A DNA stretch of 64,000 nucleotides from Persicimonas caeni (GTDB taxonomy: Bacteria > Myxococcota_A > Bradymonadia > Bradymonadales > Bradymonadaceae). Under the pieces are notes generated by a model, which was not told where the DNA came from, did not search any database, and saw only the letters and a list, made by a program, of their open reading frames with translations. The DNA is taken from the NCBI RefSeq assembly GCF_006517175.1, contig NZ_CP041186.1:5731074-5795073 (forward strand). The letters are read 5' to 3'. Positions within the stretch are counted from its first letter, which is position 1; every line of letters starts with the position of its first letter. Made by a program: the position numbers and the translations under genes. Shown here in pieces: positions 1 through 64,000 of the stretch.

Positions 1-1400
1 GCGGTCTCTCTGTCGACATAGGCAAACGGCGCGGTCAAAAGGGTCGACAATCGGCCGTCACCCTCCCAGATAATCTGGTCGATGAACGCCAAGGTCGCCG
101 CTTCCATCGAGGTGCGCATCTCGGGGGTGAAGTCCGGGTCTTCCTTTTCGACCGAGCTGAGGTCGTCGAGCCCCATCCACGTCATGAACGCCCGGTTGAG
201 CGAGCGGCGGGCGTCGGCTGTCTCGAGCAGCCGGCGTGTCTGGGCCTCGACGCCTTCCTTCGTGGATAACTCGCCGGCTTCGGCGGCTGACAAGAGCTGT
301 TCGTCGGGCATCGAGTCGAGCAAAAAATACGACAGGCGCGAGGCGACCTCGAAGTCGGTGAGTTCGACCACGCCGTCGTCTGCGAGCTCTCCAACTTCGA
401 AGCGGTACAGAAATTTCGGTGACTGCAACGCCGCCTCAACCACGGCGCGTATCCCGGTGCCAAGGCCATATTCGGCGCGCATGCCCTCGAAGAGCTGCCA
501 CAGGCGGTCGGATTCGTCTTGGCTGAGCGGGCGCCGAAAGGCGCGGCGCCCGAAGCTGTCGATGAAGCCGCGCACGCAGCTATCGTCGGCGGTCACGCGG
601 TTGGTGTGGGTCACCGAGATCGAGTCGACGAGCAGGTTGCGATCGTTGCCGCTCGCCTCGTCATAAAAATCGTTGGTGAACGCGACCGAGATGGTGTGAC
701 TGCCGGAGGGGAGCGTCGTCTCGGTGTGGTAGGTCTTCGGTGTGCCGCCCTGGGCGTCGACGTCGACGTCGAGCACGCGGTCGCCATTGATCGTCACCGT
801 CATGTGGGGCAGATCCGCACCGGCGCGGGTGCCCGAGGCGCTGACGGCGATCTCGTAGTCGCCGGCTTCGTCGGTGGTGAAGTTGGTCGCCAGCGTGCCG
901 TTCGTCCACAGGTTCCAGTAGATATTCTGAGACTGTCCGACGCTGCCGCCGATTTCCTCGGCCTCACCGTGATAGACCTGCTCGGGGCTTGTCTGGGCAC
1001 AGGGGAGCACCGCGCCGATATTGGCGGCCACATTTCGACTCACGGCCTCGGCGTTGAGCTGGTACTGGCCGGCGATGGTGTCGCCGACCGAGGCCATCAC
1101 GTTGGCATCAAACGGCCCGATCTTCTCGTCGCCCGGTACGTCGAGATGGGCAACGTCGAGGCTCGGAAAGAGGTCGTCGAGCGTATTGTTGTACTCGGCT
1201 TCGGTCAGGCGGGGCAGGGGAGACTCGCCCGGGGTGATCCGGGAGCAAACCCTGTCGGAGGTCGGCGTCGGGTTGCCATCGGAGCCGTTGTCCGTCGCCA
1301 GCGGGCCACGACCCGCCTGCATATAACCGTCACAGGCAAGCGTCAGTGCCGCGAGCGACAGGGCCGACAGCATGTAGACGTGCGAGCGGTGGAAGGGCAT
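1..1400 (-). CDS. DUF1587/DUF1595/DUF1592-type secreted lipoprotein (partial, C-terminus beyond left edge)
   Basis: The minus-strand frame is open from ATG at 1400 to the window edge, so about 466 residues of a longer protein are visible. A signal peptide ends in a lipobox (LAALTLAC, Cys near residue 23). Motifs follow the order of the DUF1587-DUF1595-DUF1592(-DUF1588-DUF1585) family of planctomycetes and myxobacteria: LTEAEYNNTLDDLF near residue 55, a beta-sandwich insert resembling a carbohydrate-binding module near residues 160-250, FGRRAFRRPL near 280 and RLSYFLLDSMPDE near 350. These proteins are often linked to c-type cytochrome domains; their biochemical role is unknown. A GAGAGG ribosome site precedes the start. 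DUF1588/DUF1585 and any heme motif would lie outside the window. Confidence 0.82.
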   Translation of the reverse strand, partial: MPFHRSHVYMLSALSLAALTLACDGYMQAGRGPLATDNGSDGNPTPTSDRVCSRITPGESPLPRLTEAEYNNTLDDLFPSLDVAHLDVPGDEKIGPFDANVMASVGDTIAGQYQLNAEAVSRNVAANIGAVLPCAQTSPEQVYHGEAEEIGGSVGQSQNIYWNLWTNGTLATNFTTDEAGDYEIAVSASGTRAGADLPHMTVTINGDRVLDVDVDAQGGTPKTYHTETTLPSGSHTISVAFTNDFYDEASGNDRNLLVDSISVTHTNRVTADDSCVRGFIDSFGRRAFRRPLSQDESDRLWQLFEGMRAEYGLGTGIRAVVEAALQSPKFLYRFEVGELADDGVVELTDFEVASRLSYFLLDSMPDEQLLSAAEAGELSTKEGVEAQTRRLLETADARRSLNRAFMTWMGLDDLSSVEKEDPDFTPEMRTSMEAATLAFIDQIIWEGDGRLSTLLTAPFAYVDRET

Positions 1401-1651
1401 CAATGAACCTCTCGGGTTGATCCATTTGCCCGAGCGAAGCCCTGTTGGCTACGCCGGTACTACGCTGGTCATCTGATGATGGACGAATAGTAGCACTCGA
1501 GGCGCAAAGCTTCCAGCGTATCGATGGAACGGTTGGTGAGGGGCCAGGTTCGCTCAACGATTGAGCTGCGGTTCTTTTTCGCAGTTCGGCGAGGCAGCCG
1601 CCCCAGTGGGTGATTCATGATGCCACCGTGTTTGAAGGTGTTATTAGATGA

Positions 1652-3733
1652 TTAGCGACTCGTTCCTTGCTCTCTGAGGGCTTCAAGACGCTGGAGTTCA
1701 GCTTGATCGGCGGTGATGACCCATATCTTGCGCTTCTGAGCGGCTCGCTTTTCGGCATTGACCTTCTGGCTTCGGATCCAGTTGTAGAGTGACGCTCGCG
1801 GCATCTGGAGTCTTTCGGCCAGTTGGTCGGTCGTCCACTCATCCTCGGCTAAATTGAGGAGGTCGGTCGGCTTGCTCGACTGTGCGCGCTTCAGCCCGAG
1901 GTTGTAGCGCAATGATGTGAGCGCTGCCCGCGTAAATGGGCGGGCTTCGGCGGTTCGATACCCCTGCTCGTTTAGCCGCTCACTTATCTGGGCATCGCTT
2001 TTGCCGGCTTCGAAAAGCCGGCTGATCCTATCGACAAGCTCGTCGTAGTAGCTCAATTGCTTCCAGCTCTGCACCGGCCGTTGCACGATGGCCGCTGTGC
2101 GGTCACCTCCGGCCCAGTGGACCTCGACGCGGAGTCGCTCGGTTTCGCCTTCGACCTGCGCGTGAATTTCGTCGACGATCGCGCGCACGATTTCTTGGCG
2201 CTCTTTGGGGAGCGTCTCCTCGGCATGCCACAGGACCGGCAGATCTTGGGCCAGACGGCGTATTTCTTCGGCTTGTTCGCCAGGAAGCGGCGTCTGCCAC
2301 TCGGCTTTTTGGCGGGCGTAGTCGCGTCGGATTCGTTCTTCTTCCTCCAGCGCCTCTTGCCAGCGATCTTCGAGGGTCTGGGCCACCAGACGGTTTCTCG
2401 GGTCGACCGCGTCATACTGCTCGAATGCTCGTTGGGCGCGATAGCGCGCCCGCTCGAGCTTTTGCTCCCACAGCTCTCTTAGCTTTTCTCTTTCCTTCTC
2501 GGCCTCCTCGATAACCCTCAAACTCATTTCGATGGCTGCTGGCTCCAGAGCCTGCAACACAAGCGTTTCGATCAGCTCGTCGAGCGACATCCCACTGAAG
2601 GAGCGACAGCCATCTTTGGCCTTCGTCTTGTAGTTTTCGCATTCGTAGCGCCACGTTTGTGGGTCTTTATAGTGCAGGCTCATCCGCCAGCCGCACCCGC
2701 CACAAAGGACCAGTCCTCCCAGCAGCGCTTGGCCATTTTGCGCATATCCCTTCACGGCCGGTTTGTTGTCCTCGAGTTGTTCCACGTTTCTCTCGTAGGT
2801 CTTCCAGTCGATGTAGGCGGGGTGATTGGCTTTGAGCAACACGAGCCACTGCCCCTGGTCGACTCGGACCCGGCCTGGCTCGCCTCGACTCCCGAACCCG
2901 GCGTTCGAGGGCCGCTGGCGCCGCCCGTAGACATAGGCCCCCGCATAAATCGGGTGCCGCAAAAGGTTGCTCACCGCCGAGTTCGTCGCCTTGTGCCACT
3001 CAAGCGGGCCCAGGTGGGCCAGATGCCCGAAGCTGTCGCGACGATGCGGAAGCTTGATGTCGTGCGCCTCGAGATATCGACACACACCACCGATGGTGCG
3101 CCGCCTCTCGAACACCTCGAAGATCAGTTCGATGACCCGGCGCACCTGGGCGTCGGGGTCTTTGATGATCTCCTCGTCGACACTCCATACGTAACCACGC
3201 GGCACATCAAAGACGAGCTCGCCCCGCTTGGCCTTGGCCAGCTTGCCGTCCTCGAGTCGCTGCTTCATGATGTGAAGCTCTGTCTCCGACATCGTCGCTT
3301 TGACTCCCAATAGCATGCGGTCATTGGGGTCGCAGGGCTCGTAGACCACGTCATTTTCGGCAATAAGCGTATCGTACTGGGCACACAGTTCCAGGAGACG
3401 ATACCAGTCCAGGCAGCACCGGGCGTAGCGAGACAACTCCAGGGCCAGAATCAGCCCGACATGCCCACAACGCACCTCCTGCATGAGTTTCTGGAGACCT
3501 TGCCTTCCCTGGATGCTTGCTCCGCTTGTGCCCAGATCGTCGTCGATGGTCAAAATCTGATCATCGCTCCATCCCCACCGACGAGCGCGTTTGGCGAGCG
3601 CATACTGTCGACGCGTCGACTCTTGATGCTCCTCGAGCTGCTGGAGAGTTGATTGCCGTACATAGACCACCACCAGCTGGTTGACATGTCGCTCGGTGAT
3701 CTTGGGTGGGCGCAGAATCGCGGACTCCGTCAT
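1652..3733 (-). CDS. Large serine site-specific recombinase (resolvase/invertase family)
   Basis: A 693-residue recombinase. Residues 20-160 are the resolvase catalytic domain, with YVRQST supplying the presumed nucleophilic Ser and the usual DDDLGTSG and LSRYAR motifs. A 'Recombinase' domain follows near 180-290, then a zinc-ribbon-like segment (CGGCGW, CENYK, CRSF near 335-385), a long coiled coil (about 400-500) and C-terminal helix-turn-helix-like segments (QLAERLQMPRASLYNW). Such enzymes integrate or excise mobile DNA at short att sites. A GGAGG site lies just before ATG 3733. The adjacent IS makes this a mobile island, but no att repeats were found. Length and domain order are intact, so it is probably functional. 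Confidence 0.9.
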   Translation of the reverse strand: MTESAILRPPKITERHVNQLVVVYVRQSTLQQLEEHQESTRRQYALAKRARRWGWSDDQILTIDDDLGTSGASIQGRQGLQKLMQEVRCGHVGLILALELSRYARCCLDWYRLLELCAQYDTLIAENDVVYEPCDPNDRMLLGVKATMSETELHIMKQRLEDGKLAKAKRGELVFDVPRGYVWSVDEEIIKDPDAQVRRVIELIFEVFERRRTIGGVCRYLEAHDIKLPHRRDSFGHLAHLGPLEWHKATNSAVSNLLRHPIYAGAYVYGRRQRPSNAGFGSRGEPGRVRVDQGQWLVLLKANHPAYIDWKTYERNVEQLEDNKPAVKGYAQNGQALLGGLVLCGGCGWRMSLHYKDPQTWRYECENYKTKAKDGCRSFSGMSLDELIETLVLQALEPAAIEMSLRVIEEAEKEREKLRELWEQKLERARYRAQRAFEQYDAVDPRNRLVAQTLEDRWQEALEEEERIRRDYARQKAEWQTPLPGEQAEEIRRLAQDLPVLWHAEETLPKERQEIVRAIVDEIHAQVEGETERLRVEVHWAGGDRTAAIVQRPVQSWKQLSYYDELVDRISRLFEAGKSDAQISERLNEQGYRTAEARPFTRAALTSLRYNLGLKRAQSSKPTDLLNLAEDEWTTDQLAERLQMPRASLYNWIRSQKVNAEKRAAQKRKIWVITADQAELQRLEALREQGTSR

Positions 3734-3866
3734 TTCGACCTCCGTGTCGATTTGTCGAAGTCATCTGCCGCCTGGCTATCGCCCGAAGCTGGTCGACCAG
3801 TACAGCCTTGCGTCTGTCCGTCAGCCTTTTCCAGATACTCCTCGGCGCCTTCGGCTGCTTGTGCAT
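3561..3866 (-). CDS. Small ORF overlapping the recombinase start (101 aa, hypothetical)
   Basis: ATG 3866 has a good ribosome site (GGAGG, 4-nt spacer). The predicted product begins MHKQPKAPRSIWKRLTDRRK, a basic helical segment. Small proteins with a W-x-L plus helix pattern are often seen just upstream of recombinases of this class; that is a recollection, not a search result. The frame runs 173 bp into the recombinase gene in another register. A competing frame (3730-3981) ends in an ATGA overlap with the recombinase start but has a less protein-like composition. Either could be the real leader gene, or there may be a frameshift. Function unknown. Confidence 0.42.
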   Translation of the reverse strand: MHKQPKAPRSIWKRLTDRRKAVLVDQLRAIARRQMTSTNRHGGRNDGVRDSAPTQDHRATCQPAGGGLCTAINSPAARGASRVDASTVCARQTRSSVGMER

Positions 3867-4046
3867 GATGCCTCCGTGCCAGTTGAACGAGTTTCTGAAG
3901 TGCTTGCCGTCCAAGTTTGGCAGGAGATGGCCGCTTTGATAACAGCCGATCGTAAGTGGTCTTACCAAGTACCCGTCCCACCGGGCTTGTCCCGGTGGAC
4001 GGAAAGCCTGAAAGCTAGATGCTAGATTTCGTATCATCTGAGCCAA

Positions 4047-5509
4047 GAAAGAGTGACGGCGTCCCTGCGGGCTAAGCTGCGGACGCCGTCGATGCCTTTT
4101 CCCTCACGAATGAGGTCGATATGGCACAGATGAGAATAAGCAGAAACGCCGCTACACCCAAGGGCTTTTTACGTCGTATTTCGGATGCCCGCTTTGAGAG
4201 GGTCGACGATCCGCGAGCCCAGCAGTGGGTTGTCCACCCGCTGCACGCGCTTCTCAAGCTGGGAGCACTCGCCTTTTCGACGCACGCCCGCTCGGTGCGG
4301 GCCGTGGAGGTCAGAAGCGAGCAGCTTCGGCCCACAGTGCGCGCCCAAGTCGGGCTTAAAGAGCGGGTGTCGGACAACGCCTTTGGTCTGGTTTTGCCCC
4401 GCATCAAATGGCCCCAGCTTCGCCGATGCCTCCATCGGCAGGTCAAAGCCGAGTGGCGCCGAGGCCGTCTTGTACCGGTGCGCCTGCAAAAAAGCACCGC
4501 CGCGATCGACGGCAAGCATGTGGCCACCGTCCCCGAAAAGCGCCTGCGCGCGCTCGTCACCCAGCGCACAAGCCTCGATGGCGCCACGTTGGCCCCCGCC
4601 GAGCTTCGCCAGGTGCTGTCGACTCAGTTTCCCCACGTCCAGCTCCAGGAGAGCAGCCACGGCAAGCTGTGCGGCCTTATCCGCGTCCATCGCACTACAT
4701 TGATCTCCTCGAGTGCGGCGGTCGCGCTGGATCAGTGGCCGATCGCCGGTCAGACAAATGAATGGGGCGCCATCGAGCTGACCGTCTCGGCGCTCATGTC
4801 GGCCTACGGACGCACCAAACTCATTGAGCGGGTCACGCTCGACGCCGGTAACGCCACCCCCGAGGTCGCCCAGATGCTACAGGGGCGCGACATTGATTAT
4901 TTGATGTCGCTCAAAGTCGGCCAGGGCAGGCTCTGGGAGCATGCCGTCGACACTCTCGGTGATAGAGAAGGTCGTCAGGCTGACCATCGGGACGTGGTCG
5001 AAGAGCGTGGAAAGACGATCTGCTATAGCGTCTGGCGCGAAAAGCTCGACGGGGAGTACGGCTTCGAGGGTGCCAGGCAGGTGGTGCGCATCGAGCGGGT
5101 GGTCGCCGGCGACGAGGACGCCGAGGTAGGAAACCGCTACTTCGTCAGCTCCGAGTCCCCAGATGAGCTTGGGGCGAAAGAGGCGCTCGCACTCGCCCGA
5201 GCCCACTGGCGCTGCGAGAATGAAGGCCACTGGACCGCCGATGCCATCTTCGATGAAGACGCGCGTCGAACGCCGTGGACGATGCATCCCGATGGGGTGC
5301 TCGTGGCGGGGCTTTTGCGCTCCATTGCCATCAATATTCTGGCGGTGCTGCGTGCGCTGACTCGCAACAAATCCGCAGAGAAGTGGCACAAGCCAACCTG
5401 GAAGATGGTTGTCGAGCAGGCGCTTATGACGCTGTGCATTCCCATACTGGACACCACCGAGTTTGACGCCTTCGAGGCTTGAGCCCGCAGCCGACGCCGT
5501 CACTCTTTC
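4047..5509 (+). mobile_element. Complete ISAs1-like insertion sequence with terminal inverted repeats
   Basis: The left end (4047-4063) and right end (5493-5509) are perfect 17-bp inverted repeats, GAAAGAGTGACGGCGTC. The match continues inward with one gap (CCTGCGGGCT at 4064-4073 against GGCTGCGGGCT), giving roughly 27-bp terminal repeats. One transposase gene fills the interior. The 8 bases flanking each end do not match, so no target-site duplication is evident. This suggests an old insertion, later rearrangement, or a boundary a few bases off. Confidence 0.85.
4121..5482 (+). CDS. DDE transposase, ISAs1/IS4-like
   Basis: A 453-residue transposase. The N-terminal part (about 20-100) resembles the DDE_Tnp_1-associated domain (DPRAQQWVVHPLHALLKLGAL). 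Likely catalytic residues are Asp in AAIDGKHVA (near 130), Asp in TLDAGNA (near 240) and Glu in the CENEGHW stretch (near 370), which is followed by the ISAs1-type IFDEDARR. The ORF is intact between the inverted repeats at 4047 and 5509. It is longer than the roughly 370 residues usual for ISAs1, so subfamily placement is uncertain. Confidence 0.88.
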   Translation: MAQMRISRNAATPKGFLRRISDARFERVDDPRAQQWVVHPLHALLKLGALAFSTHARSVRAVEVRSEQLRPTVRAQVGLKERVSDNAFGLVLPRIKWPQLRRCLHRQVKAEWRRGRLVPVRLQKSTAAIDGKHVATVPEKRLRALVTQRTSLDGATLAPAELRQVLSTQFPHVQLQESSHGKLCGLIRVHRTTLISSSAAVALDQWPIAGQTNEWGAIELTVSALMSAYGRTKLIERVTLDAGNATPEVAQMLQGRDIDYLMSLKVGQGRLWEHAVDTLGDREGRQADHRDVVEERGKTICYSVWREKLDGEYGFEGARQVVRIERVVAGDEDAEVGNRYFVSSESPDELGAKEALALARAHWRCENEGHWTADAIFDEDARRTPWTMHPDGVLVAGLLRSIAINILAVLRALTRNKSAEKWHKPTWKMVVEQALMTLCIPILDTTEFDAFEA

Positions 5510-5783
5510 GAAAGACAACCCGGGGCGAAAACGCCCCGAGACCAGACCTGGAAGGTCTGCCTCCAAAAAAGCGCCCGCATCGCTGGGGAAAGGGGGAGGT
5601 ATGCCATTGCCGGGGCGTTGAGTCACCCCGGCGGTCTCGAACGGCCTCGTCACCCCTGGACGGGCGATCGCTGATCGAACCTGGGTGAGGGGCTCCACCG
5701 CGGATGCGGCGTTTGGAGGGGGGAGGAACAGCGTTCGACCTGCCGAGCGTCGGAGCTCGGCAGGTCGAAGAGGGCGTCACGCG
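5510..5783. other. Intergenic spacer after the insertion sequence; no gene recognised
   Basis: The stretch holds several small hairpins (CGGGGCG-AAAA-CGCCCCG at about 5520-5537, AGACC/GGTCT at about 5552) and the strong hairpin listed separately. A 69-codon plus-strand frame starting inside the IS end has no protein-like features. I see no gene. Confidence 0.6.
5734..5769. terminator. Perfect 15-bp stem hairpin downstream of the YtxH-like gene
   Basis: TTCGACCTGCCGAGC (5734-5748) pairs exactly with GCTCGGCAGGTCGAA (5755-5769) around a 6-base loop. It lies 14 bp beyond the last gene of the minus-strand cluster, as expected for a terminator or 3' stabiliser. No run of U follows. Confidence 0.6.
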
Positions 5784-6137
5784 TTACTCAGCTTGCGGAG
5801 TGGCCTGTGTCGACTCTTGCTGGGTCTCGGCGCCCAGCGATTCGGTCGCGCCGCGGCTGCGAAGCTGCTCGTAGCTCTCGTAGCCACGCTCGCGAAGCTG
5901 GCCGATCTGGCTGCCCAGGTCGCTGCGAATCTCTTCACCGCGCTTGGGGGCGAAGAGCACGCCCAGAGCCGCGCCGACGGCCATACCTGCTCCAAAGATA
6001 CCCAGTGCAGGGAGGATGACCTCCATGGTGCTGCGCTTTTGCTCCAGACCCATGCGGTCGAGCAGCGAGTTCACTGAGTTATCGTACGAGCTGCGTGCGG
6101 AGTCGTTGAAAGTCTGCAGGCTCTTTTTCCAGTCCAT
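5784..6137 (-). CDS. YtxH-like membrane-associated protein
   Basis: About 117 residues. A glycine-rich hydrophobic segment (LGIFGAGMAVGAALGVLFAP) is followed by KRGEEIRSDL, the YtxH / gas-vesicle-like signature, and a Gln/Ser-rich tail. I chose ATG 6137 because AGGAG sits six bases before it. An in-frame ATG at 6191 (AAGGA site) would add 18 residues. YtxH proteins are small stress-associated membrane proteins of unclear function. It is the last gene of a same-strand group of similar one-helix proteins. Confidence 0.72.
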   Translation of the reverse strand: MDWKKSLQTFNDSARSSYDNSVNSLLDRMGLEQKRSTMEVILPALGIFGAGMAVGAALGVLFAPKRGEEIRSDLGSQIGQLRERGYESYEQLRSRGATESLGAETQQESTQATPQAE

Positions 6138-6263
6138 ATCTTCTCCTTTGGCCCTCAAGAGTTCGATGAGTTGCCCGGCTGACAAGTCCATTTTGGTCCT
6201 TAATTAGTAGCTATTCAAGTTCGAGCTCGAGCCCGCGCTGGTGCGCAGGGCTCGAGGGTGGGG

Positions 6264-6596
6264 CTATTGGCCGCTCTCGTAGGGTCCCTCGGAGGGATGC
6301 ACATTGGCGGTCAGATTCTTGATCTGCGAGCTGGCCAGCGGAATGAGCATGCCCTTCATTGCGACCTTGAGGATCCGCTTGGTAAACGGGCTGAAGAGCC
6401 CCCCGCCGAGCACGTAGCCCACGCCGGCGGCCGCGGCCAGCACCGCGTACGGATTCTCCTGGTAATACTCGCCGATCGACGCCTTGTTTCGCATGTTGTC
6501 GTAGAGCTGCTGGACGTCGTCGAAGACCTGCTTCGAGTCGTTCATCAGCGTGCGACTGTCGTCGATGAGCCGTTGTGCGTCGTTGTCAGCTGCCAT
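6264..6596 (-). CDS. Small DUF883-like one-helix membrane protein
   Basis: 110 residues. An amphipathic coiled-coil-like N-terminus (about 1-42) is followed by YQENPYAVLAAAAGVGYVLGG, which resembles the 'xxPWxAvgiAagvGfllG' membrane motif of ElaB/YqjD (DUF883) proteins, and a C-terminal soluble tail. AGGAG precedes ATG 6596. In enterobacteria DUF883 proteins are inner-membrane, ribosome-associated and induced in stationary phase. Applying that role here is inference. Confidence 0.7.
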   Translation of the reverse strand: MAADNDAQRLIDDSRTLMNDSKQVFDDVQQLYDNMRNKASIGEYYQENPYAVLAAAAGVGYVLGGGLFSPFTKRILKVAMKGMLIPLASSQIKNLTANVHPSEGPYESGQ

Positions 6597-6615
6597 GATT
6601 CGTTGCTCCTGATGC

Positions 6616-6954
6616 TCAAGTCAACCAGCGCCGCGAGGCGAGGCGTCCGACGAAATAGCCGATGCCGACGGCGCCGACCAGGCAGACCACCGGGTTCTCC
6701 CGGATGAACTGCACCGCCGAGTCGTTGGCGTGGCGAAGCTGGACACGCGCATCGTCGTAGCGCTGTTCGAGCTCGTGATAGCCCTCTTCGATGCGCTCTT
6801 GGACTTCACGGGCCCGGTCGCGAATCTCCTCGGTGCGTGCGGCGTGCTCGCCACCATGAGGTTGGGCGGTTTGAGTCTGGGCGCCGCCAGGCGTGTGGCC
6901 TGCTGTCGACGACTCCTCGGGCGAGCCGGGAGTCTTGGGAGTGTCCGTGCTCAT
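6616..6954 (-). CDS. DUF883/ElaB-like tail-anchored protein
   Basis: 112 residues. A Pro/Thr/Gln-rich N-terminus (1-40) is followed by a charged coiled coil (about 42-82) and a C-terminal helix with FIRENPVVCLVGAVGIGYFV, closest to the DUF883 tail anchor. It ends in a basic ASRRWLT. GAGGAT precedes ATG 6954. A perfect minus-strand TATAAT at 7062-7057 lies about 100 bp upstream. It groups with the neighbouring holin-like and YtxH-like genes. Confidence 0.72.
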   Translation of the reverse strand: MSTDTPKTPGSPEESSTAGHTPGGAQTQTAQPHGGEHAARTEEIRDRAREVQERIEEGYHELEQRYDDARVQLRHANDSAVQFIRENPVVCLVGAVGIGYFVGRLASRRWLT

Positions 6955-7056
6955 CTGTCGATCCTCGCGTCTGACTTATGAATGTTAGCTCGTGCGAAAA
7001 AGGCGCTTGTCACCCACCAACCGTCCGTGGGCGGTGCTGAGGGCGACTCGACGCCG

Positions 7057-7062
7057 ATTATA
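7057..7062 (-). promoter_or_regulatory. Possible -10 box for the 6954-5784 genes
   Basis: A consensus TATAAT on the minus strand lies 103 bp upstream of ATG 6954. No good -35 is found at 16-18 bp, so an activator-dependent promoter or chance is possible. Confidence 0.3.
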
Positions 7063-7138
7063 CCCTAGCGAGTGCTCCCATAATACATGGGGGCGCCCCC
7101 CTAGAAGTCAAGAGCGATCGTCGTCGCCCCTGGCGCCA

Positions 7139-7432
7139 CTAGCGCAGCCCCAGATAAAACCCGACCGCAAAGCCGATGCCCACCGCTTGCCAGGGGTGAT
7201 CGCTCACCCAGGCCTTCCAGTCGAGCGTCTCTTGGACGCTGACTTGGATGTCGTCGAGGCTGTCCGAGATCTGGCGGCGCGCCTCGTCGATGGAGGCGCG
7301 AATCTCGGCGGTGCGCTCGTCGAAGTGTTTGTCGGGCGCCCGCGCCTGGGTCAGCTCGGTGGAAGTTCTTCTTGTGAGAGCTGTTTCGGTTTCGTGCCGT
7401 TTCGGCTCTTCTCCCCGATCTCGCGTAGCCAT
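7139..7432 (-). CDS. DUF3618/DUF883-like membrane protein
   Basis: 97 residues from ATG 7432, preceded by GAGGAC at good spacing. A charged N-terminus leads to TAEIRASIDEARRQISDSL, the pattern of DUF3618 proteins. It ends with DHPWQAVGIGFAVGFYLGLR, a typical DUF883 tail anchor. The start overlaps the holin-like gene by 82 bp in another frame, so the two are probably co-translated. This parallels the enterobacterial yqjD-yqjE pair. Confidence 0.72.
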   Translation of the reverse strand: MATRDRGEEPKRHETETALTRRTSTELTQARAPDKHFDERTAEIRASIDEARRQISDSLDDIQVSVQETLDWKAWVSDHPWQAVGIGFAVGFYLGLR

Positions 7433-7863
7433 CTTTTGTCCTCGTTTAGTTCGTCGTTGGTCTGCGCCAGATCGACCGGCTTCTCGTCGCGCAACTGTTT
7501 GCCGAAGTAGGCGGTCAGCCCGCCGGCGACGGCCAGATGGACCACCGCGATGGCGGCCGCGGTGATAAAGGCCGCCAGAGCACCGCCCAGCCAGGCGGCC
7601 AGCAAGATCCCGGCGCCCAGCAGCGTGACATAGCCGATCAATCCGATGACCGCACACACGGCGATGATCGCCACGCGCTTGCCGGTGGTCGTCACGTCCT
7701 GCTTGAGTTCGTAACGCGCCAGCTCCAGGTGCTGTTTGACCAGCGTCGACAGCCCGTCGGTCAGTCGCTCGAAGGCGGGCTTGAGCCCGTTGATCCCGTT
7801 GGACGACGACGGTCTGCGCCTGCCGTTGGTCGAAGTCGATCTGCGTCGATTGAGTTCACTCAT
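7351..7863 (-). CDS. Phage holin family / YqjE-like membrane protein
   Basis: 170 residues. An Arg/Ser-rich N-terminus (1-25) precedes LVKQHLELARYELKQDV (about 42-58), a hallmark of the Act-Hol-E/YqjE holin superfamily. Two transmembrane helices follow (about 64-88 and 92-118), then a charged tail that encodes the overlap with the next gene. These proteins are not necessarily lytic; YqjE sits beside YqjD in enterobacteria. Context suggests a membrane-organising or stress role. Confidence 0.78.
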   Translation of the reverse strand: MSELNRRRSTSTNGRRRPSSSNGINGLKPAFERLTDGLSTLVKQHLELARYELKQDVTTTGKRVAIIAVCAVIGLIGYVTLLGAGILLAAWLGGALAAFITAAAIAVVHLAVAGGLTAYFGKQLRDEKPVDLAQTNDELNEDKRWLREIGEKSRNGTKPKQLSQEELPPS

Positions 7864-7922
7864 GGTGACACCTGATTGATGGCGTGGCGACTGCGTATGG
7901 GCCGACTCACCTGCGGGCCGAC

Positions 7923-8378
7923 TCAGGGGGTGACTCGCACCGTCGCCAGATCGAGTTCTTGGACACTCTCTCCGGCGTCGGAGACCACCCGAGCACCAAT
8001 ATTGTAATCGCCAGGCTCCAGGTCGACGAACCAGGCGTAGCGTACCCCGGTGATATCGATGGTGTTGCCGGTGGCTTCGAAGCCTTCCTTGGCTGCAAAG
8101 CGTTCATCGCCCTGAAGTTGGATGAATACGTCGGCGTCTTCGATCTGGCCGGCAAAGTCGGCCACCGTCACTTGGATGTCGAAGAATTGGTCGGTCATCC
8201 CCGCAGTCTGGTTCTGCGAGATGGTCGATGGACTCACCGTCACCGAGACGATGTCGGGGAACCCGTCCCCTTCGTCGACACACGACGGCAGCAGCATGAC
8301 CGCGCCGACCAACAATATTGCTGCGAGTACGCCCCCAAAACGGCGATCCCCGAAGCCTACTCCATCCAAACAAGCCAT
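7923..8378 (-). CDS. Predicted lipoprotein with a beta-sandwich domain
   Basis: 151 residues. A signal peptide of about 32 residues ends in LLPSC. The remainder is beta-rich (IVSVTVSPSTISQNQ, WFVDLEPGDYNIGARVVSDAG), like an Ig-like or CARDB-type fold, without a recognised domain. GAGGAG precedes ATG 8378. It lies 59 bp upstream of the holin-like gene on the same strand and may be the first gene of that operon. Function unknown. Confidence 0.7.
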   Translation of the reverse strand: MACLDGVGFGDRRFGGVLAAILLVGAVMLLPSCVDEGDGFPDIVSVTVSPSTISQNQTAGMTDQFFDIQVTVADFAGQIEDADVFIQLQGDERFAAKEGFEATGNTIDITGVRYAWFVDLEPGDYNIGARVVSDAGESVQELDLATVRVTP

Positions 8379-8599
8379 TGGCGCTCCTCAAAATATCTAA
8401 TCAGTAGCAATCACCAAAAACCTCGGCGACCTGACAAAACGCGTACGTCAGTTATAGGTCGTCCATGCTTAATGTTGCAACGCTCGTGGGGACATCAAGG
8501 GCTGGCCGGCGGGCCCTGGGGCGCGGCCCGTTGTCTGCCCTGGGCGCAGGTGCAACAGCCGCCCGCACGGCGGCGTCAGGATGCTCTTGTCTACATGTG

Positions 8600-8627
8600 T
8601 TGACGTTTGCTTGGGGGCTGTTATGCT
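8600..8627 (+). promoter_or_regulatory. Sigma-70-like promoter of the metzincin lipoprotein gene
   Basis: TTGACG (8600-8605) and TATGCT (8622-8627) are separated by 16 bp, 37 bp ahead of the GTG start. The rest of 8379-8599 shows no gene. Confidence 0.5.
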
Positions 8628-8664
8628 GTTGTCTCACCGTATCAGTAGATTTTTGGAGGGAAAA

Positions 8665-10998
8665 GTGAAGCCGAGAAACGTCTATTGTTTTTGTATGTGT
8701 CTACTTTTGTCGGTCTGTGGGGCGGCGTGTGGTGAGAGCACGTCGCCGGAGCCGGAGCCGGCCCAGGCTCCGCCGTCGGAGGCGTCGGACCCACCGGGCG
8801 AGTCGGAGTCGGCACACGCCCCTTCAGCCCGCCAGACACGGTCGCAACCGCTGCTCGGCGAAACCACCTTCGACTCGAGTTCGGCCGTGTGTACCTCGCT
8901 GGAGCGCGAATACTTGGAGGACTGGTCGTTCGTCGCCAAGACGGTGGTCACCTCCGAGGCGTTCGAGCAGTGTATGTACGACCGCATCGTCACCCAGGGC
9001 GATTACATTCCCTGTCAAGAGGATCCCGCACACAGCACTCCGCAGGAGAGCTACGAGACCGCCCTGGAGGCGGTGCGCAATGTCAATGATTTGGAGCTTC
9101 GTTGCGACGCGCTCACCAACAGCGGCAACGCCTCGGCCTACATCGGCTCGTATGGCAACTATACCGACGATACGATGACCTTCCACAGTTGGCTCGACGG
9201 GGTCGTCGAGTCCATCGGTGAACTCGACACCCACGCCGATGACTGGACGATGTCGGACTACGATCAGTACGGCAATCGCACCGGCTGCAGCGACCCGTCG
9301 GGAGAGTGTCGCTGGGCACCGTTTCCTTGGCCCATCAATCAGGGCTCGGACATCGTGGTCCATGAAGCGCTGCACCAGCAGGGCTACCGTCACGCCGAAG
9401 ACAGCAACGACACCACCTGCACGCCCACCTCGTCGTCGGGCTATTCGATGTACTCGAACAGCATGCCCTACATCGTGGGCAGTTGCATCAACCGCGTGGT
9501 CACTCGCTCTGCCGATCACTGCTCGCCGATGTGCGAGGGGCGCGACGCAGACTCGCTGTTCGACTGTCGCAAGCGCGGCCGCCTGAACCTGGTCGATACC
9601 TACACCGAACCTTCGGGAGGGTATACCTGCTCGCCGCACTTCGACCCGTCGCGCAACGGGCTCGGGGTGCTCGAACTCGACTCGAACTCCGAGTTGGACC
9701 TGGTCGACAATATGCCCCATGGCGAACGCTTCGGCAGCTGGGTCAACGGCATGTACGACTCGGTGGCAGTCACCGGCGACATCTGGCCCTATCCGTCGGA
9801 CGGACGCGAAGAGTTCGTCGTGATGAGCGGCTGGGGGATCGGCGTGATCGGCTGGGATGAGAATAACTCGTTTGACGATGAGGCCATGGCCGCCGACGGG
9901 ACCACCTTCACCCATTGGGGAGACGGCTCGGGCGAGTGGACCCACCAGACCGGCTGCAACGGGATCTGGCATGCAGGGCGCTTCTCCAGCCAGACCCAGT
10001 ATGGCTCAGCGACACTGCGCGACGAGATCTTCATCGAGTGTTCCAATACCGGCATTGGCATCTTGTCGGTGTATAGCGGCCAATTTCGCACGCGAAACTA
10101 CGAGCCGTGGGGCACCGCCATCGGCGGACCTTACGGTCACTGGACGATTGGCTCGACCAATGACTTTGTTGGCTTTGGCGACTTCAACGGCGACGGCCAG
10201 ACCGACATTCTGGTCCAGAGTGGCTGGGGCATTGGCTTGCTGTCGCGCACCGGCTCGAATGGGGCGCTGCAGACGCTCGATCTTCGCTCGTACTCCAGCA
10301 GTTTCGGCAGCTGGTCGCTGGGCAGCGACAACGAGGTGCTTGCCGTGGGCGACTTCAACGGCAACGGCCGCGACGAGTTCATCATCCGTGACGGTTGGGG
10401 CATCGGCGTCATCGGCATCAAGAGCGGCGATACCCGCTTCTCAGACTACATGATGCGCTCCTTCGGCACGACCGTCTCATCGAGTTGGACGCTTCGGAGC
10501 ACCGATACGGTCGCCGGGGCCGGGCGCCTGAAGTGGGGGCCGAGTGAGTCGATCGACAAGGACAGTATCCTGCTGATGGGCGACGACGGGCTCGCCGTGA
10601 TGAACTTCAACAGCAGCAACATGTCGCCTTACATCGATTCCAACCAGCACGTCCAAAATGGCAACGCCATCGCTGGGCTGGGCAGTCAGGGGCACTGGAG
10701 CTACGACACCGCTGACAACTGGATCCCCTACCGCGCGTTCGGCGACTGGGACGGCGACGGATTCACCGAGTTTCGCATCAAGAGCGACTGGGGAGCTGCG
10801 GTCGTCGGGCGGACCAGCGCGAGCGACTCCCTGCGCGTGCATTCGATCCACAAGTACTCGTGCCCGGGCACGTCGGATTACAACGCGTGCCACGGAGGAT
10901 TGGCCGGCGGTTGGCTGGTCCGCCGCTACGACGGCATCATCACCCAACCCATGCAGAGCCCATGGGGACATGATTTTGCGGTGTTTCGTCGCTACTAA
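8665..10998 (+). CDS. Secreted lipoprotein with metzincin zinc motif and FG-GAP-like repeats
   Basis: 778 residues from GTG 8665, preceded by GGAGGG at 8655-8660. An in-frame upstream ATG at 8581 would place the promoter inside the gene. The lipobox is CGAAC (Cys 22), followed by a Pro/Glu/Ser linker. Residues 233-243 read HEALHQQGYRH, the full HExxHxxGxxH zinc signature of metzincin proteases. YSMYS (260-264) is a plausible Met-turn. About ten Cys suggest disulfides. The C-terminal half has repeats of the type VGDFNGNGRDEFIIRDGWGI, similar to FG-GAP/VCBS calcium-binding propeller blades. Likely a cell-surface zinc endopeptidase; substrate unknown. Transcription ends at the hairpin at 11023. 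Confidence 0.85.
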   Translation: MKPRNVYCFCMCLLLSVCGAACGESTSPEPEPAQAPPSEASDPPGESESAHAPSARQTRSQPLLGETTFDSSSAVCTSLEREYLEDWSFVAKTVVTSEAFEQCMYDRIVTQGDYIPCQEDPAHSTPQESYETALEAVRNVNDLELRCDALTNSGNASAYIGSYGNYTDDTMTFHSWLDGVVESIGELDTHADDWTMSDYDQYGNRTGCSDPSGECRWAPFPWPINQGSDIVVHEALHQQGYRHAEDSNDTTCTPTSSSGYSMYSNSMPYIVGSCINRVVTRSADHCSPMCEGRDADSLFDCRKRGRLNLVDTYTEPSGGYTCSPHFDPSRNGLGVLELDSNSELDLVDNMPHGERFGSWVNGMYDSVAVTGDIWPYPSDGREEFVVMSGWGIGVIGWDENNSFDDEAMAADGTTFTHWGDGSGEWTHQTGCNGIWHAGRFSSQTQYGSATLRDEIFIECSNTGIGILSVYSGQFRTRNYEPWGTAIGGPYGHWTIGSTNDFVGFGDFNGDGQTDILVQSGWGIGLLSRTGSNGALQTLDLRSYSSSFGSWSLGSDNEVLAVGDFNGNGRDEFIIRDGWGIGVIGIKSGDTRFSDYMMRSFGTTVSSSWTLRSTDTVAGAGRLKWGPSESIDKDSILLMGDDGLAVMNFNSSNMSPYIDSNQHVQNGNAIAGLGSQGHWSYDTADNWIPYRAFGDWDGDGFTEFRIKSDWGAAVVGRTSASDSLRVHSIHKYSCPGTSDYNACHGGLAGGWLVRRYDGIITQPMQSPWGHDFAVFRRY

Positions 10999-11022
10999 GC
11001 GACCACGCTGACGCCGCCTCCG

Positions 11023-11065
11023 GGGCGCCCGACCGGCAGTTCGACTGCCGGTCGGGCGCCCTTTT
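11023..11065 (+). terminator. Strong rho-independent terminator
   Basis: An uninterrupted 18-bp stem (11023-11040 with 11044-11061) with a TCG loop is followed by TTTT. It lies 25 bp after the metzincin gene stop and may also serve the convergent gene. Confidence 0.9.
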
Positions 11066-11086
11066 ATCGTTTGACGAGCCGACACT

Positions 11087-12928
11087 TCAGCCAATCAGCT
11101 TGGTGCGAAGCTCTTCAAAATCATCGGCGTCGAGCTGCCACGCCTCGTACGGCACGTCGACCAGCTCGTGGGGGGAGTTCTGCCAGCGCCGGCGGCTCGG
11201 CTCGGGGGCGACCAGGTAGGCCTTGGGGTGGTCGGGGGGATGGAACATCAAGACCCAGCCGTGGATCTCGTCGGCGTCCGACTCCCAGCGGCGAAGCCGG
11301 GTGGCCTCCAATTCGTCGTAGCGCCAGCGCACCGGACCGATGGTCAGGCTGTCGGCGGCGATGACGAGTTCTTCCTCTTGGCGGACGTCGGCGCTGCGCA
11401 AGATCTCGAGGCGCCAGCCCGACCAGCGGGTGCGCCAGCCCAGCGCGAACGGGACCAAAAAGAGCCAGGCGGCGGCCACGGCCAGCGCGGCGGGCATCCA
11501 CGAGTAGTGGGTGACCGGGTTCGTCGAGCCCGGGTCGCCCAGAAGGTGGGCCACGGACAGGGCGGCGACGCCGAGCATAAAGACGATCGGAGGGGCGAGC
11601 ACGGCCACGATTTCGGCCAGGCCGGCCGGGGCGTAGCCTGCGCGGATGCGAAAGCAACTGCTGTGCAGCGCCTCGGCAGTCGGCTCGGCGGCTTCTTCGG
11701 CCGCGGGCCCGTCGCTCTCGGCGGGCTCGTCGATCTCCTCGGTTTTGCGCGCGGTGTCGGTCTCTTCCCAGGCGGTGGAGTCACCGCCGCGGGTGTAGAG
11801 GCGTTGCGACGAGATGTCGGCGGTGGGCGTGGAGCTCGTCTCGGCGAGTTCGGGCTCGGAGTAGTCGCTGACCGAGCTCGACTCGAGCGTGCTCATCTCC
11901 GGCTCGGAGGTCGGCTCTTCGAGGGGGACGATGCCGTGGACGAAGCCCTCGTCGGGGATGGTGTCCGAGGGTTCGTCGACCGCCAGATCGGTCTGGCGGG
12001 TGGTGTCGGGGACGGTGGGTTGGCCGACGTCGTCGATTTCGTCTTCGAGCTCGTCGGCCTCATCGCGGCTCGGCTCGCTGGCTTGTTCGGTGACTTGTTC
12101 GGTGACTTGTTCGGCAACCGGATCTTCTGGGGCGGGGGGCTCTTCTGGAGTAGCGGGCTCGGGGCCGACCGCCTCGAGCCGCTCTTCGAGCGCCGGATTG
12201 GCGCCCACGAGCCCCTGACGGGCGCGCTCGAGCATGCTTTCGAGCTCGTCGAGCCCCGCGCGGGTCATCTCGAGGCCCTCGTCGACCAGGGCGGTGATCG
12301 GAGCCCAGCGGTCTTGGATTTCGGCGGCCTGGTGACGCTGTTCTTCCCACAAGTCGGCGATCTCCTGGCGCGCGGTGCGCCCGCGGCCGATCTCGCCTTC
12401 GCGCACCAGCGCCTCGATGGCGTCGATGTCGCTCTCGCGCTGGGCGTCTAGCTCGGTGAGCACGCCGTCGAGCCAGCGCTCGAGGGTTTTTCGGGCCTCG
12501 CCGGCCACGCGCTCGGCCTCGTCGCGCAGCGCGTCGAGGTAGGCGCGCACCGCGTCGTAATCGTCGACGAGCTCGTCGTGGGATGCCTCGGCGGAGTCGT
12601 CGAGGGCCTGGTCGGCCTGCTCGTCGAACCAACGCTCGACGAATTCCTCCACGCGTCCGGCGCCCAGCGCCACGGTGCGCGGACCCAGGATGCCTTGATT
12701 GTCGACGCTGTCGTCGGAGAAGCGAAACAGCTCGCGCACCCGCACAGGCGAGAGCTTGAGCCACTCGGGCAGAGCGCCCGTGTGCTGGCGCAAGCGCTGC
12801 TCGTAATCGGGCAGCGCATCGAGCAATTCGTTGCGCAGGTCGTCGATGTCTTCATCGAGACCCAGTAGGGCGCGCCGAAGAATCTCGGCGCGTCGTGCAT
12901 CATCTGAGATGTTGCTCGCCACGCTCAC
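11087..12928 (-). CDS. Coiled-coil membrane protein with acidic linker, function unknown
   Basis: 613 residues, GTG start. Residues 1-260 are Glu/Asp/Arg-rich helices with coiled-coil character. Residues 270-430 form a low-complexity acidic linker rich in Glu, Pro, Ser and Thr with QVTEQVTEQ repeats. Two transmembrane helices follow near 455-485 and 500-520. A C-terminal domain of about 95 residues looks like a PH-like or DUF-type beta barrel (VRQEEELVIAADSLTIGPVRW). I recognise no family. The long acidic linker suggests a cytoplasmic tether between the helical region and the membrane. It faces the divergent response regulator across 228 bp with no other gene. Confidence 0.75.
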   Translation of the reverse strand: MSVASNISDDARRAEILRRALLGLDEDIDDLRNELLDALPDYEQRLRQHTGALPEWLKLSPVRVRELFRFSDDSVDNQGILGPRTVALGAGRVEEFVERWFDEQADQALDDSAEASHDELVDDYDAVRAYLDALRDEAERVAGEARKTLERWLDGVLTELDAQRESDIDAIEALVREGEIGRGRTARQEIADLWEEQRHQAAEIQDRWAPITALVDEGLEMTRAGLDELESMLERARQGLVGANPALEERLEAVGPEPATPEEPPAPEDPVAEQVTEQVTEQASEPSRDEADELEDEIDDVGQPTVPDTTRQTDLAVDEPSDTIPDEGFVHGIVPLEEPTSEPEMSTLESSSVSDYSEPELAETSSTPTADISSQRLYTRGGDSTAWEETDTARKTEEIDEPAESDGPAAEEAAEPTAEALHSSCFRIRAGYAPAGLAEIVAVLAPPIVFMLGVAALSVAHLLGDPGSTNPVTHYSWMPAALAVAAAWLFLVPFALGWRTRWSGWRLEILRSADVRQEEELVIAADSLTIGPVRWRYDELEATRLRRWESDADEIHGWVLMFHPPDHPKAYLVAPEPSRRRWQNSPHELVDVPYEAWQLDADDFEELRTKLIG

Positions 12929-13156
12929 TGCCTACATCGGTGGGGGTCGATCGCCGCGCACACACTAATCTGTTGCGGTCGGTCCACGCAACAGCAGCGC
13001 CAGTGTGGCACGTCTGCGGCGGGATGCAAGACTTTGATCAAATCGCCCATCGCGCTGGAAGCTCGCCCAGCGCTGTTTATCTTTGTGTGCGCAAGCTCCA
13101 TTCGGCCGATCCTAGAACGCCATCGTGCCAACATGTTTCCAAGGGAGGTGATGGTC

Positions 13157-13531
13157 ATGAATAAGCGTATGCTCGTGGTCGAAGACGAAGAAAACGTGCG
13201 CGAGAGCGTCGCGGCGCTGCTCGAGGTCGAAGGCCACGAGGTCTTGACCGCCAATAACGGCGCCGAAGCGCTGGCAGTCCTGCGAAATGGACCGCCCGTC
13301 GAACTTATTTTTCTCGATTTGATGATGCCCCAGATGGACGGCTGGGCCTTTCGTGCCCGGCAGCTCAACCAGCCTCAGTACCGCGACATTCCGGTGGTGG
13401 TGCTCTCGGGCGCTCACGAAATCGAGCGCGAGGTCGCCTCGCTCGAGCCGTCTGCGGTGCTCCGCAAGCCGGTGGGTATCCAGGAGCTGCTCGACGTGAT
13501 CAACGAGGCTTTGCAGCAAAAGCCGAACTGA
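13157..13531 (+). CDS. Single-domain response regulator (CheY-like)
   Basis: 124 residues, a receiver domain alone. Acidic pocket E9-D10-E11, phospho-acceptor Asp54 (FLDLMMP), switch Ser in VVLSG and Lys in RKPVG are all present. I chose ATG 13157 because GGGAGGTG ends six bases earlier; ATG 13151 is too close to that site. With no output domain it probably relays phosphate or acts by protein contact. Its partner kinase is not adjacent; the window's kinases lie near 28.5-31.3 kb. Confidence 0.92.
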   Translation: MNKRMLVVEDEENVRESVAALLEVEGHEVLTANNGAEALAVLRNGPPVELIFLDLMMPQMDGWAFRARQLNQPQYRDIPVVVLSGAHEIEREVASLEPSAVLRKPVGIQELLDVINEALQQKPN

Positions 13532-13564
13532 GTCGCCGTGCGATGTTTGGTTGAAGTGGGTGGT

Positions 13565-14749
13565 TCAGTAGAAGTGCGGCGCGGCCATCAGCACCATCAG
13601 GTTGGCGCCGGCGTGGTAGACCACTGAGGCGGCGATGGTGTCGGTGCGCTCGCGCAGCCACCCGAAGACCAGCGACGGAAAGAAGACCGCCGCGCGGGTG
13701 ATCATGATCGCGCCGCCCACCGGAATGAGCACGTGACCGATGGCGAACAACACGCTTGTGAGCGCGTTTGACGCAGAAATCCCCAACACCCGACGTCCGT
13801 CCTCACCTTCGCGTTCGCCGCCGCCGCGCGCCCGGCGTCTGGCGGCGAACGCCTCCGACAGCCTCGTCTGCAGATACCCGCGGTAGAAGAACTCTTCGGG
13901 CAACGCGATAAAGACGAGCTGGGTGAGCACCCACAACACAATCCAGGTGAGCCCGCGGTCGATCTCGACGGTCGAGCCCGCCTCGATCTCGGCGGCGCCC
14001 TGACGGATCACCACCGGCGCGTCGGACTCGGGGCGCCAGGCGTTGATGCGCAACGCGTCGGGCGTGCCGCCGCCGGTGGGCCGGCCAATGCGCACCTCGG
14101 TGCGCTTGTGGGGCTGGGCGAGCTCGATCGTCCACTCGCTGTGTTCGCCGGGGCCGGTCTTGCCCTCGGGGCCTCGCAGCGTGGCCGGGCCGATCACCCG
14201 CGGGCGAAACGCCTCATCGGCCCTGAGCGTCACCTCGACGGGCTCTTGGCCCGCACGCATGCCAATGTGCAGGGTCTGACCCGAGGCCCACGTCCACACG
14301 CCCGATTCATTACCCCATTGGTCCGGCCGCCCGTCGAGCTCGACCGGCCACTTGAAGAAGTTGTCGACCGAGAAGGCGTACTCGCGCTCCATGACCTTCG
14401 TCTCCCACCACCAGTAGCCGACCGCGAAGGGCCCGAGCGTGATGGCGGTGAAGACGAGTCCCCAGATCGCGCCGCGCCCGGCGCGCTCCCAGGTCAGCCC
14501 GAAACGCTCGAAGCTCCAGCCTTTGCGAGTGAGCCACCAGTAAGGCAGGCCCACGAAGACCGCGGCGACGAGCGCGTACAGGTTCTGGGCGACGATGGGG
14601 ACGGCAGAGGCGACGAGCACGCAGGCCAGCACCAAGAGCAGGGCGCCGACGTAGATCGCGCCGGACTCCTGGAGGATGGGCTTTGCCGCGGCCTGCTCGT
14701 CCTGCCTATCGGTCTGGTGGGGCTGCTTGTCGGTCGGCGAGTCACTCAA
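13565..14749 (-). CDS. CPBP-family intramembrane metalloprotease with extracytoplasmic insert
   Basis: 394 residues. Two transmembrane helices lie near 33-72, another near 93-115, followed by a beta-rich soluble insert of about 140 residues (120-262). The CPBP core then has EEFFYRG (E285/E286), the second-motif His339 in FAIGHVL and His379 in YHAGANL, the conserved metal-site residues. CPBP (Abi/Rce1-like) proteases process CAAX-type or bacteriocin-related substrates, and some relatives (myxosortases) process C-terminal sorting signals. The insert between the N-terminal helices and core is unusual. The start is TTG 14749, overlapping the upstream lipoprotein gene by 8 bp. Confidence 0.82.
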   Translation of the reverse strand: MSDSPTDKQPHQTDRQDEQAAAKPILQESGAIYVGALLLVLACVLVASAVPIVAQNLYALVAAVFVGLPYWWLTRKGWSFERFGLTWERAGRGAIWGLVFTAITLGPFAVGYWWWETKVMEREYAFSVDNFFKWPVELDGRPDQWGNESGVWTWASGQTLHIGMRAGQEPVEVTLRADEAFRPRVIGPATLRGPEGKTGPGEHSEWTIELAQPHKRTEVRIGRPTGGGTPDALRINAWRPESDAPVVIRQGAAEIEAGSTVEIDRGLTWIVLWVLTQLVFIALPEEFFYRGYLQTRLSEAFAARRRARGGGEREGEDGRRVLGISASNALTSVLFAIGHVLIPVGGAIMITRAAVFFPSLVFGWLRERTDTIAASVVYHAGANLMVLMAAPHFY

Positions 14750-15962
14750 GGCCGCTTACCTTTTGGACGGCGCGCACGCTGCGCAAAATGAGGGTGTCTT
14801 CGTAGCTGCGGAGCTCGAGTGTACCGGTGGGCACCTCCCCGTACCAGTTGACCTGGCCGGACTGCGGCTCGAGTTCGTACAGCAAGTTGGGATCGGCTTT
14901 GCGGCGGAGCAACAGGTAGAGCTTGCCGCCGCGGGCGGCCACCGGGGGCTCGTCGTCGCCGACGGTCGCCGACCACAGCAACTCGCCGGTGTCGGCTTTG
15001 GCGGCATAGATCGCCTCGTCGACCTTGAAAAGCACGACGCCCAACTCACCGAACGCGTGTGTCCAGGTGGCGCGGGGGCGCGCTTCGAGCCCGAGCCGCC
15101 AGATGGGCTCGTAGGACTCGAGGTCGAAGGCGGTCATCTGAATCGCGTCTGCCTCGTCCTGCTGGGCTGGCACGAAAAAGAGCCGCTCGCCGTCGGTGGC
15201 GTAGAAGGCCGCGCGCCCGCCGCGGTTGTCGAAGGGGCGGTAGCGCATCTCGACGCCCGAGTAGGGATAGCGGCGCGTCAAGCCGCTCAGGGTCGCCGAG
15301 TTGAGCGCGTTGGCCGCCGGCTGCGGGGCCATGCCCGCCCAGAACTTCATGATGCCGTCCCACTTCGCCTCGCCCGACTCGGCGTCGACGCACGCCGCCT
15401 CCGTGCCCCCCGACCACAACGTGCCCGCGCAGACGAGCCGCGGCAGAATCGGGGCGATGAACGAGCCGCGAAAATTCGCGGTGAAGTTCTTGGCGTTCTC
15501 GGAGCGGTCGAGTCGGTAGTGCCAGTTCAACTCGCCGGAAGGCGCGTACGACACCAGACGCATGTCCCAGCCGGGGCCGTCGGGCGGGGTCGCATAGGCG
15601 ACCAGCCGCGTGCCGTCGTCGAGGACGCGATACGCCTCCGGCTCGCAGCCGGCCAGCTCGAGGGGGCGCTGCTCGTCGTCGCTGAGCGGAAAGCTCTCGG
15701 CGGGCGTGCCGTCGGGCTCGAAGATCTGGTGACAATCGGGGAACTTACGCGCCTCGCTCAACGCGAGCTCTTCGATGGAGTGGCTCCCCGGGTTGGTCAG
15801 GTCGACCGCCTCGGGCGGCTGCCAGGCGTGGGTGGTGACCTCGGGCTTGTCGACCTCGGGCGCCTTCTCCGCCGACTCCCCTTTGTCGCACCCGCTCCAC
15901 ACGGACAACGCGAGGAGCACCAGCGCGAGCTTGGCTGCCTGCTGTGGGACCATGCGCATCAT
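14742..15962 (-). CDS. PQQ-like beta-propeller lipoprotein
   Basis: About 406 residues. The signal peptide ends in LSVWSGC (lipobox). The body has propeller-like blades of alternating 'W-x-Y-x-L ... D-x-x-S-G-E' type (YAPSGELNWHYRL, VDAESGEAKWDG, AKADTGELLWSA, LEPQSGQVNWYG), as in PQQ_2/BamB-like domains, with no catalytic residues evident. ATG 15962 forms an ATGA overlap with the stop of the helicase gene; ATG 15953 has better spacing from GGAAGG and may be used. It lies between and is coupled to the nuclease-helicase and the CPBP protease. Confidence 0.75.
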   Translation of the reverse strand: MMRMVPQQAAKLALVLLALSVWSGCDKGESAEKAPEVDKPEVTTHAWQPPEAVDLTNPGSHSIEELALSEARKFPDCHQIFEPDGTPAESFPLSDDEQRPLELAGCEPEAYRVLDDGTRLVAYATPPDGPGWDMRLVSYAPSGELNWHYRLDRSENAKNFTANFRGSFIAPILPRLVCAGTLWSGGTEAACVDAESGEAKWDGIMKFWAGMAPQPAANALNSATLSGLTRRYPYSGVEMRYRPFDNRGGRAAFYATDGERLFFVPAQQDEADAIQMTAFDLESYEPIWRLGLEARPRATWTHAFGELGVVLFKVDEAIYAAKADTGELLWSATVGDDEPPVAARGGKLYLLLRRKADPNLLYELEPQSGQVNWYGEVPTGTLELRSYEDTLILRSVRAVQKVSGLE

Positions 15963-18900
15963 CCCTTCCATGTGACCACGTGGGTTTGGGGTTGCTCGAT
16001 GAGCCGGCGGTATAGCGGGTTGAGCTCGAGACATGCGCGGCTTCCGAAGACGATGAGTTTTTTGCGGGCGCGGGTCAGCGTGACGTTCAGGCGGCGCTCG
16101 TCGGCCAAGAAGTCGCCGGCGCGCTCGGTCTTCACCAAGCTCACCAGAATGGAGTCGCGCTCGCTTCCCTGGAAGCGCTCGACGGTGTCGACGTCGACGC
16201 CGCCGGCGCGCTTGCCCAGCCGGTCGGCCAGGAGCTGGCGAATCCAGTAGACCTGGGCGCGAAACGGGCTGACGACGCCGATCGACGCCGGCTCGTCGCT
16301 CGACTCGAGCAACGCGGCGACCGTGTCGACGACCGCCTCGGCTTCGAGCTTGTTGTGCCGGGCCTGGTTGTGCGGGGACTGGCCCTCGTGAGCGACGTCG
16401 GCGAAGACGAGCGGGTGGGCCGGGGCGAGCAGCTCACCGGTCGTCTTGGCGAGCGCGCCCGATTCCAGCGCTCCCGGGTCGACCGACAGCATATGCCCGG
16501 CGACCGACTCGTGGGCGCGAAGCTTCTCGTCGTAGAACGCCCCGTTCGAGAACTCCATGATGTCGGCGTGCATGCGGTACTGCTCGTCGAGCATCACGTA
16601 CGGAAGCTTCTCGATGAGCCGCTCGAACAGGCTTCGATCGAGGCCCGCGCAGCCCATCTCCTCGAGCTCCACGCGGCCGCGGTCGTCGAGGAAGTTGGTG
16701 TGCGTCTGCTCGTTTTCCACGATCGGGGGCAACTGGCGGTGGTCGCCCACGAGCACGAAGCGCTCGCCCAGGCTAACCGACGCCAGGGTCATCGGCTCGG
16801 TGATCTGGCCCGCCTCGTCGACGATGGCCACGTCGAAGGGCGTGTCGCCCAACTCGCGTTGCAAAAACTCCATCTCGGCCGACTTCGCGCACCGGTGCGC
16901 GGTGCTGGCGATGACGCTCTTGCCGAGCAGGTCCTCGGCGAGCAGGTCGAGCGAGGCGGTCTGGGCGGCGTAGTCGGCGGTGAAATAGTCGAGCGGGTGG
17001 CGCCCCGACGCCTCCAGGCGGCGCGTCAGGTCGGGGCTTCGAGTGCTGTGGCCCACGCGCACAAAGTCGTCGCAGCCCACGTCGAGCAGCTTGGTCAAAA
17101 TGGTGTCGACGGCGGTGTTGGTAAACGCCGAGACGAGCACGCGCTTGCCGCGGGCGACCAACTCGCGCACCGCGTGGGCGATGACGGTCGTCTTGCCGGT
17201 GCCCGGCGGGCCCTGGATGAGCGCGCCGCCCGGCGCCCACAGCGCTTGGCGCACCGCCGCCTTCTGGCTCGGGTTGAGCGACGCGGCTGCCTCGCCGAGC
17301 GTGTAGCCGTTGTCGACCGCCTTCATCAGCTCTTTGGCGCGCTCGCCGTCGGGCCGGAAGAGCACCTCGATCTTGTCGGGGCTCCCCTTGGCCAGCGTGC
17401 GGTACAGCGCGTGGTGCGCCTGTCGAAAGCCCAGGCGCGCCGGCAGGTCGTCCAAAATCCAGCCGTCCTCGGGCAGCTCGTTGGCGATGCCCGCCCCGCG
17501 CGAGGCGATGGTGATCTGGTCGCCGTCGACCGCCACGACGCGCCCGCGCAGAATATGAGACGTATGGAAGTCGCCCCGGTGGGCGATGAGATAGTCGCCC
17601 GGGCTAAAGATCTGGCCGTGCTCGCCGCTGAAGACCACGTAGCCCGACTCCGAGCCCACGCGCACACGGCGCATGTTGTCGACCGCGGCGTAGTTCTCCT
17701 TGCGCTCGTGCAGCCGCCCGCTGTGCAGCACTTTGCCCAGCTCGGCGGTCGCCGCCCAGCGCTCCATCTCGATGAGCCGCGAGAAATGTTCGTGCCATGT
17801 CCAGGCCCGCGCGACGAGCTCGGGGTCGGAGCCGAGCCACGGCTCGCGGGTGATCGCGTCCCACGGCGAGGCCTCGTCGGACAGCCCCAGGATCGCCGTC
17901 TGCGCCTGGCATCGGTCGCGCCGGAAATTGCACGAGTTCGACCGACACGCCCGCGGGTGCTGCATAAAGAAGGGCACGTCGTACTCGTAGTCGGGGTCGA
18001 CGAAGCTTCGCAGACACGCGATGAGCTCGTTGCGGGCGCGTAGGATGCGCCGCTCGCGCTCGGTATCCTCCATCGGCGCGGCCTGCATGCGCCCCTGCTT
18101 CGAGTACAGCAGGTGGCCGGTGATCGTCAGGCCGCGCTCTTCGGCCAGCCCGTCCCACAAAAACTTGTAGAACCGAACCTGGCTCATGTGCCCGTCCCAG
18201 CTCTTGCCCGACTTCAATTCGACGATCTGCAGGCCCTCGCGGGCGTCCTCGGCGACCAGGTCGACACGTCCCTCGATGCCGTAGCGCGTCGAATAGCGGG
18301 TCACCTCGACGTTGCGGCCGCTCCAGCCCACCCGGTCGGTCTCCGGCGAGTCGTTCGTGCGTGGGGCAGTGAACCGGCGGATATTGTCGAAGTGCTGCCG
18401 GGCGTCTTTGCGAAGCCTGGGCAAATCGGTGTCGCGCAGGCCGGCGGCGAGCATGTCGAGGCGAAGCTCGCGCACGCGGTCTTCGAAGGCGTCCTCGAAG
18501 CCGGGCGGGTCGGGCTCGACGAGGTCGTCGAGTAGGCCGTGGACCAGGTTTCCGAACACCAGCGGGCGGCTCGAGCCCCCGCGGTCACGCTGGTCAACCA
18601 AGAACCGGCTCGGGCACCCCTCGGCCTTGAGCACATCCGACACGCTCATCGGCATATGCGGCTCGAGCACCGGCAGCGTCTTGTCCTGGCTGGTCAAAAA
18701 GCGCTCGCCGGCGGAGTTGGTGATGACGCGCGCGTCGAGCAGGTTGAGCTCGCAGCCATCCCAGACCCACTTGACGCTGTCGAAGACCTCGGGCGCCTGC
18801 TTCTCGTAGAAGAACGCGCCGAGCTGCTCGTCGCCGAGGGACTTGTCGGCGTACATATTCAGGTAGAACTTGATGCCCTGTCCGAACTTCGGGTGCTCGA

Positions 18901-19774
18901 GGCGCTCGATGCCCGAGACCCGCGCGTGCAGCACGGACATGGTGTCAGAGACCGTATTCTCGTGCGAAATCTCGACCGACGGCGCCTCGTGGAACGACTT
19001 CGGCGCCATCGCCGCCAGGAGCTCGGCCACCCGCGCCGGGCGCTTGGCCGGCTCGTCGGCCAGCGCGGCTTCGAGCGCGGGGATCGCAAACGCGGGGATT
19101 CCTGTGAAGTTCGGCCGCGGCATGGCGGCCTGCTCGGCGGGGAGCGCCAGACGCACCAGCAGGCGGGCCAGGCCGTAGATGTCGGTCGCCGGGCTCGGGT
19201 CGCGCTCGTCGAGCGGCCCGCGCATTTCGGCGGCGAGCCAGACATTTTGGCTATCCCCGACCGGCGAGAAGTCCTCGCCGATCCAGCAGCCCGCCTCGAT
19301 GGCCGTGAGCTTCCCACTCGCCTCGTCCATCCACAGCGCCCACGGCACGAGCTGGCCGTGGACCAGCCCCCTTCGGTGCAGCCGCGTGACCGCCTCGGCG
19401 AGCGGGCGCCACAGCTCGAGCGCCTCGGACCAGCTCGGCCGGGCGAAGTCGGATTCGTCGAGCAGCACCCCGCGCGGCTTGGGCGTGGCGACCCACAGCC
19501 CCTCCTCGCCGCGCGTCCAGTAGCTCGGCCCCCACAGCCGAGGGTGATCGAAGCGCGTCACCTGCTCCAAGATCGGCCCGACGGTTAGCATCGAGCGCGC
19601 GTTCGGCAGCCGGCGCACCAGGTACGCCTGCGTGGAGTCGAGGGCGTTGTCGGCCTCGAGAATGGCGCCGGCCTCGAGTTCCCACACCGGTCCGGTGGGC
19701 GCGGTGTAGAGGGCGTCTTGGTCGGCTAGATTTTCGGGCGGTGAGAAGGTCGAGAACATCCGTCCGTGGGGCAA
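15959..19774 (-). CDS. Pseudokinase - RecB/Dna2-like Fe-S nuclease - SF1 helicase fusion
   Basis: 1271 residues. Residues 30-260 follow a protein-kinase fold, but the catalytic loop reads LVHGQLVP instead of HRDLKP, DFG is replaced by EAG, and no beta-3 Lys is evident; this predicts a pseudokinase. Residues 380-630 are a PD-(D/E)XK nuclease: His412 in the GNLVH motif, Asp505 (EGRVDLV), Glu519-x-Lys521 (VELKSGK), with Cys387 plus Cys610/615/622 placed as in Fe-S nucleases of the AddB/Dna2/Cas4 type. Residues 830-1270 form a UPF1/Dna2-like SF1 helicase: GPPGTGKT (855-862), DEAGQ (986-990), DHRQLPP, EQYRM, and VERFQGSERD near the C-terminus. Start ATG 19774; another in-frame ATG is at residue 6. 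It heads a coupled three-gene unit. Confidence 0.9.
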   Translation of the reverse strand: MPHGRMFSTFSPPENLADQDALYTAPTGPVWELEAGAILEADNALDSTQAYLVRRLPNARSMLTVGPILEQVTRFDHPRLWGPSYWTRGEEGLWVATPKPRGVLLDESDFARPSWSEALELWRPLAEAVTRLHRRGLVHGQLVPWALWMDEASGKLTAIEAGCWIGEDFSPVGDSQNVWLAAEMRGPLDERDPSPATDIYGLARLLVRLALPAEQAAMPRPNFTGIPAFAIPALEAALADEPAKRPARVAELLAAMAPKSFHEAPSVEISHENTVSDTMSVLHARVSGIERLEHPKFGQGIKFYLNMYADKSLGDEQLGAFFYEKQAPEVFDSVKWVWDGCELNLLDARVITNSAGERFLTSQDKTLPVLEPHMPMSVSDVLKAEGCPSRFLVDQRDRGGSSRPLVFGNLVHGLLDDLVEPDPPGFEDAFEDRVRELRLDMLAAGLRDTDLPRLRKDARQHFDNIRRFTAPRTNDSPETDRVGWSGRNVEVTRYSTRYGIEGRVDLVAEDAREGLQIVELKSGKSWDGHMSQVRFYKFLWDGLAEERGLTITGHLLYSKQGRMQAAPMEDTERERRILRARNELIACLRSFVDPDYEYDVPFFMQHPRACRSNSCNFRRDRCQAQTAILGLSDEASPWDAITREPWLGSDPELVARAWTWHEHFSRLIEMERWAATAELGKVLHSGRLHERKENYAAVDNMRRVRVGSESGYVVFSGEHGQIFSPGDYLIAHRGDFHTSHILRGRVVAVDGDQITIASRGAGIANELPEDGWILDDLPARLGFRQAHHALYRTLAKGSPDKIEVLFRPDGERAKELMKAVDNGYTLGEAAASLNPSQKAAVRQALWAPGGALIQGPPGTGKTTVIAHAVRELVARGKRVLVSAFTNTAVDTILTKLLDVGCDDFVRVGHSTRSPDLTRRLEASGRHPLDYFTADYAAQTASLDLLAEDLLGKSVIASTAHRCAKSAEMEFLQRELGDTPFDVAIVDEAGQITEPMTLASVSLGERFVLVGDHRQLPPIVENEQTHTNFLDDRGRVELEEMGCAGLDRSLFERLIEKLPYVMLDEQYRMHADIMEFSNGAFYDEKLRAHESVAGHMLSVDPGALESGALAKTTGELLAPAHPLVFADVAHEGQSPHNQARHNKLEAEAVVDTVAALLESSDEPASIGVVSPFRAQVYWIRQLLADRLGKRAGGVDVDTVERFQGSERDSILVSLVKTERAGDFLADERRLNVTLTRARKKLIVFGSRACLELNPLYRRLIEQPQTHVVTWKG

Positions 19775-19848
19775 TCGTGGAGGAGGTCGAATTCGACCTT
19801 CTGTATGCCACGAGGCACGGGCGATTTAAAGGATGGAATCACCGAACC

Positions 19849-20087
19849 CCCCCAGCTTCGCTACGCTTCGCAGGGGGCTATCAAATCAGGGGTTCCGCCC
19901 CAGGCCCTTCAGGTGGCGGAGGTCCTGATTTGCGCTACACCTTCGCCACACGAACGCCCTGGCAAGTCGCCGCATGATGGAGGCGTGGTCGATTGTGCAA
20001 GGCCGACGAACGGCAAGCCCGGAGGGCGTTATCCGAATTTTGATAGCCCCCTGCGGAGGGAGCGCATAGCGCGACCGTAGCTGGGGG
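19849..20087. repeat. Dispersed 239-bp element, copy 1
   Basis: The 239 bp match 21175-21413 over their whole length with substitutions but no net length change. The ends are themselves inverted: CCCCCAGCT...CGCAGGGGGCTATCAA on the left and its approximate complement (TTTTGATAGCCCCCTGCGG...AGCTGGGGG) on the right. The middle conserves GCCACACGAACGCC and CGGCAAGCCCGGAGGGCGT. It occupies most of the spacer between the helicase (19774) and the lipoprotein gene (20135). Plus-strand frames inside it show no protein-like features. Confidence 0.8.
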
Positions 20088-20134
20088 AGGTCCGAATCGA
20101 GACCTCGCGCACATGAAATCTCCGATCGAGCCCA

Positions 20135-21064
20135 TCAATACCCCTCGAGCGCCTTCGCGCCCTCGGGCATCTCGAAATAAGCCTGGGGCGTACCGGGCCG
20201 AAATTCCACGTCGCTCATCTCGATGGCGGTGACTTTGTCGAGGGGCTTGGCGGCCTCTGTGTCCCATTTGTGGGTCGGGAAGTTCTTGGCGAAGGTGATC
20301 CCGTCGACGGTCTGCTCGCCCTCGTAGATCATCAGTTTTTCGGGGGTGTGGCCGCCCTCGGGGAAGAAGCCCGGGTAGGAGACGACGTAGCGAAGCGCGC
20401 GAAGCTTGTGGGTGTCGGGGTGGAAGTAGAGCACGTAGTAGTCGTCGGGGGCGTCGCCGGTGCCCGCCGAGAAGGTCGCTTTGACGACCTCGTAGGTCTG
20501 GCCCTGCAGCTCCTCGTCGCCGACGAGCTCCAGGTTGACGCCCGGGTCGCCGAGCACGAACGGCATGGCGACAAAGTAGTAGGGCGTGAGCGCCCAGAAG
20601 CGCGGGTTGAGCGCGATGTCGGCGTCGGCCGGCTTCTGCCAGGCCTGCTCGCCGTCCCAGCCAAACTCGACGTCGCGGTCGTCGGCCATCTGATGGCGAG
20701 CGCGCGACGACCAGGTGTCCACGGTCTGGTAGGTGTCGCGCGGTTTGCCCTCGCCCAGCGGGCGGTAGTCGAACCGAAAATGGAGCGGGCCGTTCTCGAA
20801 CCAGCGTTGCAGCCCGCCGTGAGCCTCGATGGACTTCCACACGAGCGTGCCGGCCTCGGTCGCCTGCAGGCGCTCCTTCGACTCGGCGACGCGCTCGGTG
20901 ACCCAATTTTCGGGCGGCGTGGCGTTCTGGTCGTCGAACTCCTCGGCGACTTCTTCGGCCGCCTCTTCTTCGACTGGATCCTGTTGGGGCTGTGCTTCAG
21001 GCGTGCTCTGGCACGCGGCCAGGGCGAACGCGGCGACGAGGACGAGCAAGATGCGTGGGTTCAT
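20135..21064 (-). CDS. Lipoprotein, DUF6503-like
   Basis: 309 residues from ATG 21064. Signal peptide with lipobox AFALAAC (Cys near 18) and an acidic linker (about 25-45). The mature part resembles DUF6503-type proteins, with SIEAHGGLQRWFEN near 75, GWDGEQAW near 135 and a C-terminal beta-rich region with DKVTAIEMSDVEF. This looks like a periplasmic lipid-binding (LolA/LppX-like) half-barrel, but that is inference. The gene is flanked on both sides by copies of the 239-bp repeat. Confidence 0.72.
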   Translation of the reverse strand: MNPRILLVLVAAFALAACQSTPEAQPQQDPVEEEAAEEVAEEFDDQNATPPENWVTERVAESKERLQATEAGTLVWKSIEAHGGLQRWFENGPLHFRFDYRPLGEGKPRDTYQTVDTWSSRARHQMADDRDVEFGWDGEQAWQKPADADIALNPRFWALTPYYFVAMPFVLGDPGVNLELVGDEELQGQTYEVVKATFSAGTGDAPDDYYVLYFHPDTHKLRALRYVVSYPGFFPEGGHTPEKLMIYEGEQTVDGITFAKNFPTHKWDTEAAKPLDKVTAIEMSDVEFRPGTPQAYFEMPEGAKALEGY

Positions 21065-21174
21065 CGTGGGCTCCGTTTGGATGAGTTGTAGGTCATGATT
21101 AGGCGCAGCGTACGTCTTTGGCAACGTCGCCCCTCTTTCCCCACCCCCGATCCCAAGGCCCCGAAACCCCCAAA

Positions 21175-21413
21175 CCCCCAGCTCCGCTACGCTTCGCAGG
21201 GGGCTATCAATTCGGGGATTCCGCCCGAGGGGCTCCAGGTGGCGGAGGCCTAGGCTCTAGCGACACCTGCGCCACACGAACGCCTTGGCAATTCGCCGCA
21301 TGATGGAGGCGTGGTCAATTGTGCATGGCCGATGAACGGCAAGCCCGGAGGGCGTAACCCCTATTTTGATAACCCCCTGCGAAGGGAGCGCATAGCGCGA
21401 CCGTAGCTGGGGG
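21175..21413. repeat. Dispersed 239-bp element, copy 2
   Basis: Same length and orientation as the copy at 19849-20087, with the same inverted termini (CCCCCAGCT...CGCAGGGGGCTATCAA / TTTTGATAACCCCCTGCG...AGCTGGGGG). It lies in the 427-bp spacer between the lipoprotein gene and the divergent glycosyltransferase, so it probably sits close to their promoters. Nothing else is recognised in this spacer. Confidence 0.8.
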
Positions 21414-21491
21414 AGGACGTCACGCATCTTTACATCCACGCGACCCCACGACTACGTTGTCCGCGTCAACGTGATCCGAACGCGAACCACC

Positions 21492-22769
21492 ATGTCACAA
21501 GCTCCGCAAGTCTCCCCACAAATCTACCGGTTGATGTACGTCGGCCGCAGCTCGCTGCAGATCGAGCGCGACTACGGCAAGCGCCTGTCGCGCCTCATTC
21601 GCGAGGGCTTCGAGGTGCACGTGCTCGCCGGCGACGACGGCGGGTTCGCCGACCTCGACGCGCGCGGCGTGGTCTGCAAACCGATCCCCGTGGAGCGAAA
21701 GCTCAACGTCGCCGGGCTTCTGGGGGCGTATTTCATCGTGCAGGCCTACTTCATCGAGGAGAAGCCGGTGTTGGTGCACGCCTTCGACGACGTGCTCGCC
21801 TGGGTGGGCGCGTTCGCCGCGCACCGCGCCCACGTCGACGCGGTCTTTGCCACGGTACATCGCCACGCGTTCGTCGAAGATCCGGTGCGCCTCGAGATCG
21901 ATACGTTCTTGCCGGTGCCGCCCAAGTTTTTCGAGGGGGTGGAGGCGTTTCTGAACAATATCGTCGACGCGCCGGTACGCAACGGGCTGTATCGTGCGTA
22001 CGCTTACCTGGGGGAGATCGTCGACAAGTACTTCGTCATCAACGAGCACGATTTCGGGGCGCTGCAGGACCTCGAGCTCGTCCCGCCCGACAAGCTCGAG
22101 ATGATCATCGGCGGCGACGGGGTCGATCTCGACCGCTTTCCGGTCGACGACGACGATTTTCCCACGATCTCCGAAGCTCGCCGCGAGCTGGGCCTCCCCG
22201 AGCATTGGCGCCACGTGTTCGGCTACGTGGGCCCCTTCAGCCTGCCGCGCGGCGCCACCGACCTGCTCGCGTGCATCGAGCAGGTCGCCCAGACGCACCC
22301 GGCGGCCGGCTGGCTCGTCAATATCGACGGCGGCGTCTCCGACGTGTTGCTCCGCCGGCTCGAGCGCCTCGAAGAGAAGGGCAGGGTGGTGATTCGCCGC
22401 CGAATGGACGACCTGGCGATGGTCTACCGCGCGCTCGACGCGTTCGTGATGCCGAGCTACCGCGAAGGCGCGCCCACCCACCTCATGGAGGCGGCGGCGT
22501 GCGGCGTGGGCGCGATCACCTACAACCTGCCGGCGACCCAGTCGGCCGTCGAGCACGGCCAGACCGGCGAGCTCATCCCGCTCGGTGAGGTCGACGTGCT
22601 CGTCGACTCGCTGCGACGCGCGCTCGACGACCCCACGCGCCTCGAGAATTACGGCCTGCGCTCGCGCACTCGCGCCGTGCGCCGGTTCAACCGCCAGCAC
22701 GTCGAGGACCAAGTCTTTCGCATGTACGACACGGTGCTCGAAGTCAAACTTCACGGAGCCGGACTCTGA
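21492..22769 (+). CDS. GT4-like glycosyltransferase (GT-B fold)
   Basis: 425 residues from ATG 21492. The N-terminal half begins with YVGRSSLQIERDYGKRL and has an HAFDDV segment. The C-terminal half carries glycosyl-transferase-group-1 features: FGYVGPFSLPRGATDLL, VMPSYREGAPTHLMEAAACG (the E-x7-E-like donor-site region) and a terminal helix with VEDQVFRMYDTVL. It probably transfers a nucleotide-activated sugar to a polysaccharide or lipid acceptor. The stop overlaps the next ATG by one base, so the two genes are coupled. No other glycan genes adjoin, so substrate cannot be inferred. Confidence 0.82.
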   Translation: MSQAPQVSPQIYRLMYVGRSSLQIERDYGKRLSRLIREGFEVHVLAGDDGGFADLDARGVVCKPIPVERKLNVAGLLGAYFIVQAYFIEEKPVLVHAFDDVLAWVGAFAAHRAHVDAVFATVHRHAFVEDPVRLEIDTFLPVPPKFFEGVEAFLNNIVDAPVRNGLYRAYAYLGEIVDKYFVINEHDFGALQDLELVPPDKLEMIIGGDGVDLDRFPVDDDDFPTISEARRELGLPEHWRHVFGYVGPFSLPRGATDLLACIEQVAQTHPAAGWLVNIDGGVSDVLLRRLERLEEKGRVVIRRRMDDLAMVYRALDAFVMPSYREGAPTHLMEAAACGVGAITYNLPATQSAVEHGQTGELIPLGEVDVLVDSLRRALDDPTRLENYGLRSRTRAVRRFNRQHVEDQVFRMYDTVLEVKLHGAGL

Positions 22770-23224
22770 TGGCCGACGAAACTCCCAACGACGACACCTC
22801 GAACCAACCCAAGCCGCGCGGGTGGCGAGACGACGCGCTGTCGATCTTTCTGATCGTCGCCGCGTTCGTGTTGGGGGCGATGTACCTGTACGACCAGTGG
22901 CAGGCCTCGCGCCTCGAAGAGCAGATGGCCCGCGCCCACGAGATCGGCGATACGCTCGAGGTGGGCGGCGTCGACTGCCAGTGTCACTCGGCCGGCTTGC
23001 AGGGCGAGATGCTGGTGGTGCTGTGTCCGGGGCTCACCGCCGACGAGATGGCGTCCGGCGGCGCCGAGGCGCTCGCCGACCCACTCGCCAAGAAGGCAGC
23101 GCACTTTGAAGAGGTCGTCTTTCGCGGGACGAACCGGTCGCTGCGCTGCCCGGCGGCGCCGGGCGGTTGGCCCGACGCCTGCGAGACCATCGAAATGGTG
23201 GAAGAGGGCGACGAAGCGCCGTGA
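22769..23224 (+). CDS. Small bitopic membrane protein with conserved cysteines
   Basis: 151 residues. A cytoplasmic N-terminus is followed by one transmembrane helix (about 25-44) and a soluble domain with CQC (near 71), VVLCPG (near 86), RCPAAP and DAC motifs, suggesting an extracytoplasmic disulfide-bonded domain. Its ATG overlaps the glycosyltransferase stop (TGATG), so it is probably co-translated with it. No family recognised. Confidence 0.72.
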   Translation: MADETPNDDTSNQPKPRGWRDDALSIFLIVAAFVLGAMYLYDQWQASRLEEQMARAHEIGDTLEVGGVDCQCHSAGLQGEMLVVLCPGLTADEMASGGAEALADPLAKKAAHFEEVVFRGTNRSLRCPAAPGGWPDACETIEMVEEGDEAP

Positions 23225-23251
23225 TTGCAGGGCGCGGCGTCCGCCTGCGCC

Positions 23252-26200
23252 TTACTGAATATCCATGCACATCCCCAGATACACCGTCCCTTCGGGAATC
23301 TCGTAATAACTCGACGTCAGGCCGAGCCTCTGGTCGCTCGAGTCGGTCGTGTAGATGAGGTCGTAGGTGCCCGGCATGATCTTGGTGGTCGTCGACAGCG
23401 ACCCGCCGCTATTGCTCGGGTTGTTGTAGCGGCCAAGCTGCACCCAGACGCCTGTGTTGCGGTCGACGGCGTAGACCGAGAAGGCGTAGTACGGGTCGGT
23501 CACCTCCGGATCTTGGCCCATGAACGTGATCGTGGGGTCGTAGGGCACGGGGGTGACGTCGAAGGCGAGCGCGTTGTTCGACGCGTCGATGGTCACGCCG
23601 CGCTGCAAGATGACGGTGCCGGCGGGGATATCGTAGTAGCTCGTCGTCAGGCCCAGGGTCCGGTCGACCGAGTCGGTGGTGTAAACGATATCGTAGGTGC
23701 CCGGCATGATCTTGGTCGTGGTCGACAAGGACCCGCCGCTATTGCTCGGGTTGTTGTAGCGGGCGAGTTGGACCCACACGCCCGTCTCCTGCTCGATGCC
23801 GTAGATGGAGAAGGCGTAATACGGGTCGGTGACCTCGGGGTCCTGGCCCTCGAAGGTCACGTCCACCGTCACAGGCGTGGGCGTGACGTCGATATTCAGC
23901 GTGTTATTCGACGAGTCGATGGTCACGCCACGCTGCAAGATGACGGTGCCGGCGGGGATCTCGTAGTAGCTCGTCGTCAGGCCGAGCCGCTGGTCGGTCG
24001 AATCGGTGGTGTAAACGATGTCGTAGGTCCCCTCCATGATCTTGGTGGTCGTCGACAACGTGCCGCCGCTATTACTCGGGTTATTGTAGCGGGCGAGCTG
24101 GACCCACACGCCCGTCTCCTGCTCGATGCCGTAGATAGAAAAGGCGTAGTAGGGGTCGGTAACTTCGGGGTCCTGACCTTCGAAGGTCACGTTCACCGTC
24201 ACGGGCGTGGGCGTCACGTCGATATTGAGCGTGTTATTCGACGCGTCGATGGTCACGCCGCGCTGCAAGATGACGGTGCCTGCAGGGATATCGTAGTAGC
24301 TCGTCGTCAGGCCGAGTCGTTGGTCGGTCGAGTCGGTCGTGTAGACGATGTCGTAGGTGCCCTCCATGATCTTGGTAGTCGTCGACAACGAGCCGCCGCT
24401 ATTGCTCGGGTTGTTGTAGCGGGCGAGTTGGACCCAAACGCCGGTCTCCTGCTCGATGCCGTAGATCGAAAATGCATAGTAAGGATCGGTCACCTCGGGA
24501 TCTTGGCCCTCGAAGGTCACGTTGACGGTGACCGGCGTGGGCGTGACGTCGATATTCAGCGTGTTATTCGACGCGTCGATGGTCACGCCGCGCTGCAAGA
24601 TGACGGTGCCGGCGGGGATATCGTAGTAGCTCGTGGTCAGGCCGAGCCGCTGATCGGTCGAGTCGGTGGTGTAGACGATGTCGTAGGTGCCCTCCATGAT
24701 CTTCGTCGTGGTCGACAACGAGCCGCCGCTATTGCTCGGGTTGTTGTAGCGGGCGAGTTGGACCCACACGCCAGTTTCTTGCTCGATGCCGTAGATCGAA
24801 AAGGCGTAATACGGGTCGGTCACCTCGGGGTCTTGGCCCTCGAAGGTCACGTTGACGTTCACGGGCGTGGGCGTGACATCGACGCTCAGCGTGGACGAGC
24901 CGGCCGGGATCACCACGTCGTGCTGCAAGATGACGGTGCTTGCGGGGATATCGTAATAGCTCGTGGTCAGGCCGAGTCGTTGGTCGGTCGAATCGGTGGT
25001 GTAGACGATGTCGTAGACGCCCGGCATGAGCTTGGTGGTCGTCGACAGCGAGCCGCCGCTATTGCTCGGGTTGTTGTAGCGAGCGAGCTGGACCCACACG
25101 CCTGTCTGCTTTTCAATCCCGTAAATCGAGAACGCGTAATACGGGTCGGTCACCTCGGGGTCTTGGCCCTCGAAGGTGACGTCCATCGATACGAAGGCGA
25201 CGGGAATGTCGATGGGGCCGATGGGCGTGGTCGAGGTGCAGCTCGTGCCCGGCCCGGGCGCCGCGCACGTCGATTGCAGTTGGCCGACGCATTGGCCCTG
25301 GGCGTCGCAGGCGTCGCCGGTGGTGCACACGATGCCGTCGTTACAGGTCGTGCCCGTCGCCAGGGTCTCGAGCACGAAGCTCTGGGTGGCGTTGTCGCAG
25401 GTCGTGTACTGCTCGCAGGGGCCCGGGTCGGCCGGCGGCTGCGGCACGTTGCGCGCTACGCAGCCCTGGGCGTCGGCGTCCGAGGCGCTCGGCACGCACG
25501 ACTCGACGCCGGTGCACCACAGGGCGTCGTCGCAGGCGGTGTCGTCGGGGGTGTGCGAGGCGATGCCGCCCGAGCAGGTGTCGGCGGTGCAATGGACGCC
25601 GTCGTCGGGCACGTTGGTGTCATCGTCGATGTTGACGCAGCCGCCCTGAGCAGGGTCGCACACGTCGTCGGTGCAGGGGTTCTGGTCGTCGCAATCGAGC
25701 GGGGTCGACCCGACGCATTGGCCGCTCTGGCAGGTCTGGCCCACCAGGCACACGTCGGTCGAGCAGCTCGTGCCGTCGGGCTCGGTGGTGTGCTGGCAGA
25801 CGCCACCCACGAGCGTGTCGACCGTGCAGGGGTTCCCGTCGTCGCAGTCGGGGGTGTAGCACTCGGCCTGACCGTTGCCGTCGACGCGGCAGGCTTTGTT
25901 CTGCGCGGCGCAGGTGTCGGGCAAGCACGGGTCGTCGGTGCAGCCGCCCTGGCCGTCGGGGTGAAAGCCCGTGTCGCACTCGCACACGTAGGCGCCGCTG
26001 CTCGACACGCAGCTCGTCTTGTTGGGTTCGGTGCACGGGTTGGGCAGGCAGGGATCGGTGGTGCAGCCTCCCTGGCCGTCGTCGTGGAAGCCGTTGGCGG
26101 TGTCGCAACTCGAGCAGTCGTCGCCCGCGTAGCCCGAATCACACGCACACGAGATGATCCCGCCGGTGTCGTCGCAAGTGCCGTTGCCCGAGCAACTGTC

Positions 26201-27040
26201 GGGTGCGCACGTCTCGTCGGGCACGCAGGCGTCGTCCTCGAGGTGGTAGCCCGGGTCGCACGCGCAGCTCGTGCCGTTGGTGTCGGCCTGGCAGATGGTG
26301 CGGTTGGGGTCGGTGCACGGGTTGGGCAGGCAGGGGTCGGTGGTGCAGCCGCCCTGACCGTCGGGGTGATACCCGTTGACGTCGTCGCACGCGCCGCAAA
26401 ACTCACCTTTCCAGCCGTCCTCGCAAGCGCACGAGACCTGCCCTTGGGTGTCGTCGCAAGTGCCGTGGCCGTTGCAGGTCGTCGGCATGCAGCTCTCGTC
26501 GACCACACAGGCGCCGTCTTCGTCGTGGGTGCCCGCCGGGCACTGACAGACGGCCGCCCCCGCGTCGACCACGCAGACCTTCTCGGGCCCGCAGTCGACG
26601 AGCGAGCATGGGTCGTCGGTGCAGCCGCCTTCGCCGTCGCTCATCCAGCCGTCGGCGGTGTCGCAGTCCGCACACGCCGGGCCGGTATAGCCGGTCTCAC
26701 ACGCGCAGGTCGGCTCCCCGTCGACCTCCGAGCAGGTGCCGTGGCCGTTGCACGTCGTCGGCTCGCAGGCCGCGTCGGGCACGCAAGAACCTGCCTCGTC
26801 GTGGGTGCCCGCGGGGCACTCGCACACGGCTTGGTCGTCGCGCACGACGCACTCACGCCCGCCGGTGCACGAGTCGGGGTCGCACGGCGAGGCGGCGTCG
26901 ACATCCGCGTCGGCGTGGGCGTCGATCCCGGCGTCCGGCTGGGGCTGCTCGACCTTGTTGTTGGTGGTGGTTTCGTCGCAGGCGGCCAGGCCGACCGCGA
27001 GCACCAACATGGAGAAGAAGACACAGAGCCGGCGGGTCAT
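23252..27040 (-). CDS. Giant Cys-rich lipoprotein: EGF-like array plus six 110-residue repeats
   Basis: 1262 residues from ATG 27040 (GAGAG site). Lipobox VGLAAC. The N-terminal half is an EGF-like/Cys-rich array (CNGHGTC, CACDSGYAGDDC, GGCTTDPCLPNPC, and later DDQNPCTDDVC units). The C-terminal half has six repeats of about 110 residues, each containing DPEVTDPYYAFSIYGI, VWVQLARYNNPSNSGG and DIVYTTDSTDQRLGLT; they probably form beta-sandwich domains. The first and last repeats are the most divergent. Such proteins are typically surface-exposed adhesive or binding factors; no catalytic domain is visible. Confidence 0.85.
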   Translation of the reverse strand: MTRRLCVFFSMLVLAVGLAACDETTTNNKVEQPQPDAGIDAHADADVDAASPCDPDSCTGGRECVVRDDQAVCECPAGTHDEAGSCVPDAACEPTTCNGHGTCSEVDGEPTCACETGYTGPACADCDTADGWMSDGEGGCTDDPCSLVDCGPEKVCVVDAGAAVCQCPAGTHDEDGACVVDESCMPTTCNGHGTCDDTQGQVSCACEDGWKGEFCGACDDVNGYHPDGQGGCTTDPCLPNPCTDPNRTICQADTNGTSCACDPGYHLEDDACVPDETCAPDSCSGNGTCDDTGGIISCACDSGYAGDDCSSCDTANGFHDDGQGGCTTDPCLPNPCTEPNKTSCVSSSGAYVCECDTGFHPDGQGGCTDDPCLPDTCAAQNKACRVDGNGQAECYTPDCDDGNPCTVDTLVGGVCQHTTEPDGTSCSTDVCLVGQTCQSGQCVGSTPLDCDDQNPCTDDVCDPAQGGCVNIDDDTNVPDDGVHCTADTCSGGIASHTPDDTACDDALWCTGVESCVPSASDADAQGCVARNVPQPPADPGPCEQYTTCDNATQSFVLETLATGTTCNDGIVCTTGDACDAQGQCVGQLQSTCAAPGPGTSCTSTTPIGPIDIPVAFVSMDVTFEGQDPEVTDPYYAFSIYGIEKQTGVWVQLARYNNPSNSGGSLSTTTKLMPGVYDIVYTTDSTDQRLGLTTSYYDIPASTVILQHDVVIPAGSSTLSVDVTPTPVNVNVTFEGQDPEVTDPYYAFSIYGIEQETGVWVQLARYNNPSNSGGSLSTTTKIMEGTYDIVYTTDSTDQRLGLTTSYYDIPAGTVILQRGVTIDASNNTLNIDVTPTPVTVNVTFEGQDPEVTDPYYAFSIYGIEQETGVWVQLARYNNPSNSGGSLSTTTKIMEGTYDIVYTTDSTDQRLGLTTSYYDIPAGTVILQRGVTIDASNNTLNIDVTPTPVTVNVTFEGQDPEVTDPYYAFSIYGIEQETGVWVQLARYNNPSNSGGTLSTTTKIMEGTYDIVYTTDSTDQRLGLTTSYYEIPAGTVILQRGVTIDSSNNTLNIDVTPTPVTVDVTFEGQDPEVTDPYYAFSIYGIEQETGVWVQLARYNNPSNSGGSLSTTTKIMPGTYDIVYTTDSVDRTLGLTTSYYDIPAGTVILQRGVTIDASNNALAFDVTPVPYDPTITFMGQDPEVTDPYYAFSVYAVDRNTGVWVQLGRYNNPSNSGGSLSTTTKIMPGTYDLIYTTDSSDQRLGLTSSYYEIPEGTVYLGMCMDIQ
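23270..25200 (-). repeat. Six in-frame tandem repeats of about 330 bp
   Basis: The sequence for the FEGQDPEV motif recurs near 25163, 24832, 24502, 24171, 23842 and 23512, giving a period close to 330 bp (110 codons). Inner units are nearly identical at protein level and similar in DNA, which suggests recent duplication or gene conversion. Confidence 0.88.
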
Positions 27041-27138
27041 GAAAGTCTCTCGGGTCGCAAAAGATTCGAGGGGGGCAGGTTGTCCAGCGTGTTCGGCGGA
27101 TGATGACAACCGGGAGCGCGCAGATCAAGCGGGATTGC

Positions 27139-28401
27139 TCATTCCTCGACGTCGCATACGCGGGTGACATACATGGTCTGCTGGCCGATGTCACCGCCGC
27201 CGCCGTCCACCCAATACCCACCACCCGGCGACAGGTCGACGATGCGTCGGACCTCGTAGCCTTCGACCCGGATATTGTCTCCGGCGCTCACCGTGCCGAG
27301 CTGGCGCGCTGCTTCGTCGGAGCCGTTGATCGTCAAGATGTTGATGAGGGTGCTTCCATCCTCCAGCGTGCAGGCTGCACCTTCCCAGCGAAACGAGGCG
27401 CCGTTATTGGACACGATACATCCTTCGTGGGTGAACGAGCCGGTGGCGGTGAGGATCGCGCTGCGCAACAAGGTGGCGTACGACTCGTTGACCCCGTCGA
27501 CCTCCTGGACGATGCCCCCGTACGAGACGATATCGGTCGACTCGAGCTCGAGCCGGTAGTTCTGGACATCTTCGGGAGGAGGCGGGACGTCGCCACGCGG
27601 ATCGCTGCAGCGGGGGCGCTCACCAATACCGACCCCGCGCACCGAGATTTGCTCGATCGTGGTGGAGTCGTCGGTGAGCGCGAGCGTCGTCTGGTACGGC
27701 TCGCGTGCGGCCGGTGCAAACGTGACTTGAACCTCGAGCCAATCCATCGGGGCGAGTGTGGCGGGCAACGCGGGCGATGACGAGCCGAGTTCAAAGGCTT
27801 CGGGGGCGTCTGGGGCGAGGGAGGCCTGACCGATCGACACCTCCTCTCCGCCCGCTGCGGCCAAATTGACACATTGGACGGCGGCGGACTCGGTGTTGCC
27901 CACGGGGACGTTGCCAAAGTCGACGCTCGAGCAGCGCAGTGCCTCGTCACAGGGCCCGCCGACGGCGACCTGAACGGCCAACGGCACAAAGCTGCCGCCG
28001 GTGGAGGTTCGGTAGCGCACGTCGAGCGTCGACTTGGCGAGCAGGTCGCACCCGGTAGGAGCGTTCGGCGAGGGCGTAAACGTCACCTCGAATGTAGCGC
28101 TCGCTCCGCTGGCGACCGTCGACGGCAGGCTGTCCGTGACCACGCTGAAGCTGCCCGCCGAGCTGGCGCCCTCCTGCAGAAAGCTCGCGCGAAGATCGCG
28201 CGCGGCAGCCGAACCGGTATTCTCGAGGAGCACTTCGAGCGTGACGGGGCCGGATGCTGGATCGACGTCGGTGGCGACGATCGTGTGGGAGTTCGTGACG
28301 AGTTCGGCGGTGCCGGCGTCGTCACCGCAGCCGGTCGCGCTCGCGAGGGCGACGAGGAGGGAGAGCCAAATCGAGGTCGGGTTTGCGGCAATTCTATACA
28401 T
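27139..28401 (-). CDS. Choice-of-anchor / HYDIN-like lipoprotein
   Basis: 420 residues. Lipobox ASATGC near residue 25. Two Ig-like domains follow (about 35-150 and 155-265), each with the 'VDFGNVPVG...' and 'ATFEVTFTP' style strands common in choice-of-anchor D (ASH/HYDIN-like) domains. A C-terminal domain of about 150 residues has DNIRVEGYEVRRIV, likely an OB-like fold. The start has only a weak ribosome site. Three 19-bp direct repeats lie 16 bp upstream. Probably a secreted surface protein of unknown role. Confidence 0.72.
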   Translation of the reverse strand: MYRIAANPTSIWLSLLVALASATGCGDDAGTAELVTNSHTIVATDVDPASGPVTLEVLLENTGSAAARDLRASFLQEGASSAGSFSVVTDSLPSTVASGASATFEVTFTPSPNAPTGCDLLAKSTLDVRYRTSTGGSFVPLAVQVAVGGPCDEALRCSSVDFGNVPVGNTESAAVQCVNLAAAGGEEVSIGQASLAPDAPEAFELGSSSPALPATLAPMDWLEVQVTFAPAAREPYQTTLALTDDSTTIEQISVRGVGIGERPRCSDPRGDVPPPPEDVQNYRLELESTDIVSYGGIVQEVDGVNESYATLLRSAILTATGSFTHEGCIVSNNGASFRWEGAACTLEDGSTLINILTINGSDEAARQLGTVSAGDNIRVEGYEVRRIVDLSPGGGYWVDGGGGDIGQQTMYVTRVCDVEE

Positions 28402-28416
28402 CTTCAGTCCGCTGAT

Positions 28417-28473
28417 ACTTGTTTAGTTCGCACGTACTTGTTTAGTTCGCACGTACTTGTTTAGTTCGCACGT
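28417..28473. repeat. Three tandem 19-bp repeats upstream of a lipoprotein gene
   Basis: ACTTGTTTAGTTCGCACGT is present three times without spacing (28417-28435, 28436-28454, 28455-28473). It lies just upstream of the 28401 start and within the 167-bp gap from the kinase gene. It could be an iterated binding site or a small satellite. Confidence 0.75.
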
Positions 28474-28568
28474 CCTTGGGGGGGGAGGCCGTGTTGCTCG
28501 ACGGCCACAGTCTACCCCTGCGATTCGACGTTTCAAGCAGAGTTGCCTCGGCGCAGGGAGGCGCCAAC

Positions 28569-30080
28569 CTATCGGCGGGAGGTCAGGCGCTCGTCGATCA
28601 GCGCCCGCAGCATGCTCGAATCGATGGGCTTTTCGAGCACATGATTCGAGCATCGGTTCAGAAACTGGACTGCGCGCGGGGTGAACGCGCCGCCGGTCAA
28701 AAAGAGGATCTCGTCGGCCAGGTCGGGAGAGGTCTCGGCGAGCTGCTCGAAGAAATCCATGCCGGTCATGTCGGGCATCATCAGGTCGCACAAGATCACG
28801 TCGAACCGCTCGCCGGCTTGCAGTCGAGCCAGCGCCTTGGCCGCGCTGGTCTCCACCTCGACGTCGTGGTCGGGGCGCAGCGTGCGGCTGAGCGAGCGGC
28901 CGATCAACGGCTCGTCGTCGATGAGCAGGATGCGCGCCCGCGTCTCGTTTGGCGCCGAGGAGACCGGCTTGGCCGTGTTGTGCGGCGTGTCTGCATGCGG
29001 CAGCTTGATGCGCGCGGTCGTTCCCTTTCCCGGTTTGCTCTCGAACTCGATCTCCCCGTCGTGCGCCTCGACGATCTGCTGGCAGATATACAGGCCAAGC
29101 CCCGTTCCCTGGCCCACCGGTTTGGTGGTGTAGAAGGGGTCGAAGATACGCGGCAGCTGCTCGGTGGTGATGCCCCCGCCGCTGTCTTGTACTTCGACGA
29201 TGACCCAACTGTCGTCGGTGCGCGTACGCACGATGATCTGATTGTCCCCGCGCGAGCCCTCCTCGATGGCGTGAGCCGCATTGATCAGCAGGTTCAAGAA
29301 GACCTGGCCCAGCTTGTTCTCGTTGCCGAAAAAGCGCGCCGTGTCGTCCAGCTCGAGGACGAGCTTGGCGCGGTGGCGGATCTCGTTGGAGACCATGCGC
29401 AGCACCGACTCGATGACCGCGCGGGCCGACAGCGAGGTGCGCGCGTCGTCGTCCGACGGCGAGAAGGTGCGCAGTTGGCTGACGATGTCGCGGATGCGCG
29501 TGCTGCCCGAGCGGGCGTCCTGGAGCGCCTCGCGCACTGAGTCGAGCCCCTCGCGGCCCTCGAGTTGCTCGAGGGCGAAGTCGATATTGGCGGTCACGAA
29601 CGTCAGCGGGTTGTTGATCTCGTGGCCCACCCCGGCGGCGAGCGTGCCGGCGGCGATCATGCGGTCCATCTGCATCATGCGCGCGGTCATCTTCTGCCGC
29701 TCGGTGATGTCGCGAGCGATGCTGGCGATGGCCGGCTCGCCGTCGAAGGTGACCCGCCGGGCGGTCAGCTCGGCCAGCCACACCGAGCCATCCTGGCGCA
29801 GCAGCCGGGTCTCGCGCACGGGGATGAGCTCGCCGTCCAGCAGTCGGCCCACGCGCTCCTGCAGGGCGGCGTGCTCGTCGGGGTGGACAAAGTGGTAGAC
29901 CCAGGTGCCCAAGACTTCCTCGGCGCTGTCGAGGTGGAACAGCTCCAGAAAAGAGGGGTTGATGTACAGAAATTGTCCGTCGCGGTGGATGGCGATTCCG
30001 TCGGGCGAGTGCTCGATGACCTCCCGAAAGTCTCCCTCGGAGACGCGTGGGGGCGAGTGGTGCTGCTTCGAAGAACTCAC
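28569..30080 (-). CDS. PAS - histidine kinase - receiver hybrid sensor
   Basis: 503 residues, GTG start. PAS domain at 15-130 (EHSPDGIAIHRDGQFLYINP to ARDITERQ). HisKA with phospho-accepting His153 (GHEINNPL). HATPase with N-box NLLINAAHAI, G1 DSGGG and G2 GTGLGLYI near 240-370. C-terminal receiver (about 385-500) with LLIDDE, Asp in ILCDLMMPDM and Lys in LEKPID. No membrane segment, so it is a cytoplasmic sensor. It is followed by a second kinase and a MEDS protein on the same strand, suggesting one signalling unit. Confidence 0.92.
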   Translation of the reverse strand: MSSSKQHHSPPRVSEGDFREVIEHSPDGIAIHRDGQFLYINPSFLELFHLDSAEEVLGTWVYHFVHPDEHAALQERVGRLLDGELIPVRETRLLRQDGSVWLAELTARRVTFDGEPAIASIARDITERQKMTARMMQMDRMIAAGTLAAGVGHEINNPLTFVTANIDFALEQLEGREGLDSVREALQDARSGSTRIRDIVSQLRTFSPSDDDARTSLSARAVIESVLRMVSNEIRHRAKLVLELDDTARFFGNENKLGQVFLNLLINAAHAIEEGSRGDNQIIVRTRTDDSWVIVEVQDSGGGITTEQLPRIFDPFYTTKPVGQGTGLGLYICQQIVEAHDGEIEFESKPGKGTTARIKLPHADTPHNTAKPVSSAPNETRARILLIDDEPLIGRSLSRTLRPDHDVEVETSAAKALARLQAGERFDVILCDLMMPDMTGMDFFEQLAETSPDLADEILFLTGGAFTPRAVQFLNRCSNHVLEKPIDSSMLRALIDERLTSRR

Positions 30081-30151
30081 GGAAACTGCCTGTGCATCAA
30101 TCGGTTCGGGGTGAGCGATGCTTCGACGGTAACAGAACCGAGGGGCAGCGG

Positions 30152-31291
30152 CTACGCCGAAGTAGCCGGTCGGGCCTCGTCAAGCTCGTCGATCAAAGGA
30201 AGCCGCACGCAGAAGGTCGTGCCGTGTCCCGGGCCTGCGCTGTCGACCTCGACGGTGCCGCCGTGGGCGTCGACGAGCCCTTGGACGAGCGAGAGCCCCA
30301 GTCCGATGCCATCCTGGGGCTCGCTATGCGGGTCGCGAAGCTGCTTGAAGGGGGCGAAGAGCGTGTCGAGCAACTCTTCTTCGATGCCCACGCCGGTGTC
30401 GCACACCGAGACGACGACCTCGCTGGGGTTGGCAAGACACTCCGCGCTCAATTCGACGCGCCCGGGCGCCTCGGTGAACTTGCGGGCGTTGTCGAGCAGG
30501 TTGTCGAGCACCTGGGTCAGCCGCGTGCGATCGCCCTCGATGGGCATCGGCGTGTCGGGCAGTGAGACGACGAAGTCGAGGCCGGCCTTGTCGAAGCGCG
30601 GCCGGTGGTCGTGGGCGGTATGCTCGAGGAGTTCGCGCAGATCGAGCGGCTCGCACTGCAGGTGCAGCCGCTCCCGCGAAATGCGCGCCACGTCGAGCAG
30701 GTCGTCGACCATGCGCTTAAGGTGCGCCGACTGGCGTTTGAGCACGGCCACCGCCCGGTCGAGGTACTCGTCGTCGATGCCCAGCACGTCGAGGATGGAG
30801 ATGGCGTTGAAGATGGCCGCCAGTGGGTTGCGAAGCTCGTGGCCGAGCAGGGCCAGAAAGTCGTCCTTGTACGCGAGCTCGTCGGCGAGGCGTTTGCGCT
30901 CGCGTTCGAGTTGGCGCTGGGTTTTCTCGAGGGCGATGGCGCGCTCGCGATTCTCCACCTCGGTGGCGATGGAGTTGGTGAGGTTCTTGAGAAAAGGCTG
31001 GTACGGCTCGAAGCGGGTGAGGTCGTCGATCTCGACCTCGAGGGCGCCGTAGCTCGCCGTGGCCGTGCGAAGCTCGATGCTTCGGTGCTCGGGGCCGGTC
31101 GGCGTCGTCTCGGTCGGCGTACCCGGATGGCTCTTGGTGCTGATGCGCAGTGTCGACGCGGCCAGGCCGGGCACGGACATCAGGCCGCGCTCGATCATCG
31201 CGGCAATCTGCTCGTAGGTGGGCACCACGTGGAAGCTCGTCTGCAGCGAGCAGATCATTCCCAAAACGGCCGGATCACGATCAGTCTCCAT
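30152..31291 (-). CDS. Histidine kinase with N-terminal GAF-like sensor
   Basis: 379 residues from ATG 31291 (GGAG at good spacing; ATG 31306 is an alternative). Residues 1-115 resemble a degenerate GAF domain, followed by a short coiled coil. HisKA has His151 in LLGHELRNPL. The HATPase domain has NLLDNARKFT, DTGVGI and GIGLGLSLV. No receiver and no membrane helix. The order kinase - kinase - MEDS protein on one strand suggests joint sensing. Confidence 0.9.
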   Translation of the reverse strand: METDRDPAVLGMICSLQTSFHVVPTYEQIAAMIERGLMSVPGLAASTLRISTKSHPGTPTETTPTGPEHRSIELRTATASYGALEVEIDDLTRFEPYQPFLKNLTNSIATEVENRERAIALEKTQRQLERERKRLADELAYKDDFLALLGHELRNPLAAIFNAISILDVLGIDDEYLDRAVAVLKRQSAHLKRMVDDLLDVARISRERLHLQCEPLDLRELLEHTAHDHRPRFDKAGLDFVVSLPDTPMPIEGDRTRLTQVLDNLLDNARKFTEAPGRVELSAECLANPSEVVVSVCDTGVGIEEELLDTLFAPFKQLRDPHSEPQDGIGLGLSLVQGLVDAHGGTVEVDSAGPGHGTTFCVRLPLIDELDEARPATSA

Positions 31292-31322
31292 TCTCAGACT
31301 CCGCATATTCAGAGCTTCTCAT

Positions 31323-31979
31323 TCAACAGCTGTCCTCGGGTCGGCAGGCCTCGTCGGCGTCGACGCGCCGGCGATACTCGTCGATGAACTCCTGTGGGTC
31401 GCGGTAGTACGGGTTGAGCACCAGTTGCCCGCGCACGATCATGTACGGGTGGACCTGCAAGACATCCATCAACACGTCGCCCGGGAATTGGCGTGCGTCG
31501 TACTGGCAGATGCCCGTGCAGGGATAGTGCTTGAAGAGCTCGTTGACCTGCGCCTCGTACTCCATGGCTGTCTCGGCGCACTCGATCTCACCGGCCGCCC
31601 AGTTCATCTCGCCGGTGCAGCGTGCCCCCGAATAGCCCTCGTCGATGGCGTCGGCGTAAAAGGTGCGCACCTCCTCGAGCATCGCCTCGGCCGAGAAACG
31701 CCCCTCGGGCGCATAGGCCGACTCGGTCGTCTCGACGAGCGCGTCGCACTTGTCGGCCAAGTCGACCCCCATCTGCTGCATGCGCTCGCGAAGCTGCGCG
31801 GGGGCGAGCGTGTCGGAGACGTACAACAACTTCTCGTTGTCCTCGCAGCCGGCCTTGAAGAACTTGGCGAGCGTCTCGAGGCGCTCCTCGTCGCTCGAGT
31901 AGATGTAGCAGATGTGGCTTCCGCTCAGCGGGTGCTCGTCGCTGAAGCCGAGGTTGATGGGGCGGCGCTCGTAGGACAT
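31323..31979 (-). CDS. MEDS-domain sensor protein
   Basis: 218 residues. The SHICYIYSSDEERLETLAKF start, the KLLYVSD strand, MNWAAGE near 125 and CQYDARQF near 160 match the MEDS (MEthanogen/methylotroph, DcmR Sensory) domain, a RecA/KaiC-related ligand-sensing fold. It usually detects small organic molecules and feeds kinases or regulators. Eight Cys, including a C-terminal pair, are more than usual. GGGAGT precedes ATG 31979. It is the first gene of the unit with the two kinases. Confidence 0.85.
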   Translation of the reverse strand: MSYERRPINLGFSDEHPLSGSHICYIYSSDEERLETLAKFFKAGCEDNEKLLYVSDTLAPAQLRERMQQMGVDLADKCDALVETTESAYAPEGRFSAEAMLEEVRTFYADAIDEGYSGARCTGEMNWAAGEIECAETAMEYEAQVNELFKHYPCTGICQYDARQFPGDVLMDVLQVHPYMIVRGQLVLNPYYRDPQEFIDEYRRRVDADEACRPEDSC

Positions 31980-32199
31980 GGGATACTCCCTGAGTATGGA
32001 CTACTTGCGGTCTCAGGCGTCGGGGCGTGTGGGCTTTCGAAGGAAACAGCCAATCGCTAAACATGGCCACGAGGCAGGGCGCGACAACGTCGCGCGCGGC
32101 AGGGCGCAATCCGGCGTTGTATCGGGAGCGGTGAATGCCTATGTTGCCCGAGACGTTAGAATCTGTGCGGCTCACTCGAACTTCGACCCAGTTAGCGAC

Positions 32200-33627
32200 G
32201 TGGACGAACGCACGCTCGAACAAATCATTGCGCAAGGCACCGTCGACGTGGTCATCGATGACTACGGGTTCACCGGCGAGGGCTACGTGCGCCTGGCCGA
32301 TGGCTGGTTGTCGGTGCACGGCACCTTGCCCGGCGAGAAGGTGCGGGTGCGCGTGGATGTGGGCGAGGAGCACGGACGACGCATCTTCGGCATCCTCGAG
32401 CAGGTCCTGGACGCCTCGCCCGAGCGCCGCGACCCGCTGTGCGCGCGAGACGCGGTGTGCCGGGGTTGTCAGCTGCGCCACGTGACCGTCAACGAGGAGC
32501 TCGGCTACCACGTGCGCACGGTGCGCGAGGTCATCGAGAAATTCGCCGGGGTGCCCGAAGACGAGCAGCCCCACTGTGAGATCATCACCCCGCAGCCCAT
32601 CGCGCGCGGCGACGCGTTTCGCATCCGCTCGGCGCTGACCTACCGTCGCACCGACGACACCTGCGAGCTCGGCTTGAACACGCCGGTCCAAGAGGCGCTC
32701 GTGCCGATGTTCGACTGCCCGGCGCTCACCACCCCGGTGCGCCGGCTGGTGGCCACGGTGCGCGAGGCCTTCATGGAGCTCGACGAGCTCCCCTGGGATG
32801 AGGCGATGGCCCTGCGCGCCCGCGACGAGGGCGCCGAGATCGCCCCGGCGATCCGCACCGTGAGCGTCGCCTCGCCGGTCATCGGCCGCGGGTTCGTCGA
32901 CGTGCGCTTGAGCGAGATCGCCGGCGAAGACGTGCTCGAGCGCGCCATCACCGAAGGTCCGGTGGCCGCGCTGGTCGCCCGCCTCGAAGAGATGCTGCCC
33001 GACGAGGTCGGCCTGGCCGTGTCGGTGGGCGAGCGCCGCGCGCACTTGAGCGGCCCCGAGCGCCTGCTGCTGCCCATCGCCGGGTTGAAGATCGAGGTCG
33101 GCTACGAAGACTGGTTCCCGGCGACGATCGCGCCGTCCGACGCCCTGTACGACGCGCTCTTGGAGCTTTTGGACCTGCGCGAAGACGACGCCTTTTTGGA
33201 CGTCGGCACGGGCATCGGCACCATCGCCATTCTGGCCGCCAAGCGCGTCGAGCGCGTCGTCGGCGTCGACATCAACCGCAGCTCGGTGTCGACCGCCGAG
33301 CTCAACGCGGTCGCCAACGAGGCGACCAACGCCGAGTTCGTCGTCGGCGGTTGGGAGAACGCGCTGCGCAAGCTCACCCTCGACGGCCAAAGATTCACCG
33401 CCGCGAGCATCAACCCCATGCGCGAGCCCCTGGGCAAGCGCGCGCTCACCTACCTCAAGGCGCTGGGCGTGCGCCGGCTGGTCTACCTGGGCCCGTCGCC
33501 CGCCTCGGCCGCCAAAGACATCGGCGAGCTCCGCCAGATGGGCTGGAAGCTCGACCACCTGGCCGCCGCCAATATCCACCCGGCGACCTACCACACCATG
33601 TTGGTGGCGCGGTTGACGCTCGACTGA
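32200..33627 (+). CDS. RlmD/TrmA-like methyltransferase homologue lacking catalytic residues
   Basis: About 475 residues from GTG 32200; the frame is open upstream to 31978 and GTG 32131 is another option. An N-terminal TRAM-like beta-barrel precedes the Fe-S cluster segment CARDAVCRGCQLRH (C-x5-C-x2-C, about 80-94). The SAM-binding motif FLDVGTGIGT is near 332, followed by GVDINRSS. The family's NPPR/DPPR becomes INPMRE, the catalytic SCxP becomes YLGPSP near 428, and the C-terminal H-x-E base site reads YHTML. These are the positions of the nucleophilic Cys and general base for rRNA/tRNA uridine-C5 methylation. Either this paralogue is inactive or it does different chemistry. Confidence 0.8.
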   Translation: MDERTLEQIIAQGTVDVVIDDYGFTGEGYVRLADGWLSVHGTLPGEKVRVRVDVGEEHGRRIFGILEQVLDASPERRDPLCARDAVCRGCQLRHVTVNEELGYHVRTVREVIEKFAGVPEDEQPHCEIITPQPIARGDAFRIRSALTYRRTDDTCELGLNTPVQEALVPMFDCPALTTPVRRLVATVREAFMELDELPWDEAMALRARDEGAEIAPAIRTVSVASPVIGRGFVDVRLSEIAGEDVLERAITEGPVAALVARLEEMLPDEVGLAVSVGERRAHLSGPERLLLPIAGLKIEVGYEDWFPATIAPSDALYDALLELLDLREDDAFLDVGTGIGTIAILAAKRVERVVGVDINRSSVSTAELNAVANEATNAEFVVGGWENALRKLTLDGQRFTAASINPMREPLGKRALTYLKALGVRRLVYLGPSPASAAKDIGELRQMGWKLDHLAAANIHPATYHTMLVARLTLD

Positions 33628-33749
33628 CGCACCACCTCCCCAGCCGCTACGCGATTGGGCGGGCCGCCTGCGTGATTTGACAATCGATGCCTTTTCGATG
33701 ACCGTGCTTCCAAACTTTGAAGCCAATTTTTTCCGCACGAAAAGGCACC

Positions 33750-35570
33750 ATGCGGCATACAGTACGAACTTCTTTGATTGGTCTGGCCACGGCCCTGCTC
33801 CTTACAGGCGCTGCCGGCTGCGGTGACGACAACTCACAAGACGGGGCGAATAACGGCGAGCCCGACGCGTACTCGGCTCCGGATTGGGAGATCAACCGGA
33901 TGTTCCCGAGTCAGGGGGCCACGTCGAAGGAATTCGAGGGCTGTCTGTACAGCTCGCCGATGCCCTACGAGCGGGACGGCGCGACCGAGATCGTGGCCCT
34001 GGGCGCCGAGGGGACGCTCGCCGGACTCGACCCCGACACGGGTGCCGAGCTGTGGAGCCTCGAGCTGCCGACCCCTGACGGGGAGGGCGTCTTGTCGATC
34101 GCCCAGCCGGCGTTCATCGACGAGCATCGCATCTTGATCGCGTATCACAGCGTGCCTGGAAGCGCCGAAGAGGTCGATCCGAACACCCGCCGCCTCACCC
34201 ATCGCGTGGCCGTGGTCGATCTGCAGAATCGTCAGGTCGATCCCGCGTTTGGCGACATCGCTCTCGAGGCCACGGTCGACGGCAACGACGACAAGACGGT
34301 CTCGTTCGACCCGGCGTATGCCCTGATTCGCCCGGACGTCGAGATCGGCAAGGTCGACGGGGACACTTTTGGCAAGGCGTATATCACCTCCGGGAACGCC
34401 CGTGATATCCAACCCTGGCACGGGTGGGCGTTCGAGATCGACGTCGATGCCTGGCACGAGCAGGGGGCTGACGCCTCGGTCTCTTCGGTATTGGTGACCA
34501 CACCCGAGCCCGCCGAAAACTGTGGCCCGGAGGGCTCGTCGGGCTCGCGCGAGCGCCTGTGCGGCGGCGGTCTGTGGGCTCCGTCGGGGCCGTTGGTTCT
34601 CGACCAGCCCGGCGGCTACGAGCTGGTGCTCGCTCCGGGCAACGGCCAGCTCGACTTGGCGCGCAACGACTACGCGAACACGCTGATGCGCACCGGTCCC
34701 GGGCTCGACTTCGACCCGGCCTGCGACCCGGATGCATGCGCCGACTTCGACTCCGACGCCCCCTCGAACGCCTGCATCGAGTCGTGCGAGAACCTGTGGA
34801 TTCCGCGGCTCACCGGCCAGGACGACGAGCCGCCGCAGGTATGGGACAACCGCTGCGACGGGCTGACGCTTTTCGAATGCTGGCAGCAGCTCGATTATAT
34901 CGGCGGCAGCACCCCGGCCTACGTCGAGGTCGGCGAGTACAAGACCCTGAATTACCCCACAAAGGACGGCCATCTCTACATGGTCGACCAGACCCATTAC
35001 GGAACTCAATTCGACCGCCTCAAGCTTGTGGAGAATTGCGGCACGGCCGACGATCCGTGTCGCTGGACCTGGGCGGGCATGGCGGTGACCGAGCCGGTGG
35101 TGGCCTGGGACGGCGACACGCCGATCATCATGACCCCGACGTTCATGCCCGATAAGACCCACCCGGCCGGCGTGGTGGCCACGACCATCCGCGCCACCGA
35201 CGACGGCCCGGTCTACGAGCGTCTCTGGGAGTTCCCCTCGTTCGATACGGACGCGGCCACCGAGCGATTCCGCCGCCACCCAAGCCGCATGACGCTGTCG
35301 ACGCTGGGCGACGAGGGGCGCCAGATCGCCTGGATCGTAGACATCGCCTCCGGGCCCGACAACAAGGGACAACTGGTGGCCATCGACGTGCTCGATGGCA
35401 CGCGGGTCTTCGAGACCACGCTGGGCGACCGGGGCCGCCGATACACGGTGCCGCTGGTGGTCGACGACCGGGTCTACGTGTCGTCTTGCTCGGGCGACTT
35501 CGGCCCGGGGCATGTCGAGGGCTTCCAGATTACCCGGGAAGATAGCGGCGCTGCCGACGGAGGTCTGTGA
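33750..35570 (+). CDS. PQQ-like propeller lipoprotein
   Basis: 606 residues from ATG 33750 (AAAGG site). Lipobox LTGAAGC. Propeller-type motifs include LAGLDPDTGAELWSLELP, DGHLYMVDQ and LVAIDVLDGTRVFET, as in PQQ/outer-membrane propellers. Two Cys-rich stretches (about 320-385: CDPDACADFDSD, CIESCE, CDGLTLFEC) suggest disulfides. The stop overlaps the ATG of the next gene by one base. The two probably act together at the cell surface; the partner's CxxCH motifs hint at redox work. Confidence 0.78.
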   Translation: MRHTVRTSLIGLATALLLTGAAGCGDDNSQDGANNGEPDAYSAPDWEINRMFPSQGATSKEFEGCLYSSPMPYERDGATEIVALGAEGTLAGLDPDTGAELWSLELPTPDGEGVLSIAQPAFIDEHRILIAYHSVPGSAEEVDPNTRRLTHRVAVVDLQNRQVDPAFGDIALEATVDGNDDKTVSFDPAYALIRPDVEIGKVDGDTFGKAYITSGNARDIQPWHGWAFEIDVDAWHEQGADASVSSVLVTTPEPAENCGPEGSSGSRERLCGGGLWAPSGPLVLDQPGGYELVLAPGNGQLDLARNDYANTLMRTGPGLDFDPACDPDACADFDSDAPSNACIESCENLWIPRLTGQDDEPPQVWDNRCDGLTLFECWQQLDYIGGSTPAYVEVGEYKTLNYPTKDGHLYMVDQTHYGTQFDRLKLVENCGTADDPCRWTWAGMAVTEPVVAWDGDTPIIMTPTFMPDKTHPAGVVATTIRATDDGPVYERLWEFPSFDTDAATERFRRHPSRMTLSTLGDEGRQIAWIVDIASGPDNKGQLVAIDVLDGTRVFETTLGDRGRRYTVPLVVDDRVYVSSCSGDFGPGHVEGFQITREDSGAADGGL

Positions 35571-36100
35571 TGCGACGGGGTAGAGCAGAGACCATCGCCG
35601 TAATAGCGTCACTCCTCATCACCGCGCTGGCCGTCGGATGCGGTGACAACGGCGGCGATGCGCCCGAGGGGCTGGTCTCCTCGGACTCCTGTTCCTCCGG
35701 TCTGGTCTGGGAGGGCGGCAGCCAAGGCTCGGCGCTGATGCACCCGGGCGGCGACTGCATGGGTTGTCATAGCTCCAACGACGACGCTCCCTCATTTGCC
35801 ATCGCCGGTACCGTCTACCTCGACGAGCAGGCCGACGATGATTGCGCCGGCGTCGAGGGCGCGATCGTGGTCGTCGAGGACGACGAAGGGCAAGTGCTCG
35901 AGTTGCCGACCAACCGCGCTGGCAACTTTTTCGCGCGCGACGCCGACGTCGACTTGTCCATGCCCCTGCAGGTCAAAGTGCGCTACGAGGGAAACGAGAA
36001 GGTCATGCAGGAGCCGCTGTACAGCGGCAACTGCTACAACTGTCACAGCGGCCAAGACGCCGTCCGCGCGCCGGCCCGGGTACTGGCCCCGGCGCCTTGA
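35570..36100 (+). CDS. Lipoprotein with two CxxCH heme-binding motifs
   Basis: 176 residues from ATG 35570, overlapping the previous stop by one base; GGAGG lies at good spacing. Signal peptide with lipobox (ALAVGC). Two c-type heme motifs, CMGCH near 64 and CYNCH near 163, are separated by about 95 residues that include a carboxypeptidase-regulatory-like strand set (GTVYLDEQADDDC to KVRYEGN). Probably a di-heme electron-transfer lipoprotein coupled to the propeller lipoprotein. It would need the Ccm system at 54.6-60.8 kb. Confidence 0.8.
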   Translation: MRRGRAETIAVIASLLITALAVGCGDNGGDAPEGLVSSDSCSSGLVWEGGSQGSALMHPGGDCMGCHSSNDDAPSFAIAGTVYLDEQADDDCAGVEGAIVVVEDDEGQVLELPTNRAGNFFARDADVDLSMPLQVKVRYEGNEKVMQEPLYSGNCYNCHSGQDAVRAPARVLAPAP

Positions 36101-36131
36101 TTCCTCTTTCCCAACGCATCGAGACACCACC

Positions 36132-36986
36132 ATGCAACGCGCCCTGGTCATCGGAGCCACCGGCTTCATCGGCGATCACATCTTGCGGGCCCTTGTCCAC
36201 AAGGGCGTCGAGGCGGCCGCCATGCGCCGCTGGAACAGCCAGGCGTCCTCGCTCGGGGGCCTGGGCGTCGAGTCGATCGTGGCCGATCTGCTCGACCGCG
36301 AGACCCTCGTCGAGACGCTGGCCGGCTTCAACTACGTCTTCGTGGCCTCGGCGCCCGACCCGTCCAAAGACGAGTGGGCGTACCTGCGCGAGAGCGTCAT
36401 CGGCATGCGCAACCTGCTCGCGGTCGCCCGGGACGCCGACGTCGAGCGGGTGATCGTGACGAGCTGCGCCTCGACGATCGCCCCGCCCACCAGAGGGCGC
36501 GTCTCCACGGCCGCCGACGTCTACCTGCCGGGCACCGCGCAGTCGAACGTGGTCGAGGCGCAATACGCCGTCGAGCAGGAGTGCTTCCGCCAGGCGGCCG
36601 ACGGCATGGATCTCTTGATCCTCAACCCCGGCATCTGCATCGGCGACGGGGCGGTGCTCCCGTCGAGAAAGCTCCTCAAGAAGGTCTCCGACGACGCGCC
36701 CATCAACGTCGTCGACGTCGACGACGTCGCCCGCGCCCACGTCGCCGCCAGCGTGCGCCAGTCGTTCGGCGAGCGCTTCGTGCTCGGCGGCGAGAACACG
36801 ACCGTGGGCGAGCTGTACGCGCGCCTGGAGCCCGCCGGCCCGCAGGCCGCGCGTCTGGGGCGCTACGAGGTGCGCCTGAGCGACGACCCTGCCGAGATCC
36901 GCCACCTGCCTCTCTTTCGCCAGGGTGTCTGGCTCGACAACTCGCGCGCCGAGCGCGAGTTTGGTTTTCGGCCGCGCTCGCTGTGA
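36132..36986 (+). CDS. SDR / NAD(P)-binding epimerase-like protein, atypical active site
   Basis: 284 residues. N-terminal Rossmann motif VIGATGFIGDH (GxxGxxG, about 6-16), strand VFVASAP near 76, then VIVTSCAS. The expected YxxxK reads YAVEQ, so the catalytic Lys is replaced. An extended-SDR substrate region follows (NPGICIGDG, DVDDVARAHV). It belongs with NmrA-like or non-catalytic extended SDRs, possibly a redox sensor or an isomerase with another mechanism. A similar but canonical SDR lies at 41934. Confidence 0.78.
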   Translation: MQRALVIGATGFIGDHILRALVHKGVEAAAMRRWNSQASSLGGLGVESIVADLLDRETLVETLAGFNYVFVASAPDPSKDEWAYLRESVIGMRNLLAVARDADVERVIVTSCASTIAPPTRGRVSTAADVYLPGTAQSNVVEAQYAVEQECFRQAADGMDLLILNPGICIGDGAVLPSRKLLKKVSDDAPINVVDVDDVARAHVAASVRQSFGERFVLGGENTTVGELYARLEPAGPQAARLGRYEVRLSDDPAEIRHLPLFRQGVWLDNSRAEREFGFRPRSL

Positions 36987-36993
36987 GCGACGG

Positions 36994-37371
36994 CGTTTCG
37001 ACGCCGAACCATCCCCGTTGCAAATTCTGCAAAGGCGTTTCGGCGCCGCCGAACCCGTGCTGCGATCTCTGCATGGGCACTTTGGCGCCGCCGAACCTGT
37101 GCTGCGATCTCTGCAAAGGTGTTTCGGCGCCGCCGAACCTGTGCTGCGATCGCTGCGAAGATGTTGTGGCGTCACCGGCGCCGGCCTGCGATTTCTGCAC
37201 AGGCACTTTGGCGCCGCCGAACCCCACTGCGGTGGATTGCAGGGGGCGCTGAACGACGTCCAACCGCCGTTGCAGACTCTGCAGGGGCGGTTGGGCGTCG
37301 TCGATCCGCCTGTGCGGTGTTTGCAGGAGGACTTCGTCGTCGCCGAAGTGCTCGTGTGGAGTTGGAGGGGG
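36994..37371. repeat. 42-bp minisatellite, about nine units
   Basis: About nine 42-bp units lie between two converging genes. Units 2-4 are the most alike (TTGGCGCCGCCGAACCTGTG repeated), while the last three are degenerate. The period is a multiple of three, so several frames on both strands stay open and show 14-residue repeats (for example CKGVSAPPNLCCDL or RSQHRFGGAETPLQ). No ribosome site or convincing start points to one frame, so I treat it as a noncoding satellite, with a small repeat protein as the alternative. Confidence 0.7.
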
Positions 37372-37375
37372 CAAA

Positions 37376-37396
37376 ACACGGTGTCTGATACCGTGT
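37376..37396. terminator. Small hairpin between convergent genes
   Basis: ACACGGT (37376-37382) and ACCGTGT (37390-37396) form a 7-bp stem with a 7-base loop just after the 42-bp repeats. Weak terminator candidate. Confidence 0.35.
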
Positions 37397-37426
37397 GAGG
37401 CTCGCACGTCGACCACGCGAGGTTTG

Positions 37427-37528
37427 CTCCAAAGGTCGCCGTCGTTTGGAGGCAGCGCTTCCAGCGCTGGTTGCATGAGGGTACGGCCTTGCAACCAGGA
37501 CAAGATGCCCTACCTCCAAAGGTCGCCG

Positions 37529-37546
<18 letters not shown>
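37427..37546. repeat. 33-bp direct repeat pair
   Basis: CTCCAAAGGTCGCCGTC followed by GGAGGCAGCGCT is found at 37427-37459 and 37514-37546, differing at a few central bases. The second copy overlaps the 3' end of the GGDEF gene, so the first may be a partial duplication of coding DNA. Confidence 0.65.
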
Positions 37547-39577
<2,031 letters not shown>

Positions 39578-39676
39578 GCGATCGAGGCGCGGAGGCGTTG
39601 GGCTTGGATTGGTAGAGGAGGTCTCTACCGAAGGAAGGTAACCGCTTGGGGCGGGGTGAGAAGGGGGAGGAAGGGT

Positions 39677-39781
39677 GAGGAGTAGGACTTGCAGAGATCG
39701 AGACGCCCGCTACATAGGCAATTAAGGACATAGGGGCTGCGAGCCGACCAAGAGTGGCGATTCGCAGCCCCTATGTCCTTA
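39677..39781. repeat. Leader-plus-hairpin element, copy A (downstream of hpd)
   Basis: Positions 39677-39742 align without gaps to 41103-41168 at about two-thirds identity (core CTTGCAGAGAT, then GCTA and TTAAG). The leader runs into a perfect 20-bp inverted repeat (39723-39742 with 39762-39781, TAAGGACATAGGGGCTGCGA) around a 19-base loop. It lies between the GGDEF gene and the hpd stop, so it may also terminate hpd transcription. Confidence 0.65.
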
Positions 39782-39837
39782 GATGCTCATGTAGAGGGCG
39801 TGGCGCACCTGCAAGGCGAGCGCGCGGTCAATTCATC

Positions 39838-40989
39838 CTATTCAGACGTCCCTGCCAGCTCGCCCAGCTGGTCGCGTTCGATGGCTTCGAAGAGCGCGCG
39901 GAAGTTGCCGCCACCAAAGCCCTTGTCGCCCTTGCGCTGGATGAGCTCGATGAAGAAGGGGCCCGCCTCGGGCTCGTCGTAGAAGAGGGCGGCTTCCTTC
40001 ATGAAGATCTGCAGCAGGTAGCCGTCGTCGGAGCCGTCGACCAGGATGCCCAGGTCCTCGAGCACCTGCCAGTCCTCGTCGATCTCGTCGACGCCTTGCT
40101 CGGCGAGCGTTTCGGGGCGGGTCTCGTAGTAGGTCGACGGGGTGTACAGAAAGTCGATGCCGCGCTCGCGAAGCTCGCGCACCGTCTCGATGATGTCCTC
40201 GACCTCGAAGGCGGCGTGTTGGACGCCCGGGCCGCCGAAGTCCTCGAGGTATTTCTGGATCTGGGAGCGGTTGAAGAAGGGGCGCATCGGCTCGTTGTTG
40301 GCGAATTTGGTGCCGCTCTCGGCATCCCAGGTCACGATCGACTTGAGCCCCGAGCCGACGCCGGCGTCCGGGTTGACGTCGCTGGTGTGGAAGGCGATCT
40401 CCCAGAACTTCTCCATGCCGAGCACGTCGGTATACCAGTCGATATACGGCTTGAGCGTCCGCATATTCGAGGTCAGGTGGTCGATGGCGCCGATGGCAAA
40501 CTCGTTGGTCTCGTCGTGGTCGAGGTCCTCGAAGCCGGGGGCGTAGCCGGTGTACTCGGTCTTTTCGACGAAGCCGAAGGTGGCGTTGCCCAGGGGGCTG
40601 GCGATCTCGAAGCGTCGGTAGCGCCCGCCGTCGACCTCGTCGACCTCCATCTCGTCGATGAACGTCGCGCCGCGCTCCTCGAGGCGGTCCCAGGCTTCCT
40701 GGGCGTCGCGCACGCGGAAGTTGACCGTGGCGATGCCTGCCGGGTGAAACTGGCGGTGGTAGGCGCCGAAGGAGTCGTCGCGCTGCGACTCGATGACCTC
40801 GATGGTCACGTCGCCGGCGTGGAAGACCTCGGCGCGGTCGCCGGTCTGCTCTTCCCATTGCGGGGTCGACTGGGCGATCTGAGTAAACCCGAGCTTGTCG
40901 GTGTAGAACTCGCGGCTGCGGTCGAGATCGAGCGACACGAAGCGCAGCCCGTCGTAGCCGAGGATGCCGAGATTCTTGATATCCGCCAT
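39838..40989 (-). CDS. hpd: 4-hydroxyphenylpyruvate dioxygenase
   Basis: 383 residues, the usual length. Two vicinal-oxygen-chelate halves. Fe(II) ligands are His171 (AIDHLTSN), His258 (GVQHAAFE) and Glu348 (FFIELIQRKG), with the diagnostic FGGGNFRALFEAIE C-terminus. It converts 4-hydroxyphenylpyruvate and O2 to homogentisate in tyrosine catabolism. No other catabolic gene adjoins, so it is a stand-alone unit flanked by the two related hairpin elements. Confidence 0.96.
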   Translation of the reverse strand: MADIKNLGILGYDGLRFVSLDLDRSREFYTDKLGFTQIAQSTPQWEEQTGDRAEVFHAGDVTIEVIESQRDDSFGAYHRQFHPAGIATVNFRVRDAQEAWDRLEERGATFIDEMEVDEVDGGRYRRFEIASPLGNATFGFVEKTEYTGYAPGFEDLDHDETNEFAIGAIDHLTSNMRTLKPYIDWYTDVLGMEKFWEIAFHTSDVNPDAGVGSGLKSIVTWDAESGTKFANNEPMRPFFNRSQIQKYLEDFGGPGVQHAAFEVEDIIETVRELRERGIDFLYTPSTYYETRPETLAEQGVDEIDEDWQVLEDLGILVDGSDDGYLLQIFMKEAALFYDEPEAGPFFIELIQRKGDKGFGGGNFRALFEAIERDQLGELAGTSE

Positions 40990-41102
40990 GGTAAGCCTCT
41001 TGTGTTCAGTTTGTTGGAAGGGTTCTAAATTGTACGATTTCGACTAGCGAAAAATTTGCGTGGTGTAAAGGTTGGGGGCTGCGTATGAGTAGGGCTTGCA
41101 GG

Positions 41103-41270
41103 GAAGAGTGGGGCTTGCAGAGATTGGGGCGCCTGCTATTGAAGTAGTTAAGATTTAAGGGCGGACGATGCGCCGCGTTTGCGCGAGGCGGTGCGATACG
41201 CCAATAGCCACGTGGCTTATCAGCAAGACGACCGCTTCGCGCAAACGTGTCTGGTCGTCCGCCCCTAAAT
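41103..41270. repeat. Leader-plus-hairpin element, copy B (upstream of hpd)
   Basis: The leader at 41103-41168 matches copy A (39677-39742) in length and about two-thirds of bases. It overlaps a long imperfect inverted repeat, 41153-41192 against 41231-41270, in which 33 of 40 positions pair, with TTTGCGCGA and GGGCGGACGA as perfect blocks. The loop is 38 bases. The hairpin sequence differs entirely from that of copy A although the leader is shared. Confidence 0.65.
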
Positions 41271-41319
41271 GGTAGTTCCACGTAAATAGCGGACGTGACT
41301 CATCTGCAGGGCCGACTCT

Positions 41320-41910
41320 ATGAACCTCCAAGCACACGCCGACGACTTACTGCGCCTGGTCGCGCGCACCGAACGCCTCGAGAGTTTTCCGCGCTCGGGC
41401 TGGGTTGTTTGCGGTGTGCAGGGCCCCGAGTCGGTGGCCGCCCACGTCTACGAGACTACGCTCATCGCCATGTGGCTGGCCGACCGAGTCGAAGAGAACG
41501 TCGACACCGAAAGGGTGTTGCGAATCGCCTTGTTGCACGACATCGGCGAGACGCTGCTGACGGATCTGCCGTGGCCGGTCAAGAAGTTCATCGGCAAAGA
41601 TGCGATCGCCGACGGGGAGGCGCGCGCGGTCGACGAGGTGCTCGCCGACGCACCGCAGGGCTGGCGCGAGGCGGTGAGCGCCTACGAAGACGCCGACACC
41701 CTCGAAGCGCGCATCGTCAAGGCTGCCGATCGCATCCAGATGCTCGCCAAGAGCCTGCAGTACCGCGCCCAGGGGCGGGGCGACGTGCAGCGCTTTTGGG
41801 AGGGGACGCGAAATTTCGAGGACTACGGCATCCCGCTGGTACGCGCCGTGCTCGACCGGCTGCGCGAGCACTGGGACAATGACGACTGGTATCCCGCCGA
41901 CTACGACTGA
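41320..41910 (+). CDS. HD-domain phosphohydrolase, YfbR-like
   Basis: 196 residues. HD motif: His42 (SVAAHVYETT), His73-Asp74 (LLHDIGETLL) and Asp in KAADRIQML near 136, matching YfbR-type 5'-deoxynucleotidases, which dephosphorylate dNMPs. Slightly shorter than E. coli YfbR (199 aa). No clear Shine-Dalgarno at ATG 41320. It lies 23 bp before the SDR gene and is probably co-transcribed with it. Confidence 0.85.
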   Translation: MNLQAHADDLLRLVARTERLESFPRSGWVVCGVQGPESVAAHVYETTLIAMWLADRVEENVDTERVLRIALLHDIGETLLTDLPWPVKKFIGKDAIADGEARAVDEVLADAPQGWREAVSAYEDADTLEARIVKAADRIQMLAKSLQYRAQGRGDVQRFWEGTRNFEDYGIPLVRAVLDRLREHWDNDDWYPADYD

Positions 41911-41933
41911 GCCGACTACGACTGAGTGAACTG

Positions 41934-42935
41934 ATGGCAGACAAGCCCAAAATACTGGTTCTCGGAGCGACCGGCTTTCTCGGGGCGCATATTGCCCGCA
42001 CGCTGGCCGAGCGCGGCTATCCGGTGCGCGCCACCAAGCGTGCATCGAGCAAGACCTGGCACGTCGCCGACGTCGACGTGGAGTGGGTGGAGGCGGATCT
42101 CGACGACCCGCAGAGTCTCGACGGCGCCCTGGGCGGATGTCTGGGCGTGATTCACTCGGCCGGGTTCTACCCGCGCGACGGCCTCGATGTCGACGCGGCA
42201 CGCCGCCGCGGCGTCGACCAGCTGCGAAACTTGCTCGACGCCTGCTCGCGCCACCGCATCCCGCGGATCGTGTACGTGTCGAGCCCGGCGACGCTCGGCG
42301 TGGGCGAGGGGCCCGAGGCGGTCCTCGACGAGGACGACCAGTACGTGCCTGGGACCGTGGCCAACGCCTATTACGAGTCGAAGTGGGCGATGGAGGCCGA
42401 GCTGTATCGCTACCTGCGCCGGGGCGTGCCGGCCGTGATCACTATTCCGGGGGCGGTCTTCGGGCCGGGTGACATCAAGCCGTCGACCGGTGAGTTTTTG
42501 TTGGCGGTCGCTCGGGGGAAGCTCCCGGCGGTGGTGGGCGATGTGCTCAACGCGGTCGACGTGCGCGACGCCGCCGACAGCATCGTCAACGCCCTGGAGC
42601 GGGGCCGGCCGGGGCGTCGCTATATTCTGGGCGGCGAAAACCTCGACGTCGATCGCTTCGTCGAACTCGTCGGGGAGCTGGCCGGCGTCGACAAGCCCCG
42701 ATTCCACCTGCCCGCGACGCCGGTGCGCCATCTGGCGCGGCTGACCGAGCGGCTGGGACGCAAGGTCGGTGTCGATGTGCCCCCGATGGTCGTCGGCGTC
42801 GAGCTCGCGGCCTTTTCGCGCAAACTCTGCAGCGATCGCGCCCGCGCCGAGCTCGGCCACGAGTCCCGCGCGCTGCGAAACACCCTCGCCGACGCGCTGG
42901 CGTGGTTTCGCGAGCACGACTACCTGGTGACCTGA
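41934..42935 (+). CDS. Extended SDR / dihydroflavonol-4-reductase-like oxidoreductase
   Basis: 333 residues. Rossmann GATGFLGAH (GxxGxxG). The active-site triad is intact, with the VSSPATL Ser and YYESK giving YxxxK. GGENLDVDRFVELV and a C-terminal LADALAWFREH are typical of HpnA/dihydroflavonol-reductase-like proteins. Probably an NADP(H)-dependent sugar or ketone reductase. It follows the HD gene closely. It contrasts with the SDR at 36132, whose Lys is missing. Confidence 0.85.
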   Translation: MADKPKILVLGATGFLGAHIARTLAERGYPVRATKRASSKTWHVADVDVEWVEADLDDPQSLDGALGGCLGVIHSAGFYPRDGLDVDAARRRGVDQLRNLLDACSRHRIPRIVYVSSPATLGVGEGPEAVLDEDDQYVPGTVANAYYESKWAMEAELYRYLRRGVPAVITIPGAVFGPGDIKPSTGEFLLAVARGKLPAVVGDVLNAVDVRDAADSIVNALERGRPGRRYILGGENLDVDRFVELVGELAGVDKPRFHLPATPVRHLARLTERLGRKVGVDVPPMVVGVELAAFSRKLCSDRARAELGHESRALRNTLADALAWFREHDYLVT

Positions 42936-43098
42936 CACGGAGCCGTAACTGTAAATAGCTGGACCGATTTTTCGGTGTCTGCTATTGTACTTCGTGTTTA
43001 CAACGCAAATGCGGCAAGTGAGTATATAACGGCGCCCGCGTCATACGGCGGCGTCGCCGATCACCGGGCTCCGAACTACCTCTCGGGAGGCTATCCCC

Positions 43099-43962
43099 AT
43101 GGCGAAGAAGAAATTGCTCATCGCGGCGGTCATCGTCGGCGCGTTCGCCGCGCTGCTGGTGTACCTGTACCACACGCAGCAAGAGAAGAAGGTCAAAAAC
43201 CTGATGAAGAATCAGGTCGAGGTCATCAAGGCTGCGCGTGACATCCCGGCGGGCACCCCGCTGACCGAAGACAAGGTGACCAGCGAGAAGGTCCCCCAGC
43301 GCTTCTTGCCGCCTAACCCGGTGCTCAAAGAAGACTTCGACATTTACGCCGGTCAGCCCGTCTCCTCTTCGATCGAAGAGGGCGCGATGATCTTGACCAG
43401 CGACTTCAACGTCAAAGAGGTCTCGAGCAACCTTTCGAGCAAGATCCCGCCCGGCGAGCGCGCCATGTCGATTCCGGTCGACAACATAAGCGGCGTGTCC
43501 GGATTGCTTCGCCCCGGTGATCGCGTCGACGTGCTCGGCACCTTCCCGGTCAGTAGCGAAGACCAGGTCATCCGCGAGGCCGGTGGCGGCCAGAGCGTCG
43601 GTTACGTGACGATGACGCTGCTGCAGAACGTCACCCTGCTGGCCGTCGGCCAGGAGATTTCGGGCGTCGCAGCCGGCAAGCAGCAAGGCGGCGGGCGTGC
43701 CCGCGGCGGCTACAGCACGGTCACCGCGTCGGTGACCATCGACGAGGCCGAGCTGTTGACCATCGCTCAGACCCGCGGCGAGCTGATGTTGCTGCTGCGT
43801 CACAACGAGGACGTCGAGATTGGCGGCGTCAAGCGCAAGACCCTCAAGCAGGTCCTTCAGGACCTCGAGGTGCTCAACCGCGAGCGCAAGAAGCGCGTGA
43901 AGACGCGCGTGCGCAAGAAGAAGGACGACACGATCAAGATTTATCGCGGCACGGATAAGTGA
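43099..43962 (+). CDS. cpaB: Flp pilus assembly protein CpaB
   Basis: 287 residues. One N-terminal transmembrane helix (about 5-24) is followed by a SAF domain with VIKAARDIPAGTPLTEDKV (about 42-60) and the RcpC/CpaB domain with ISGVSGLLRPGDRVDVLGTF near 135-155. It is a periplasmic protein that helps organise the secretin in Tad pili. A Lys-rich C-terminus is unusual. GGGAGG lies 8 bases before ATG 43099. First gene of the Tad operon, with a terminator-like hairpin after it. Confidence 0.92.
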   Translation: MAKKKLLIAAVIVGAFAALLVYLYHTQQEKKVKNLMKNQVEVIKAARDIPAGTPLTEDKVTSEKVPQRFLPPNPVLKEDFDIYAGQPVSSSIEEGAMILTSDFNVKEVSSNLSSKIPPGERAMSIPVDNISGVSGLLRPGDRVDVLGTFPVSSEDQVIREAGGGQSVGYVTMTLLQNVTLLAVGQEISGVAAGKQQGGGRARGGYSTVTASVTIDEAELLTIAQTRGELMLLLRHNEDVEIGGVKRKTLKQVLQDLEVLNRERKKRVKTRVRKKKDDTIKIYRGTDK

Positions 43963-43983
43963 TCGGTGGTCGCCACGAAGAGC

Positions 43984-44046
43984 AAAAGCGGTGCGGAGTG
44001 AACTCCCGGAGAGATACGACCGTGAGAGGGCTCCGCACCGCTTTTT
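43984..44046 (+). terminator. Hairpin terminator after cpaB
   Basis: AAAAGCGGTGCGGAG (43984-43998) pairs with CTCCGCACCGCTTTT (44031-44045), a 15-bp stem closed over a long loop and ending in TTTTT. Given the downstream pilus genes it could be an attenuator. Confidence 0.7.
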
Positions 44047-44222
44047 CGTGGAAGCAGTTCAGCCGGACGAGAACTTGTCACAAGGTCACTTATCAGAAAG
44101 GGCTTCTTGGGGTAGAGTGTCTCCAAAATGCCCATTCATTTTGAATTGAGCCCGCGCCGAATGATTTACGCATCCCGCCGGTCCCAAAGGGTATGGAGCG
44201 GCAAGTCGTAATGAGGAGTAAG

Positions 44223-45662
44223 ATGAAGTTGTACAAGCGGTTGGGAGTACTCTTCCTTCTGATGTTGGCATCGACGGCGGTTACGGTGAGCATCTCGCCG
44301 ACGCCGGTGCATGCGCAGGCGCCAGATAAAGAATTTACCATTTCGGTGGGTGAGACCTTGACCTTCAGCGGGCGCGGCGTGCGCTCGGTGAGCATCGGTC
44401 TGCCCCAGATCGCCGACGCGCAGGTCGCCGACAACCGCCAGTTGATCGTCACCGGCAAGCAGCCGGGCACGACCACGATCAACATCTACGGCAGCAGCGG
44501 CCAGAAGACGCTTCTGATTCGCGTCGTCGGGACCAACCCGCAGTCGCTGGCCGAAGAGGTCCGCGAGGTGCTCGGGCCGGGCTCGGGCGTCGACGTGCGC
44601 GTGGTCAAGGGGCGCGTGCTCCTCGAAGGCGAGGTCGCCGGCGAGAAGTTCAAGCGCAAGATCGAGGCGCTGACCACCCTGTATCCCAACCAGGTGCTCA
44701 ACTTCACGACCTACCGCGAGGCCTTCGTCGAAGGCGCGCGCATGGTCGCCGTGGACATCTACTTTGTGCAGCTGGCCACGACCAACCGCGACCAACTCGG
44801 TGTGAAGTGGGGCCAATTCATCGGCGCCAACTACACCTTCGGTAGCGGCGACGTGCCGCTGTACTACGGCAACGAACTCGACGACGGCGTCACTCCCGGC
44901 AACACCGGGACGCTTCTGTCGAACCCGGCCGCGCTGACCGGTGGCGACGGCATGACCTCGTACTGGTCGCTGGTCGGCCAGGTCAACGTGGCGCTCGATT
45001 TCCTCGTGGAGAATGGTCTCATCAAAACGATCAGCCACGGCACGATCGTGACCGAGGCGGGCAAGACGGCCAGCTACCACAACGGTGGTACCTTGCTCAT
45101 CCGCATCGCCGGGCTGTCGGCCACCGCGCTTCGTGAAGTCCCCTACGGCCTCAAAGTCGAGATCAAGCCGGTCATCGACGCCAACGACAACGTCAAGCTC
45201 GAGGTCGTGCTCGACTACAGCGAGCTCGACTACGCCAACGCCGTCAACGAGGTGCCCGCGCTGCGCAACAACGCGGTGGAGAGTGTCGTCAACACGATGG
45301 CCGGTCAGTCGGTGCTCGTGTCGACCCAGGAAAACCTGAACAACACGTCGAACTCGACCGGTTGGTACATGCTGTCGCGCATTCCCATCTTGGGATGGCT
45401 CTTCAAGAGCCGCAACTACGTGGCGACCACGCTCGACAACGCACTGTTCATCACCCCGCGCGTCTACGAGCCGGGTGAGAAGACCCACGATGAGTACATC
45501 GACGGGGTCTTCAAGCAGTTGATCGAGTCGGGCGCCGAGCCCGAAGATCTGCCCGACCTCGACGACGTCGATAGCGGCGGTGGTTCGGCCCCGGCGAATA
45601 ATGCCACCGGCAACTCTCAGTCCGGCGGCGGCGCCAACGCCCAGCCGTCATTGCTCGAGTGA
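44223..45662 (+). CDS. cpaC: Tad secretin CpaC/RcpA
   Basis: 479 residues from ATG 44223 (GAGGAG site). Signal peptide ending HAQA. N-terminal domain (about 35-125) with GRGVRSVSIGLPQIADAQV and a BON-like segment, then the secretin core with LVENGLIKTISHGTIV near 270-290 and the C-terminal secretin signature VPALRNNAVESVVNTMAGQS (about 353-372) followed by IPILGWLF. Forms the outer-membrane pore for Flp pili. Confidence 0.93.
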   Translation: MKLYKRLGVLFLLMLASTAVTVSISPTPVHAQAPDKEFTISVGETLTFSGRGVRSVSIGLPQIADAQVADNRQLIVTGKQPGTTTINIYGSSGQKTLLIRVVGTNPQSLAEEVREVLGPGSGVDVRVVKGRVLLEGEVAGEKFKRKIEALTTLYPNQVLNFTTYREAFVEGARMVAVDIYFVQLATTNRDQLGVKWGQFIGANYTFGSGDVPLYYGNELDDGVTPGNTGTLLSNPAALTGGDGMTSYWSLVGQVNVALDFLVENGLIKTISHGTIVTEAGKTASYHNGGTLLIRIAGLSATALREVPYGLKVEIKPVIDANDNVKLEVVLDYSELDYANAVNEVPALRNNAVESVVNTMAGQSVLVSTQENLNNTSNSTGWYMLSRIPILGWLFKSRNYVATTLDNALFITPRVYEPGEKTHDEYIDGVFKQLIESGAEPEDLPDLDDVDSGGGSAPANNATGNSQSGGGANAQPSLLE

Positions 45663-45704
45663 GCCGTCTAACTGGCTCCGTCTTTTGAAAAGCCGCATGG
45701 AACG

Positions 45705-47588
45705 ATGAAGCAAATACGCGTGCTGGACAACAAGGGGCAGGAGTATCTGTATCCTGTCGAACAACCGGTGGCCGAAGTCTCCATCGGGCGGAGCAAGAGC
45801 AACGACATCATCCTGAGCAGCAAGACGGTCAGCCGTCGACACGCCATCATCAAGATCATGGGCGACCGTATCTTGCTGGTGAATCAGTCGGCCAACGGTG
45901 TGGTCGTCAACGGCGAGCGCATCGACCGAGTTCAGGAGATGGAGCTCGGTCAATTCGCCACCATCGACATCTACCGCTTCTGCGTCGAAGAACAGGCGAG
46001 CGCGCGCCCCCCGTCGCGTACGCCTTCGCGCTCGAACGGTCGAAGCCAGCGGCGCGTCGAGCGATCCTCGCGTCTGGGCGGCGGTTCCGGGCGCACCAAC
46101 CGCTCTCGGGCGACCGAGGCGATGCCGGCGGCCAGTCGAAGTGGTGCGGCTGGCCAGATGACCGCCGAGCGCAGCCAACCTCGTGCTCGCGACAACGACT
46201 CGCCGTTGGGCGGTCACGCAGACCTCGACAGTTACCTGGGCGACATCGCCCCCGACGAAGACTACAAAGAGCCGCGCATCAACCTGGCCGGCGAAGAGGC
46301 GCAGGTCTTCGACCGTCAAAAGCGCCGTGCGCTCGTCGAGTTCAAGGCGATGCTGCACGACGAGCTCAAAGAGCGTCTCGACCTGCACAGCTTCGAGATC
46401 ACCGACTACCGCACGCCGCGTACGGTGCGCCAGGTGTCCGAGCGCCTCAAGCAGCTGCTCGAGATTCACGCCCACGAGATCCCGCCGCCGTTTACCCGCG
46501 ACGACGTCTTCAAAGAGTTGATGGACGAGGTGTGCGGTCTGGGGCCCATCGAGGACCTCATCAAGCACCGCAAGGTCAGCGAGATCATGGTCGTCGACCG
46601 CGACCATATCTACGCCGAACTCGACGGCAATATCGTGCTGACCGACCGCTTCTTCAACGACGAGAAGTCGATGATGACGGTCATCGAGCGTATCGTCATC
46701 CCGCGGGGCCGGCGCATCGACGAATCGAACCCGCTGGTCGACACCCGCCTGGCGGACGGCTCGCGTGTCAACGCGGTCATTCCGCCGCTGGCGCTCAAAG
46801 ACCCGTGCCTGACCATTCGTAAGTTCCCGGAGGACCGCCTCGGGGTGGGCGATCTGGTCAACTTCGAGAGTTTGACGCCCGAGATGGCCAAATTCTTGGG
46901 GCGCGCGGTGCGGGCGCGAAAGAATATCATCATCTCCGGTGGTACCGGCTCGGGTAAGACGACCTTGCTCAACGTGCTGTCGAGCTTCATCGGCCAGACC
47001 GAGCGCGTGGTGACCATCGAGGACGCCGCCGAATTGCAGCTCCAGCAGGATCACGTGGTCAGCTTGGAGACCAAGCCGCCCAACGTCGAGGGCAAAGGCG
47101 AAGTGTCGATTCGTGACCTGGTCAAAAACGCGCTGCGTATGCGTCCCGACCGTATCGTCGTCGGTGAGTGTCGTGGCGGCGAGGCGCTCGACATGCTCCA
47201 GGCGATGAACACCGGTCACGAAGGGTCGATGACCACGGTCCACAGCAACAGCCCCCGTGAGGCGATCGCGCGTCTGGAGACGCTGGTGTTGATGAGCGGC
47301 ATGGAACTTCCGACCCGCGCCATTCGCCAGCAGATCGCCAACTCGGTCGACGTCATCGTCCAGCAGTCGCGTTTTTCGGACGGCAGCCGGCGTGTGTCGT
47401 ACATCACCGAGGTCATCGGCATCAACGACGACGGCTACGTCGAGCTCGAAGACATCTACCGCTACAAGCAGACGCACGTCGACGAGAATAAGAAGGTCCA
47501 CGGCTACCACATGGCCACCGGCTATTTGCCAAGTTTCCTCAACCAGTTCCTGGTTCAGGGATTGGCCGACGAGGAAGACTTCTTCTAG
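45705..47588 (+). CDS. cpaF: Tad ATPase CpaF with N-terminal FHA domain
   Basis: 627 residues. Residues 1-92 form an FHA domain ([32 protein letters not shown]), a phospho-Thr binding module. A Ser/Arg-rich linker (95-165) leads to the type II/IV secretion ATPase: Walker [10 protein letters not shown] near 411-419, [24 protein letters not shown] and [13 protein letters not shown]. It powers Flp assembly at the inner membrane. Standard CpaF/TadA proteins lack FHA; the fusion suggests phosphorylation-dependent control or docking, perhaps with the second FHA protein at 49729. Confidence 0.94.
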
Positions 47589-47713
47589 TCGCGCGTAGTT
47601 GCGCCGATGGTAGGTCAAAGTTACACTGACGTTCGTTGCAAAGATTCTTCGAACGAAGAGACGCGCCGCCGACCGCTGAGGCGTCGCATTTTACTCAAGC
47701 AGGAGTCACCCAG

Positions 47714-48565
47714 GTGCTCTATCTCTGGCTTGCACTAGTCGCGGTGTTTGTCACCGGCATTCTCGCCGTGCTCGGCGGGGGTGAATGGGTGGCGGGCCGC
47801 ATCTCGCAGGAGCGAGGCGTCTACGAGCGCGTGGTCGGCAAAGAGCTGTACCGGCTCTTTTTGGACATTTCGCCGCAAGAATTCGTTCTCATCCACCTGT
47901 TCGTGATCTTGGCCGGCATCGGCCTGGGCGTCGTCTTTTTGGGCGGCATCATCGGCGGGCTCGCCGGCGGCGTGCTCGGCTTCGTGGCGCCGCGATTCTG
48001 GCTGAAGATGAAGTGGAACGAGCGCGTCAAAAAGATCAACGAGCAGGTCGAAGAGGCGATGGTCTACATGGCCAACGCCTTCAAGGCGAACCCCTCGCTG
48101 CCCGAGGCCATCGCCGACGTGACCAACTCGATGCCGCCCCCCATCAGCCAGGAACTTCAAGTTCTGTTGCGTGAGTACAAGCTGGGCACCCCGCTCGACC
48201 AGTGTCTGATTCGACTGCAGCAGCGCATGCCCGCGCGCAACCTCGAGCTGGCCATTTCGGCGCTGCTCGTGGGTCGTACCGTCGGTGGTAATATCCCTCA
48301 GATTCTCGACGACATCAGCTCGACGATTCGTGAGAGCTACCGTCTCGAGCGCGTCATCGACACCCAGACCGCCCAGGGCAAAATGCAGGCCTGGGTCATG
48401 GGAGCGATGCCGGCGGTGGTCATCGGCGTGTTCTACTTGATGGATCCGGAGTTGATCGAACCGCTGTTCAGCTCGTGGATCGGCTATATCGTCATCGCCA
48501 TCGCCGTCGTGCTCAACATCATCGGCGTGGCGCTGATTCTCAAGATCGTCAATATCCGGGTCTAA
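47714..48565 (+). CDS. tadB: Tad platform protein TadB
   Basis: 283 residues from GTG 47714 (AGGAG at 47701-47705). N-terminal helix, two central helices (near 65-100) and a C-terminal pair (near 230-280). The GspF/T2SSF domain is recognisable by EEAMVYMANAFKANPSLPEA and ALLVGRTVGGNI. Paired with the next gene it forms the inner-membrane platform on which CpaF acts. An in-frame TTG at 47636 is possible but has no clear site. Confidence 0.88.
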   Translation: MLYLWLALVAVFVTGILAVLGGGEWVAGRISQERGVYERVVGKELYRLFLDISPQEFVLIHLFVILAGIGLGVVFLGGIIGGLAGGVLGFVAPRFWLKMKWNERVKKINEQVEEAMVYMANAFKANPSLPEAIADVTNSMPPPISQELQVLLREYKLGTPLDQCLIRLQQRMPARNLELAISALLVGRTVGGNIPQILDDISSTIRESYRLERVIDTQTAQGKMQAWVMGAMPAVVIGVFYLMDPELIEPLFSSWIGYIVIAIAVVLNIIGVALILKIVNIRV

Positions 48566-48580
48566 CGGCAAGGAACGGTT

Positions 48581-49519
48581 GTGGAGCAACTTCTACACCC
48601 CACAATTCTGATCATCTCGGCCATCGTGCTGATGTTTGTGGCGTTTGCGCTGCTGACATTTGGCTTCGTGCCCGAGGAGGTCGAAGAAGACGAGATCTAC
48701 GGATACCGTCTGACCAAGCGAAAGCGTCTGTTGCAGGAGGATGGGCTCTACGCGCTGACGCTGCCGCTGATCAAGATCTTCGCTCACTACTTCCGGATGA
48801 TTCCGGAGAGTGACAACTTCATCGAGCGCATACGTAAGAAGCTGCGCGATCAGTTGCCTCGCTCGGGCTACATGGGCGCGTTCACCCCCAATGAATTCTT
48901 GGGCGCCTGCTGTACGACCGCGCTGGGGATCTTCTTTTCGATCATTCTGCTCACGACGTTGGCGTCGAACACGCCCAATATCCCGATCGCGTTGATCGTG
49001 GGCGCCGGCGGCCTGTATTTCCCGTTTCTGAACCTGCGTGGGGCGATCACCGAGCGTCTCATCGAGATCGACCGTCGCCTTCCGTACACCATCGACCTTC
49101 TGGTGTTGTCGATGCGCGCGGGCCTCGACTTCATGACGGCGCTCGACCGCGTCGTCACCCGCGGCCAGGAGCAAAACCCCGACGACCCGATGATCCAGGA
49201 ACTCGGCGTGGTCCTCCAGGAGATGCGCGTCGGTACGCCCAAGGCCGACGCGTTGCTCAACCTGTGTGAGCGTGTCGACTCCGACTACCTGAACTCGATG
49301 GTCGGCGCGATCATCCAGTCGGAGAAGCGCGGTAGCCCGCTGGCGCGCGTGCTCGAGATCCAGGTCGACACCATCCGAAACAAGCGCACCCAGAAGATCG
49401 AGAAGCAGGCCAGCCAGGCCGCCGTCAAGATTCTGATGCCGCTGATGTTCATCTTCGGGGCGGTCGTCGTCGTGGTCATGGGGGCGATGATTCTGAAGGT
49501 CAAGAACCAGGGAGGTTGA
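48581..49519 (+). CDS. tadC: Tad platform protein TadC
   Basis: 312 residues, GTG 48581 with AAGGA upstream. Transmembrane helices near 7-30, 105-150 and 285-310. The T2SSF domain has RLPYTIDLLVLSMRAGLDFM and the closing KRTQKIEKQASQAAVKILMP, typical of TadC. Lies 15 bp after tadB and acts with it. Confidence 0.9.
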   Translation: MEQLLHPTILIISAIVLMFVAFALLTFGFVPEEVEEDEIYGYRLTKRKRLLQEDGLYALTLPLIKIFAHYFRMIPESDNFIERIRKKLRDQLPRSGYMGAFTPNEFLGACCTTALGIFFSIILLTTLASNTPNIPIALIVGAGGLYFPFLNLRGAITERLIEIDRRLPYTIDLLVLSMRAGLDFMTALDRVVTRGQEQNPDDPMIQELGVVLQEMRVGTPKADALLNLCERVDSDYLNSMVGAIIQSEKRGSPLARVLEIQVDTIRNKRTQKIEKQASQAAVKILMPLMFIFGAVVVVVMGAMILKVKNQGG

Positions 49520-49728
49520 GCCACGGGGCTCGACCTTCGAGGGTCGCGTGACGATGTCTGTTTTCCCTCCTGACGCCCCAACGGGTTCACCCGGCACAAA
49601 GAGTTTTGTTTTCGCCAGCAGTGGCGTACAATGGCCCGCAGGCCGTGCCGGAGAGTATCTGCGGTTTGGTAAAGCCCGCCCCAGACAGCGGCGGGTCGAA
49701 CGAGCTCACTAGCGAGGACATGTCTGTC

Positions 49729-51075
49729 ATGCCTTCTTTTTGGCTAGAATACGACAACAACGGGGATATCCAGGAGTTTAGCTTCGACTCGGACTCGGTC
49801 AGCGTCGGCCGGGACAAGGGGTCTGATTTCGTCTTGGACCATCCAACGGTATCGCGCCAGCACGCCGTTATCGTGTTCAAGAACGGAAGCTACTACCTGG
49901 TGGTGCTCTCGCGTGGCGGGCTGACCGCGATCGACGGCCAGCAGCTCCAGGGCGAGCAGATGCTGTACGACGGCAACATGCTCCACCTGGGCCAGCTCCA
50001 ATTCCGCTTCCGCTCGAACCACGCCCCTCAGAAGCCCGCAAACCATGCGCAGCAGCAGGCCCCGCAAGCGGCCGGATTCGGCGCCCAGGGCGGCGGCAAC
50101 CAAAACCAATTTGGCGGCGGCAACCAAAATCAGTTCGGCGGCGGCAACCAGAACCAGAATCAGTTCGGTGGAGGCGGCAACCAGAACCAGAATCAGTTCG
50201 GTGGCGGCGGCTTCGGTCAGCAGTCTCAGTCTGGGTTCGGTGGGCAGAATGGTCAGGGCGGCGGTCAAGGCGGCCAAGGCCAGTACGCGAACGGGTTCGG
50301 CTTCGGCGATTCTCCGGCCGGTGGAACCGACGCCAACATGGGCGGCGCACAGCCTCAACCCAACGACGCCCAGGCCGACGGCGGCTCGGAGAGCGGCATC
50401 ATCAGTTGGGACGAAATCGCCAGCAGCTCCGAAGCGATGGAAGAGGCCGACCGGCCCAAGGAAGCGACGGTCTACGACCGGATGCAACAGGGCAAAAAGA
50501 AGAACGAGCAGACCAACCCGCTGCTCGTGGTCGTCGCCGGTGCCGCGATCGTCGGACTGCTGTGGTTTACTTTCTTCAACGACCCGGGCGGGGGCGGCGG
50601 CAAACAAAAAGACAAGGTGCCCGTCGAAGAGCAGCCTCCGGTGGTCATCGAAGTCAGCTGCATGGGGGAGTCGGCGTGCCTTCAGAAGGCAAAAGACGCC
50701 TACAGCGTGGGCATCGAGAAACTCGAGAAGAAAGACGCCGCCATCTCCAACCGGTTCGAGGGCTACAAAAAGCTGCTCGAGACCGAGAAGTACCTGGAGA
50801 AAGCCGGAAAAACCGAGCTTCCCAAAGAGATGGCCAAGCTCGAGCCGGCCAAAGCTTCCATCCGCAAAGAGTTGACCGACATTTGGCGTCAGCGTCGCCT
50901 GCAGTATCACAAGGCCAAGAAGCGCAGTCGCCACCGTGAGATGGCCCAGGCGCTCGACACCGTAAAAGCCTATTTTCCCGATCCGACGGCCCGCGAGAAT
51001 CGGTGGGCGGCCGGCGAAGAGCTATACATGAAGAAGAAGGGGATCTACCCCAAGCATGTTTATCCTCAACACTGA
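49729..51075 (+). CDS. FHA-domain membrane protein of the Tad locus
   Basis: 448 residues. FHA domain 1-95 (VSVGRDKGSDFVLDHPTVSR, QHAVIVF). A low-complexity region follows (about 110-210) with repeats of GGGNQNQF and Gly/Gln-rich tracts. An acidic segment, then one transmembrane helix near 265-283 (LLVVVAGAAIVGLLWFTFF) and a C-terminal domain of about 160 residues with a CMGESAC pair and a Lys-rich helical end. This places the FHA domain in the cytoplasm and the C-terminal domain outside. I chose ATG 49729, which has GCGAGGA ten bases upstream; ATG 49720 is too close. Probably a scaffold that meets the FHA domain of CpaF or a common phosphoprotein. Confidence 0.82.
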   Translation: MPSFWLEYDNNGDIQEFSFDSDSVSVGRDKGSDFVLDHPTVSRQHAVIVFKNGSYYLVVLSRGGLTAIDGQQLQGEQMLYDGNMLHLGQLQFRFRSNHAPQKPANHAQQQAPQAAGFGAQGGGNQNQFGGGNQNQFGGGNQNQNQFGGGGNQNQNQFGGGGFGQQSQSGFGGQNGQGGGQGGQGQYANGFGFGDSPAGGTDANMGGAQPQPNDAQADGGSESGIISWDEIASSSEAMEEADRPKEATVYDRMQQGKKKNEQTNPLLVVVAGAAIVGLLWFTFFNDPGGGGGKQKDKVPVEEQPPVVIEVSCMGESACLQKAKDAYSVGIEKLEKKDAAISNRFEGYKKLLETEKYLEKAGKTELPKEMAKLEPAKASIRKELTDIWRQRRLQYHKAKKRSRHREMAQALDTVKAYFPDPTARENRWAAGEELYMKKKGIYPKHVYPQH

Positions 51076-51118
51076 GGACGGCGATCGGGCACATGCCTCA
51101 TCCAACTTGAAGTTCCCC

Positions 51119-52495
51119 ATGATCAATCCGTTGTCACCGCGTTCATCTGGCGGGGCCTGCGTGCGCAGCCCCGTCATTTCACTTTTGTTGATCGCGACGC
51201 TCACCACGCTGTCATTGCTATCGGGGTGTGCTTCGGTCAAAGAGCGCGGAGATCGCGCCTTTAAAGCTCAGGAGTACAACCGCGCGCTCGACCACTACGA
51301 GCAGGAGATGGAGCAGGGCAGCCGCGACCCCGACTTGTACTTCAAAGCCGCCCAAGCGGCCGTGCGTGTGGGAGATTTCGCGCTCGCCGAGCGCTACTAC
51401 AGTCGCTCGCTTCGCTACGGTGGCGGTGAAGAGGTCAAGCGGTCGCTGGCGGAGTTCTACATTGCCACGAGCAACTACACCAAAGCGGTGCGCGTGCTCC
51501 AGCAGTTGCTGGAGACGACCGACAATCCCCAGTCCGTCTTCAACAACCTGGGCGCCGCCTTGATGTATGCAGGTGCGCCGCTCGACGCCGAGTCGTATCT
51601 GCTGGTCGCTCAGCAGATGAACCCGAAAGATCCGGTGCCCTACGTCAATTTGGGCGTGCTCTACGACAAGCACATGAACCAGCCCCGCCTGGCATTAGGG
51701 TTTTATCGCTGCTTTCTCGAGCTCGGCAAACAGGCCAGCAACGAGCGTAAGATCGAGGCGCGCAAACAGGCGATCGAGGTGCGCTATGGAAAAGAGGTGC
51801 CCGAGCGCTATCAGGTCGAGTGCGGTGCGCCGTACCAGCCGCCCGGACCTCCGTCCAAAGAGGAGCTTCGCCAGACGTTGCGTGCCGAACAGAACGCTCA
51901 GCAAGAGCAGGGCGGTCAGGAACGGCAGGGCGCTCAGCCAGAGCAGGGCGCTAAGCAAGAGCAGGGCGCTAAGCAAGAGCAGGGCGCCCATAAGGCGCCG
52001 ACGGCCCTGCAAGACGAGTCAGCGGGCCAAGAAGGGGCAGACACCGAACCGCCGCCGGTGATCTATCGGCAGGTCGACGAGCTGCCCGAGCAGTCGAAGG
52101 CCGCCGAAGGGGCCGACTCGAAGAAGCCGTCGACGGCCAAGACGCTGGCACTTGCCGAAACGGCGTTCAGCCAGCAGAATCATGCCCGAGTCGTACAGTA
52201 CCTCGAAGATGTGCCAGCTTCGGCGCTCGACGCCCGAGCCATGTCGCTTTACGGCCGCTCGCTCGCCGCGCTCGGCGAACACCAGCGCGCCCAGCGTTGG
52301 CTCGCCGCCGCGGTCGAGGAGAAGCCGAATGCGGAGAACGTGGAGGCGCTCCTTGGCGTCTGCAGGCAACTCGACGATGCCGCCAAGATCGGTGAATTGT
52401 GCGAGCGGTTCGAAGGCGACGAGGAGCTGGCTGACGTGCTCGAGGATTGCCCCAAGAGGAAGTTGCTCGAGCAACTGAAGCAGAAGAAGCAGTAG
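51119..52495 (+). CDS. TPR lipoprotein, TadD-like
   Basis: 458 residues from ATG 51119, which puts the lipobox (LSLLSGC) near residue 36; ATG 51056 is possible but would overlap the previous gene. Several TPR units lie at about 45-190 and 335-430 (VKERGDRAFKAQEYNRALDHY, VFNNLGAALMYAGAPLDAES, LYGRSLAALGEHQRAQRWL). The intervening part contains Gln/Glu repeats of QEQGAK type. TadD lipoproteins of this kind help secretin assembly. Confidence 0.82.
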   Translation: MINPLSPRSSGGACVRSPVISLLLIATLTTLSLLSGCASVKERGDRAFKAQEYNRALDHYEQEMEQGSRDPDLYFKAAQAAVRVGDFALAERYYSRSLRYGGGEEVKRSLAEFYIATSNYTKAVRVLQQLLETTDNPQSVFNNLGAALMYAGAPLDAESYLLVAQQMNPKDPVPYVNLGVLYDKHMNQPRLALGFYRCFLELGKQASNERKIEARKQAIEVRYGKEVPERYQVECGAPYQPPGPPSKEELRQTLRAEQNAQQEQGGQERQGAQPEQGAKQEQGAKQEQGAHKAPTALQDESAGQEGADTEPPPVIYRQVDELPEQSKAAEGADSKKPSTAKTLALAETAFSQQNHARVVQYLEDVPASALDARAMSLYGRSLAALGEHQRAQRWLAAAVEEKPNAENVEALLGVCRQLDDAAKIGELCERFEGDEELADVLEDCPKRKLLEQLKQKKQ

Positions 52496-52539
52496 CGTAG
52501 ACTGGTCTTGCAGCGTCGTATTACCGCGGGAGAGAGACG

Positions 52540-53022
52540 ATGAGGCGACTGGGCCGCAGCTTGAAGCAGCAACGGGGAGCCACGGCGACCGAGACGATCA
52601 TTTTGGTCGTGCTGGTCGCGATGGTTGTCCTCGCATCCATCAAGGTGTTGCGCGACAACCTTGGCAACAAGGTCGACGAGGCCAACACGCACGTCTCGGC
52701 GGTGTCGATCGACCGCGAGGACCCCGACGAGAAGCGCCGCCGCCAGAAGGCCAAAGAGATGGCCCAAGAAGGCGGCGAGGCCGGTGCCGGTGGGTCATCT
52801 GAAGCCGGCGCAAAAGGTCAGGGTTCCGGCGGCTCGCAGGGCGGAGGCGCTGCCGTGGCCGGGCCGGATGACGAAGCCGGTGGCTCCGCGGTCGCCTCGG
52901 CCGACGGTCAGGCAGCTGCGCCCGAGGGCGGCTGTGGCGGCTTCAACCCCTTCATCATTCCGATCGCCCTGGGACTCATGGGGCTGTTGGGCTACGTCGT
53001 CATGAAGACCAAGAAGGGCTAG
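52540..53022 (+). CDS. Flp-like type IVb pilin with extra C-terminal membrane anchor
   Basis: 160 residues. A short basic leader ends at RG, followed by ATATETIILVVLV, so Glu occupies +5 after the likely prepilin cleavage, then a hydrophobic helix; this is the class III (Flp) pilin start. A Gly/Ala-rich linker (70-125) leads to GGCGGFNPF and a second hydrophobic helix (about 136-155) ending KTKKG. Ordinary Flp pilins lack this tail, which looks like a sorting/anchor signal (Cys, helix, basic end). GGGAGAG site before ATG 52540. Confidence 0.78.
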   Translation: MRRLGRSLKQQRGATATETIILVVLVAMVVLASIKVLRDNLGNKVDEANTHVSAVSIDREDPDEKRRRQKAKEMAQEGGEAGAGGSSEAGAKGQGSGGSQGGGAAVAGPDDEAGGSAVASADGQAAAPEGGCGGFNPFIIPIALGLMGLLGYVVMKTKKG

Positions 53023-53031
53023 CCGAGGTCT

Positions 53032-54642
53032 ATGGCGCATCACTCCTCCGACTCCACTTCCACCTCCAAGCCGCCGCGGCGTTATCTTCAATGGCCGCTC
53101 CCCCTGGCGGCCATCTGGTTGTTGGCGCCCGTCGTCGGCATTCTGATTCGGCTCAGCCTCGAGCCGGTCGGCCCACACGACTACTGGTGGCATCTGGCGA
53201 TGGGAAAGCTCATCGCGGCCACCGGCGGCATTCCGACCGAAAATCTGTTTCTCTACACACTCGAGGCCGACGCGGCGTTCTTCGATCAGCCTTGGCTCGG
53301 GCAGTGGGCGATGTATGCGCTCTACGAGGCGTTCGGACACGCCGGGCCGATCGTGTTGCGAAACGCACTAGCGGCGACTGCATGGGCCGGAATTGTCGGC
53401 GCGGCGCTGATGCGCTGTCGGGATCCGCGCGTCGTCGGGGGCCTGGCGCTCTTGACCGCGGTGGTCAGCGGGCCCGTCTTCGGAGTGCGCACACAGATGT
53501 TCGCCTTCGTCCCCTATGTGCTGCTCGTAGGCGTTTTGTTTGCCGTCGCGACCGAGCGCCTTCGCCGACCTTGGCTGCTCGTCCTCGTGCCGCTCACAGC
53601 CCTGTGGGCCAACCTTCACGGTACGTTCATGCTGGTGCCGGTGCTCGCCGGCCTCACCGGCGGATCGCTCGTGGTCGAACACTGGATCGAGGAGCGCACC
53701 TTCGATCCCGTGCAGATTGGCTGGTGGGGCGGCACGGTGTTGGCAGTGAGCCTGGCGGCGATGCTCAACCCACTCGGTCCCCACATCTTCGTGTATGTCT
53801 GGGAGCTTACCTTCGTCTCGCAGGTCTCTGAGACGGTCACCGAGTGGCAGCCCCCGAGCATCGACACGCCCATGGGCGTGGTCGTCTTGCTTACGCTGAC
53901 GGCGAGCTTGGTAGTGCTGGCGCTTCGCCGAAAGAAGGTGCGCCTTTTCGAGGCCGTTTTGTTCGCGGCCACCGCCTATTTGGCAGTCAGCGCGGTGCGT
54001 CAGATGTTTTGGTGGGGGGCCGTGATGCTGATGGTCGTGCCTCGTCATCTGAGCGCGTTGCTCTCGCTCGACCCGTGGTGGGAAGATCGCACGAGCCAGG
54101 CTCAGGGCGTCGCCCACGCGGTAGCAGCGGCGGTGCTCGTCGCGGCAGCTGTGGCAAGCCAGCCGGGGCTTTGGCTACACGATGTCGGCAGTGAGTTGCG
54201 CGCCGGGGTGGCGCGGCGTACCCCGCCGGCCCAGGGGCTCTTGAAGGTCGACAGCCCCACGCGCCTCGTCTCTCAGCTCGCCGAACGGGGCTATCCCGGG
54301 ACGATCTTTCACGACCAAGCCTCGGGTGGTTATTTGGGTTTCGCGTTGGGCATCGGTCCGACCGACGCGCGAACCAATCAGGTCGCCTTCGTCGACCAGC
54401 GCATGGAGCTGATTCCCGAGGCCGTGTGGGACGAGTACTTCCAGTTGTCGCGTGCGCAACAGGGGTGGCGGGAGGTGGTCGAGCGCTACGGGATCCGAAC
54501 GATGCTGTTGTCGCCGCGCGAGCAGTGGCGACTCGTCCAGGTCCTGCAGGGAGATCCGGCATGGACTTTGGTCGGCGTCGATGAGGCGCATCTTTTGTTC
54601 ATGCGAAGCGATCAGACAGACCATCTGACGCAGTGGCGCTGA
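53032..54642 (+). CDS. Multi-span membrane protein, GT-C-like (function unknown)
   Basis: 536 residues with about ten predicted transmembrane helices (starting near 25, 115, 150, 175, 205, 235, 275, 300, 325 and 370) and a C-terminal soluble domain of about 130 residues. The first loop carries PHDYWWHLAMGKLIAATGGI, a 'D-x-W-W-H' signature of GT-C-fold membrane glycosyltransferase-like proteins. It lies 10 bp after the pilin gene, so it may be co-transcribed and perhaps glycosylates the pilin; this is inference only. Confidence 0.68.
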   Translation: MAHHSSDSTSTSKPPRRYLQWPLPLAAIWLLAPVVGILIRLSLEPVGPHDYWWHLAMGKLIAATGGIPTENLFLYTLEADAAFFDQPWLGQWAMYALYEAFGHAGPIVLRNALAATAWAGIVGAALMRCRDPRVVGGLALLTAVVSGPVFGVRTQMFAFVPYVLLVGVLFAVATERLRRPWLLVLVPLTALWANLHGTFMLVPVLAGLTGGSLVVEHWIEERTFDPVQIGWWGGTVLAVSLAAMLNPLGPHIFVYVWELTFVSQVSETVTEWQPPSIDTPMGVVVLLTLTASLVVLALRRKKVRLFEAVLFAATAYLAVSAVRQMFWWGAVMLMVVPRHLSALLSLDPWWEDRTSQAQGVAHAVAAAVLVAAAVASQPGLWLHDVGSELRAGVARRTPPAQGLLKVDSPTRLVSQLAERGYPGTIFHDQASGGYLGFALGIGPTDARTNQVAFVDQRMELIPEAVWDEYFQLSRAQQGWREVVERYGIRTMLLSPREQWRLVQVLQGDPAWTLVGVDEAHLLFMRSDQTDHLTQWR

Positions 54643-54643
54643 G

Positions 54644-55333
54644 CTACTCGATGGCGCTGAGGACCCAGCGAAACAGAAGCATCGAGCCGATGACGAAGAC
54701 GCCGTCGATGGCGACCATGATCTTCGCCCAGTCCCACACGGCTTCGAGGCTACCGTCGCCGAGCAAAAGCGCGGTCGATTTGACCCCGGCGATCACGAGG
54801 GGAACGATCAGCGGAAAGAGCACGATCGGCAGCAGCACGTCCTTGAGCCGGCTGTGCACGAGCATCGCCGAAATCAGCGTGCCCAGCGCGGCGAATCCAA
54901 GCGTGCCGGCGCCAAGCGTGAGCAGATACCAGCCCAACTCCCCGCCCACATCGACGTTGAACGCCAGGATGAGAAGCGGCACGAGCACCGCCTCGAAGAC
55001 GAACATAAAGAGCAGATTAACGGCAAGTTTGCCGATGTAGAGGCTGGTATGGGTGTTCGGAATGAGCGCCAGCGCGCGAAGCGTGCCGCTCTCTTTTTCC
55101 TGCGCGAAGGTGCGTCCGATCGCCAACATACCGGCGAAGACGACCGCCACCCACAGAATTCCCGGAAAGACAAACGCCACCGTCTCCTCGTTCTGATAGA
55201 ACGCGAAGGTAAAAATGACCATCAGCAGCACCGAGAACGCCGTCGTCGTCACCAGCGTCTCGCCGGTGCGCATCTCGCGGCGCAGGTCCTTTCGGATGAT
55301 GGCCAGGGTCTGTCGGAGAAACGTCGGGTTCAT
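54644..55333 (-). CDS. ccmB: Heme exporter subunit CcmB
   Basis: 229 residues from ATG 55333. Six transmembrane helices and the CcmB features FLRQTLAIIRKDLRREMRT, FAQEKESGTLRAL and LPIVLFPLIVPLVIA. It is the membrane part of the CcmAB ABC transporter, which drives release of holo-CcmE. Separated from ccmA by a 120-bp spacer with a CGCAAAG hairpin. Its stop nearly abuts the convergent gene at 54642. Confidence 0.9.
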   Translation of the reverse strand: MNPTFLRQTLAIIRKDLRREMRTGETLVTTTAFSVLLMVIFTFAFYQNEETVAFVFPGILWVAVVFAGMLAIGRTFAQEKESGTLRALALIPNTHTSLYIGKLAVNLLFMFVFEAVLVPLLILAFNVDVGGELGWYLLTLGAGTLGFAALGTLISAMLVHSRLKDVLLPIVLFPLIVPLVIAGVKSTALLLGDGSLEAVWDWAKIMVAIDGVFVIGSMLLFRWVLSAIE

Positions 55334-55360
55334 GAGAGATGTGCTACAAGAAAACGAGTG

Positions 55361-55444
55361 AACCGCAAAGGGCGCAAAGCTCGCAAAGGGCACAAAGGAA
55401 GATCTCGGTTGGCGTCCTTTGCGTCCTTGGCGACCTTTGCGGTT
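55361..55444. repeat. CGCAAAG-rich imperfect hairpin between ccmA and ccmB
   Basis: AACCGCAAAGGGCGCAAAG on the left recurs inverted as CCTTGGCGACCTTTGCGGTT on the right, with internal CGCAAAGG units. It resembles widespread 'CCGCAAAGG' intergenic palindromes. It separates two genes of one transporter and could modulate expression. Confidence 0.6.
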
Positions 55445-55453
55445 AGCTCCCGA

Positions 55454-56146
55454 TCAAGCGTGGACTTTGTAGGTGTCGGCGACGTCCTCGTCGGCTTCGA
55501 CGGGCCCGAAGTGGGTGAGCTTGCCGCGACGCAAGACGGCCAGGCGGTCGGCCAGGCCCTCGAGCATGTCGAGGCTGTGGGTGATGAGTACGAGCAGGCG
55601 GCCCTCGTCGCGAAGCTGCATGAAGAGCTCGGACATCTCGCGTCGGCCGTCTTGGTCGAGGCCGGTCATCGGCTCATCGAGTAGCAAGATCGCCGGCTCG
55701 TGGAGCAGCGCTCGAGCCAATGTCAGTCGCTGTTTCATGCCGCGCGAGTAGGCGTTGACCCGCCGATCGGCCGCACGGGTCAGCCCTACGCGCTCGAGCC
55801 AGCGATCGGCGAGGGCGGCGCCGTCGCCGAGGCCGTACATGGTCGCGAAGAATTCGAGGTTCTCTCGGCCGGTCAGCTCGCCGTAGACCAGCGAGTCGTG
55901 GCTGACCCAGCCGATTTTGTGACGGCCCTTTTGAGCAAAGGTCGTCCAGTCGTGGCGACCGAAGTGGACCTCGCCGTCGGACGGCTTGTCGAGGGTGGCG
56001 AGGATGTTGAGAAGGGTGGTCTTGCCGGCGCCGTTGTCGCCGACAAGACCGGTCAAAGTGCCGGGCTCGAGCTCCAGGGAGACGCGGTGCAGCGCAAAGG
56101 TGCGCCCGAAGACCCGCGAGACCGACTGGAGCCGAATCGACTTCAT
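55454..56146 (-). CDS. ccmA: ABC transporter ATPase CcmA-like
   Basis: 230 residues from ATG 56146, overlapping the upstream stop by 4 bp (ATGA). Walker A GDNGAGKTTL near 36-45, signature YSRGMKQRL near 138, Walker B LLLDEPMTGLD near 158 and the switch His in ITHS. With CcmB it forms the transporter of cytochrome c maturation system I. It is slightly longer than most CcmA proteins. Confidence 0.88.
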   Translation of the reverse strand: MKSIRLQSVSRVFGRTFALHRVSLELEPGTLTGLVGDNGAGKTTLLNILATLDKPSDGEVHFGRHDWTTFAQKGRHKIGWVSHDSLVYGELTGRENLEFFATMYGLGDGAALADRWLERVGLTRAADRRVNAYSRGMKQRLTLARALLHEPAILLLDEPMTGLDQDGRREMSELFMQLRDEGRLLVLITHSLDMLEGLADRLAVLRRGKLTHFGPVEADEDVADTYKVHA

Positions 56147-57513
56147 GCTGCCTTGTCCTCGAGGTCGCCGATCTTCTTCATGACGAGCGCGATGCGCTCG
56201 CGCAGAAGCAGCGACTCGCGCTCGTATTCGAGCTCGGAGACGCGGCCGTCCTCGTAGTCCTCTTCGAGCAGGGCGAGCTCGTCGAGAAGCTCCTCGCGCT
56301 CGCGCTCGAGCATGGTGATGAGCTCGCCGGAGCTGTGCGATTCTTCGACGCGCTTCTTCTCGCGTCGCGCGAACCCGAAGACGAAGAGGGCGCCCAAAAT
56401 ACCGAGTCCCAGGGCCGTCCACGCGCCGATCGGGCGGTTGAAGGGGAGGCCGTCGAGCTGGAATTTAAGCGTGCCGCCAGGCTCGATGCTGCGATTCTTG
56501 GCGGTCAAAAAGAGGCCGCCATTTTGTGAGCCGAGCGCGCCTTGGTCGACGCCGACGTTGTCCGGGTCGAAGCCCGGCGCGGCGATCGTCAAGTCGGAGA
56601 AGTACCGAATTTTAACGCGCTCGTTGGCGGGCTCGAGCGGCACGACCACCGACACGTCTTCGACGGGATAGTCGAACTCCTGCGAAAAGGAAAACTGGGG
56701 GCGGTTGGCCGTCATCGAAAAGCTGACGCTGATCGGCACGGCTTCGCCCGGCTTGAGTGTGCCTTTCCAGAAGACGCTGCTTTCGATGACCTTGGTCGGA
56801 CCTGCGGCCTGTGCCTCGATGCCCCTTGCTTTGAGGGGCAGGTCGAGTGGCATGCCGTGCTCGTACTCCTCGCCGGTCAACAGCGAGGTGTCGAAGACCT
56901 GATTGCCGTCGACGGTCAGCCGGTAGAACTGCTGGAAGTACAGGTTGTCCTCCCAGACGTGCGCGATCGTCTGCAGGTCCTGAATCTTGACCGTCGAGAG
57001 GTCGTTGCCGCGCTCGTAAACCGGGACCTCGAGGGTGACGCCCCGTGCGGGCACCTTGGGCGCGCTCTTGAAAGTCATACCACCGTGGGTGGTCAACGCA
57101 TGCAGGCGAAGCCCCTCTTCGGCGAGGTTGGCAGGGATGCCTTTGAAGGTGGCCGTGCCCGAGGCGTCGGTCACCGCCGTCCACTCGCGGGCCGGCGCAG
57201 GGTCCTGTTGTTCGAAGGGGCCCTTGGGGCGCGCGGCGCGCAAGATGACAGGCTTGGAACCGAGCGCTTCGCCGTCGCTGCCACCGCGGACGACTTTGAC
57301 CGGGACCGAGAAGGTCGCTTCGGCCTCGGCTGTGTCGGGAGCTGCCGGCTTGGCGTCGGCCGCGGCGGTTTCAGCCTCGGGCGCTTGTTTAGCCTCGGGC
57401 GCTTGTTTGGCCTCAGAAGCTTGGTTGTCCTGAGCACTGGCCACACCGGGGATAAGGGCGGTGGCGAGCAGCGCGCACAGGAGGCTCGAGGAGACGTGTC
57501 GAAAGACTTTCAT
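56143..57513 (-). CDS. Membrane protein of the ccm cluster, unknown function
   Basis: 456 residues with a GGAGG site. Signal peptide (GVASAQ). An alanine/glutamate-rich linker with QAPEAK repeats is followed by a beta-rich domain with carboxypeptidase-regulatory-like strands (about 95-165) and a second domain (about 170-370). One transmembrane helix lies near 380-400 and a C-terminal coiled coil of about 60 residues ends the protein. It is coupled by 4-bp overlaps to ccmA downstream and the zinc-ribbon gene upstream, so it is likely part of cytochrome c maturation. I recognise no family. Confidence 0.72.
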   Translation of the reverse strand: MKVFRHVSSSLLCALLATALIPGVASAQDNQASEAKQAPEAKQAPEAETAAADAKPAAPDTAEAEATFSVPVKVVRGGSDGEALGSKPVILRAARPKGPFEQQDPAPAREWTAVTDASGTATFKGIPANLAEEGLRLHALTTHGGMTFKSAPKVPARGVTLEVPVYERGNDLSTVKIQDLQTIAHVWEDNLYFQQFYRLTVDGNQVFDTSLLTGEEYEHGMPLDLPLKARGIEAQAAGPTKVIESSVFWKGTLKPGEAVPISVSFSMTANRPQFSFSQEFDYPVEDVSVVVPLEPANERVKIRYFSDLTIAAPGFDPDNVGVDQGALGSQNGGLFLTAKNRSIEPGGTLKFQLDGLPFNRPIGAWTALGLGILGALFVFGFARREKKRVEESHSSGELITMLEREREELLDELALLEEDYEDGRVSELEYERESLLLRERIALVMKKIGDLEDKAA

Positions 57514-58072
57514 GTCGCCACCTCCGAGCCCGAATTGGGCAGAGCGCGTGATTCCATAGGGGATGTTTGGTCGTCTATGTTGGCTTTGCTTGTGCTCACG
57601 TCAGCGAGTGTGGTGCCACATTGGCTGCAAAACCGTGCGTTGGCCTCCATCTCATGGCCGCACTCGGGACAGTCGATGAGTTTGGGCGAGGTCGACTCGG
57701 CCGGCGCCTTCTCGCGCTCGGCGCGAATTTTGGCCACGCGCTGGTCGAGTTCGGCGTCGATGGCCTCTTCCCAGCCGCGCCCTCCATGGAGGTTGTCGAG
57801 CTCACGCATGACCTCGATCGCCTGCCGTTCGTAGCGGGCTTTGAGGTCGCGATAGTCATTCTCGGTGATCTTGCCCGTCTCGTAGTCGAACTCGACGTCG
57901 CGCAGCGTCTGCAGGAGCGACGACTTGCGCGCGGCGAGCTCCTCGACCTTGCGCAGGTCTTCGTCGAGCACCTCGAAGCGCAACGACTGCTCGTGAGTCG
58001 TCAGGAAGGGGAGCACCAGATGGTAAGCCGCGACCAACGTGAAGATGGCCGAGGCGATGATCAACAGAAGCG

Positions 58073-58076
<4 letters not shown>
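57510..58076 (-). CDS. Zinc-ribbon membrane protein of the ccm cluster
   Basis: 188 residues. N-terminal helix (about 3-22), a coiled coil with EELAARKSSLLQTLRDVEFDY and YRDLKARYERQ (about 40-95), and a C-terminal zinc ribbon, CPECGHEMEANARFCSQCG. The coiled-coil plus helix start resembles short CcmI-like proteins; the zinc ribbon is unusual. It overlaps ccmF and the next gene by 4 bp each (ATGA). Confidence 0.75.
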
Positions 58077-60274
<2,198 letters not shown>

Positions 60275-60308
60275 CGGGGGCTACCCACGGTTCGAAGAAC
60301 TCAAATTT

Positions 60309-60821
60309 TCAGCGCTTGGCCTGAGGACCTTCTTTGGAGATCCCCTCCGGGTGAGGGCCCTGGCCTTCGTAGCGGCTGGGGCACTTGACCATGACCTCGT
60401 CGGCCTCGAGCGTGTAACTGTCGTTGACGGTGCCTTGGGCCACGACTTCCACGCCCTCCTCGAAGGTGTCGGGCAGGGCGCGGTCGTAGGTGACCCAGAT
60501 GGTCTTGCCCTTTTCGGCCACCTGGAACTTGCGTCCCAGCGTGCCGGCCTCGCCTTCGATCGAGCCGGGCTCGACTTTGCCTTTGATGCGTACCGTCTGG
60601 CCGACGAGATCGTCGCCTTGAGCCACCGCCTCGTCGACGGTGTAAAAGTACGTCTCCGCTTCGAGCCCGTCGAAAATCACGTAGCCGACCAAGCTTACCG
60701 CCACCAAGAGCGCCAGCACTATCGGCCAACTGCTTCCTCCGTCGGCGTTCGACGACTCCAGGTCATCGAACTCTTCGAAAGGCTCTCGGGGGTCATTTGG
60801 GGTGTGGTTGGACTCCATCAT
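60309..60821 (-). CDS. ccmE: Heme chaperone CcmE, CxxxY variant
   Basis: 170 residues, start ATG 60821 with GGAGG six bases upstream. One transmembrane helix near 32-50 and the CcmE OB-fold with GQTVRIKGKVEPGSI and GVEVVAQGTVNDS. The heme-binding HxxxY is replaced by Cys147-x3-Tyr151 (KCPSRY), as in the 'system I*' CcmE proteins known from delta-proteobacteria and archaea. It carries heme from CcmC to CcmF; no ccmC, ccmG or ccmH is in this window. Confidence 0.88.
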   Translation of the reverse strand: MMESNHTPNDPREPFEEFDDLESSNADGGSSWPIVLALLVAVSLVGYVIFDGLEAETYFYTVDEAVAQGDDLVGQTVRIKGKVEPGSIEGEAGTLGRKFQVAEKGKTIWVTYDRALPDTFEEGVEVVAQGTVNDSYTLEADEVMVKCPSRYEGQGPHPEGISKEGPQAKR

Positions 60822-61130
60822 ATACCGCCTCCGGATCACCAACGCGTTAGAGAGTCGCGTGTGGACAACGAGAATGCGCGCCTCGGCATTCCCGTACAAC
60901 AGGTTCATTGAATACTCTGAATCAGCGCACCTGTGGGGTCGGTGGCAAGCGGCGGCTCTCGACGCCTGCTCGACCCGATCCCTCGTTACTGAAAATGGGC
61001 AGGAAAGACAAGGAGAGGGCTTCGGGGCTGTGTCAGCGAAAATCGTGCGCAGCCGCCGCCAGGGCGGCCCAAGGGGGGATCATATGGTGAAATCGAAGCG
61101 AGGATTGGAAATTATCTTACCAATCCGCGC
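60822..61130. other. Intergenic region upstream of ccmE; no gene seen
   Basis: About 310 bp between ccmE and the end of moaA. It must hold the ccmE promoter, but no confident -35/-10 pair is found. GGATTGG/CCAATCC (61102-61108 / 61120-61126), 5 bp beyond the moaA stop, may form a weak terminator hairpin. Plus-strand frames here look noncoding. Confidence 0.5.
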
Positions 61131-62165
61131 TCATCCGCCGATGGAGGTCATCTGTTTGTTGGTCACCGAGCCGCCGTCGATGTCGAACGCGTGGCGCTCC
61201 TTTTTGCCGAAGAGCGCCATCTGGATGCGGTGCTCGACGACTTCGCGGCGGCGCTGGGGATCGTCGACGGTGCGCAGGGGCTCGCGCAGGTCGACCTCTT
61301 GGTCATCGGCCAAGCAGGCGCGCAGACCGCCCACCGAGGTCAGACGCACGCGGTTGCACGCGGCGCAGAAACACTCGGTGACCGCGCTGATAATGCCGAA
61401 AGGATGGCCTTCGTCGGGAGTGTCGGCGCCGTGCAGACGCCAATAACGCGCCGGGCCGGTGCCGTAGCGCTCGGTGTCGGCTTCGAGCGTCCAATGCTCC
61501 GAGAGCGTCTCGCGCATCGTGCGCGCCGGCACGCAGTCGCCTTTGCCCTCGGCCCACACGGTGTCCCCGATGGGCATGAACTCGATGAAGCGCATGATCA
61601 GGTCGCGCTCCATGGCGAAGCGGACGAGAGCGGGCATTTCGTCGTCGTTGAAGCCTCCGACGATGACCGCGTTGAGCTTGATCGAAGAGAAGTCCGCCTG
61701 GCGAGCGGCCTCGATGCCTTCGAGCACACGCTCGAGGCTGCCGACGCGGGTGATCTCCTTGAAACGAGCAGGATCGAGGGTGTCGAGACTGATATTGACG
61801 CTGTCGAGGCCGGCGTCTTCGAGCGGTTGGGCGTACTTTTTGAGCAAAAAGGCGTTGGTGGTCATCGCCACTTTGTCGATGCCGTCGACCTCTTTGAGCA
61901 TCGCCACCAGCCGAGGCAACTCGGCGCGCACCAGCGGCTCGCCGCCGGTGATGCGCACGCGACGCACGCCCTGGGCGGCGAAGACCTCGACCAGTTCGGT
62001 GATCTCTTCGTAGCTGAGCAACTCCTCGCGCGGGGCGAACGGAAGACCGTCGGCGGGCATGCAGTACACACACCGAAAGTTGCATCGGTCCGTGACGGAG
62101 ATGCGCATGTAGGTGAGCTTGCGCCCAAATCGGTCCGTCAGCTTGTCGGATGCGGCTTCGTTCAT
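61131..62165 (-). CDS. moaA: GTP 3',8-cyclase (molybdenum cofactor biosynthesis)
   Basis: 344 residues. Radical-SAM cluster Cys28-x3-Cys32-x2-Cys35 (DRCNFRCVYC), SAM motif ITGGEPLVR, and the C-terminal [4Fe-4S] site CFCAACNRVRLTSVGGLRACL. It ends in the conserved Gly-Gly tail (TSIGG), essential in MoaA. It converts GTP to 3',8-cyclo-H2-GTP with MoaC. No other mo* gene adjoins. Confidence 0.96.
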   Translation of the reverse strand: MNEAASDKLTDRFGRKLTYMRISVTDRCNFRCVYCMPADGLPFAPREELLSYEEITELVEVFAAQGVRRVRITGGEPLVRAELPRLVAMLKEVDGIDKVAMTTNAFLLKKYAQPLEDAGLDSVNISLDTLDPARFKEITRVGSLERVLEGIEAARQADFSSIKLNAVIVGGFNDDEMPALVRFAMERDLIMRFIEFMPIGDTVWAEGKGDCVPARTMRETLSEHWTLEADTERYGTGPARYWRLHGADTPDEGHPFGIISAVTECFCAACNRVRLTSVGGLRACLADDQEVDLREPLRTVDDPQRRREVVEHRIQMALFGKKERHAFDIDGGSVTNKQMTSIGG

Positions 62166-62214
62166 GGGAAAAGTCCCGGCCTCGTTTACGAAAGAGACCG
62201 GGTCATTGCGAGTG

Positions 62215-63099
62215 CTACCACAGGTCGATGACGCCGTCGTCTTTCTTCTTTTTCGCTTCTTTCTTCTTCGCCTTCTTTGCTGCCTTTCGGCGCTTCGCGC
62301 GTCGGTAACTCCGTCGGCGTTTGGCCTTCTTCTTGGCCTTGGCCGCAGCTACGGGATCGCTGAATTCTTCGGTGATGCGCAACACTTCGGAGTCGAGACC
62401 CAACTCGATGTCGTAGCTCGGGCTCTCGGGCTTCATGACGAAGGTGTCGTCTTCATCGTCGTCGGCGCTGGGCTTGTAGGTCGGCGTCTCCAGGCTGACG
62501 GTGACTTTGTCGCCGGGCACGCCCTGAAAGCTGAAATGAGCCTGACCCTCCTCGTCGGTATGCGCGACGACCTGGTCGTTATGCTTCACCGGTATGTTTT
62601 GACATTTCTCGCTGCCCAAATATTTCCCACAATTCGTATCGAGCCAGACCAAGTAGTCCTTGCGGGCCGAGCGAACGGAGGTCTGCAGGGTGATAGGCAC
62701 CGGCTTCTTCTTGCCGTCGAGCGATTTCGACAGCTTGAGCGTGCCGCCGGCGACGGCGTCCTCGGGGACCAGGTACTCGTCCATCTTGCCGATGGCCACT
62801 TCCACCTGAGCGCCGGCTTGCTCGTTGATGACCGCCTCGAAGAGGCCGTCGCGATCGGTGAAGCCGACCGTCTTGCCGTCCAGCAGTACCGGTGCTTCGG
62901 CGACGGGGCTGTCGTTCTCGTCGCTGACCGACACGTTGATTTCGAACTGATGGACCTTCGGAGCGGCTTTCTTCTCCTGTTCGCCGCAACCGGCGGTGAG
63001 CAGAAGGGCCAGCAGCACGGCGAGTGGGCCAGCCAGCCGGGTCCATTCGAGCCGGGACAAGCGATGAGCCGTCGAGTCGCGCAAAGTTGATGTCGTCAT
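62215..63099 (-). CDS. Lipoprotein with Lys/Arg-rich tail
   Basis: 294 residues from ATG 63099 (GGAGA site). Lipobox LLLTAGC. Two beta-rich Ig-like/carboxypeptidase-regulatory-like domains (about 50-130 and 135-210; DENDSPVAEAPVLLDGKT and DEEGQAHFSFQGVPG). The C-terminal 50 residues are strikingly basic (KKKAKRRRSYRRAKRRKAAK), unusual for an exported protein, and could bind LPS, nucleic acid or peptidoglycan. Function unknown. Confidence 0.72.
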   Translation of the reverse strand: MTTSTLRDSTAHRLSRLEWTRLAGPLAVLLALLLTAGCGEQEKKAAPKVHQFEINVSVSDENDSPVAEAPVLLDGKTVGFTDRDGLFEAVINEQAGAQVEVAIGKMDEYLVPEDAVAGGTLKLSKSLDGKKKPVPITLQTSVRSARKDYLVWLDTNCGKYLGSEKCQNIPVKHNDQVVAHTDEEGQAHFSFQGVPGDKVTVSLETPTYKPSADDDEDDTFVMKPESPSYDIELGLDSEVLRITEEFSDPVAAAKAKKKAKRRRSYRRAKRRKAAKKAKKKEAKKKKDDGVIDLW

Positions 63100-63242
63100 A
63101 AGTGTCTCCTGCACCGCAGATTCCGTGGTTTCGAGCCGTATTGGCTGTTAACGCATCGGGCGGCCCATGGATCTAAATTGATTTGGCCAGCCGCTCTGCA
63201 GTACGCAGTGTCGTGCTCGAGTCAAAAGTGCGAGCGTCTCGT

Positions 63243-63998
63243 TCAGTCCTCGTCTTCGTCTGCTTTTTCCGCCGGCTCGTGCACGGTTCGCACCTCGGCG
63301 CTGGTCGCCCGATGGAAGAACCCGATCGCGTCTGCGCGATAGTCGACCGAGTGCAGTCGCTTGTACTTGAGCCTCGCTTCACCCACGGCGCCCTCAGCCA
63401 GCGCCTTGTCGATGTCCTTGCGAAGATCGTCGCGGAATTGGCGCACCTCTTTTTCGGAGGTGAGCTCCTCGAGCATCTTCTGGTCTTCGTCGTTGGGCTT
63501 TCCGCCGCTGAGGCGTACTGCGGAGGTGAGCTTGGTCAGCGCGGCCTTGTACTCCTCGAGCGAACCGCTGTTCTTGGCGTCTTTGAGGTGCTTCTGCGCC
63601 TCGGCGCGAAGCTTTTTGGCCTCGGCGGCCGCCTCTTCGTCGCTCATCTTCTTGTCGCCGCCGTCAGCGGGCGGGTTGGTCCGATAGCTGCTGACGATGG
63701 TCAGGCGCGGATCGCTCTGCACCGCACCGGGGGGCGCGACGGCACCGGCTGCGGCGGGCGCACCCGCTTCGCTACCTGCGCCGGCATTGCCGGCTTCCGA
63801 GCCCGCTGCCGGGGAGCCCCCGGCCGGTTGCGCCGCCTCTTGCTGCTTTTTGGCGATGGCCGCCTGACGAGCTTGCGCTTGGCGAGCCTTCTGCGCCTGC
63901 TGCTTGTTCCAGTACATGTAGCCGGCAAAGCCGCCCAAGAGGAGCACGGCAATGGCTGCCACGATCTTGATGTCGAGCTCGGCCGGGTTCAGGCTCAA
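63243..63998 (-). CDS. Bitopic membrane protein, possibly truncated by the window edge
   Basis: Up to 251 residues. One helix near 10-30 (KIVAAIAVLLLGGFAGYMYW), a Gln/Ala-rich charged stretch, a Gly/Ala/Pro linker (about 57-90) and a C-terminal coiled-coil region (about 115-215) with an acidic end. The only start inside the window is TTG 63998, at the edge, so the true start may lie beyond it. Function unknown. Confidence 0.6.
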   Translation of the reverse strand: MSLNPAELDIKIVAAIAVLLLGGFAGYMYWNKQQAQKARQAQARQAAIAKKQQEAAQPAGGSPAAGSEAGNAGAGSEAGAPAAAGAVAPPGAVQSDPRLTIVSSYRTNPPADGGDKKMSDEEAAAEAKKLRAEAQKHLKDAKNSGSLEEYKAALTKLTSAVRLSGGKPNDEDQKMLEELTSEKEVRQFRDDLRKDIDKALAEGAVGEARLKYKRLHSVDYRADAIGFFHRATSAEVRTVHEPAEKADEDED

Positions 63999-64000
63999 CC

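Follow-up and report, generated by a model that had tools for sequence, protein, structure and literature searches.

A Dna2-type nuclease-helicase with a kinase-derived N-terminal domain in Persicimonas caeni and related Myxococcota

The window analysed here comprises 64,000 nucleotides from the single-contig genome (8,047,206 bases) of Persicimonas caeni (contig NZ_CP041186.1, positions 5,731,074 to 5,795,073) and contains, on its reverse strand, a 1271-codon open reading frame with no internal stops, which is listed with its features and neighbours in Table 1. The start of this gene, PLuB_AAA, is uncertain, as the annotated codon is a TTG and an ATG five codons downstream better matches the starts of several homologues. 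Two genes follow on the same strand, encoding a PQQ-repeat protein that carries a lipoprotein signal and the myxosortase MrtP; a downstream ATG of the PQQ gene overlaps the PLuB_AAA stop codon in the sequence ATGA, and the MrtP gene overlaps the PQQ gene by 8 nt. The PLuB_AAA product matches the NCBIfam family NF040671 (PLuB_AAA) over residues 13-1270 with 2453.6 bits against a curated cut-off of 999 and thus belongs to the same family end to end. The title of that entry, "PLuB system helicase-like protein," mentions neither a kinase nor a nuclease. A literature search for "PLuB system" found no paper, and the name presumably stands for Persicimonas, Lujinxingia, and Bradymonas. NF040672, guessed to be a fourth PLuB family, proved to be an unrelated family with no match in the P. 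caeni genome. The remark in the initial annotation that no described system has this exact order of domains therefore holds only in part: the family is already known and its entry spans the protein, albeit under a minimal, helicase-like name. Beyond that name, the present analysis adds the kinase and its origin, the nuclease, the Dna2 identity, the relatives from two further families that fall below the cut-off of the entry, the stepwise decay of the kinase across families, and the core-like inheritance of the gene.

Table 1. Features of the PLuB_AAA locus, with positions counted from the first letter of the window.
Feature	Positions	Strand	Evidence
PLuB_AAA pseudokinase-nuclease-helicase	15959..19774	(-)	1271 aa from TTG, or 1266 aa from ATG at 19759; ORF and NF040671
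N-terminal pseudokinase domain, residues about 20-260	18995..19717	(-)	AF2 pLDDT 91; PknI Z 21; PknG profile match E=1.9e-10
HGQ replacing catalytic HRD, residues 139-141	19352..19360	(-)	residue table
PD-(D/E)XK nuclease, residues about 340-640 (H412, D505, E519, K521, Q532, Y536)	17855..18757	(-)	PDDEXK_1 E=2.5e-12, Dna2 E=3e-5 (Pfam)
C387, fourth Cys of predicted iron staple	18614-18616	(-)	invariant 21/21
C610, C615, C622 of predicted iron-staple cluster	17909..17947	(-)	invariant 21/21
Middle region between nuclease and helicase, residues about 641-825	17300..17854	(-)	colinear with DNA2, profile alignment
SF1 (UPF1/DNA2-type) helicase, residues about 826-1260	15995..17299	(-)	AAA_11/AAA_12; DNA2 E=2.7e-50 over 825-1254
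Walker A GPPGTGKTT	17186..17212	(-)	residue table
PLuB_PQQ_rpt lipoprotein	14742..16034	(-)	NF040673 610 bits
Myxosortase MrtP (CPBP intramembrane protease)	13565..14749	(-)	NF040674 392 bits

The arrangement first proposed for this gene, in which a kinase fold is followed by a nuclease and an SF1 helicase in one reading frame, is confirmed by Pfam, profile comparisons, structural models, and residue mapping. A Pfam scan of the full-length protein returns PDDEXK_1, Dna2, AAA_11, and AAA_12. Residues were compared in an alignment of 21 homologues, comprising 14 from the family of the window protein (f1), three from f2 (L050-L052), and four from f4 (L053-L056), where f2 to f5 denote the other families of the same class. 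The nuclease residues H412, D505, E519, K521, Q532, and Y536 and the cysteines C387, C610, C615, and C622 are identical in every one of these sequences, as are the helicase residues K861 (Walker A), D986/E987 (Walker B), R1067, and R1235. The intact D/E-x-K site, the Cys cluster, and the complete SF1 helicase described at the outset are thereby borne out. One cysteine precedes the nuclease core and three follow it, as in an iron staple at the residue level, the cluster itself being predicted.

Comparison with Dna2, which the initial annotation had raised, is likewise upheld. A PDB search with the window protein as a single sequence already places DNA2 at the top, and a family profile of the region following the kinase is colinear with mouse DNA2 from the nuclease to the end of the helicase (nearly 900 profile positions, 85-970; E=4e-106). 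A 1200-residue model of the homologue L047 (pLDDT 87, pTM 0.75) finds its best structural matches in the DNA2 entries 5ean, 5eaw, and 5eax (E about 1e-44, TM 0.58-0.66). By sequence and predicted structure, the nuclease-helicase part is a Dna2: as in the DNA2/Bad architecture, a PD-(D/E)XK nuclease and, C-terminal to it, an SF1 helicase share one chain, and the order of nuclease with Cys staple region, middle region, and SF1B helicase is that of the eukaryotic enzyme in the mouse structures, although DNA2 has no kinase domain; the C-terminal cysteines of PLuB_AAA are spaced C-x4-C-x6-C. The RecBCD/AddAB type, with a UvrD-type SF1A helicase and a C-terminal nuclease, does not fit a UPF1/DNA2-type helicase with the nuclease in front. 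A role as a RecBCD replacement was also rejected, given that RecB and RecD are encoded elsewhere in the same genome and end resection consequently does not depend on PLuB_AAA.

DNA2 has so far been seen as essentially eukaryotic and archaeal, with bacterial relatives being rare (PMC7430649). Bad from Geobacillus stearothermophilus, which its authors consider rare and sporadic, is a bacterial DNA2-like protein that contains an Fe-S cluster, cleaves ssDNA endonucleolytically, unwinds DNA as a 5'-3' helicase, and prefers 5' overhangs (PMC7430649). Compared by description only, Bad resembles PLuB_AAA in being a bacterial DNA2-type nuclease-helicase with four cysteines; however, it is described without a kinase, possesses a central domain of its own that is absent from DNA2, and has a methyltransferase neighbour (PMC7430649).

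A Pfam scan of the N-terminal region of the window protein alone gave no kinase match, although Pkinase matches weakly in eight of the 14 f1 members. The assignment of this domain follows from three lines of evidence: a profile of the 14 f1 N-termini retrieves PknG from the PDB (E=1.9e-10) and then many other kinases; an AF2 model built from f1 sequences only is confident (pLDDT 91, pTM 0.88); and homologues match Pfam Pkinase directly (142 bits for L053 of f4 and 57 bits for L050 of f2). A Foldseek search with the model returned kinases throughout the matches listed, including PknI, which gave the best structural alignment (Z 21, rmsd 3.3, 218 residues aligned). By profile and predicted structure, the domain thus has the Hanks-type protein kinase-like fold common to bacterial kinases such as PknI, PknG, and PknB. 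The initial annotation had named in advance two findings that would count against its reading, namely a predicted structure without a kinase fold and homologues without the N-terminal domain; the fold is present, and the domain occurs in all 21 aligned homologues.

The initial statement that the HRD, DFG, and VAIK motifs are replaced also stands after residue mapping. In the alignment of 21 homologues, the VAIK Lys of the window protein is Arg (LVRR), the alphaC Glu is Ile, HRD is HGQ, DFG is EAG, and the catalytic-loop Lys and Asn are Val and Ala; at the three positions that define an active Hanks kinase (VAIK Lys, HRD Asp, and DFG Asp), the protein consequently has R, Q, and E. The structural alphaF Asp is retained, and it and similar structural residues are invariant in the aligned homologues. 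Unlike Hanks-type kinases, all f1 members lack the VAIK Lys, the alphaC Glu, and the HRD Asp.

Across the families, the loss of kinase residues is graded. All four f4 proteins have the glycine loop, VAIK Lys, alphaC Glu, HRD Asp, catalytic-loop Lys and Asn, and DFG; the three f2 proteins have lost the HRD Asp and alphaC Glu and retain most other kinase residues; and the 14 f1 proteins have lost the VAIK Lys, alphaC Glu, HRD Arg and Asp, and catalytic-loop Lys, with DFG retained in some. The Pkinase scores parallel this decay, descending from f4 through f2 to the window protein, which has no match. As the kinase decays while the nuclease-helicase stays fixed, it becomes testable what a pseudokinase does that its parent kinase did, with the same machine as the read-out.

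To trace the origin of the fusion, 90 proteins were placed in a helicase tree. Those with the kinase-nuclease-helicase architecture group in a single clade (99/96; present in 98% of bootstrap trees), which adjoins kinase-less Dna2 proteins of Ktedonobacteria (Chloroflexota) with support of 97/93, and L108 and L120, two kinase-helicase proteins that match MkoA of the Mokosh system end to end, fall elsewhere in the tree. Among the matches listed, kinases have accordingly joined related helicases at least twice, independently, and the kinase-Dna2 fusion has a single origin in this tree, separate from that of MkoA, in a sample from which rarer fusions may be missing. Dna2-type nuclease-helicase proteins also occur in Bacteroidota and other phyla. 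In Chloroflexota, relatives at E<=1e-60 were found in 36 of 301 genomes; the 16 loci tested all encode the nuclease, and a kinase was found on none of their proteins. The Chloroflexota Dna2-type protein L198 (1483-5325) begins with about 400 additional residues that match nothing in Pfam and may represent a further N-terminal fusion onto a bacterial Dna2, and a Dna2-like helicase fragment (L194, G210:C73, 3784-5310; 420 bits) ends at a contig end in a Myxococcota genome outside the class.

Taken with the graded residue loss, this tree invites a scenario that we offer tentatively, at somewhat less than an even chance: in the ancestor of these Myxococcota families, a kinase would have joined a bacterial Dna2 in a single event, placing the nuclease-helicase under phosphorylation-dependent control, and that kinase would then have turned stepwise into a non-catalytic but functional allosteric pseudokinase, with active, half-decayed, and fully non-catalytic stages surviving in relatives on an unchanged DNA-processing machine.

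PLuB_AAA is present in 19 of 21 f1 genomes, 3 of 5 f2 genomes, and all six listed f4 genomes, always as a single locus (which in a few fragmented drafts is broken into two or three contig pieces), and is absent from the listed f3 and f5 genomes. Its protein distances track those of rpoB: the Mantel r is 0.89 over all sequences and 0.88 for f1 alone, values that none of 5000 permutations reached. G003 and G015, the two f1 genomes that lack the gene, branch within f1 in the rpoB tree and have retained MrtP, such that secondary loss is the simplest explanation for its absence. G003 (10 contigs, 93% complete) has no PLuB_AAA match and does have MrtP; hence, the gene is not indispensable. In one bacterial family, the gene for a Dna2-type enzyme is here core-like and passed on vertically. 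The further possibility held against the initial reading, that the protein is a common housekeeping Dna2, applies by half: this is a Dna2 with core-like inheritance, but it is confined to a restricted lineage.

The reading that we regard as probable is that PLuB_AAA is a bacterial Dna2-type nuclease-helicase that belongs to the core-like genome-maintenance machinery of this predatory lineage and whose N-terminal domain, a catalytic kinase in the ancestor, is now a pseudokinase for docking or allosteric control. By homology with DNA2 and Bad, the protein would load on a free 5' ssDNA end or flap, and its SF1B motor would move 5' to 3' on ssDNA, while a nuclease stapled by the predicted Fe-S cluster and placed ahead of the motor would cut the same strand; flap trimming or end resection in replication, repair, or recombination would be the expected outcome. 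The ancestral kinase presumably coupled nuclease-helicase activity to a phosphorylation signal, and the f1 pseudokinase, itself non-catalytic, may govern access to DNA or to partners through docking or allostery. This reading has to contend with the RecB and RecD encoded elsewhere in the genome, with the lack of the gene in G003 and in the listed f3 and f5 genomes, and with the high dN of the pseudokinase described below.

The initial annotation had also considered phage defence, and an anti-phage protein resembling that of Mokosh, in which the kinase or pseudokinase would sense infection and release the helicase-nuclease on phage nucleic acid, is a possible role, albeit one we think unlikely. 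In PADLOC, the helicase part indeed matches MkoA best; in MkoA of Mokosh type I, as in PLuB_AAA, a kinase domain at the N-terminus is joined to a related SF1 helicase; the f4 kinases additionally match the PD-T4-6 and mad6 kinase models; and Bad, with its adjoining methyltransferase in Geobacillus, has been proposed as a possible restriction component (PMC7430649). Nevertheless, the MkoA model (PDLC03920) has its best stretch on the window protein at residues 633-1250 only, with 315 bits, whereas L108 (671 bits) and L120 (581 bits) match it over their full length; the MkoA-type proteins examined, unlike PLuB_AAA, have no PD-(D/E)XK nuclease and belong to a different helicase clade; and a PADLOC search of the ten neighbouring window proteins returned no match, a Mokosh partner gene included. 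Membership in Mokosh was rejected on the combination of model coverage, missing partner, and helicase tree, in which the fusion clade stands beside the kinase-less Chloroflexota proteins. Neither the patchy distribution nor the clustering with defence genes expected of a mobile defence island was observed: in f1 the gene is near-universal, single-copy, congruent with rpoB, and syntenic in a fixed operon, and the neighbours sampled in related families are ordinary metabolic, transport, and cell-wall genes (glycosidase, lytic transglycosylases, MoeA, AMP-binding enzyme, phosphoesterase, and transporter). Enrichment in defence islands, which the initial annotation had listed as a check, thus found no support, nor did the defence reading itself, and the inheritance pattern favours genome maintenance over mobile defence. 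Among the comparison loci, the MkoA-type proteins L108 (4255-7434) and L120 (4193-7330) have a kinase-like N-terminus; that of L108 is weak against kinase profiles, suggesting that the Mokosh kinase may be decayed in some members. Another locus, L192 (G000:C1:4190000-4200000), about 1.5 Mb from the window, encodes a UvrD/AddA-like helicase with an in-frame PD-(D/E)XK match (1823-8306) near an MzaC-like gene (MZA anti-phage; 395 bits, below the family cut-off) and is a possible defence locus.

The kinase-derived domain of f1 could instead be a decaying remnant, a tolerated passenger on a plain Dna2, which appears quite improbable. Its catalytic residues have been lost by degrees and differ between f1 genera, and its dN is the highest among the domains in the f1 pairs tested; for the pair formed by the window protein and L038, the pseudokinase dN/dS of 0.44, obtained with dS near saturation, also fits the slow loss of a dispensable domain. 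In the close trio L039-L041, however, the pseudokinase dN/dS is 0.11-0.17, which indicates purifying selection; the domain is moreover kept in all full-length f1 homologues, its fold is confidently predicted, and its structural residues, such as the alphaF Asp, do not vary.

The operon bears on one further proposal. The PQQ gene adjoins PLuB_AAA in 13 of 13 f1 loci inspected, and MrtP comes next wherever the contig reaches far enough. That PLuB_AAA, the PQQ protein, and MrtP might form one envelope or protein-sorting "PLuB system" served by the nuclease-helicase, for example when these predators take up or process prey DNA, accords with this fixed, overlapping gene order and with the naming of two of the three genes as a system in NCBIfam, yet it is very improbable given that 38 of 39 relatives have MrtP, those lacking PLuB_AAA among them, that the f2 and f4 homologues have neither a PQQ-gene nor an MrtP match next to them, and that the lipoprotein is predicted to be extracytoplasmic and the nuclease-helicase cytoplasmic. 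With MrtP beside PLuB_AAA only in f1, the operon placement looks derived. Three genes without assigned function elsewhere in the window (11087-12928, 21495-22754, and 31588-33738) have homologues near PLuB_AAA in several f1 genomes and mark a conserved chromosomal neighbourhood.

Follow-up and report, generated by a model that had tools for sequence, protein, structure and literature searches.

The closest described counterparts of the locus considered here are the Kil machinery of Myxococcus xanthus, for which one major pilin, adapters and several tips are reported (PMC12075869, in the sections available), and the closely related Kil-like Tad systems reported for Bradymonadales (PMC8460266, likewise in part). 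The Caulobacter Tad machine is treated in PMC13170226, as far as its accessible text goes. According to the available portions of these accounts, Flp pilins measure about 50-80 aa and both KilP (97 aa) and KilO (59 aa) are described as fully helical Flps (PMC12075869), and TadD is said to be missing from Kil (PMC8460266). A second described system with a bearing on the locus is the MYXO-CTERM sorting signal, which, in the excerpted account, requires an invariant Cys and an Arg-rich end (PMC11980579). An Flp with a C-terminal membrane helix did not turn up in the portions of the literature searched; C-terminal membrane helices are mentioned for S-layer-like proteins in the accessible part of a paper on archaeal T4P (PMC4858521).

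The window, that is, the whole 64-kb stretch of DNA analysed here (G000:C1:5731074-5795073), comes from the 8.05-Mb single-contig genome of Persicimonas caeni. It holds the core of a Kil-like Tad system, with CpaB, a secretin, an FHA-fused ATPase and two platform proteins (Table 1), and in these components resembles the Bradymonadales locus as described in the available text of PMC8460266, but differs from Kil as portrayed there by a TPR protein with a lipobox-like motif and by a pilin with two helices. The pilin gene begins 44 bases past the TPR stop and is followed after 9 bases by the next gene, whose multi-helix product (53032-54642) had no match in Pfam or NCBIfam and was classed by structure comparison. 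The FHA protein at 49606-51075 (+) carries GGGNQNQFGGG-like repeats ahead of its membrane helix. Just outside the window (L057:2586-3761, about 65.5-66.7 kb in window coordinates), some 12.5 kb 3' of the pilin gene, is a gene for another CpaF-like ATPase, which shares about 42% identity with the first over 347 residues; several relatives have a comparable gene about 10 kb downstream, and in other Myxococcota one adjoins the Tad genes.

Table 1. Features of the Persicimonas caeni window (window coordinates) and the evidence on which each assignment rests.
Feature	Position	Strand	Basis
Myxosortase MrtP (CPBP family), not assigned to the two-helix pilin	13565..14749	-	NF040674, 392 bits, cut-off 250
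CpaB/RcpC	43099..43962	+	TIGR03177, 180 bits
Secretin (RcpA/CpaC/KilC-like)	44193..45662	+	Pfam Secretin, T2SS-T3SS_pil_N
CpaF/TadA-type ATPase with N-terminal FHA domain (KilF-like)	45705..47588	+	Pfam FHA, T2SSE
TadB-like platform protein	47636..48565	+	Pfam T2SSF
TadC-like platform protein	48581..49519	+	Pfam T2SSF
FHA-domain membrane protein, start uncertain	49606..51075	+	Pfam FHA
TPR protein, TadD-like, lipobox-like LLSGC, start uncertain	51056..52495	+	Pfam TPR; lipobox from sequence
Two-helix Flp-type protein, 160 aa	52540..53022	+	ORF, prepilin motif; Flp_Fap in Pfam, 21 bits (cut-off 32.2)
Prepilin leader, residues 1-13, net charge +5, last residue Gly of predicted cleavage site	52540..52578	+	Sequence, charge; cleavage predicted
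Pilin helix 1, predicted helix 16-57, Glu at +5	52579..52710	+	AlphaFold2; G13 and E18 in 16/16 sequences
Linker, residues 58-128: short helix 62-77, rest mostly disordered	52711..52923	+	pLDDT, pairwise identity
Tail, residues 129-160: GGCGG, helix 2 (139-159) with conserved Tyr152, KTKKG	52924..53019	+	Alignment, profile, AlphaFold2
GT-C-fold membrane glycosyltransferase-like protein	53032..54642	+	Foldseek: ArnT E 2.8e-6; STT3, AglB, AftA E<0.001

The N-terminus of the 160-aa ORF at 52540-53022 reads MRRLGRSLKQQRG^ATATE..., with the caret at the predicted cleavage site, such that Glu would occupy position +5 of the mature protein, as a first-pass annotation of this DNA had proposed in describing a prepilin-like N-terminus with a Gly cleavage site. 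The leader is followed by a hydrophobic helix and a long low-complexity stretch, which leads to GGCGG at residues 130-134, then to FNPFIIPIALGLMGLLGYVVM and finally to KTKKG. This C-terminal succession of GGCGG, hydrophobic helix and KTKKG was also correctly noted at first pass, but a Cys ahead of helix 2 occurs in just 4/18 of the two-helix pilins, GGC being a trait of the Persicimonas caeni gene and its sister in G008. AlphaFold2 predicted helices at residues 16-57, 62-77 and 139-159, with pLDDT <50 at residues 82-132, in a model of low confidence (mean pLDDT 62.5, pTM 0.26) that is uninformative on how the helices pack. The protein thus combines the Gly, the Glu at +5 and the hydrophobic helix 1 of Flp/Fap prepilins (PF04964) with a score of 21 bits that misses the cut-off of 32.2 for this family (seven of 16 members match at E<=0.01), and at 160 aa, with a second helix at 139-159, it falls outside the small one-helix format of about 50-80 aa.

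A pilin search followed by profile searches recovered the two-helix pilin from 18 of 21 Bradymonadales genomes, and in 16 of these 18 the gene lies directly 3' of the TPR gene, in the same slot of the Kil-like Tad locus. The remaining two are G020, where the contig ends at the position of the pilin, and G019, where no Tad gene was found near it. G003 and G012 (the latter 84% complete) yielded neither a TadC match at E<=1e-20 nor a two-helix pilin. In G015, the TadB, TadC, FHA, TPR and GT-C genes are kept, but there is no pilin and no room for one between the TPR and GT-C genes; since a Tad locus is present in this genome without it, the two-helix pilin is not indispensable. With its Tad genes kept, G015 (locus L119) would make a useful comparison strain. 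Dedicated glycosylation of the pilin by the GT-C neighbour was considered and rejected: the GT-C gene lies directly 3' in only 6/18 genomes (G000, G008, G006, G004, G005 and G001) and is retained in the pilin-less G015, and is therefore not tied to the two-helix pilin.

Among 16 aligned sequences, mean pairwise identity amounted to 42.7% in helix 1 and 42.4% in the tail as compared to 19.2% in the linker (residues 47-128). Counts of nonsynonymous/synonymous changes follow the same partition, with 0/9 in helix 1, 0/8 in the tail and 14.3/28.7 in the linker between the congeneric G016 and G018, and 0/14, 3.5/12.5 and 26.5/32.5, respectively, between G016 and G013. These substitution patterns indicate that 52540-53022 is a real gene under selection and that its tail is under purifying selection. 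The residues G13 and E18 are invariant (16/16 sequences), and all 18 two-helix pilins share a Tyr late in helix 2, with NP ahead of this helix in 14 of them. More variable are the linker, with a length of 53-117 residues across the 18 proteins, and the very C-terminus, where the last six residues are net negative in 6/18.

The first-pass remark that no other pilin lies in the locus holds for the window, in which the only other ORF picked up by the pilin scan (40507) was judged spurious, because it is antisense to a long ORF, and in which no TadE-type match and no prepilin peptidase were found. Further pilins are encoded elsewhere in the Persicimonas caeni genome. Near 3.948 Mb, an A24 prepilin peptidase is grouped with two small Flps, one adapter-like and one major-pilin-like; a further small Flp is found at 0.610 Mb, and TadE-type prepilin-like matches occur as three pairs near 2.81, 3.73 and 5.48 Mb (L149-L151; one of the six matches is above the Pfam cut-off). 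These three pairs recall Myxococcus, which has several tip clusters. Separate clusters for the major pilin, the adapter and the minor-pilin tips are a Kil-like trait, and from size, motif and place we tentatively assign the small Flps as KilP-like and KilK/KilO-like. With a major-pilin-like Flp, an adapter-like Flp, a peptidase and three tip pairs accounted for at other sites, the two-helix protein represents a third kind of Flp. It shares with KilP and KilK/KilO of Myxococcus xanthus the prepilin motif with Gly and Glu at +5, the hydrophobic helix 1 and the Tad/Kil context, but neither a second membrane helix nor a long disordered linker is mentioned for the Kil Flps in the available text of PMC12075869. 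By sequence comparison, its helix 1 resembles the major pilin and not the adapter: the helix-1 core is 30-52.5% identical (median 47.5%, 13 genomes) to the major-pilin-like Flp of the same genome as compared to 12.5-25% (6 genomes) to the adapter-like Flp.

Our preferred reading, to which we give a probability of roughly 45%, is that the protein is a paralogous Flp-type prepilin, akin to the major pilin, in which the C-terminal helix serves as a lasting inner-membrane anchor and not as a processing signal, and which acts at the base of the pilus. The leader would be cut by a type IV prepilin peptidase, and the mature protein would span the inner membrane as a hairpin, with both ends in the cytoplasm and a periplasmic leash between the helices. 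Since helix 1 is major-pilin-like and has kept the Glu at +5, it should fit the filament, into the base of which it may be lifted like a major-pilin subunit; helix 2, being conserved and not matched in its distribution by any of the processing enzymes looked for (see below), should stay in the inner membrane. A filament-compatible helix 1 joined to a membrane-held helix 2 suggests an anchor or brake at the base, where a leash of ~53-117 residues, at most roughly 20-40 nm when fully stretched, might allow the pilus to be held, or its extension to be stopped, during prey contact. The more specific proposal that this leashed pilin polymerises as the major pilin does, is unable to leave the inner membrane and by its insertion ties the pilus to the base and limits or ends extension is possible, but more doubtful. 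The topology, assembly together with the major pilin and the move from anatomy to an anchoring role are inferred, and the net-negative last six residues of 6/18 members weaken a simple positive-inside topology for helix 2. Also counting against an anchor are the absence of the pilin from the G015 locus and its place away from Tad genes in G019. If the reading is true, the leashed pilin would serve specifically to anchor or brake a type IV filament at its base, a role in pilus holding or extension stop to which the consulted portions of the literature assign no dedicated membrane-tethered subunit. A conserved pilin with a membrane leash of its own thus presents a concrete and testable candidate for base holding in predatory bacteria.

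The main rival to the anchor is an accessory membrane protein of two helices that remains outside the filament throughout, the helix 1 of which would mimic a pilin and engage the TadB/TadC platform to load, gate or sense the pilin supply. Such a role would suit a gene that sits with the platform and ATPase genes and not with other pilins, as well as the stronger divergence that an accessory might display, mean identity of the cores being 38.5% among two-helix proteins and 67.8% among major-pilin-like Flps. We nevertheless consider it less likely than the anchor, given that the cleavage motif and the Glu at +5 are kept in 16/16 sequences and would be needless in a protein that never assembles.

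A different view of the tail, put forward at first pass, was that a signal resembling those of MYXO-CTERM or sortase substrates had been added to a pilin and might retain or anchor the subunit. The conserved tail and the purifying selection on it speak for retention or anchoring as such, but not for the proposed sorting signal. In its overall make-up of a short motif, a membrane helix and a basic end, and in having a Cys and a myxosortase gene in the same window, the Persicimonas caeni protein does resemble MYXO-CTERM substrates as described in the accessible part of PMC11980579. It differs from them in that the Cys is restricted to 4/18 members, the C-terminus is acidic in 6/18 and otherwise ends in Lys/Gly without an Arg cluster, there is a single carrier per genome and the model is not matched. 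With TIGR03901, 50 matches above the cut-off and 77 at E<=10 were obtained in the Persicimonas caeni genome, none of them at the two-helix pilin, and none of 16 tails of this pilin matched at E<=10. Membership of the tail in MYXO-CTERM was rejected on the scarcity of the Cys and on this lack of matches despite MYXO-CTERM (TIGR03901) proteins in 21/21 Bradymonadales genomes. Looking for other proteins with the same C-terminus, as the first-pass annotation had advised, returned only the pilin itself, the tail profile giving exactly one strong match (E<=1.3e-5) in each of 18/21 genomes, with the next best at E 0.027; a signal serving multiple substrates was rejected on this ground, although one carrier per genome leaves room for dedicated one-substrate sorting systems. 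That the tail is a sorting signal of a known kind is accordingly not supported by the sequences, and in Myxococcota a tail of the Cys-helix-Lys type is not necessarily a MYXO-CTERM signal.

A private processing signal, by which a protease (a rhomboid, or a myxosortase acting without Cys) would remove helix 2 and leave a minor pilin with a long disordered tail, would agree with the tripartite look of the tail (GGxNP, helix, often a basic end) and with weak matches of 3/16 tails to the LPXTG anchor model (best E 6e-4). We regard it as improbable: besides the single carrier per genome and the acidic end in 6/18, sortase (PF04203) was found in 0/21 Bradymonadales genomes, exosortase (PF09721) exceeded the cut-off in just 3/21, among them Persicimonas caeni at 2.887 Mb and unlinked to the pilin, and no protease gene was seen in the shared part of the locus.

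The CPBP protease to which the first-pass annotation had pointed at 13565 as a possible match for the tail is real and proved to be the myxosortase MrtP. Its family core (Mrt_core) is above the cut-off in 19/21 Bradymonadales genomes, and in Persicimonas caeni MrtP is the only such core, but its occurrence is not matched to that of the pilin Cys. MrtP and pilin genes are ~39 kb apart in Persicimonas caeni and about 21-32 kb in G008, G011, G013 and G016, and far apart in G005. This vicinity and the GGCGG of Persicimonas caeni and G008 might suggest that, in this lineage only, a new GGC has opened the pilin to lipidation and to the myxosortase. Such an event seems very improbable, as the pilin is absent from the 77 TIGR03901 matches of its own genome, its tail ends in Gly/Lys and not in an Arg-rich stretch, and G011, G013 and G016 have the two genes as near to each other with a pilin devoid of the Cys. 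Hardly credible, finally, is that the two-helix protein, although the only pilin in the window, is itself the major pilin of this pilus after removal of its tail, as it is diverged and long and canonical small Flps, well conserved between genomes and in one case adjoining the A24 peptidase, are encoded elsewhere.

Beyond the family, a search of the phylum gave a match in 142/377 genomes, from which 11 loci (L088-L098, L090 being from Bradymonadales), L108 and further stretches were inspected. Two-helix Flps without a Cys ahead of helix 2 were also seen there, namely in G226, G192, G079 and G207, which belong to one other family, and in G086. They share with the Persicimonas caeni protein the Flp N-terminus, a low-complexity linker, a C-terminal helix and a short basic end, but their tail sequence is unlike its tail. 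Around these Flps in the G226 group (four loci), searches with the Tad genes of the window found no match. The two-helix Flps outside Bradymonadales may be independent in origin. In the Flp-type ORF of G086 (L108:6568, + strand), AQATGATPASKSDLR-like units are repeated in tandem within the linker.
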